From Limnomonas spitsbergensis (lineage: Eukaryota > Chlorophyta > Chlorophyceae > Chlamydomonadales), in NCBI GenBank assembly GCA_037349105.1, contig JAYJMM010000019.1, forward strand, positions 868,001 to 932,000: a stretch of 64,000 nucleotides of DNA, in the 5' to 3' direction. The notes beneath the pieces are model-generated. The model saw only the letters and a list, made by a program, of their open reading frames with translations. It did no database searches and had not been told where the DNA came from. The translations under genes were made by a program, and so were the position numbers. The stretch's first letter is position 1; every line of letters starts with the position of its first letter. Below are positions 1 through 64,000 of the stretch, in pieces.

Positions 1-37
1 TGACCCCATGCCGCCATGCATGATGGCAGTGATTTGA

Positions 38-226
38 TTCTCTACTGATGATGGGAGAACAAGCCACTGCTTCGTCAACCCGCCCACTCTGTCGTCAGTT
101 GCCAAGCGTTTCGGCCATGACAAGAGCCTAGACACCATCGATGTCAAGATATTTGCGGCTGGAGAGGACTTCGCTTCATTTGCACTCGACACAACCATGC
201 AGGTCCTTGCGGTGCAGCTGCAGTAA
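38..226 (+). CDS. Possible terminal exon of an unknown gene
   Basis: An open frame of about 62 codons runs to a TAA at 224-226 and includes the segment AKRFGHDKSLDTIDVKIF. An in-frame TGA at 35-37 means any real exon starts at a splice acceptor after it, or the gene enters from left of the window. I do not recognise the family. The words TIDVK here and AIDVK in the gene starting at 902 hint at related domains, but this is weak. Confidence 0.3.
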   Translation, partial: FSTDDGRTSHCFVNPPTLSSVAKRFGHDKSLDTIDVKIFAAGEDFASFALDTTMQVLAVQLQ

Positions 227-901
227 TTGACCTGTCCACACCTCAGTCCATACCAAAGTAAAAATTATTTAGACTATTCCTTTGGCATTCGTTTCTTATT
301 TTGTTCTATTGCGTCTCGGAGACCAGCTGTGCAGTCCCAGAATAGGTGAGATGCTTTTTGCGAGGTATATAGGCCCTGACCATTTCGCGATGACCCTTAG
401 CAAGAGCCCTAATGGATGTGGATAGCCTGTGATAAAACCCTTCTCTCCTGTGTGGGCCAGGAGGCTGCAGAGTTAGGCTTCTCGAAAGCAGAGGATAGAG
501 CGAATTACGCGACGCTAAAGAATATCGAGTGCAGGAGGTTGTGTCTTCCTTCATCTTAATGCGCCCACAAAAACCGGGAAATCCATTTCCTCTGGCCTAA
601 ATGTGTCAAACCCATGGCACACTTACAGTTTGTCCATCAACACATTTCTTTTAGCACTCTAGTCACAGGTCCATGCAGGTCCATGCGGATCCCACACATT
701 TCATTATGATGGCGTAGTACGAAGTGCAGGAGCGTCTCAATCTCTCCCACCGATCCACTAAGTGGACGAGGCTGAGGCAGGCAGGCAGCCCCCACCTGAC
801 CCCTTTACTAAGACGCCGAGTTACAATGCAGGCCTAATCCTCAAGCCCTGACACATACACATTCAAACCTGAATCTAAACCATGGTATGTTGCAGTGAGT
901 C
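227..901. other. No recognisable gene
   Basis: This stretch holds only short chance ORFs. I see no transposon ends, no tandem repeat and no RNA gene. It probably contains the 3' flank of the preceding exon and the promoter of the gene model starting at 902. Confidence 0.3.
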
Positions 902-2077
902 ATGACTAAAGAAGAGACCTTGGCATCGCTTCGAACCATCAACTCCGAAGCTGCCGGTGTGGCGTTGTCCTACGCCGAGGACGTTGAACCGGACGATCCT
1001 CGCTTTCAGAACCAATTCGCAGGAGCAAGACAGGCTGTTGGCTACTGGGCCGCACAGGCACGCAAAGGTGAGACTGGTGAGCCCATGCGGCATGGTCCTC
1101 GGGATTCATCTCAGAAGGTTGCAGCCGGAGGTATCCTGCATGGTCTCACAAGAGCCTCGAACTCCATGCATGTGCTGCCGCCCCTCAACCTGCCCCATCC
1201 CCCCGCATTTGGGACCCCCGCGCCCTCGCGGATGCACACGAACCTCCATGCATGGACCTGGGGGTGCAGTGAGTGCACGCAGCTGATGTTTGAGCTCGCG
1301 TGTGCAAGGGGCTGCAATGGAGTGCATGGGGAGTGAAGTTCCGGATAAAAGCCTCCATGTTGCCGCCCTGAACGCCTGACCACCTTCCAGTCCCCCCGGG
1401 TGCTGCCAGCCCTGTCAGCTTCCTTTCAGATCCGAAGCTGCCCGGATTTCTCCCCCCGCCCATGACTCTTTCTGCTCCATCCCTAGCCCAAGCAAGGCCC
1501 TGGTTTTAGCTGGGACCACGAGCTTGCCCACTATCACTGTATGGCCATGCATGCATGCTCCATGCGCAAAATTAAGATACTCACTTCCTTCTGGCAGGCC
1601 CCATGGACCTTGTCCAAAAAATGGAGGACCTCGCCATCGATGTCAAGAACCTGCGGAAAGGTTGGTCACATAGCATGCTGATGGCAACTGCGTAGTGTGC
1701 ATCGTCTGTGGCCATCGAGCATGTGCCCACGTCGCAATATATTGGTTGCAGGCGAGTTCTTCGACAACGAGGCTGTCAATGAGAAAGTGGCGCACTGCCT
1801 TGTGGTCCTCGACTATGACACGGTGTGCCTCAAGCTATCTTTTGTTGAGCGACACACGCACAGCATCAGATGTTTGGTTGTTTGGCTCTTGGGGCCCAAA
1901 TACCTATATAACCTTGCATACAACACAGTTGCATGGGTAGCCGCGCGATGCTTTCCCCTTTTTTTATGCTCACCCGCCTCCCCGGGGGGGCGCCTTCTTG
2001 GCGGCGTTGCACGAAGGAGATATCTACCAGGTGGGTTTAGGGTTAAGGAGGTCCAGGAGATACCTACCAGGCAGTGA
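902..2077 (+). CDS. Hypothetical spliced gene, first three exons
   Basis: Exon 1 runs 902-1067 from ATG and ends at AAAG|GTGAGA. Exon 2 runs 1598-1660, between CTGGCAG and a GTTGGT donor. Exon 3 starts at 1752 after TTGCAG and is open to 2077, though its true end is unknown. All three join in the same phase (one base carried over each time), which supports the model. The product starts MTKEETLASLRTIN and continues through GEFFDNEAVNEKVAHCLV. It is acidic to mixed, with no signal peptide or membrane segment. I do not recognise the family. It could be the N-terminal part of the kinase-like gene at 3461. Confidence 0.4.
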
Positions 2078-2330
2078 AAACCTTGTTGGCGATGCATCGC
2101 TGGGGGCGATAATGTGGGCGAAATCTAAATAAATGAAATCGTCGAATTGGGCACGCTCATCGCTCGAGGCTTAATGTCAATTCCCCTGGCCTGGCCGAAG
2201 GCTTGGCTCCGGAACGTGGGGAAACGCGGGAAACACATCGCTTTTCGAACCAGGGTATGAACACATCATATTTCAAACGTCAGGACCTCTTTCTTTCCAC
2301 GTCGAATCATTACATAAAACAGCAGTTACA

Positions 2331-2549
2331 ATGGGAGATGACAATGATAGCGACAGGGACTCAGAGAATCGGCGGATGCTTGCCGAATTGGCCGCGCATC
2401 AAGCACTACCCAAGACCCAGGTCAGCATTTTGAGCCTATTTGCGGCTGCTGGTAACGGCTCGGATGCTCGCAAGACAGCGACAAGGATGCAAGACGTAGA
2501 AAGGAGGAAGCCTGGGCGGCTGCAAGGCAGCCTCATGCAGCAGCAATAG
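2331..2549 (+). CDS. Short unknown ORF with a Gln-rich continuation
   Basis: An ATG-started frame of 72 codons is acidic at its start (MGDDNDSDRDSE) and ends in a Gln run. Just past the stop, 2555-2620 is a CAGCRG-type imperfect repeat that would read Q/R-rich. It may be a first exon or a chance ORF beside a triplet-like repeat. No family is recognised. Confidence 0.15.
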   Translation: MGDDNDSDRDSENRRMLAELAAHQALPKTQVSILSLFAAAGNGSDARKTATRMQDVERRKPGRLQGSLMQQQ

Positions 2550-2771
2550 AGGAGGGACCAACGACAGCAGCAGAACCAGCGGCGGCAGAACCAGCGGCAG
2601 CAGGACCAGCGGCAGCAATGGAGGGGGAGGAAGACGCAGCAGAAGAGCATACACCGGCGCTTGCAAGCACTGAGGTCTTGCTCTGAGCTTAACTTTTGAA
2701 TCCTCAGAATCTCAGACACGTTATGAAATTGAGCAGTTTTCAATGAAGAATCTGATGATTATTCTCAACAG

Positions 2772-2860
2772 TGTTTCTGAGCACCGGGGGCTTCGCCCCC
2801 GGACTACCACCGGGGGGGCCCCCCGGACCCCCAGGCAGGGGGGCTCGAGCCCCCCTTAAC
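2772..2860. repeat. GC-rich palindromic repeat
   Basis: A perfect stem, CCGGGGGCTTCGCCCCCGG, sits in a block of G and C runs. Similar small stems with a GAAG core follow at about 3118-3130 (CCGGCGAAGCCGG) and at 31697-31715. Short hairpins of this kind are typical of small non-coding mobile repeats. No protein is involved. Confidence 0.4.
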
Positions 2861-3460
2861 CCCCCCCACCTCGGCTTCACCTCAGCCCTCACACTTTTCC
2901 ACTCAATTTCACTTTTCCACACCTGGGCGAAATTTTAATTAATCCCTAAATATGAAATGTGAATCACTGCTACCAGGTGTGGGTGTAGGGTTAAGGATTT
3001 ATGAGGTTCAGGAGATATCTCCCAGGGGGGGGTAGGGCAGGGGTCTACAAAACGGCGTGTTCCCGGACAGAATTGGACAAAATAAAGAAAAGCCGGGGAA
3101 AAGTGAGAGGGGGGTTCCGGCGAAGCCGGAAAAAAAGGGGAAGTATGAATGTTCTCTGGCTGTGGTGATTTGGGACCGGAGGCCCACAAGCTCAGTAAGG
3201 CTTTTCAGAGCAACTCTCTGAAGGTGTAGCCATGTTGCTTGGGCCTCCGGCCGTAGGCCGGTCCAAGGCTGCAGGGTGACCGTCAGTAACGAGTACTAGC
3301 TAAAAGCAAAGGTCGGCTCTAGACCATCACAAAAACCACGACCAGAAGCCATGAGCCGAATATGTACCGCAACTTTGTGACGTTTCGTACCCACCTGCCC
3401 CCAACTTGCTGGCTGTAGGATCTTCTTAGCGATGACTGGACGTCCTGCCTCAGGCTTTCG

Positions 3461-3760
3461 ATGGCTGATCGAGGAGAGGTGCTTCTGGCCATCAAGGAGG
3501 CAGTTCGCAAGATACACAATGTCCTGGTGGATGAGAAGAAGATTGCTCATGGGGACTTCCGTGGTCCTAACGTGATGTGGCGGAGGTCGAGCGGCAACGT
3601 CGAGATCAAGATATTGGACCTGGATTGGGCAGGCATAGTGGGGGTGGCGCGTTATCCTACTCGTATGGCCAGTAGCATACCTTGGCACCCCAAGGCTGAG
3701 CCAGGTCAGGTGCTCGAGCAGGAGCACGACCGACACATGCTACAGCATTTCTCTGGGTAG
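3461..3760 (+). CDS. Kinase-like C-lobe fragment (Crinkler/FunK1 type)
   Basis: The 99-residue product holds the catalytic-loop variant HGDFRGPN at residues 28-35, in place of HRDxKxxN. It is followed by a strand and LDLDWAG, where the metal-binding Asp of DFG should be, then YPTRM and a C-terminal EHDRHML segment. This order (HGDxRxxN, DxDWAG, YP, EHD..ML) is the one known from the kinase-like domain of fungal FunK1 and oomycete Crinkler proteins. The frame stays open upstream of the ATG, and no complete N-lobe is present, so it is an exon or a remnant. Function as an active kinase is not assured. Transfer from a fungus or oomycete is possible but untested. Confidence 0.55.
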   Translation: MADRGEVLLAIKEAVRKIHNVLVDEKKIAHGDFRGPNVMWRRSSGNVEIKILDLDWAGIVGVARYPTRMASSIPWHPKAEPGQVLEQEHDRHMLQHFSG

Positions 3761-4145
3761 TAGCTTATTTAGGTGCCTTAGCAGTTATGTCAGGGTTGAG
3801 GTCTGTGACACAAGGCCTTCCGACTGGGGGTCAACTCCAGGGTGTGCTCTTGACTAAACACGCTCTTGTTGCCTGCATGTGTGGTCACTGTACGGCGAAC
3901 GTGCTGGTGGCGCTGGATAGAGAAGGGTCAGATGCAGTTTATATGTTTGTATGTGAGTGGCGTTAGTTTTACGAGGATGCCGTGTGGCGAATGCGAATGC
4001 GAATCTCGTACTGCCTTTATTTCGTTGCTCATCAGCTATTAGGGAAGGTTGTCGAGGTGATTAGCATTGGCAACGGCGAATCTTTCGCTGCCTCCCAGCT
4101 CCGTGGTTGTTTAGTGTTGGTAGAGCCCCAAGGGGTAGCCCACAG

Positions 4146-4279
4146 GCTTTGAACTCTTCTACGAGGCCATGAACTCGGACCTAATATGCGAGCGCCGGGT
4201 GTTCAATATTGACGGGGAGCGGGGCAAGCTTCTTGGAGCCCGCCTGGTACGGCTGCTCGGCGGCCGGCCTCCTCTGTAA
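4146..4279 (+). CDS. Possible terminal exon, unknown gene
   Basis: After a CCCACAG acceptor the frame GFELFYEAMNSDLICERR and onwards stays open for 44 codons to TAA at 4277-4279. Codon use looks coding (GC at third positions). It may be the last exon of the kinase-like gene just upstream, but the phases of the two pieces do not join directly, so at least one more exon would be needed. Confidence 0.3.
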
Positions 4280-4499
4280 GAGAGAAGTCCAACGGTTTGT
4301 CGGTTTTACCCACACTTTTCCCAGAAAACCGGATCCTATCCGGAATTAGCTTTTGGTACCCAGAGCCCCCCCGGCACTCCGGCTATTTCCCCCAGAGTCC
4401 AAGCCTCACTCCAACACTCAGGCTATTTTCCACAGGGTCCTAGCATCACTCTGGCTGACCTAAACCCTAAATATCTTTGAAGCCGGAATTCTTAAGTGT

Positions 4500-4670
4500 C
4501 GGTTTTGGGGAAAGGACCAGGGAGAATCAGTTGGAGTGCCGGTTTGGGGGAGAGAGGACCTGGGAGACTGGGCCAGAGTGCCGGTTTGGGGGGGGCTTGA
4601 CCTGAGAGACTGAGCCGGAGTGCCGAATTGGGCGGAAAACCTGGGAGATTTGGCCGGAGTACCGGAAGCC
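4500..4670. repeat. Imperfect CCGG-rich tandem repeat
   Basis: About three degenerate copies of a ~58-bp unit are present. They carry the words GAGTGCCGGTTTGGGG and GACCTGGGAGACT. The surrounding 4280-4830 is unusually rich in CCGG words. No coding role is seen. From 4830 to 5640 I find only short chance ORFs. Confidence 0.4.
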
Positions 4671-5647
4671 TCGTTTATAGCTTTCAAAGAAAACCGACGG
4701 AATTACTTGAAGGATGCCGGATTCACGGTTTACCGGTAACAAATACTGGCGATCCGGCACTCCGGCAAAGACTGTCAAAACGCCGGTTTTCCGGAATGCC
4801 GGCAGGGGGGGGGGAACCGGCATACCGCCGGTCGTAGCTCCTGTGTAACCCAATGAAACAAACGTGTTTGACGAGGTTAAGGATGGGGAAAAGCTGAGGA
4901 CGCAAGAGGTGCAACTGATCAGCGGCTGAGATGGCATCCCGCTAGCTTGTACAGCGCTGTACAAGGATCCGATGACCATCCAGCTGCGGCACCTGGGGCG
5001 CGTTGCATTAGTATGGATCTTGTTTGCCCACTCTCTCGCCAGTTTCAGCTACTTGCAGGAACCCGTCAGCCACAGACGATTTCACAGTCAAGTTCTGATA
5101 TCAACACACCACAATCGTCGTGGCGCGCTTATCACTGTTGCTGTGAACACGAGAGAAATCGCGCGGGGATCTCAAGCTTGTACCAGAGCATGTACCGACC
5201 GAGACTCTCCATTTTGCGATTGCACAGCACCTTTCCGCCTCGATGAAACATTTAGCTTTATCACACCCTTTCCAAAATAACAAGCACGTAAACGAATGAG
5301 ACAAGTATGCATTCATCAATCGACATAGTTTTGAGTTTGCGTGAACCCTGACCTAGCCAGCGTGGCAGGATCATTTGGATCATTCTTGGACACTACCTCG
5401 GGAGGTCGTTTCTGAAATGATCCTAGATGTACACAAAAGTACAACGACTAACTGTCGCCCAACTCGCGCCTCTAGTGTGGATGTAGTTAGGATCATCTCA
5501 GAATTCTGTACGGCGCCCACTTTTGGCTCGGATCACCCCCAATGTGAATGCGCCCCTGGGCATCCTAACGACCAATCACATGCCAGAGATATCATTGATG
5601 GTGGCGGCCATTGTGCGGCGGATCTTGGTCGTGCACTTCCCGGTCAC

Positions 5648-6810
5648 CAGAGTAACCCGGTACGGAAACACGGTACGGGAATACGGTGCGGTACAGTACG
5701 GATACGGTACGGTCAAAAGGGACGGTACGGTAGGCCAATACGGTCCAAGATTTTCCCCACTTTCAAGGCTCGGAACAGCAGGATCCACACAGAGAAACAC
5801 ATGCATGCAACACTCACATGACTGTTTGACCCCATGCACATCCTGACATACTGCATGGCTGCATGACAGTCCCCATGCAATTTTTGCATGGCCCCCAAAT
5901 AACCACCAAGGATCTCCATGCATGCATGCAGATTTACCAGGCTGACATGATAGGAGAAAATATGATCATTGATGCAATCCCAAACACCTCACAGATCGCC
6001 ATTACAATGTTCCAACATGCCATTCAGCATTTCAGTAATTCAGCTAGTCCATATAAACGCTACCCACCAGCATGGCACATGAAATTTTACATGCTTGAAT
6101 ATAGCAATAGAAACAAGAGGCCTCAGAATCACCTTGCATAGTTGCTGAGTTGCATGGCATGCATGGAAATCACTTCGTAAGGAGACACGGAGCTCCTGTG
6201 TCTTGCCTCCCTCCTGGGAGTCCTGGACTCATGGGCTCCTACTCCTCCTGGCCTCCTGCCCTCCTCCCTCTATGCAGCTTTGGATTGTGACTTGGCGCCA
6301 AGTTCTGTCTTATTGCCACTAGATTTTGGGGTAGACTTGTACTTTCACGAGCAACGAATGCCTCTTTACCACTGGAAGCGAGCGAGCTTACGTAGATTTT
6401 GATCCCCTGGATGTGTGGACTGTGGACGGTGTGGATTTGCCAGACGAGGGAGACGATCACACGACATCACCGCAATATGCCTGTATCACCCGTCCTAACG
6501 TCTTACACGCCGCAACTTGTCCTGTTATGCCCGCGAGGTGATTGGTAAATCGCGTAGTGTTGACGATAATATAATTACAAAATTTGCATCGCCCACGCTT
6601 GGCCTGGCCAGCCTTCGATGACGGCTGCAAAATCCAATGCGAATCAGCCGTGTACGCTGCATTCCTGTTCTCAGCGCTACCTCCATCGCTCTCATGCAGT
6701 CATGCTGTGCAGGAAATGGCGACCGTACTTGGCCGTGTTGCAAACGGTACGGTACGGTACGGATACGGTACGGGATTTTAGGCCAATACGGCCCGTACTG
6801 GGTAACCCTG
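5648..6810. mobile_element. Non-autonomous hAT-like DNA transposon
   Basis: The ends form an imperfect 18-bp terminal inverted repeat, consensus CAGRGTWACCCRGTACGG, matching at 15 of 18 positions. It is flanked by a perfect 8-bp direct repeat CCGGTCAC at 5640-5647 and 6811-6818. An 8-bp duplication and CAGRG ends are hallmarks of the hAT superfamily. Both ends carry subterminal GGTACGG repeats, the kind of motif hAT transposases bind. No transposase ORF is recognised inside, so it would depend on an autonomous relative. Confidence 0.75.
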
Positions 6811-6890
6811 CCGGTCACTTTCGTGGATCTGCTAGCCAACGAGCCCTCCGAGTTCAGAAGGCAAAAGGACGCAAGCTTGAAGGCGAGACT

Positions 6891-7807
6891 CTTAGGTCGT
6901 GTTTCCACTGGTATTCTGTCGGGCAACCGACACGGTTTAAGGCCCAATTTCGACCCAACTGCCGCAAACCGACACGGTTTAGGCCTTTCTGAAACCACGC
7001 ATTCAAGGATAGCCTATACCTCGTCGATGACCAGGTTTAAGCTATTCTGTGAGTTGGTTGCCTCTTGGTTTAAGGAACCATCTCAGCGCGAAAGATCGTT
7101 CGGCATTAAAGACGCTATTTCTATAGCCATATCGAAATAAGCGGCGACATTTGTGGTTCTGAGGTCACCAATCGTCGCAGAACGTCTCGGCGCCCCTAGA
7201 CCAGACCTCTGGCGGCAGGAAGTTCGCTGTGAACTTCCTGGATTTCAGTGGAAACAGTTTTGGTTTAAGGCGTGAAAAAATCACGATCGCGAGCAACCGG
7301 ATTCAAACCGCGCTGGTTTAAGGAACCAGTGGAAACACCCCCTTAGGGGGTGTTTCCACTGACACCGTAAACCAGTGCGGTTTGAATCCGGTTGCTCGCG
7401 ATCGTGATTTTTGCACGCCATAAACCAAAACTGTTTCCACTGAAATCCGTGAAGTTCACAGCGAACTTCCTGGTGCCAGAGGTCTGATTTAGGGGCGCCG
7501 ACCCATTCTGCGACGATTCGTGACCTCGGAACCACAAGTGTCGCCTCTTATTTCGATATGGCAATAAAAATGGCGTCTTTAATGACAGCAATCTTTCGCG
7601 CTGGGATGGTTCCTTAAACCAAGTGGCAACCAACTCACAGAATAGCTTAAACCTGGTCATCGACGAGGTATAGGCTATTCTCAAATGCGTAGTTTCGGCC
7701 CCGAACAGAAAGGCCTAAACCGTGTCGGTTTGCGGCAGTTAGGTCGAAAATGGGCCTTAAACCGCGTCGGTTGCCCGACAGAATACCAATGGAAACACGA
7801 CTTTAGG
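6891..7807. repeat. Large inverted repeat, probably two MITEs head to head
   Basis: The two ~450-bp arms are imperfect reverse complements around a centre near 7344. The outer ends read TTAGGTCGTGTTTCCACTGG on the left and its complement on the right. The centre carries TTAGGGGGTGTTTCCACTG in both directions. Each arm therefore looks like one element with GGGGGTGTTTCCAC-like ends next to TTA, as in PIF/Harbinger MITEs with 3-bp TTA target duplications. ORFs on either strand are mirror images of one another and match no family I know. Confidence 0.6.
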
Positions 7808-7906
7808 CAACGTAGAGGGAGTGTTGCGGTGGTTGGTGGAGGGATCGATCTATCGCGTGGCATGCCCAGCCCGGCCTTCGGCAACACGCACCCGCCAAGG
7901 TGCTTG

Positions 7907-7999
7907 AAAGAAAGAAAGAAAACTACGTCCCGCAGGGGCGTGAGGGTTTAGGAAACAGCGCGGCATGGGCCTAGGCCGCGTCCGCGCCGTTACCATCAT
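7907..7999 (+). repeat. Dispersed ~85-bp hairpin repeat, copy 1
   Basis: GAAAGAAAGAAAACTACG leads into a short stem around CCCGCAGGGGCG, then GTGAGGGTTTAGG, CAGCGCGGCATGGGCC and GCGCCGTTACC. The same order of words recurs at 33321, 36283, 37550 and 45721, and in reverse at 50949. It is non-coding and probably a small mobile repeat. Confidence 0.6.
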
Positions 8000-8086
8000 A
8001 ACAAGAGAAAATCCATTCAAGCTACGGTGGCTTGCGCTTCCGGCTGTGTCTGGCTGGCTGACTGTTGGATCCAGATGTCGGGAAGT

Positions 8087-8990
8087 ATTCTAACCTACGT
8101 CTGCTTTGCACAATACTGTGTAAGAGTTTTGTAGCGTGCACATGCATTTTTGAGCGCACTTCCGGGTGTGATATATGCTGATGCCAAGGGAGAGCATGCC
8201 TTGCATAGTGTGCTCTTTATAAATGGTGCCAGAGGTTCCTAACATGATGGGGATGGTTTTAATATTATTTTTGCAGTGTCCTGTGCTCTGGAGTTTTTGC
8301 ACTAGTTCAGTGTGTTGGTTGTAGCACGCTGAGAGGTGGTCCCTCGGATCTGTGTCTCTGCAATACTTAAATTCCACTATAAGGATGTTGGTGTCCTTGG
8401 GTTGCTCTGCCTTTTGCATAAACATGATATCAGGTATTCAGGTTGCATTTTCTCTTTGTGTTTTGGGCCAGAGATTGTTGTTGCTGGTTGGATCTGGGGT
8501 AGCAGGTCCTTGGGCACTCTGTTTGGTATGGCGGGCGCTCCGGCCATGGCACACTTTTCGGCGGCAGTCCCCAGGTCAGCCATGACCAAGTCTCCTCCCA
8601 TGCTACCTTTGGCTATGGCTCAAAGGAGGATACTGCCTGTTCCATGGTGTCTCTCGATGTGCATCTTTTGCATTTCTGGGTGTCTGCAAGATCCAGTGAT
8701 ATGCCCGGCACTGTCGTGTTCCCCACAAAGAGGGCATTTGTCGGTGTCGCATTTGCCCCACCTAAAGCCGAGTTTGTTGTTTCACAGGCATCTGTGCCTC
8801 CATCTGAGGACTGTTTTCTTCTAAGTCATCGAGACAGATGGGTGCGTCATGAAGCTGTTGCTAAGGGCCCCTTTTGTAGAAGTCTTAAGCCTCTGCCTTT
8901 GGAAGTACACACTATCGGTGTTGGATTTTCCTAGTTTTTGCCGCTCGTCCAGGTGCGATTTCAGGTCACAAGACAGATTTTCTAGTCCTC
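8087..8990 (-). pseudogene. LINE fragment A, C-terminal part of ORF2
   Basis: Read on the minus strand, 8830-8430 encodes a zinc-knuckle-like segment CPLCGEHDSAGHITGSC followed by a His-rich helix, as found after RNase H in algal LINEs. The frame at 8425-8090 gives ILIVEFKYCRDTDP and a TIPIMLGTSGTIY strand. The acidic E-x-K in VEFK suggests a PD-(D/E)XK-like nuclease domain. Stops occur upstream (8830-8990), so this is a decayed, 5'-truncated copy. Confidence 0.55.
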
Positions 8991-9265
8991 GCGGCTCGGG
9001 GTCTGTGTCGCTCTCCTCCTCTTTTGCGCTGGGTATGAAAGAAATACAACGGGGATCTTGTCACCTTTTTCGGGTTTCTTTTGGTGTCTTTTCTTTTCCT
9101 TGAACCCTTTGCTCTTTTTCAGGGTTGTTTCCTTTCGGGTGCAAACAACCATCGGCGTGGCAGTGCGATAACGCACGGTCTGTGATAACTTTTCTGCCAC
9201 CGGCAGGTATCGTGCGCGCGACCTCCGCTTAAAACGTTGTTCTGATTTATGGGCACGGCATTGTC

Positions 9266-10138
9266 CAGGGAAGTGACGCCGGGCCCGGCGCCGGGGAAAA
9301 TGGACCGAAGGCCCATTTTCGCCGGGTATTCAGCGAACCCCTTTCCGGCATCAGCCGGGGAAAATGGGGGTTCAGCTGACTATACCCTCGGCGTCAGCCG
9401 GGGGGATTTCATCTGTGACCAGACCCTCCCCGGCAAAATCCTTTCTTGAAATGACGGACACCAACTCAGATTGCGACGTCGAGATGATCGATCGCACAGA
9501 ACCTGCTAGAGAACCCCCTCCCGCGAAGAAGGCAAAGGGCAATACCGGTGTTATGTCCTGGCTCACGCGGATCGCAGTGCCTCAGCCAGCAACGACAGAG
9601 ATCCCTGCGAAAGCCTCTGAGTTGCTGGAGGGCCTTGAGTTGCGCTTTGGCAATCTGGAAGTATTGGACGCTTTCGCGGCATTTGACCCGCTTTACTATC
9701 TGGGCATGGGTGATGACGTCTTGGTCTCGCACTTCCACTCTTGAGTTTGCCACATTGAAGTCCCACTTCTGTGGCACAACCTTTTTCGAGAGTGTCGCCA
9801 TAGAGGCAAAGCTCGATGCTGAGTTTCAGTTGCTGAAGGGCTGGATTGCAGAGTCCGTCAATCGCTTTGCCAAGATCCCTATGCGGGCGTGTTTGTCCCT
9901 GATTATCATAGCCCACGAGTCTGAAATCCCCGGTGTGGTGCAGCTCGTTTATGTGGCCTATACTATTACGTGCCAAACCGCTGTGGTCGAGCGAGGCTTT
10001 ATTAGTTTGCACCGGGTCTTTAAAAAATCCGACCTCACCGCCGGGCATTTTCAGACCCCCCGCCCGGCGCACGCCGGTCAAAAAAAAGACCCTGCTCGGC
10101 AAAAACCGGCCACTTGGCATACCCCGGGAACTTCCCTG
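9266..10138 (+). mobile_element. hAT transposon inserted in LINE B
   Basis: The element begins CAGGGAAGTGACGCC and ends GGGAACTTCCCTG, an inverted repeat of about 9 bp. A perfect 8-bp target duplication, GCATTGTC, lies at 9258-9265 and 10139-10146. The left ~185 bp, with CCGGGCCCGGCGCCGG and CCGGC-rich words, match the left end of the element at 50068. It carries transposase remains. Intact ends and target duplication point to a fairly young insertion, or one whose ends have been spared. Confidence 0.85.
9451..10031 (+). pseudogene. hAT transposase remnant
   Basis: From ATG 9451 the frame reads MTDTNSDCDVEMIDRTEP to a stop at 9744. A second frame then carries LVYVAYTITCQTAVVERGF near 9930-10005. 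This ends in the conserved hAT C-terminal dimerisation signature (a hydrophobic stretch, a small/polar residue, then ERGFS). The usual BED zinc finger and most of the catalytic core are missing. Its 98 plus ~95 codons compare with about 600 or more for a full hAT transposase. It is a deleted, frameshifted copy. Confidence 0.7.
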
Positions 10139-10841
10139 GCATTGTCCGAATGAAAATTCGGAGGTGTAACCGACTTCAACTACGTGTACAGTGCAAGTCC
10201 CCCGGAGGCGAGACATAGTTTGTGAGCTAGAGAGTTGACCAGCGCGGGAAAGAAGAAGGAATTCGGAATGTGGGAGACCTTGGACAATAAGCAGATCCGG
10301 TCGCAGTTTGTCACAATAATCAAAGGTGTCAGGGAAAGTGGGGGGTCGTCGGGGCACCAGCCAGCGTGGAAGACGGGTGTCATAGACCCCAAAAGGAAGG
10401 TTAGCACGGGAAGTGGCATCCATGATAGTATAAGAGGAGCCCATGGAGCCATTAGCAATAGCAGTTTGGATGATGCAGACAGCTCGGTTGTGTCGGTCAA
10501 TGTATGAGGCGGATATGGAGGAATGAGCACAACCGCCTAAAAGATGGCCAGGGGTATCATTGGGATGGGAGCAGATGGGACTCTGGGGGGGGGTGCGAGT
10601 GCCTACAGCTGTTTTGTAAGGGCGGTTCATATGCAGGGCTGTAGATGCAGTCCACAGGGTATTGGTGCGCGATTTGAGGATGTTGCGAATACCACTAAAG
10701 GGCAGACCCATGTGCCATAAGAGTGGGAGAGTAGGAGGCGAGGGTAGAGGCAACGAGGACTTGCATGCGGACATAGCGCAAGGGCAGAGGGGGAGAAGTA
10801 GGACCATCTGTTAAAAGGGGGCAGTGTCGGGACATCTTATT

Positions 10842-11510
10842 TTACCCATGCTGTATTGATATTGAGGTATACATTGATCCTTTCGTTTCGACCAATGCTT
10901 GTCGGTAGCTACGCCAACTTCTATCACTGTTCACTGTTCCTATGTGTTCCTTCAAACAATGGGTATGGTCGGATGCAAACAACGGGTCGTCCGTGTCATG
11001 GGGGGGAGGGAGGCATGGCCAGGCAGGTGGGTGAGCGAAGTGTTGGACATCGGAGGTGCATGTGACGTCGCACTGGTCGGGGGATTGGAGGGCGAGTGCA
11101 TTACCCTTATCTGCGAGTTCATTGCCAACGATGCCGATGTGAGATTTGACCTTGTACATGTGAAAATGGTGGCGGAGGCGCAACCTGGTAAGGATGAGAG
11201 CACGAATGTCGAGGAGATGGGGGGCGTGCTTACATTCAAGCAAAGTGTGCGGGTGGCGAAGGGCCTTTTGCGTATCATAGAGAGAAACCAAAGAATCGGA
11301 GAAAATGGTAAGATCATCGGTGTCGGCATGAGTGAGGGCAGCATGGATGCCAGCAAGTTCAGCCCGTGTAATAGTGTTGGTTTCAGCCCGGCCATCGGGG
11401 TGGACTGTGTAGGTCGTGGTGTCACCAGTACAATATATAGAAGGCCGCACCCGTGGTTGTGCCTTTGCCAGGTGTAGTCAGAGCCGAGCCATCGGTGTAA
11501 TATGCCGGTA
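10842..11510 (-). pseudogene. RNase H domain of LINE B, frameshifted
   Basis: The four acidic landmarks of RNase HI are visible: YYTDGS near 11490 (first Asp), RAELAGIHAAL near 11350 (Glu), IFSDSLVSL near 11300 (Asp) and KVKSHIGIVGNELAD near 11110 (His and last Asp). The first lies in a different frame from the other three, with the shift near 11430. RNase H in LINEs removes the RNA template during reverse transcription. Confidence 0.65.
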
Positions 11511-11858
11511 TATCGTGCCAACGGAGGGGGTAGGAGGGGGCGTAGTGTGGAGGGATTGCCGGGATTGATTGGCTGGGCTGAGGGTGTAGGTGCAAGGATT
11601 GTGGTGGGCAGAGGAAGGAGATTTGCCTGGCCAAAACCGGGAGGGAGCAAGTAGCGAGAAGGGTGGGAGGAGCCGGGGCCAAAGTGGGGGCAAGATATGG
11701 AAAAGTACGGGTTGTATCTCCAAGCGTGTCGGAGATGAGGAGGAGGAGAAGGTCAAATTTCGGCATGCTTGCGTTAGCAATATTGGCCGGAGTGAGATGG
11801 TCGGGGGGAAGAAAAGGTAAATGGGTGTGGTGGAGGTTGGTAAAAGAGATATTGTCGC

Positions 11859-11906
11859 GGCATAGGGGTGCACCCTAAGGAATGGGTGCACCAAGCAAAA
11901 AACGTG
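11859..11906. repeat. 48-bp hairpin repeat, copy 1
   Basis: TGTCGCGGCATAGGGGTGC is followed by two inward GGTGCACC words and AAGCAAAAA. A near-identical copy lies at 28710-28757. The first bases resemble the start of the retrotransposon LTR (TGTCACGACGTATGGGTGC), so this may be a scrap of a related LTR or its flank. Confidence 0.45.
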
Positions 11907-12100
11907 GGGATCTTTGCCACCTTCCCCGGGTTTCTTTTGGTGACTTTACTTTTCTTGAACCCTTTGCTCTTTTTCAGGGTTGTTTTCTTTCGGGAGCGAA
12001 CAACCATCGACGTATCAGTGCGATAACGCACGGTCTGCAACAAATTTTTCTGCCACCGGCAGGTATCGAACTCGCGACCTCTGCTTGATCAGCAGCGTCG
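11907..12100 (-). pseudogene. LINE fragment C, Lys-rich tail
   Basis: The minus strand repeats the Lys-rich end of LINE B: VRYRTDTSMVV, then KKTTLKKSKGFKKSK. The identity with 9049-9230 stops at the word KIP. It is frameshifted near 12045. It is the 3' end of another copy of the same LINE family, arranged in the same direction as B and A. Confidence 0.5.
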
Positions 12101-12387
12101 GTGCTGGGCTGTAAGCGACTGACACCAGTACGGCATCAGTCACGGACGATTACGTTGGGTGGGTGGCGGGCGAGAGTTGTCATCGCCGCGCGGCCAAAAA
12201 GCTTTTCGAATACATATCGCCTACACCCGACGGGTACAATGGAATCGCATTGCTAATGCGCTGCTTTTGATCGAGGCCGCGCTTGCGGTAGAACACTTCG
12301 TGGCAACCCACCCCTGGCCTGTGCATGCGGAGCGTCGTCGTCAGCCGTCGCTTCGGCATAGTAGGTTTGGTGTGTGTCTTTTTTGTT
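12101..12387. other. No recognisable feature
   Basis: The sequence is moderately GC-rich with short chance ORFs only. I see neither repeats nor splice-like exon structure. Confidence 0.3.
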
Positions 12388-12557
12388 TAGGGATCTCCTT
12401 CATGGGAGACTGTAAAAAAAATGTGTATAGAGAAAAAAGTGACTCAAAATTACTAAAATAAAAGTGTCTAGAAAAAATGCCTAAGAATACAAAAGCCTAG
12501 AAAAAAAGTGCCTTTCTAGGCACACTTTTTTACAGTCTCCCATGAAGGAGATCCCTA
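12388..12557. mobile_element. MITE with TA target duplication
   Basis: A 170-bp element has perfect inverted ends: GGGATCTCCTTCATGGGAGA continuing as CTGTAAAAAAA on the left, and the complement on the right. A TA dinucleotide sits at each border (12388-12389 and 12556-12557), as for Tc1/mariner elements. The centre is AT-rich and non-coding. It lies 125 bp upstream of the retrotransposon. Confidence 0.75.
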
Positions 12558-12682
12558 AAAATAATACAAGACAAAGTAACAAGTACTAATAAACTCTTAC
12601 AGAGCTTACAGTAGGAGCTTCTCGATTCACTGCTGTTACTCAATGAAATCAGCTCGGTAACAAATGATAGCTCTAGCTACTT

Positions 12683-13485
12683 TGTCACGACGTATGGGTG
12701 CACCGCACGTATGGGTGGCTTGTACCGCTTTTTGGTTTCGGATTTCATCTGTTTGTGGTACTTAGAAGATGCCTGGCTAATTCCAGGCATTCTTCTCTTC
12801 TTACTCAAGTAACATACCGAAGTTGAATCACCCTGCTATCTGTAAACTGTTCTGGGATTAACGTCCAACTGTGATATTTCGGCCTCTTATCAAGGCCAGG
12901 ACACTGCACTAATAGGAGATCTCTAGTTTACACTACACTGATCCTATTTCTCCAAGACCACATCATTCAGTAATAGGCCCTGATCGTTACACTGATCGAA
13001 TATCTCTAGTTAACCACTACACTTATTCGTGATCTCTAGCATCAGCTTCTCTACTTCATCCATCTCAGCTCTATCTCTCGATTATACCCTACACTGTGAG
13101 CTTCAACAGTTCTATCTCTAGGCTATAATTCGACACTGTGAGCTGCTACCCAGGCCTTTTCTGGCTACCAAGTCGATTTACTGCACCAGCAGCCGATCCT
13201 CCTCATCAAAGAGTCGCCTCTTCGGCTCCTCCTTTCTCATCACTTCGGCTGGATCGACTCTCAAGTCCGTTCCACACCATTTCCTACTGTCAACAGTCGG
13301 CTTCAGTACAACTAGCCCCAGCAGGAACGAGTTCACTTCGCTACTTTTGTCAACAGTAAGAGAGGAATCATCAAAGGTTAGTGCAGTAACCCGAGGATTA
13401 GTCGAGGATAAACTGTCTGCCAGCAGTTTATCGCTCCTGCACACGCTAGTTAACCCCTATAAAGGGCACTTAGCACTCCAATAAG
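12683..13485 (+). repeat. 5' LTR
   Basis: This copy starts TGTCACGACGTATGGG and ends CTCCAATAAG. It matches 27234-28036 base for base as far as I can compare, with equal length. It holds several GATCTCTAG and CACTG words arranged in loose repeats and, near its end, CCCTATAAAGGGC, a plausible TATA-like promoter element followed by AATAAG. LTRs supply the promoter and polyadenylation signal. Small ORFs inside are present in both copies but look like chance. Confidence 0.9.
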
Positions 13486-13620
13486 AAGAGAAGAATCCAG
13501 GTTCGCATCGCTTCGAATCTGCTGGCGAGTAAAAACCGGGAATAAGGAACCAAATCGCTTTCTTAGGCTGAAAAGTGAGCGATATCAGTGACAGACCCTA
13601 GTTTCGTGTTCAATCTCGGA
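13486..13620 (+). other. Retrotransposon leader, possible primer-binding site
   Basis: Between the 5' LTR and gag lies a 135-bp leader. A TGG-starting stretch at about 13524 (TGGCGAGTAAAAACCGGG) could pair with a tRNA 3' end, but it lies almost 40 bp from the LTR instead of next to it. I could not match it to a particular tRNA. Confidence 0.3.
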
Positions 13621-16600
13621 ATGAATCCCGATTCATTCCAGGGAAAGAAGGGGCAGGAGGACCCAATTCCTTCCAAGCCTGTAGTGAATCTCAAGCTCAC
13701 AGCTGCTCAGAGAGATAAAGAGGAATCTGACAAGCAAAAGGCCATGCAGGCCGTTAAAACCCACCAGCAAAAGTTGGAGCGCAATACCAGAGCTGATAAA
13801 GACAGGAGCGCCGACAGTCTGGACCCTCATGAGGCCGAAGTGAGCAGTAAGCTTACCAGGGATGCGTCCGCTGATGCAGGAAGGGAGCCCCCAGTTCAGG
13901 AGGCTAAGCCTCCCAGTGAGTCAGAGCAACGCATTCAGCAGTCGCTAGCCCAGGATCAGGCCGTGCTAGCTAACCAAGCTTACATGAGGTCAAAGGCGCA
14001 GGCAAGGAAACTGGCTGCCGCGGAAGCACTCCATGCCGAACAAGTCCAGCAGCGTCAGCGCGAAATGTGTCGCCTTGATGCAGTACGGCGTGCGGCCGAG
14101 GCGCAGGCCGAGCAGGATGTTGCGGATGAAAAAGAAGTGCAGGCTCACATGATTCGTAGTGCGGATGAGAGGCTTGCGCTGACTCCTAAAAAGGTAGTCA
14201 GGACCCACTATGAGGGCCTTGAGCGAATCGACCAGTTGGTCGACAACCCTGCTTATATCGTTGCACAGGATGATTGTTGCAGCGTGCGCTCATCACCCGT
14301 CCGTGCAAGGACCCAGGGTGCACCGTTGCTTGAGGAAAGGCAGACCTCCCTCCCAGTAATGACCATGCAGGAACTCCCGAAGGTCGCTGGGCCTCACCAA
14401 GCTGCTGACGTGGCTTACCAGATCAACTCCGCCGTCGCTGTCCGTGTACCAGTCGGTTTGGAGCAAGAGGTGATGCACGCGACACCCACAGCATCTCGTC
14501 CAACGGCTGGCGTAGCTGCGCCTGAATGCAACCCCACCCCTTCCTTCGTGAGCGCAATGTCAGGTATGGCCATGCAATCTGGGGGGCGCTCAGGTGAGTT
14601 CGCCCCTGATGGAGGACCGGTACGTCCAGGGCCCGACGGGTACCACGGTAAGCAGGTGAACATGGGGCAGCAGTTAGCTATTGTCACGGGCGACACTGAC
14701 ACCACTGGCGTGGTCACCCGGGGTGAGTTAAGGGATTTGTTGCGGGACCTGTTCGAACGTGGACAGTACATAGGTCGTGCAATACCACCTGTAGTGATGC
14801 TGCAGGAGCAACCAGAGCAGTATGCGCAGCAACACCAGGGGTTTGGAAGCGTTCTGTCAGAGGTAAGCCCGTTCAGTGATTCTCATCACCAGGAAAGGGA
14901 GGGCTTTCCCCAAGGTCAATCGCGGCCCCATGTAGCTGTCCCGCCAGCGCCTGCATACGGAGTACAACCACAGGTAGGCGCAGCTCGGGTTCAAGGGCTT
15001 AGTCATCCCTGGGCAGCTGGGAGTCAGCGACGTCCCCATGACCCGCAAGGGCCCTCGATTCAGGGAGGTCACATACATCGTGTTCCAGAAGGCTCAGGTG
15101 GGGCTCGCTCGGACCCTGATCGGCCTCACGGGGGTTCCAGGTCATCCGGGCAGTCAGGATTCGCCGGAGGTGAGCGTGAGAATGATAGGCCAGATCCCCC
15201 GCGTCGGGAGACTAACGGAAGGTCAAGGGGCCATGGCGGACCCAATGACCCAGATGATCCAGGGAACTCCGGCAGCTGGGACACAGAACCCAACCGGGGC
15301 AATGCGCCACAAGGGAAGGGTTCTCACGGATCAGGTTACCCGGGTGGGCCAGGGGGGTCTGGTGGACCAGGACACGACCCCAGCGCAGCAGCACCCGCAG
15401 GTGATTATGAGTCTGATGATGAGGTGTTCATCAATGACAGGGTGAACGTCCAGTCCAAAAACTTACCCGAGTTCACAGCCATAGCAGGTATGTTGTCATG
15501 GAAGAAGTTTTCCACGGACCTGTACTCCTACGCGGCCGCTGCCAACAACAGCATTGGGAAGGCCTACAAGGTGCAGGTAATGCTCATGTTAGCCAAGTCC
15601 AATCAGCAGGGAGTGGATTTCATGCGGAGGCACATCTCTGATATCACACTGCTGTGCCCCCAAGGAGGCAGGCACCTGCGAGAGGAGTTAAACTTCCGAG
15701 CCACTGGAGGTGGGTTAACAGTGGTGAATGAAACCGTGGAGCTCATGTCCAACATGCGGCGGAACGTCCTAGTCAACATGAACGTGGTGAGTCAGGGCCT
15801 GCTGACTCAGGAGCCATACCCATCCTTCGGAGGTAACAAGAGGAATTTCTGGTACGCTCTGCTGGCGGTGGGCCACCGCTATCTCAATGTGGCTACTCAA
15901 GGTGAGATGAGGCTCTGGCACACAGCCATGAAGATGGGTGCTCCCAACGCCCTGGATCCCACTATTTCACCGCATGAAACGCCCCAGCAGTTCGCTGACC
16001 GCGTGTGCGCCACCTACGATGCCTTCCTGGCCAGCAACAGGGAGGCTTTCCTAGGTGTGTCCGCAAACAGAGCTGAGGTGACAGTGGTGAGGGAGGGCCT
16101 GCCTGTGAGTCTCAAGTTAGCCTGTGACGACGCTTTCAGGAGGGCAGGAATTTACACGTTTGGGCCCAAGGTGTGTTTCGCCAGAGTGGTAGAGGCAGCG
16201 CAGCACGCGTTTGAAGCAGACATGTGGGATGAAGTCGCTGGTACCACTGACAGAGCTGGAGCAGCCGTGGTTAAATCAACTCCCAGAAGTCACGTGGGGG
16301 CACTTGTCCACGAGGAGGAACAGGTACGGGATGGGAATGATCACGGGATAGCCGACTCCTCAGAGGGACGCTCCAGTGCCCTGTGGAACAACGCGACTGA
16401 GGTCAAACCGGTGTACCCCACCACCGTGCACCCGCCCAGAGGGAACCAGGGTGCCATGGGCAGAGGGGGGGCAGTCGGTCAGGGACCACCCACTTCTGCA
16501 CCAAGAACCTACGGGGCAACCATGCCCCCTACACCCAGAACGGGGCCCCCTGCACCTAGACCTCCCAGTCGCCCCAGGATATGCCAACTCTGCTTTGGGG

Positions 16601-16938
16601 ACCACTGGACTGACATGTGCAAAGATTGGCCTGAGTTCAAGGATTTTGTTAACAAAGGGAGGGCCAGCATCGCTAACGGTCCCCTCGGGAAGGACTCACC
16701 ACCCCCCCTCGTGAGAGACTCCCACTTCGGACAGGTGCAAGCTTGGGCGTTCCTGGGGTACCAGGAGCAGCAGGAGCAAGAGCGCCTGCTGCACGAGGAT
16801 CGAGTGGTCAAGCAGTTCGAAGGAGCCTCCAACTCCACACAGGCAGGTGCTTGCGAATACGCAGGTAAGGGCAGGTGGGGTGTCTTGCCTGAGTCCTTCA
16901 ACCACCAGATTGATGTAGACCTCCAGCAAGGAAACTGA
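13621..16938 (+). CDS. gag: Gag polyprotein
   Basis: This frame opens earlier with a GTG at 13588. The first ATG is at 13621, giving about 1,105 residues, which is long for a gag. The N-terminal third is charged and Ala/Gln/Glu-rich, with likely coiled coils (QRDKEESDKQKAMQ onwards). The middle (about 15000-15400) is Gly/Pro/Arg/Ser-rich and probably disordered. A helical capsid-like core follows (15460-16240, starting LPEFTAIAGML). A zinc knuckle, CQLCFGDHWTDMC, lies near residue 1,000 and should bind the RNA genome. The gene ends in TGA followed by CGG. Function as gag rests on position and zinc knuckle rather than on close capsid similarity. Confidence 0.75.
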   Translation: MNPDSFQGKKGQEDPIPSKPVVNLKLTAAQRDKEESDKQKAMQAVKTHQQKLERNTRADKDRSADSLDPHEAEVSSKLTRDASADAGREPPVQEAKPPSESEQRIQQSLAQDQAVLANQAYMRSKAQARKLAAAEALHAEQVQQRQREMCRLDAVRRAAEAQAEQDVADEKEVQAHMIRSADERLALTPKKVVRTHYEGLERIDQLVDNPAYIVAQDDCCSVRSSPVRARTQGAPLLEERQTSLPVMTMQELPKVAGPHQAADVAYQINSAVAVRVPVGLEQEVMHATPTASRPTAGVAAPECNPTPSFVSAMSGMAMQSGGRSGEFAPDGGPVRPGPDGYHGKQVNMGQQLAIVTGDTDTTGVVTRGELRDLLRDLFERGQYIGRAIPPVVMLQEQPEQYAQQHQGFGSVLSEVSPFSDSHHQEREGFPQGQSRPHVAVPPAPAYGVQPQVGAARVQGLSHPWAAGSQRRPHDPQGPSIQGGHIHRVPEGSGGARSDPDRPHGGSRSSGQSGFAGGERENDRPDPPRRETNGRSRGHGGPNDPDDPGNSGSWDTEPNRGNAPQGKGSHGSGYPGGPGGSGGPGHDPSAAAPAGDYESDDEVFINDRVNVQSKNLPEFTAIAGMLSWKKFSTDLYSYAAAANNSIGKAYKVQVMLMLAKSNQQGVDFMRRHISDITLLCPQGGRHLREELNFRATGGGLTVVNETVELMSNMRRNVLVNMNVVSQGLLTQEPYPSFGGNKRNFWYALLAVGHRYLNVATQGEMRLWHTAMKMGAPNALDPTISPHETPQQFADRVCATYDAFLASNREAFLGVSANRAEVTVVREGLPVSLKLACDDAFRRAGIYTFGPKVCFARVVEAAQHAFEADMWDEVAGTTDRAGAAVVKSTPRSHVGALVHEEEQVRDGNDHGIADSSEGRSSALWNNATEVKPVYPTTVHPPRGNQGAMGRGGAVGQGPPTSAPRTYGATMPPTPRTGPPAPRPPSRPRICQLCFGDHWTDMCKDWPEFKDFVNKGRASIANGPLGKDSPPPLVRDSHFGQVQAWAFLGYQEQQEQERLLHEDRVVKQFEGASNSTQAGACEYAGKGRWGVLPESFNHQIDVDLQQGN

Positions 16939-17011
16939 CGGTACTGCCCTGAGGAACAGCCCATTTCCCTGGCAAACACCTTGGGGGGCAGCAAAGGAAA
17001 GATATGCCAAA

Positions 17012-17902
17012 ATGGGAGGGAAATTTTTTCCGGAGTCGTTCGGGAAACCCGCAGGGGTCCCTATTCGAAACGAGGTTAAGAATGTCTGGCATGAGCGACC
17101 TTCGGGTTCGGAGAATCCAAATTTGGACCCAAGAGATAACGTCACCGGGGTGACGAATTCCCACGGTGCAGGATCTGCCAGGTGGCAACCTGTGATAGCC
17201 GTCCCTCCTAGGGTTGAGAGTTACGCCGAGGGTTCAGTAGAGGTTAAAGACGCGGGGGGCAGTGACAGTGATCCTGCTTTCCAGCTGCGTATCCCTGCTG
17301 TGCTCGTCCTTCCATCTGGAGTGAAGAGGGTCCTGCCCGAATCGTTCACGGTAGGTTCCCCCCAGGTGGCTGACCCGGTCATTCTATCCGCACTAGTCAG
17401 CTGTGCACCAGTCATTACTGAATATTTCAAGCGACTTCCAGGTCGTCTGTTCTACTTCCTGAACCCAGTCAACAAACCAAGTGAGTGTGTGGGGATCCTG
17501 ATTCACGATCAGAAGTTCCTGCCTCGCAAGGCTATGCTTGACTTCGGCTCGAACTGTTTCCTGATCACTGACGTCGAGGCTGCGCGCCTCGGTATCCCCG
17601 TTGTATCATATGATATTGCACTGAACACGAGCAATGGCTCTAGCACGATTCTGGGGGTCACTGGACCGATCAGAGTCTCATATGGGTCTGGATCGACTGA
17701 GCTGCGCACAGATCACTGCATGCTGGTGGTCAAAGAACCTAGCAATGCTTCATTTTCCGTTCTGTTCGGAAACCCAGATGGAGCTCAGTACAGTGCTGTG
17801 CATGATGTGGGGGCGGAATCGCTTCGCTTAACCTCTATCGAGCCTCCTTTCGTACTGCAGCTCCCGGTTGTGCTCAGAAGCCCGACCCAAATGCCTGTAT
17901 AG
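17012..17902 (+). CDS. pro: Retroviral-type aspartic protease
   Basis: The 296-residue product holds the active-site strand AMLDFGSNCFLI (Asp codon at 17540), a variant of the D-[TS]-G-[AS] motif. The hydrophobic segments VTGPIRVSYGS and SVLFGNPD follow at the spacing expected of a retropepsin fold. It should cut the gag and pol polyproteins. It is in a different frame from gag and begins at its own ATG 73 bp after the gag stop, so it needs reinitiation, frameshifting or splicing. The ~170-residue N-terminal part is unassigned. Confidence 0.75.
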   Translation: MGGKFFPESFGKPAGVPIRNEVKNVWHERPSGSENPNLDPRDNVTGVTNSHGAGSARWQPVIAVPPRVESYAEGSVEVKDAGGSDSDPAFQLRIPAVLVLPSGVKRVLPESFTVGSPQVADPVILSALVSCAPVITEYFKRLPGRLFYFLNPVNKPSECVGILIHDQKFLPRKAMLDFGSNCFLITDVEAARLGIPVVSYDIALNTSNGSSTILGVTGPIRVSYGSGSTELRTDHCMLVVKEPSNASFSVLFGNPDGAQYSAVHDVGAESLRLTSIEPPFVLQLPVVLRSPTQMPV

Positions 17903-18431
17903 TTTTGCATTTAGGATTAGCTACAGTGCGATTTCCATGGCGTAGCCATTTATACATGTTACCTCACTCATTGCAGTTTACCAGCCTAATCTGTTCCTTC
18001 CCAGGCTGGGGGGGGGATGCTGCCTGCTTATCTCATGAGTACCATGTGCTGATACCAATGTGCTTTCGCCTTCCCAGACCCCGCAGGAGGATCGTCACTC
18101 ATACAAGTGAGTACCCGGACCAGCGTAAGACAGTGTCTGCGAAACCCACGCTAAGTAGAGACCTGCCTCCTTCACGGTAAGGATCGTCCTACGCTTTGTG
18201 GTCGCTACGCGACCAATCCAGGCTCGTAAGTGGGGATTCAAGATAATAAAAAGCTTAAGATAGCATGAGCTTGTAGACAGTTTTGAGAGATTGATCTTCC
18301 CAGATTCCCCAGTGCAAGCGAGCAGTACAAGACATGTCATTAGGACGTGCTCCGTGTCCTTTATCATTCCTTCTCTATGAGAGGGATGTAGTACTTCTTC
18401 CTGACCTACCCTCCTCTATGCCTATGGCTGA
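17903..18431 (+). other. Non-coding gap inside the retrotransposon
   Basis: This 529-bp stretch between protease and the next ORF holds no long frame. It has several in-frame stops in all forward frames and contains CAG- and GTAAG-like words that could be splice sites for a subgenomic RNA. I can say no more from sequence alone. Confidence 0.3.
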
Positions 18432-19028
18432 GTGATGGATGGTCCCTGCACTGTGCAGATGTTCCAATCACGCGCTTCTGCCCAGCGACAGCAGTTGTCA
18501 GAGCGTGCATTGCGTGCTAGGAATCGGGTCGCTGCAGCGGTCGACAGGGCGTGGGCGGGACATGGCTGGCAGTCTGACGGTTACACCGCGGACCACTTAG
18601 ATCTTTTTGAAAGGATTTACGGCGATGCAGAGGAGGCCAAGCGAATTCTTCTGGCCACCATAGCCTCCTTAAAACGGCTACTGCGAATGCCACACACCAT
18701 GCTTATGGCGTTGGTAGATGGGCACGTGACCCTGCGTCAGGTTGCGAAAGGGGCCCCCGTTTGTGCCGCCTTTGAGCGAGGCCCAGGCGTTATCACCGAA
18801 CCCATTCCTCCAGCGCGTGCGCTGGAAACGCAGGAGCAAGTGGCACGCATTGCTGCCTTCTATGCAGAGAGAAGGGCTGCCGCCGGTGCTGCGTTGGACC
18901 GGGCCCGTGCTGATTATCGCACGTGGCTCACGGGGTGGCCTGGGGTTCTCCATATGCCCGCCCCTTTTCCGCCACAGCCATGGATTGCTGAACTGCGGGA
19001 GCTATTGCAGAGGCCAGTCTTCGAGTAA
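18432..19028 (+). CDS. Retrotransposon ORF of unknown function (198 aa)
   Basis: The product is Arg- and Ala-rich and mostly helical (SERALRARNRVAAAVDRAW near the start, then repeated LxxL-type helices). It is not similar to any retroelement domain I know. It sits between protease and RT and overlaps the start of the longer frame that contains the next ORF. It could be an accessory, RNA-binding or coat-like protein. No catalytic motif is visible. Confidence 0.5.
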   Translation: MMDGPCTVQMFQSRASAQRQQLSERALRARNRVAAAVDRAWAGHGWQSDGYTADHLDLFERIYGDAEEAKRILLATIASLKRLLRMPHTMLMALVDGHVTLRQVAKGAPVCAAFERGPGVITEPIPPARALETQEQVARIAAFYAERRAAAGAALDRARADYRTWLTGWPGVLHMPAPFPPQPWIAELRELLQRPVFE

Positions 19029-19095
19029 ATGCTCTGCAATCCCCTTTTCCCCATGCTGGCATGAACCTGCCTGGGTTCGCGTGCTTCCCCTCCAG

Positions 19096-19839
19096 ATGGA
19101 TCAGCAAGCGGGAGGAGCTGATGGAGGTCGCAGCGGCGGTCGCGAGCAGCGAGGACGCGGCCCAGCCGGGCCCAAACCCCGCAGCATGAAGCGTCGGGCC
19201 AACGGCGCCTATTACCGAGAGGAAAACGCCTTCCGCTTCCGAGTCCGCAGCGCCTTCGACGCCTTCTTCCCGGAGTCAGCCGCCGGAGGCCAGCAGCCAT
19301 TTGTAGCACACCGCGGCCGTGGAGGCCGCGGACGCAGCAACAGCGGACGCGGCCAAGGTGGCCGCTATCAGCAGCAAGCCGCTGAGCCACCTGCTCCCTT
19401 CCTCGGGGGGCAGGCTGGACAGCTGGTCGACCCCGAGCCCATTGACCCTGCGGAAGTGGCTCGGAGGCTGGACATGACCCTAGACGCCTACTTGGCTGAA
19501 CGGAATGATCTACTAGGAATGCAATCAACAGCAGCAGGTGGAGGTCCCGCGGAGGTCCCGAGGAGGTCCCGTGGAGGCCCCGCGGAGGTGATTGCCGCAG
19601 AGGAGCCAGCACGGCGCTTCAACAGCTCTAACATCCATGAAGTGGTGAACTGGCTTGACCAAGATGGATTCAAAGCAGCCCGGAAGGAGCTCGACCGGGA
19701 TCCGCAATCCACTGCCTGGAGGGACAGGATTGAAGAGCTCATCGTCGATTCCGGCATCCATGTTGATGATCAGAACCTCTGTCGATCCTACTGCAGGGCT
19801 GCGATGGACCTAGACGCAGATGGGAACCCTAACCCGTGA
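19096..19839 (+). CDS. Retrotransposon RGG-rich ORF, in frame with RT
   Basis: Starting from ATG 19096 (just after a TCCAG), the product is about 247 residues. Its first half is full of Arg-Gly-Gly and Gly-Arg-Gly words (GRGGRGRSNSGRGQGGR), typical of RNA binding. The second half is acidic and helical (FNSSNIHEVVNWLDQDGF). The frame is open further upstream to about 18742 and ends in TGA at 19837-19839. The RT frame follows in the same phase, so stop read-through would fuse the two. Confidence 0.5.
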   Translation: MDQQAGGADGGRSGGREQRGRGPAGPKPRSMKRRANGAYYREENAFRFRVRSAFDAFFPESAAGGQQPFVAHRGRGGRGRSNSGRGQGGRYQQQAAEPPAPFLGGQAGQLVDPEPIDPAEVARRLDMTLDAYLAERNDLLGMQSTAAGGGPAEVPRRSRGGPAEVIAAEEPARRFNSSNIHEVVNWLDQDGFKAARKELDRDPQSTAWRDRIEELIVDSGIHVDDQNLCRSYCRAAMDLDADGNPNP

Positions 19840-19887
19840 AGGTGCGTGCGGCGCAGGGATTGGGGGCTGAATAAGCAAGTTCTTAGG

Positions 19888-21582
19888 ATGTTCCCCATTC
19901 CCCGCGTTGCCCCCCCGATCGTGGCTCAGCCAAGGTTGCACCAGATAGGTAGCACCCCCCTCCTTCGTGCATTACGCGTGCAGCGCCTGCGGCTTTGGCG
20001 CTCTCGTCTGAACCTAGTCAAGGCAGGCCTTAGGGACAGGAGGTTGAAGCGCAAGGCAGACAGGGTCAGGGAGGCTTCAGAGCTAGCAGTGCGAACTGTG
20101 GTGAACGCTTGCAAACGGGATGAGAGGGTAGCACAAAGCCGGATGAGGTTGGCTCACTGTAAGAAAGTGCGCTGCAACGTGTGTCTGCCTGTCTCTCGTG
20201 CCTTCACTGGCTTCGGCCAAATTGCGCTTGTTGTAGTGCTCACCCTGTTTCTGGTAGTGGGATCAGTCTGGGCTACCCCAGGCCTGACAGCCATGCCCAC
20301 CCTGGCCCAAGAGGCTATCTTCTCCCGCCTCCCGTGTGAGCCGCTACATGATGGGCAGCCCTGGGCTGCTTACCAGAATGATGCTAGCGCCTACCCAGAC
20401 CCGTTCACAGAACCATACCTGCAGCCAGCCTTGGGAATGGGCGATGTCCCGCTGGAAGAGTCGTGGACGTTAGATAGTTTGACCCCTGACAGTCCTGCTG
20501 ACCCCATTGAGCCTGGACGACATCACAAGACTAAGGACGGCTGGACCATGGGGGATCACCCGGATATGACTGTGAGTGACCGGGAGGAATTCTTGGCTGA
20601 GTTGGGGGGGGCCATCAAGGCTGCCAGTGCTTACGAGTTAGCGGACCTGACTGGGTATTGCGGGCGAGTGCCAGATTTCACTATTGGGCCACCCGGAGTC
20701 CCAGTTGTCGTACCCCCCAGCGCAATTGCCAGAAAAAGCAGGCGCCGCTCCCCGTTGGAGACAGATGTCATGAATGAGCACATGGAGCCTCTGTTGGCTG
20801 CAGGATTTATTGAGCCCTGCCCCTATGCCTCACTAACGCACGAAGCTGTGATTGCAGCCAAGAAAGATCCAGCCACTGGGGCCTGGACGGACAAACGTTG
20901 CTGTATCAATTATGGTAAAGCCGCTGGTGGCATCAACGCCTATACCCCACCTGACCCGTACCCGCTTCCCTTGCCTGAGGAATTGTTCGCCCAGACAGCG
21001 GGCAGTAAGTTCTTTTCTGTCTGTGATATGAAGTCTGGGTTTGGGCAAACCAAGCTTGACATAAACTGTCAGCACCAAACTGCGTTCTGGTGGAATCGCA
21101 TGCTCTGGCAAACAAAAAGGAACACGTTTGGGCTGTCTAACATGCCTGCTTACTTCCAACGGGTCATGACTACCACCATAACGGATGCTGGCCTGTCGCA
21201 TTGTTGTTGCTGCTTTATTGACGATGTCCTTATATTTACTAAGGACCTTGCCTCGCACAAGGTGGCAGTAGCTGCCCTGCTTGCTGCATTACAGGCAGTT
21301 GGGCTCAAAGTGCACCCTGGCAAGTGCAAGTTCTGTTTTGATTCAGTTGAGTATCTTGGGCACATGATTGGGTCTGCGGGAATTAGCCCCAGTGAGACAA
21401 AGGTCACTGCTATCAGGGCCCTTCCCACCCCCACCTCCGTGCATGAGTTGCGTAGGGTGATTGGGTTTGCCAATTACTACAGATGTTATGTACCCAAGTT
21501 TTCTGACCTTGCCAGCCCCCTCAACGAGCTGCTCAGAAAAGGTGTCCCGTGGGACTGGACCCCGGAGCGGGACGCGGCATAA
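19888..21582 (+). CDS. pol: Reverse transcriptase (pol, first part)
   Basis: The frame runs from the stop at 19839; the first ATG is 19888. A basic N-terminal region and a single hydrophobic stretch near 20220-20275 precede the RT proper (about 20750-21540). Visible RT landmarks are KKDPATGAWTDKRCCINYGK (fingers), FFSVCDMKSGFGQ with the first catalytic Asp, FGLSNMPAYFQRVM, and the palm motif CFIDDVLIF with the two Asps at 21220-21225, followed by FDSVEYLGHMI and LRRVIGFANYYRCYV. This is the Ty3/gypsy pattern. It ends in TAA at 21580-21582, exactly between the RT connection and RNase H, and the next ORF continues in the same frame. Confidence 0.9.
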   Translation: MFPIPRVAPPIVAQPRLHQIGSTPLLRALRVQRLRLWRSRLNLVKAGLRDRRLKRKADRVREASELAVRTVVNACKRDERVAQSRMRLAHCKKVRCNVCLPVSRAFTGFGQIALVVVLTLFLVVGSVWATPGLTAMPTLAQEAIFSRLPCEPLHDGQPWAAYQNDASAYPDPFTEPYLQPALGMGDVPLEESWTLDSLTPDSPADPIEPGRHHKTKDGWTMGDHPDMTVSDREEFLAELGGAIKAASAYELADLTGYCGRVPDFTIGPPGVPVVVPPSAIARKSRRRSPLETDVMNEHMEPLLAAGFIEPCPYASLTHEAVIAAKKDPATGAWTDKRCCINYGKAAGGINAYTPPDPYPLPLPEELFAQTAGSKFFSVCDMKSGFGQTKLDINCQHQTAFWWNRMLWQTKRNTFGLSNMPAYFQRVMTTTITDAGLSHCCCCFIDDVLIFTKDLASHKVAVAALLAALQAVGLKVHPGKCKFCFDSVEYLGHMIGSAGISPSETKVTAIRALPTPTSVHELRRVIGFANYYRCYVPKFSDLASPLNELLRKGVPWDWTPERDAA

Positions 21583-24500
21583 AACGCTCTCAAGGACGCC
21601 CTGTGCTTGCCTGGTAACGCACTGCGAAACCCCGACCTTGACCGAAGGTATATCTTGCATACTGACTGGTCACAGAAAGGTATGTCTGCAATCCTGGGGC
21701 AGATAGATGATAATGGGCAGGAATTCCTGGTGGCCTGCGTCAGCCGTACATGCAACGTCCATGAAGCCAACTATGGGTCTTATAAAGGGGAGATGCTCGC
21801 CGCGGTCTGGGGAGTGAGGGCCTTTAGGTTCTACCTGCTAGGTGCCAGGCTTCCTTTCTTAATGATCAGCGATCACAAAGGCCTGTCATGGCTTATGTCC
21901 AATAGGGAGCTAGAAGGGCAGTATGCCAGATGGTCTGTCATGCTCAGCCCGTTCTCCTTTGAACTAGAGTATAAACCTGGGGTGAAACACATTGTTGCAG
22001 ATGTCCCCAGCCGGTTCCCTGTTCCCTCTTCCGCCGATACCACCGGTACTAGGGAAACCCACTTTGGTAGTGACTGGCCGGCGCAGCTAGATGAGAGTTA
22101 CTGCAAGAAAGCAAGAGACGATGGACCACATGCCTTTTCACTGATGGCTGCCTGTTTCTCGAGAACGCCGCAGCTACCAGTGACGTGGTCCTTGTCAGCC
22201 ATGGCTCATTCGCTTGGGCACGTGGCAGAGGCCCCTGACTGCCACCCAATCCCTGACGGTGTCCCCGTCCCCCGACCTAGAGTGTGGCCAGGAATAGATA
22301 TCGAAATCACCCGCTCTGAGCCTGTACTGTTTGGTCCTTCCCTGACTTCTCGCATTCAGTGTCTGGCCAACCATTTAGCCGAAGCTCCACCTGTCTGTTC
22401 TCACGCTGGTACGTGTGACCCAGCAAGCGCCCATGCAGTGTTACAGTCGTTTGATGCAGAGATTGCAGGACTGCACTGTTTTGCCACCAATTGTTCAATA
22501 AATGATTCCGTGTCTTTGACCCGTCAACAGGTTGCCCTGCGCACATTAGCTGCTATACAGGTGGAAGCTTGCCTCCTGCAGCTGCGCCGAACACCGGCGG
22601 CCGTTCCCCGGCAACTTGTCGTGGGTACTAACCCCACAGGCGATTTCATTCAATCCATTGATTCTACCCCTGTACATGAGCTTGACCTCGCTGTTGCATT
22701 ACGCGATGGAATATCTCTCATAGAGTTGTTTGGCGGCATGGCCAGTGGCCTGGAATGTGTCCTGCGCAATGGGATTCGAGTGAACCGTTACTTCTTCTGT
22801 GACACATGCGCCTCTGCACGGACAGTGGCACTGTACCGAATGCAACAATTATCTAAAGACCACCCAATGTTGTTTCGAGAGGAGTCTTACGCAGACGCGT
22901 TCTCAGTGCTGCCCCAGGACGTGTATGACATCTCTGAAGCCCACCTAATAAATGCTGGTGCACTAAATGGCACCCAATGGATGTTGATTGCAGGATTCAT
23001 GTGCAACGACCTGTCCTCAGCAGGCAAACGAACCGGGTTGAAGGGTCAACACAGTTCCACTTTCTTTCCTCTGCTCAGAATCCTGGGGACCTTGCAGGCC
23101 ATGCAGCAGCACGCTGCCCTGCCCTTGTATCTAATTGAAAATGTGGCGGTTCAACATGCCATTGCCGCATCCGCTGCCATGCGTGACAGCTTTGTAGAAT
23201 TGAGCGAGCGCCTAGGTGACCCAGTCACCATTGATGCGGCACAGTTTGGCAGCTGTGCACACAGGTTACGTAACTTCTGGTCCAACTGGTGTGACCCCTT
23301 GGCACTGCAGGTGGTCTTGTCTTCATTCGTGAGAGATGAAACGAAGACAGCGGTCTCCCTGTTAGAACGAGGCCGGACTACGCAAATATGTTCGCAGGTC
23401 AACCGACCGCCTTACTACCAAGCAAATGTAATCGGACTTCCACTCATTGTGTTCCCCACCTTCCTTGCCCGACAGCACTCGTGGGCTTACAGTGCACCAG
23501 GGGCGCTCGGTCCTGCTGGTCAGGGACTGGTAATCGACAGTGACCGCGGACTATCTGACCTCACTATTCTGGAGAGAGAGCGCTGCATGGGTTACATGGA
23601 TCATTGCACTGCTGCGCCAGGTATTTCCTTTGCCGCCAGGCACAACCTGACTGGCAGTGCGTTTGACGCAAACGCGGTGAGTCACTTGATAGCGACTAGT
23701 CTTGCCATTCGTCTCACCTGTGACCGTGGGCCAATTTCGTTCACGACTTCGGTTGAAGCCATGCCTGGTCCTGAGCTGGGGGGGGGAAGCAATCAGGAGC
23801 ATCAGGAATTGCATGACAGGATCTGTGCAGGATCCTCCCTGATTTTTCAGTCAGCCCAGGCCCTGGCAGCTGAGAATGAGGATCTGAGTAACTGCCCTGA
23901 CCCCCTGAACCATCTAGATGTCTGGTTGGACGTTGCTGTCATGCAGTACTTGCAGCACCCTGACCCAGACTGTCTAGATCAGAGCACGGCCACAGAACGC
24001 CGCAGGATCTTGAGACGATCATCACATTTTGAGTGGACTGTCAATCAACAGTTGCACAGGCGCATGCCTGGGGGGGGGCTAAAACGTGTACCGTCCCCAG
24101 AAGAACGCATTCCGCTTGTACACCGCATGCACACTGAGAATGGGCACTTCGGCAGACGCCGTACAACGGCTTTAGTCACCCTGAAGCACTGGTGGGTGGG
24201 CCTATGGAACGATTGCAAATTCGTAGTGCAAACCTGCGCAGCCTGTGATTTCACCAAAGCCGCGTTTAATCAGCAGCAGGCCGTGCTCAACCCTCTACCA
24301 ATTAAAGGTATGATGTACCGTTGGCACCTAGACTTGTCTGGCCCATACGCTGTGTCCAACCAGGGGAACAAGTACGTCATGGTCGCTATCGAGAGCTACT
24401 CTAAATGGGTGGAGGTGTTCCCCATGAAGGACAAGTCGTCAGCCGAGGTAGCTTACCACTTCTTGCATGGCATCCTGGCCAGGTATGGTGCCTGTGCTGA

Positions 24501-26481
24501 GGTAGTCACTGACGGAGGAGGTGAATTTCAGGGTGAAATGGATGAACTATTGGTCAGAGCCTTAATAGATCACAGGGTCACCACCCCTCATCACCCGCAA
24601 GCTAATGGGGCCGCTGAACGGCTAGTGCAGACGGTCAAAACTGCATTGTTTCGTCATATGCATGAGGATGAGGCAAATATTAAGTCCTGGGACACATACC
24701 TGCCATGGATTGCCCTGGGCTATCGTGTGACGAAGCATCAAAGCACAAACATGAGCCCGTATCAGCTGCTGTTTGCATGCGACCCTATCATTCCCCCTGA
24801 TGTGATGGAACGAATGCCTGGATTGATTGATACGTTTTTGGATGAAGATGTTGCCGCTGAGCACGTGCTGCAGCGAGCCAAGATCATGGCTGCGGACTGT
24901 GCAATGGCTGGGCAAAATTTGTTAGTTGCCCAGCATCGTGACACGCTAAGGTATGCTAAGCTACGAAGTGGAGCATACCTTCCAAGGATTGTCACGTTCC
25001 AGGTGGGGCAGTTCGTGTACGTCCGCAGCGAGGACAGATTGCATCATACTGCCAGGCCTGTAGTGCTACGAGTACATGATGTACGCCCAAGTGGGGTTTT
25101 GGTGCTGGCTGGCAGGGATGGTCGTACCATATCAGAGAATGTTCTCAATTGCGCCCCTTGTCACTTGCCGATTGAAGAGATGAGAGGGCCGTCGTTGCAA
25201 TATCTACGCCCTTCCTTAGATACGCCATGCGAGGTGTGCCTGTTGCCAGATGTTGACAGGCTGCTTGTCCTGTGTGATTCATGTAACCGAGGCTGTCACA
25301 CCTACTGCATGAAACCACCTTTGAGCAGGGTCCCGAAGGGCAGCTGGGTCTGCGAACAGTGCAAGGCACTTGGTGCCGGCACCCCAGCTCAGCTGACGCT
25401 ACGGGAACAGGCTATGACTGAGGAGAAGCCCAGAGCCAAGAGGGTATCGCTCAAGCCACAGCAAGTCAGCCCATTGCCACCGCTGCCAGCGCCACGGCCG
25501 CCAACTGTACCTTGGCTGAGCTCTGCGCCGCGGCCGGTCCTACGGCCGCGGCCTCCCTCAGAACCACGAGCATCGTCAGCAGTTCCGCCATCGGGCCGGA
25601 CCAGCCAGCAACTTCATATTGCACAGGCTTGCGAACCGCCATCACCCCCGCGGGTGATGGTAAGGCCGCCAGAGGATCACACGTCCTTCCCGGATGGTGA
25701 ATCCTCTCAGTCAGCGAAACCCGCCACGACCACCGTTCCACTGAGACCATCGAGTGGCCGGCCAGTCCGGGTAAGCCGTCTTCCGTTGAGATTGCAGACC
25801 CATCTCACGACGGTACCTGATCAATGCTCACCCGCGATGTTTCTTGACTGGACCACTAAAGACGGTGTCCGCGATGGATTGATGTGGCTGATGCCAGGAT
25901 TATGGGCTGGACGAGACGCTGCAGTCGAGTTAATCATTGCTGAGTTAAACCGTGATCCAAGCATTGCGTTGCCAGAGTGGTCGCCATTATCTGTCATTGA
26001 ATGTGATGTGCTGTGCACCGCTGTTGATTTCAGTCTCTCTCCCAGCGTTGTGCTTATGTGTTCTGAGCCCCGTGTTTCTGTTGCCATGCTGGAGAACCGA
26101 TGGCCAGGTGTCATCACCAACTGCAACGACCCCGCGGGCAGGACGGATTATCACTTGGACCCCATGCAGCCCGCCTCGTATCGGTTTCTGAGGAAGCATC
26201 ACGGTCTCCACGTCATCATTGTCCACCCAGCGGCAGCACTCGAGGACATTCTGCTCGCTGTCGCAGTACACGCAGTCCCACACGTGGTCTGCTGTTTGGT
26301 AGCGGTTAGTTTTCTAAAGTGTTCTCCAGCAAGGTTTGAGTGGCTCTGGCAACTACAGTTGCAGGGGAGGTTGGCCATTAAGGCGGTGTCTGGAAGGCCT
26401 GGGGAAGGAAGTGGTGCTGGGCCTAGGGTGTGGATTCTGGTCTTTGCGTCACGGGAGGGCATGGGGCGCATGCTGCGATAG
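21583..26481 (+). CDS. pol: RNase H - C5 DNA methyltransferase - integrase - PHD finger - tail polyprotein
   Basis: About 1,630 codons without a stop. RNase H (21640-22050): HTDWSQKGMS, KGEMLAAVWG, ISDHKGLSWL, and IVADVPSR. C5 methyltransferase (about 22690-23730): IELFGGMASGLE as SAM motif I, MCNDLSSAG with the nucleophile Cys at 23002, IENVAV as the ENV motif at 23134, and HRLRNFWSNW as motif VIII; the PCNDLS-like motif IV and overall order are closest to DNMT3/DRM. Integrase (about 24090-25170): HRMH...CAAC zinc site, catalytic Asp 24331, Asp 24511 and Glu 24615. PHD finger (25228-25363): CEVC, CDSC, GCHTYC, WVCEQC (C4HC3). A Pro-rich linker and a conserved ~210-residue tail complete it. 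No own ATG lies at the start; expression needs read-through of the TAA or internal initiation. Confidence 0.9.
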   Translation, partial: NALKDALCLPGNALRNPDLDRRYILHTDWSQKGMSAILGQIDDNGQEFLVACVSRTCNVHEANYGSYKGEMLAAVWGVRAFRFYLLGARLPFLMISDHKGLSWLMSNRELEGQYARWSVMLSPFSFELEYKPGVKHIVADVPSRFPVPSSADTTGTRETHFGSDWPAQLDESYCKKARDDGPHAFSLMAACFSRTPQLPVTWSLSAMAHSLGHVAEAPDCHPIPDGVPVPRPRVWPGIDIEITRSEPVLFGPSLTSRIQCLANHLAEAPPVCSHAGTCDPASAHAVLQSFDAEIAGLHCFATNCSINDSVSLTRQQVALRTLAAIQVEACLLQLRRTPAAVPRQLVVGTNPTGDFIQSIDSTPVHELDLAVALRDGISLIELFGGMASGLECVLRNGIRVNRYFFCDTCASARTVALYRMQQLSKDHPMLFREESYADAFSVLPQDVYDISEAHLINAGALNGTQWMLIAGFMCNDLSSAGKRTGLKGQHSSTFFPLLRILGTLQAMQQHAALPLYLIENVAVQHAIAASAAMRDSFVELSERLGDPVTIDAAQFGSCAHRLRNFWSNWCDPLALQVVLSSFVRDETKTAVSLLERGRTTQICSQVNRPPYYQANVIGLPLIVFPTFLARQHSWAYSAPGALGPAGQGLVIDSDRGLSDLTILERERCMGYMDHCTAAPGISFAARHNLTGSAFDANAVSHLIATSLAIRLTCDRGPISFTTSVEAMPGPELGGGSNQEHQELHDRICAGSSLIFQSAQALAAENEDLSNCPDPLNHLDVWLDVAVMQYLQHPDPDCLDQSTATERRRILRRSSHFEWTVNQQLHRRMPGGGLKRVPSPEERIPLVHRMHTENGHFGRRRTTALVTLKHWWVGLWNDCKFVVQTCAACDFTKAAFNQQQAVLNPLPIKGMMYRWHLDLSGPYAVSNQGNKYVMVAIESYSKWVEVFPMKDKSSAEVAYHFLHGILARYGACAEVVTDGGGEFQGEMDELLVRALIDHRVTTPHHPQANGAAERLVQTVKTALFRHMHEDEANIKSWDTYLPWIALGYRVTKHQSTNMSPYQLLFACDPIIPPDVMERMPGLIDTFLDEDVAAEHVLQRAKIMAADCAMAGQNLLVAQHRDTLRYAKLRSGAYLPRIVTFQVGQFVYVRSEDRLHHTARPVVLRVHDVRPSGVLVLAGRDGRTISENVLNCAPCHLPIEEMRGPSLQYLRPSLDTPCEVCLLPDVDRLLVLCDSCNRGCHTYCMKPPLSRVPKGSWVCEQCKALGAGTPAQLTLREQAMTEEKPRAKRVSLKPQQVSPLPPLPAPRPPTVPWLSSAPRPVLRPRPPSEPRASSAVPPSGRTSQQLHIAQACEPPSPPRVMVRPPEDHTSFPDGESSQSAKPATTTVPLRPSSGRPVRVSRLPLRLQTHLTTVPDQCSPAMFLDWTTKDGVRDGLMWLMPGLWAGRDAAVELIIAELNRDPSIALPEWSPLSVIECDVLCTAVDFSLSPSVVLMCSEPRVSVAMLENRWPGVITNCNDPAGRTDYHLDPMQPASYRFLRKHHGLHVIIVHPAAALEDILLAVAVHAVPHVVCCLVAVSFLKCSPARFEWLWQLQLQGRLAIKAVSGRPGEGSGAGPRVWILVFASREGMGRMLR

Positions 26482-27173
26482 TGAGTGATAGCCCGGGTTT
26501 GGGGGTTATCAGCAGGTTTGGAGAGGAACTTGGGGACAATGGGAGATATTAGTGTGAGAAATCTGCGCAGCAGAGGGGAATTGAGGAGATCTAGTCGGGG
26601 CGTTAACGCTGGCAGGTCTAGTGCATCAGAGAGTAGAGTGAAGGAGCACGTAGGGTGCAGGAGACGCGAGCACGCGTGGGATTGCCCGGGGCGCACAAAG
26701 CGAGTTGAGTCAAATAGTGGTATGGGGCGCATAACGCGAAGAGGGATAGAGTACCTGGATAGGTAGGCCTGCCAATAAAGGACGCGTCGTGGAGTGGAGC
26801 CTTGGAGCCGTGGTCGGCTGGCGAGGGATGGACTGATGGGACAATCGACACGGGCGTTGGCGGGGAAGCTGATAGTGTCAAGAGCTGGGGGGGAGAATCT
26901 TGTGGTGTTTGAGTGCAGACGTTATGTTGGCAAGAGGGCTTCCTTATGACCGTCAATGTCGTGCCCCATAACGCCACGTAGCCTACTGCACAACCACAGG
27001 ATTACATGCTATGGATCGTAAACCTCCATAGCATTTTTGAAAGGTAACTGTTTACAGTCCTTTATTATGGCCGTCAGGGTTTCCCCACTGGGGTTTTCAT
27101 CCTGCGAAATTGGCCAGGGAGGTACTTATACAGTCCTCCCTTAATTAAGCTCTTGCATTATGAAGGTCGGACT
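26482..27173 (+). other. Retrotransposon 3' untranslated region
   Basis: This 0.7-kb stretch between the pol stop and the polypurine tract has no supported gene. It reads purine-rich on the plus strand (GGGG and GAGAG words). The minus-strand ORFs here are chance. Confidence 0.4.
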
Positions 27174-27183
27174 GGGGGGGGAG
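27174..27183 (+). promoter_or_regulatory. Probable polypurine tract
   Basis: GGGGGGGGAG (preceded by GACT) is the only strong purine run before the 3' LTR and would prime plus-strand DNA synthesis. It lies 50 bp before the LTR-like identity begins at 27234 instead of directly next to it. Confidence 0.45.
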
Positions 27184-27233
27184 TGTCTTCTGTGCGCAGT
27201 GAAACTTCATGTTCACTGCTGCCTCGTGACAGC
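27184..27233. repeat. 50-bp segment duplicated on both sides of the 3' LTR
   Basis: The block beginning TGTCTTCTGTGCGCAG and ending CCTCGTGACA recurs at 28037-28085, directly after the LTR, but not at the 5' LTR. With the next bases it forms the perfect palindrome GTGACAGCTGTCAC across the LTR start. Its reverse complement starts TGTCACGAGG, like an LTR start. Confidence 0.7.
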
Positions 27234-28036
27234 TGTCACGACGTATGGGTGCACCGCACGTATGGGTGGCTTGTACCGCTTTTTGGTTTCGGATTTCATC
27301 TGTTTGTGGTACTTAGAAGATGCCTGGCTAATTCCAGGCATTCTTCTCTTCTTACTCAAGTAACATACCGAAGTTGAATCACCCTGCTATCTGTAAACTG
27401 TTCTGGGATTAACGTCCAACTGTGATATTTCGGCCTCTTATCAAGGCCAGGACACTGCACTAATAGGAGATCTCTAGTTTACACTACACTGATCCTATTT
27501 CTCCAAGACCACATCATTCAGTAATAGGCCCTGATCGTTACACTGATCGAATATCTCTAGTTAACCACTACACTTATTCGTGATCTCTAGCATCAGCTTC
27601 TCTACTTCATCCATCTCAGCTCTATCTCTCGATTATACCCTACACTGTGAGCTTCAACAGTTCTATCTCTAGGCTATAATTCGACACTGTGAGCTGCTAC
27701 CCAGGCCTTTTCTGGCTACCAAGTCGATTTACTGCACCAGCAGCCGATCCTCCTCATCAAAGAGTCGCCTCTTCGGCTCCTCCTTTCTCATCACTTCGGC
27801 TGGATCGACTCTCAAGTCCGTTCCACACCATTTCCTACTGTCAACAGTCGGCTTCAGTACAACTAGCCCCAGCAGGAACGAGTTCACTTCGCTACTTTTG
27901 TCAACAGTAAGAGAGGAATCATCAAAGGTTAGTGCAGTAACCCGAGGATTAGTCGAGGATAAACTGTCTGCCAGCAGTTTATCGCTCCTGCACACGCTAG
28001 TTAACCCCTATAAAGGGCACTTAGCACTCCAATAAG
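27234..28036 (+). repeat. 3' LTR
   Basis: This is an apparently identical 803-bp copy of 12683-13485, with the same offset from end to end (14,551 bp), hence no net insertions or deletions. It would supply the polyadenylation signal. It is followed immediately by the duplicated 49-bp block and then by an oppositely oriented LTR-like sequence. Confidence 0.9.
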
Positions 28037-28707
28037 TGTCTTCTGTGCGCAGTGAAACTTCATGTTCACTGCTGCCTCGTGACAACTTCACCTGGACTTC
28101 TTCGATACTGTTGACAGGATTCCGTAAATCCTCGACTCCTGAGGTGCTTCTAGACTTCCTGGGACGATCTTGGGCGAATGTGGCCGTTGATCTGCTGTGA
28201 TGAGTTGCTTGCTTGGCGACTTCTGGTGATTGAAGATATCTCTGATTAATCAGATGGTCGACTTGGAGCCACAGGAAAGGCTTTGTAGTGGAGATGTGAT
28301 GGTTGGGTGGTGGTAATATCCAGCTGTAGGACTGGAGATATGCCTAGTTAAGAGGCAGGAATAACTATATTTGTTGCTGATAGTCGACTGTTGGCCTAGA
28401 TGCTCTGCCAACTTCGTATTAGGAGACTTGTTGATGCTTATAGGGTCGCTGATTGCCTAGATGCTCAGCCAGTTTCCCCTCAGTAAGACTTGGTGACAAT
28501 TAACTTGCAGAAGCGATATTCAAGAACAATAGCTGAGAACGTTAAGAGTCTATTGAAGGCCGTGAAATCGCAGACATAAAGAAAAAGTAAAGGACCCGGT
28601 TCGGGATCCTCTAAGACGTCAAACACACGTGTTCATGTTCACACATAACTTCCAACCGAAAAGCGGTTGGCACGATAAAACGCACGGTGCAGCCATACGT
28701 CGTGACA
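28037..28707 (-). repeat. Related LTR in minus orientation
   Basis: Read on the minus strand it starts at 28707 with TGTCACGACGTATGG, almost the same first 22 bases as the main element's LTR, has a similar ACCGCTTTT-GGTT word next, and ends at 28037 with CACAGAAGACA. TG...CA borders and a ~670-bp length fit an LTR of a sister family. The bases just before it on that strand (GACAGC) equal those before the plus-strand 3' LTR. Confidence 0.55.
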
Positions 28708-28709
28708 GC

Positions 28710-28757
28710 TGTCGCGGCACAGGGGTGCACCCTAAGGAATGGGTGCACCAAGCAAAA
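28710..28757. repeat. 48-bp hairpin repeat, copy 2
   Basis: TGTCGCGGCACAGGGGTGC, then paired GGTGCACC words and AAGCAAAAA. It is the second copy of the repeat at 11859 and abuts the minus-strand LTR with a two-base GC spacer, giving the near-palindrome CGTGACAGCTGTCGCG. Confidence 0.45.
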
Positions 28758-28959
28758 AGAATACAAGACATTTCCCCCCCAGATCGAAGATCACTGGAGG
28801 TGTATAAATTTATTTTCAGTAGCGACACTGATCAAGATCTGCATCTTGTTCATTATTCCCCATTGTTCATTGTTCCCCACCCATAGAATTTTTCATCTCC
28901 TCCTTCCGCTGTATCCTTCCACGCCATCGACCACCACCAACTCGGACCTAAATCCCAGC

Positions 28960-29290
28960 TCCAGTGAGCTCTCAAAGCTCCATCCTAATCCCAGCTCCAA
29001 TGAGCTCTCAAGCTCCATCCTAATCCCAGCTCCAATGAGCTCTCAAGCTCCATCCTAATTCCCAGCTCCAGTGAGCTCTCAAGGTCCATCCTAATTCCCA
29101 GCTCCAGTGAGCTCTCAAAGTTCCATCCTAATTCTCAACTCCTTCCCCCCCCAGATCCAGAAGTATATCCCCCCCCCAGCCCAAGCGCAGATCCAGCGCA
29201 GATCCAGCGCAGATCCCACGAAGATCTAGCGCAGATCCAGCGAAGATCCAGCTCCTTCCAGCTCCTCTTTCCGCCGTATCACCACAACCA
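28960..29290. repeat. Tandem repeats in the minus-strand retroelement's 3' region
   Basis: At 28960-29130 a ~37-bp unit with CCCAGCTCCARTGAGCTCTC occurs about five times. At 29180-29260 a 10-bp word AGATCCAGCG is repeated. No coding meaning; the region lies between the pol remnant and the LTR of the minus-strand element. Confidence 0.6.
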
Positions 29291-29353
29291 ATCACCGGAG
29301 TAGATGGAGAAAGCGCAGCTATATACCGGCGCTAGGAAGCAGCGCAGTATTGG

Positions 29354-31045
29354 CTAACGGATGAACGTGTGCATCGGTGGGATCATCCGGGCCCGGATAG
29401 CCGCTGTTGCAAACACGAGGATCCACACCTTGTTGCTGCAACAGCCGTGAATAGATCGGTTAGCGCCAAGACCTGCTGTGAAGCTGACAGACTGCAAAAT
29501 GTCCAGACGCCTTTCTTTCCGTAGTTGGGACAGCCACTCAAACCTTGATGGATGACACGTAAGGAAACCCTGGGAGACTAAGCAACAGGCCACATGGCGC
29601 GCGTACTTGACCGCGAGAGCGCAGGAGATGTCAGCGTATTCAGCATGAGGGTTTGTGATGAGGACATGCAGTCCATGCTGTCGTAGTAGAAACTCGTAGG
29701 TGGAGGGTTGCAGTGGGTCCAGTCAGCACAGTAGTCTGCAGGGACGTTGACACCGATGCCAGAGTTGGTGAGAACATGGAGGGATCGAGGGTAAGGGTAA
29801 AGCTGGCTGTTCTGCAGAAGCCCGGTGGCTTGCCCATTATCCTTGAACAACAAAAGAATGCTGGGGGATAGGGATAGGTCGAGGCAGTCGAGAAGGGTGT
29901 TACATTCCCTGTCTTCAATGGTGAGAGGTGAAGGAGGGTAGAGTTGGTACGACCATCCTCCCGGCATCCTCTTGCCCAAGTAGACCGCAGCTTCATCGCG
30001 TTCCTGCCACACTCCAGGCATCAGAGACTTCAGGGCATTTACCGCATCTCCACGGACACCCCAGTTGATGAAATCTGGGGGCACCCAAGGATGGGTGACA
30101 TGGCTCTCGAACCTTTTGTTGGGGATGCGGATTCTCTCAAATGCACGGGTAGGGCGCTGGTCATCAGGTTGCACCTCCTCGATGATTTCTTCATCGCCGA
30201 CGACTGCGGCGGCTAGCTGCTCCCGCATTGCCATGCGGTCAGCCCTTCCGCCTCCGGCACCGCCATCAGCAGTCCGGACCACCTCACGGCTTCCGGCACC
30301 GCCCGAGGCGGTCCCGGCAAGCTCACCCGCGTTGCTTCCGGCACCGCCCGAGGCGGTCCCGGCAAGACAATCCGCGTCCTCTTCCCCGCCTTCAGCGGGT
30401 CCTTCTTCGTCATCCTCAACTGGGCCACCGCCATTGGCGGCTCCCATCACCCTTCCTGCCTTCTTCTGCTTAGCAGGCCGCAGTTTGTTACCCGTCACGG
30501 CGGCCACTGGTTCCTCCAGTTCCGCCGCAACATCACGTCGTGCAGCACCAGTAGCGTCAGCTCCAGCAGTCCTGCATTGCTCACAAATCCAGTAACCAGC
30601 AGGGACAGTAGTAAGCCGTGGTAAAAACAGTACGTGTGAGTGCCTCGACCACAGCTACCACACAGAATCATTTTCTTAGCATTATCAGGCAACAGACATC
30701 TCTGACGGGAAGTCTGGTGCTGGCTTTTGCCATATTTTGGATGGGGGTAAGAGTCCCTCTATGGGCAGGTGACATGGTGCACAGTTAATAGCGTTCTCAG
30801 CCACAGTCACCCCATTGCGACCAACCAGGACAATGACTCCACCTGGTCGTACATCAAACACTCGAAGCACGTAAGGACTTGCAGTGGAGTGCAGCCGGTT
30901 CTCATCCCGCACATATACACAAACTGCCCCTCAGTATACTTAGCTATTGATGGAAGGTAACCACCACTACGAAGCCTTGCGTACTGCGTAGCGCAGGGTA
31001 TCTCGTTGTTGAGCCACCAGAAGATGCTGGCCGACCATCACGCAG
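29354..31045 (-). pseudogene. Decayed 3' part of a related retrotransposon pol
   Basis: Minus-strand frames line up with the C-terminal third of the main element's long ORF. From 31045: VGQHLLVAQQRDTLRYA and EGQFVYVR (integrase C-terminal region), NCAPCHLPIE, then a damaged PHD finger (ILCGSCGRGTHTYC), a Pro/Ala/Gly-rich linker (30490-30200), the tail domain (SLMPGVWQERDEAA, LDLSLSPSILLL) and RFEWLSQL...KVWILVFA at the end. A 7-bp duplication near 31000 and shifts near 30690, 30500 and 29585 break the frame. Sequence upstream of about 31050 is not related, so RT, methyltransferase and gag are missing. The tail domain is clearly conserved between families. Confidence 0.75.
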
Positions 31046-31049
31046 TCAT

Positions 31050-31890
31050 TGCTCCAACGCATATATTGTGGTTATGTTTTGAGATTTTTTATAATCAATC
31101 CTCGGGTCGCCACAGTGGGGCATGTTAAGATACGAGACCTGAAGCTCACTGAAGGAGGATGTCGTTCGTAAGGTAATGAACATCCCATATTGCTGGCATT
31201 ATTAATGAATTTTGCAAATGTCAAGGAGAATCCTGAAACCGCTTGCCTTCTGAGAGCCTTAAAGCCATGAGCTCTCCCACCCGGAACCAGAATCTGGTTT
31301 AGCTCATGATGAGCTGCCGGAGTGGATCATGGCCTTCTGTGTTCAGGAGTTTGGTACCAAACTGGTTAGAGCCTTGTACTTTCGTACACTCTCTTTTTGG
31401 GAGTCGGTAAACTACTGCGGCTTCTTCTTGCTTTGGAGGAAGTCTTCCAGAGCACCTAGATATGTAAGGCCTTCATGATAACAACTGACGTGGGACCTTG
31501 AATGCACTGGGATCTTGAATGCCGGGCGTGGGACCTTGAATGCAGACCCTCGGACCTTGAATGCCGGGCTTGGGACCTTGAATGCCGGGCCTGGGCTACG
31601 AATGTATTCCTGATCTCCTTTCAATACAATGCATGAACCTTACAGTGTTATTCAATGCAGTAATATTCACAGGCTGTCCAAAAGTCCTGTTTCATCACAG
31701 TCAGCCGAGGCGAAGCCTCGGTTTGGGGGAGGCGGGGAGGCGCTCGAGCCCCCCTGCCTCGCATACGTTCGGAGGAGTGCGAGTGACCTAGCAGCCCTAT
31801 GATGGGTCCCTACCCCACAGAATGGACGCGCTTCATGCTCACATAAAAGTTTAAAAACTGGCAGAGCACTGCCATTGGGCCACCAGTCCT
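31050..31890. other. No gene; short repeats
   Basis: Only short chance ORFs. At 31490-31605 a ~20-bp word GGGACCTTGAATGCCGGGC recurs about five times. At 31697-31765 a GCCGAGGCGAAGCCTCGG hairpin is followed by C/G runs, like the palindromic repeat at 2772. Confidence 0.4.
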
Positions 31891-31898
31891 GCGGCCTA

Positions 31899-33000
31899 GA
31901 AGAGCTTTCAGTCCACACTTCCATGCCCTTTATTTCAATATCCAATCAGAGCACTGCCAATGAGGGCCCTTGCCCAGCGGCCCTTGTACCAGCGCTTTCA
32001 GTCCACACTTCCATGCCCTTTATTTCAATATCCAATCAGAACACTGCCAATGAGGGCCCTTGCCCAGCGGTCCTTGTACCAGCGCTTTCAGTCCACACTT
32101 CCATGCCCTTTATTTCAATATCCAATCAGAGCACTGCCAATGAGGGCCCTTGCCCAGCGGCCCTTGTACCAGCGCTTTCAGTCCACACTTCCATGCCCTT
32201 TATTTCAATATCCAATCAGAACACTGCCAATGAGGGCCCTTGCCCAGCGGCCCTTGTACCAGCGCTTTCAGTCCACACTTCCATGCCCTTTATTTCAATA
32301 TCCAATCAGAACACTGCCAATGAGGGCCCTTGCCCAGCGGCCCTTGTACCAGCGCTTTCAGTCCACACTTCCATGCCCTTTATTTCAATATCCAATCAGA
32401 ACACTGCCAATGAGGGCCCTTGCCCAGCGGCCCTTGTACCAGCGCTTTCAGTCCACACTTCCATGCCCTTTATTTCAATATCCAATCAGAACACTGCCAA
32501 TGAGGGCCCTTGCCCAGCGGCCCTTGTACCAGCGCTTTCAGTCCACACTTCCATGCCCTTTATTTCAATATCCAATCAGAGCACTTCCAATGAGGGCCCT
32601 TGCCCAGCCGCCCTTGTACCAGCGCTTTCAGTCCACACTTCCATGCCCTTTATTTCAATATCCAATCAGAACACTGCCAATGAGGGCCCTTGCCCAGCGG
32701 CCCTTGTACCAGCGCTTTCAGTCCACACTTCCATGCCCTTTATTTCAATATCCAATCAGAACACTGCCAATGAGGGCCCTTGCCCAGCCGCCCTTGTACC
32801 AGCGCTTTCAGTCCACACTTCCATGCCCTTTATTTCAATATCCAATCAGAACACTGCCAATGAGGGCCCTTGCCCAGCGGTCCTTGTACCAGCGCTTTCA
32901 GTCCACACTTCCATGCCCTTTATTTCAATATCCAATCAGAACACTGCCAATGAGGGCCCTTGCCCAGCGGCCCTTGTACCAGCGCTTTCAGTCCACACTT
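31899..33000 (-). repeat. 90-bp tandem array copied from the last AFG2 exon and its 3' UTR
   Basis: Twelve nearly identical 90-bp units run in strict register, with unit starts at 31921, 32011, 32101 and so on. Two main variants differ at AGCACTGCC/AACACTGCC. Read on the minus strand each unit contains a version of the end of AFG2 exon 22 (TACCAGCGCTT, GGGCAAGGGCCC, CAGTGCTCTGATTGG) followed by GAAATAAAGGG, which includes AATAAA. Because 90 is a multiple of three, long open frames of 359-395 codons appear; I consider them artefacts. Two more diverged units lie at 33001-33160 and include the real exon end. Confidence 0.9.
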
Positions 33001-33102
33001 GCATGCCCTTTCAAAAAAACATCAATGCACTTCCAATGAGGGCCCTTGCCCAACGGGGTTGAAGCGATTGAGTCCACACTGCCATGCCCTTTCAAAAAAC
33101 AA

Positions 33103-59349
<26,247 letters not shown>

Positions 59350-59770
59350 CCTCGTCTGCTATGCAGCCACGTGCCAAGTAAGAGACGATGAGGGATAAGC
59401 TGGTGCAGTGCGGCCTGCTGAATTCGATGGGCCTGGAAGGCCGAGGCGATTCACCCCACCGATGCGAGATACTCATGCAGATCTGAAAATATCAATATGT
59501 GTGAGGGTGCCGTACAGGGGGGAAATTGTGGTGCAATTGACACACATTCCTACGATTACACCTTTGTTGCGCTCCCTGTCTTAAGGACGACGCTAGCCTT
59601 ACGTCATCATCATCGCAGTCTTCTCCTTTCAGTCCTCAACATCGAAACAGGGTTTTTACTTTCCTCACTCTAACAGATTTTGCCCGATCGCGCCCGTGTG
59701 GTCCATCGCCATCAAGTCAGTCAGACAGTCACGCATCCCCCTTTCAGCGGCTTGTTAGCGGCTGCTCGGA
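59350..59770. promoter_or_regulatory. Shared promoter region of AFG2 and gamma-SNAP
   Basis: The start codons of AFG2 (59349, minus) and gamma-SNAP (59771, plus) are only 421 bp apart and point away from each other. No TATA box is obvious. The stretch holds both 5' UTRs, and is repeat-free, unlike everything around it. Confidence 0.6.
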
Positions 59771-60794
59771 ATGGCCAGCGAGAAAGAGAGGGAGGCCGAC
59801 AAGCTGGTGAAGAAGGGGAACAAGGAAACGGTCCCCTCTCTGCTGGAGTTCAGATTCAAACCGGACTGGGAGGCCGCTGGACCATACTATGAACGTGCCG
59901 CTTTGTTATACAAGGTACAAAACCAGGAGGATCAGCATGTCGTGGCTCCATATTGGCTCCGCACTTTTGCCCACCATGCGGGTCTTGACCAAACCTCAGT
60001 TTGCACCTTCCCTCCCTCAGCTCACCTCAATCCTGCCACCTCCTTCCCTCTCTCAACACTCACCTGGCACCCTGCCCCTCTCCCCTCCTCCCCTTACCAG
60101 TGCCCCATTCCACAACACGCATAAGGCCTTTCCATGCCCTAAGGCTCATCTCCCCTCCCTGCCCCCCCCCCTCCCCTCTCCTGTGTCTCATACCACAGCA
60201 ATCGGGATGCACGGAGGAGGCCCTTCCACGCCCTAAGGATCATCTCCCCCCCCTTCCCCCCTCCCCCTTCCCTGTGCCTCATCCTACAGCAATCGGGATG
60301 CACGGAGAAGGCCCTTCCACGCCCTAAGGCTCATCTCACCACCCTGACCCCCTTCCCCTTCCCTGTGCCTCATCCTACAACAATCGGGATGCACGGAGAA
60401 AGCCCTTCCACGCCCTAAGGCTCATCTCACCACCCTGCCCCCTTCCCCTTCCCTGTGCCTCATCCTACAACAATCGGGATGCACGGAGAAAGCCCTTCCA
60501 CGCCCTAAGGCTCATCTCACCCCCCTGACCCCCTTCCCCTTCCCTGTGTCTCATCCCACAGCAATTGGGATGCACAGAAAAGGCCCTTCCATGCCCTAAG
60601 GCTCATCTCACCACCCTGCCCCCTTCCCCTTCCCTGTGTCTCATCCCACAGCAATCGGGATGCACGGTGAAGGCCCTTCCATGCCCTAAGGCTCATCTCA
60701 CCCCCTCCCTCCCCCTTCCCTGTGCCTCATCCCACAGCAATCGGGATGCACAGAAAAGGCCCTGGAGGCCTACGAGAAGTCCGCCATCGCGCAG
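59771..60794 (+). CDS. NAPG: Gamma-SNAP, first two exons (continues beyond window)
   Basis: Exon 1 (59771-59914, 48 codons) starts MASEKEREADKLVKKGN and includes FRFKPDWEAAGPYYERAALL. Exon 2 (60738-60794, 19 codons) reads QSGCTEKALEAYEKSAIAQ. Both are in phase 0 with GT-AG borders. The helix pair KPDWEAAGPYYERAA then a Tyr/Lys and EKALEAYEKSA is the first TPR-like repeat of gamma-SNAP (human: KPDYDSAASEYGKAA). SNAPs recruit the AAA ATPase NSF to SNARE complexes after membrane fusion. Alpha-SNAP has a different spacing here. The rest of the gene lies right of the window, after an intron of more than 3.2 kb. Confidence 0.8.
60085..60737 (+). repeat. ~90-bp array copied from the acceptor and start of gamma-SNAP exon 2
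   Basis: Six to seven units lead up to exon 2. Each contains CCCTGTGYCTCATCCYACAG, then CAATCGGGATGCACGGAGAA, GGCCCTTCC (the first ~28 exon bases, then divergence) and GCCCTAAGGCTCATCTC. Every unit carries a full polypyrimidine tract and AG. Confidence 0.9.
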
Positions 60795-60805
60795 GTCAGA
60801 CCCTG

Positions 60806-63800
60806 GGGTGCATGGGTGCATGTGGGGGGTACAAATGCAAATGGGGGGACATGGGGGGGGAAATTCACTCAGGGGTGCATGGGTGCATGTGGGGGGGTAC
60901 AACTGCAAATGGAGGGACATGGGGGGGGAATTCACTCAGGGGTGCATGGGTGCATGGGGGGGGGTACAACTGCAAATGGAGGGACATGGGGGGGGAATTC
61001 ACTCAGGGGTGCATGGGTGCATGGGGGGGTACAACTGCAAATGGGGGGACATGGGGGGGAAATTCACTCAGGGGTGCATGGGTGCATGGGGGGGGTACAA
61101 CTGCAAATGGAGGGACATGGGGGGTGGAATTCACTCAGGGGTGCATGGGTGCATGGGGGGGTACAACTGCAAATGGAGGGACATGGGGGGGGAATTCACT
61201 CAGGGGTGCATGGGTGCATGGGGGGGGGGTACAACTGCAAATGGAGGGACATGGGGGGGGAATTCACTCAGGGGTGCATGGGTGCATGGGGGGGTACAAC
61301 TGCAAATGGGGGGACATGGGGGGGAAATTCACTCAGGGGTGCATGGGTGCATGGGTGCATGGGGGGGGGTACAACTGCAAATGGGGGGACATGGGGGGGG
61401 AATTCACTCAGGGGTGCATGGGTGCATGGGGGGGGTACAACTGCAAATGGAGGGACATGGGGGGTGGAATTCACTCAGGGGTGCATGGGTGCATGGGGGG
61501 GTACAACTGCAAATGGGGGGACATGGGGGGGAAATTCACTCAGGGGTGCATGGGTGCATGGGGGGGGGTACAACTGCAAATGGAGGGACATGGGGGGTGG
61601 AATTCACTCAGGGGTGCATGGGTGCATGGGGGGGTACAACTGCAAATGGAGGGACATGGGGGGTGGAATTCACTCAGGGGTGCATGGGTGCATGGGGGGG
61701 GTACAAATGCAAATGGAGGGACATGGGGGGGGAATTCACTCAGGGGTGCATGGGTGCATGGGGGGGGTACAACTGCAAATGGAGAGACATGGGGGGGGAA
61801 TTCACTCAGGGGTGCATGGGTGCATGGGGGGGGGTACAACTGCAAATGGAGGGACATGGGGGGGGAATTCACTCAGGGGTGCATGGGTGCATGGGGGGGG
61901 GGGGTACAACTGCAAATGGAGGGACATGGGGGGGGAATTCACTCAGGGGTGCATGGGTGCATGGGGGGGGGTACAACTGCAAATGGAGGGACATGGGGGG
62001 GGGAATTCACTCAGGGGTGCATGGGTGCATGGGGGGGGGGGTACAACTGCAAATGGAGGGACATGGGGGGGGAATTCACTCAGGGGTGCATGGGTGCATG
62101 GGGGGGTACAACTGCAAATGGGGGGACATGGGGGGGAAATTCACTCAGGGGTGCATGGGTGCATGGGGGGGGTACAACTGCAAATGGAGGGACATGGGGG
62201 GTGGAATTCACTCAGGGGTGCATGGGTGCATGGGGGGGTACAACTGCAAATGGAGGGAAATGGGGGGGGAATTCACTCAGGGGTGCATGGGTGCATGGGG
62301 GGGGGTACAACTGCAAATGGAGGGACATGGGGGGGGGAATTCACTCAGGGGTGCATGGGTGCATGGGGGGGTACAACTGCAAATGGGGGGACATGGGGGG
62401 GGAATTCACTCAGGGGTGCATGGGTGCATGGGTGCATGGGGGGGGGGGGGGGGTACAACTGCAAATGGGGGGACATGGGGGGGAAATTCACTCAGGGGTG
62501 CATGGGTGCATGGGGGGGGTACAACTGCAAATGGAGGGACATGGGGGGTGGAATTCACTCAGGGGTGCATGGGTGCATGGGGGGGTACAACTGCAAATGG
62601 GGGGACATGGGGGGGAAATTCACTCAGGGGTGCATGGGTGCATGGGGGGGGGGGGGTACAACTGCAAATGGAGGGACATGGGGGGGGAATTCACTCAGGG
62701 GTGCATGGGTGCATGGGGGGGTACAACTGCAAATGGGGGGACATGGGGGGGGGGGGAATTCACTCAGGGGTGCATGGGTGCATGGGGGGGGGTACAACTG
62801 CAAATGGAGGGACATGGGGGGGGAATTCACTCAGGGGTGCATGGGTGCATGGGGGGGTACAACTGCAAATGGGGGGACATGGGGGGGGAATTCACTCAGG
62901 GGTGCATGGGGGGTACAACTGCAAATGGAGGGACATGGGGGGGGAATTTACTCATGGGTGCATGGGGGGTACAACTGCAAATGGAGGGACATGGGGGGGA
63001 ATTCACTCAGGGGTGCATGGGTGCATGGGGGGGGGGGGGGTACATCTGCAAATGGAGGGACATGGGGGGGGGGGGGGGGATTTACTCAGGGGTGCATGGG
63101 TGCATGGGGGGGGGGTACAACTGCAAATGGAGGGACTTGGGGGGGGGGGGGGGGGGGGGGGGGATTCACTCAGGGGTGCATGGGTGCATGGGGGGGGTAC
63201 AAATGCAAATGGAGGGACATGGGGGGGGGGGGGGGAATTCACTCAGGGGTGCATGGGTGCATGGGGGGGGTACAAATGCAAATGGAGGGACATGGGGGGG
63301 GGGGGGGAATTCACTCAGGGGTGCATGGGTGCTTGGGGGGGGGGGGGGGTACAACTGCAAATGGAGGGACATGGGGGGGGAATTCACTCAGGGGTGCATG
63401 GGTGCATGGGGGGGGGGGGGGGGGGGGGGGTACAACTGCAAATGGACGGACACGGGGGGGGAATTCACTCAGGGGTGCATGGGTGCATGGGGGGGGGGGG
63501 GGGGGGGGGGGGGTACAACTGCAAATGGAGGGACATGGGGGGGGGGGGGGGGGGGGGGGGGGGGATTTACTCAGGGGTGCATGGGTGCATGGGGGGGGGG
63601 TACAACTGCAAATGGAGGGACTTGGGGGGGGGGGGGGGGGGGGGGATTCACTCAGGGGTGCATGGGTGCATGGGGGGGGTACAAATGCAAATGGAGGGAC
63701 ATGGGGGGGGGGGGGGAATTCACTCAGGGGTGCATGGGTGCATGGGGGGGGTACAAATGCAAATGGAGGGACATGGGGGGGGGGGGGGGGGGGGGGGGAA

Positions 63801-64000
63801 TTCACTCAGGGGTGCATGGGTGCTTGGGGGGGGGGGGGTACAACTGCAAATGGAGGGACATGGGGGGGGAATTCACTCAGGGGTGCATGGGTGCATGGGG
63901 GGGGGGGGGGGGGGGGGGGGTACAACTGCAAATGGACGGACACGGGGGGGGAATTCACTCAGGGGTGCATGGGTGCATGGGGGGGGGGGGGGGGGGGGGG
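60806..64000 (+). repeat. ~62-bp array filling gamma-SNAP intron 2
   Basis: About fifty units of GGGGTGCATGGGTGCATGGG, a G run, TACAACTGCAAATGGAGGG, ACATGGGGGG and AATTCACTCA run from 12 bp after the exon 2 donor to the end of the window. G runs lengthen from ~7 to over 25 toward the right. From about 63000 a block of roughly 490 bp is itself duplicated (TGCTTGGGGGG at 63329 and again near 63822). Minus-strand Pro-rich ORFs here are artefacts. Confidence 0.9.

Follow-up and report, generated by a model that had tools for sequence, protein, structure and literature searches.

Does a cytosine-5 DNA methyltransferase lie within the pol gene of a Ty3-type retrotransposon of the green alga Limnomonas spitsbergensis, and if so, what might it do there? 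An earlier note on the DNA analysed here (a stretch of 64,000 nucleotides, hereafter the window) had described a DNMT3-like domain between RNase H and integrase. We read this domain at 22687-23724 of the forward strand, in an open frame of 1632 codons (21583-26481) that contains no stops and has RNase H on the 5' side of the domain and the H2C2 domain and core of the integrase on its 3' side, as had been claimed. The motifs follow in the order FGGMASGLE, FMCNDLS, ENV and HRLRNFWSN, and the positions given for them earlier proved exact: the catalytic Cys codon of motif IV occupies 23002-23004, preceded by a Met codon (22999-23001) in place of Pro, and ENV of motif VI occupies 23137-23145, with its Glu codon at 23137-23139. 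The catalytic Cys, the ENV Glu and the motif VIII Arg are all present in the window domain; motif IV reads Met-Cys, not Pro-Cys.

All of motifs I to X are present in a full-length domain, and their order is that of DNMT3 rather than the permuted one of DRM. Against PDB sequences, a single-sequence phmmer search returned DNMT3A (E 8.9e-13), DNMT3B (8e-8), DRM2 (0.06) and HhaI (1.8), and a 16-sequence family profile returned DNMT3A (4e-17), DNMT3B (3e-14), DRM2 (6e-11) and HhaI (7e-6), the best stretch of DRM2 being confined to the first half of the profile. Among PDB sequences, the best similarity is to DNMT3, above DRM2 and above HhaI and DNMT2. The Pfam DNA_methylase profile, suggested earlier as a check, was marginal: the domain alone scored 22.3 bits (E 9.9e-5), just over the cut-off of 22, but within the long frame the score fell short of it, at 19.4 bits. 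Structure prediction, also suggested, returned a confident DNMT3 fold: the AlphaFold2 model reached a pLDDT of 92.8 and a pTM of 0.91, and all 50 Foldseek matches listed were DNMT3 (best E 5e-19; TM 0.67 by the query model and 0.81 by the target DNMT3 chain). Judged by sequence and predicted fold, the domain is almost certainly a DNMT3-type C5-methyltransferase. It is like mammalian DNMT3A/3B in sequence (E 9e-13), in this predicted fold and in motifs I-X, but has Met-Cys where these have Pro-Cys; moreover, the element frames scanned gave no PWWP or ADD match, and a PHD finger lies far downstream, past the integrase. We rejected a viral origin of the domain, as two scans of viral contigs found no relative, and also a bacterial one, as a prokaryote scan brought up only distant C5-methyltransferases among the 80 of 183 matches listed (24-56% identity in best segments, with the higher values over short stretches).

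The surrounding element begins with a first copy of repeat A (A1, 12683-13485), which starts TGTCACGA and equals the second copy (A2, 27234-28036) at 803 of 803 bases. All its features lie on the forward strand. A frame of 1119 codons (13579-16938) is probably gag-like, judging by its position and a CX2CX4HX4C zinc knuckle seen by eye; a Pfam scan of this frame gave no match. The following frame (16919-17902) has a weak aspartyl protease match (PF13650, E 0.0024, 19.0 bits, below the cut-off of 24.3), and the reverse transcriptase (RT) occupies 19840-21582 (PF00078, E 1.5e-19). The 1632-codon frame then encodes, in order, RNase H (21634-21954; PF17917, E 2.6e-24, residues 18-124), the DNMT3-like domain, the integrase H2C2 zinc-binding domain (24097-24258; PF17921, E 2.9e-10) and catalytic core (24316-24597; PF00665, E 9.3e-11; together residues 839-1005), a PHD finger (25228-25362; PF00628, E 1.9e-9) and a C-terminal domain (25834-26478). 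With RT, RNase H and then a DDE integrase in Pol, the element is of the Ty3/Gypsy type; the element frames scanned gave no Pfam match up to E 1 to a tyrosine recombinase, which would mark DIRS/PAT elements. The earlier placement inside a Ty3 pol stands for the interval between RNase H and integrase, but RT sits in a separate frame, split off by a single TAA (21580-21582). This TAA looks peculiar to the window copy, because two sister copies near-identical to it (C84 and C4:2.42M) are open through this point in one frame of 2213 codons.

The ends of the element depart from the usual LTR arrangement. A G8 run (27174-27181), likely the polypurine tract, stands directly 5' of the first copy of repeat B (B1, 27182-27231), which terminates TCGTGACA and is followed by a GC spacer (27232-27233) and A2; the second copy (B2, 28035-28084), also ending TCGTGACA, forms the right end. 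A 4-bp target duplication, ACTT, precedes A1 (12679-12682) and follows B2 (28085-28088). The order is that of split direct repeats, A-coding-B-A-B, rather than two identical LTRs at the outer ends; the termini read TGTCACGA...TCGTGACA and the inner B/A junction reads TCGTGACA-GC-TGTCACGA. Five further full-length copies with both ends read share this order and the 4-bp duplications. Overall, a 4-bp duplication at TG...CA ends was found in 10/10 insertions with both ends shown (six full, four solo A-B), a count that leaves out three near-identical copies: C109, whose right end is unresolved, and C94 and C119, which end in an inverted A piece. In these last two (loci L031 and L033), B-A is followed by an inverted A-start piece of about 120 bases that replaces B2, and in C84 (locus L019, 656-3837) a pair of A repeats, together with adjoining body sequence, is arranged head to head with about 360 bases in between. 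Plus-strand DNA starting at the G8 run would make B-A the ordinary LTR, whereas the element as integrated begins and ends at the B/A boundary; a circular form opened at that boundary would yield the ends observed. G7-G9 runs occur in the element at 16465-16471, 18008-18016, 20604-20611, 23778-23786, 24070-24078, 26887-26893 and 27174-27181, four of them, including one just 3' of the DNMT domain, within coding frames, and are possibly extra polypurine priming sites.

Other features of the window were also noted. The element interrupts an older one on the minus strand (11853-12682 and 28085-30654), which belongs to a second DNMT subfamily and has the insertion in its A repeat. The B repeats of this older element (11853-11901 and 28710-28758) are 98% alike, and its C-terminal frame (29581-30654) shares 76-78% identity with five host copies; host locus L067 shows its A repeat uninterrupted. 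By eye only, a minus-strand frame at 10842-11477 resembles the RNase H of another retroelement, and minus-strand frames at 46954-51708 resemble exons of a host gene for an AAA ATPase. The stretch from 60850 to the window end at 64000 is a long, G-rich tandem array containing very long runs of G. An Rfam scan of the window gave no match at gathering scores.

Is the domain a one-off insertion, the outcome that the earlier note had set out as telling against its reading? In the 260-Mb L. spitsbergensis assembly, at least 111 places match the domain, a lower bound from the 111 of 950 candidates that were scored. By hand count, the identities of the 111 fall at 94% or above (13 places), 83% (1), 64-71% (11) and 52-58% (86), and in 90 of them the match is free of stops. 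The substitution of Met for Pro in motif IV, pointed out earlier, is real: 28 distinct copies from the host were read (the window copy being locus L001, and L045 being read by eye as FMCSDMS), and all of them have F-M-C as well as Glu-Asn; in three (L006, L041 and L043) the domain is broken by a stop.

The host copies also allowed us to estimate selection. NG86 dN/dS of the DNMT domain had medians of 0.085-0.097 in three dS bins spanning 0.1-1.0 (93 pairs, with 261 of 378 pairs set aside for saturated dS), and the domain is under purifying selection, with dN/dS about 0.09. Compared by region, medians were 0.019 for integrase, 0.034 for RNase H, 0.067 for the PHD finger, 0.089 for the C-terminal domain, 0.090 for DNMT, 0.117 and 0.149 for linkers and 0.345 for a proline-rich linker, each on 5-10 pairs (DNMT 10, proline-rich linker 9, C-terminal domain 7). 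The domain is therefore kept, though less tightly than the integrase. Among copies, C/T differences at CG exceeded those at CHH 1.8-fold, but transversions were raised at CG too, 2.3-fold, so that the substitution contexts carry no clear sign of methylation. CpG observed/expected was 0.67 in the element and 0.53-0.78 in three other stretches of the window, so that the depletion is not specific to the element.

Relatives of the element were abundant. Protein searches directed at the DNMT domain recovered 29 and 62 polyproteins. An RT search gave 1674 matches; the DNMT profile matches 108 of the 120 listed, over nearly the full length in 100 and in part in 8, and 92 have a near-full domain with the catalytic Cys, in a search that favours DNMT-bearing relatives because its query, P0029, is itself DNMT-bearing. 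Even read with that bias, the description of such elements as rare is too strong within this clade, and together with the host copies these matches exclude a one-off insertion. The 12 listed proteins without a DNMT match comprise four from an arthropod outgroup, five DNMT-less relatives and three without integrase (P0091, P0109 and P0164), which may be truncated. The source organisms named among the relatives listed are Chlamydomonas eustigma, C. reinhardtii, Pleodorina starrii, Tetrabaena socialis and Haematococcus lacustris, most rows being nameless. The order RNase H, DNMT, integrase held in all 83 relatives in which both landmarks were found by pattern. On this sequence evidence, the element is a member of a widespread Ty3-type clade, so far named from chlorophyte algae only. 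In an RT tree of 160 sequences, the host copies group with C. eustigma (0.995), the sister copies standing for the window's own RT, which was left out. Distances between RT and DNMT domains agreed moderately (Spearman 0.38 over 8385 pairs from 130 proteins), and some domain exchange may therefore have occurred.

We then compared the domain itself across 177 proteins (172 retrieved, four reading frames from host copies and the window frame). DNMT matches were found in 165 of them, a fraction biased upward because many of the 172 had been retrieved by this domain, and 155 near-full domains were kept. The Cys, the Glu and the Asn are each present in 147 of the 155, and the motif VIII Arg in 150. 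The residue before the Cys varies far more (n=147): Glu in 69, Pro in 65, Met and Ser in five each, Asp in two and Ala in one, with all five Met-Cys domains coming from the window's own genome. One clade of eight near-full and two partial domains (support 1.0) has lost Cys and Glu-Asn together, and motif VIII residues in part; it includes P0117 of the laboratory alga C. reinhardtii and a Pleodorina protein. In five relatives, which form two small groups (P0113/P0149/P0159 and P0122/P0152), the DNMT domain is missing although RT, RNase H, integrase and PHD are all there, and RNase H and H2C2 are some 210-220 residues apart, as opposed to about 715 in the window; this absence may reflect gene models that splice the domain out.

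Two further domains of the long frame bear on what the element carries. A dedicated profile of the PHD finger matches 141 of 173 relatives. The C-terminal domain has a class I methyltransferase fold in the predicted model and resembles N6-adenine methyltransferases in a fold search, the only search with significant matches; an hmmsearch of its alignment against PDB gave nothing significant (best E 0.14), and Pfam MethyltransfD12 matched weakly (best E 0.031, 4 of 13 members). The motifs DPF.G.G and (N/D/S)PP(Y/F/W) are degenerate in the window copy; among relatives, P0073 and P0074 carry the C-terminal motifs, and motif-bearing relatives read DPFAGSG and SPPF. DIRS elements are described as carrying Dam-type (N6-adenine) methyltransferases (PMC5890265 and PMC6338049, each in its available portions), to which this second, amino-methyltransferase-like fold may be likened, except that both motifs are degenerate in the window copy.

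Retrotransposons with C5-methyltransferases have been described before: KnitGypsy-Dnmt3, SymbioDIRS-Dnmt3 and SymbioLINE-Dnmt (de Mendoza et al. 2018, PMC5890265, here and below by the available portions of the paper). A further paper mentions DNMT3 in retrotransposons of streptophytes and dinoflagellates (PMC12344493, available portions), and another states in general terms that Ty3/Gypsy and DIRS elements with methylases are found in green algae, among others; its available text has no description of the present family (PMC6338049). The nearest published kind is KnitGypsy-Dnmt3 of Klebsormidium nitens, also a Gypsy/Ty3 element with a DNMT3 domain in its Pol frame, a DIRS-like repeat order and purifying selection on the domain (Ka/Ks < 0.2; PMC5890265). 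Compared by its published description, it differs in having a charophyte rather than a chlorophyte host; the term PHD is absent from the main text of that paper, whereas our element has a PHD finger, and the portions available describe neither a second methyltransferase-like domain nor target duplications, both present here. SymbioDIRS-Dnmt3 of Symbiodinium likewise has DNMT3 in Pol and split repeats, but it encodes a tyrosine recombinase in place of the DDE integrase and belongs to a distantly related retrotransposon class (PMC5890265). The literature searched, mostly papers outside subscription, yielded no description of Ty3 elements forming a chlorophyte clade in which DNMT3 is combined with PHD and a second methyltransferase fold.

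These likenesses raise the possibility that the present clade and KnitGypsy-Dnmt3 go back to one DNMT3-bearing Ty3 ancestor, or to transfer between algae, and not to separate captures. The shared Gypsy type, DNMT3 in Pol and DIRS-like repeats, matched here by A-coding-B-A-B, speak for it (PMC5890265), as does a published survey of 12 algal genomes, cited in the available portions of PMC9861306, in which DNMT3/DRM homologues occur in one red alga and one charophyte only, and in no chlorophyte. However, no Klebsormidium protein was named among the matches listed in our protein searches (for RT, 120 of 1674), most rows being nameless, and the captures in the charophyte and in dinoflagellates were, as inferred in the 2018 paper, independent events (PMC5890265). 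Common descent or transfer is a credible scenario that we nonetheless lean against.

What, then, might the domain do? The DNMT3-type domain would be made as part of Pol and would sit in the particle or integration complex beside RT, RNase H, integrase and the PHD histone reader. There it would methylate cytosines in newly made element DNA, or at the chromatin target, and such methylation would let a new copy enter a tolerated, methylated state. Taken as a whole, a Ty3-type element with a Pol-borne DNMT3 writer acting by self- or target-methylation is the best explanation, one that we consider somewhat probable. For the narrower claim, that the domain catalyses self- or target-methylation, we would put the chance at slightly short of even; self-methylation of element DNA is our leading mechanism, and it is unproven. 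The conserved catalytic residues, the selection and the activity of SymbioDIRS DNMT3 domains, which methylate CG de novo in yeast (PMC5890265), support a role in methylation. Against a required catalytic role stand the Cys-less clade, the two DNMT-less groups and KnitGypsy DNMT3, which gave no methylation in yeast, a result that its authors call inconclusive, as DNMT3B also failed (PMC5890265). That Pro is replaced by Met in every one of the 28 host copies read also counts against the methylation reading.

The same substitution would fit a domain that is mainly a structural or nucleic-acid-binding part of Pol, such as a spacer, a SAM sensor or a DNA or RNA grip for the integrase, with catalysis secondary or lost. 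Such a role would also accommodate the recurrence of Pro, Glu, Ser, Asp and Ala before the Cys, the clade that retains the rest of the domain without Cys and Glu-Asn, the inactivity of KnitGypsy DNMT3 in yeast (PMC5890265) and the second methyltransferase fold of the same protein, which has degenerate motifs and yet a dN/dS of 0.089 (7 pairs). A purely structural role, however, needs none of the Cys, Glu and motif VIII Arg that are kept in 147-150 of 155 domains, and we regard this alternative as unlikely. That the domain is a functionless passenger undergoing decay is very improbable: a stop lies inside the match in 21 of 111 host places (hand count), the window copy has a stop after RT and two groups lack the domain, but a dN/dS of about 0.09 over a wide divergence range, against a value near 1 if neutral, largely rules out decay, and 108 of the 120 RT relatives listed have the domain.

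The preferred reading, a Pol-borne DNMT3 writer, can be extended to the history of the clade. Before the sampled lineages diverged, the clade may have carried a Pol-borne chromatin kit, consisting of a DNMT3-type writer, a PHD reader and an amino-methyltransferase-like fold, in elements that would integrate by a DDE enzyme from a circularly permuted intermediate, with the writer dead but kept in one lineage; if chlorophytes lack a host DNMT3, that of the transposon may be the only DNMT3 left. We offer this extended scenario as a conjecture about which we are more doubtful than confident.

The DNMT3-like identity and the Ty3 setting proposed for this locus are backed by sequence, fold and copy evidence. 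To the DNMT3 retrotransposons published from a charophyte and dinoflagellates, our analysis adds a large chlorophyte clade with many subfamilies. The A-coding-B-A-B order, combined with 4-bp duplications, raises a separate question of how such elements integrate, and the variation among Pro, Glu and Met in motif IV bears on how strict the requirement for Pro is in C5-methyltransferases. The clade as a whole bears on what a retrotransposon gains from a DNA methyltransferase of its own, and since it contains natural catalytic-dead and DNMT-less members, one of them in C. reinhardtii, a comparison of natural variants in a laboratory alga is possible.
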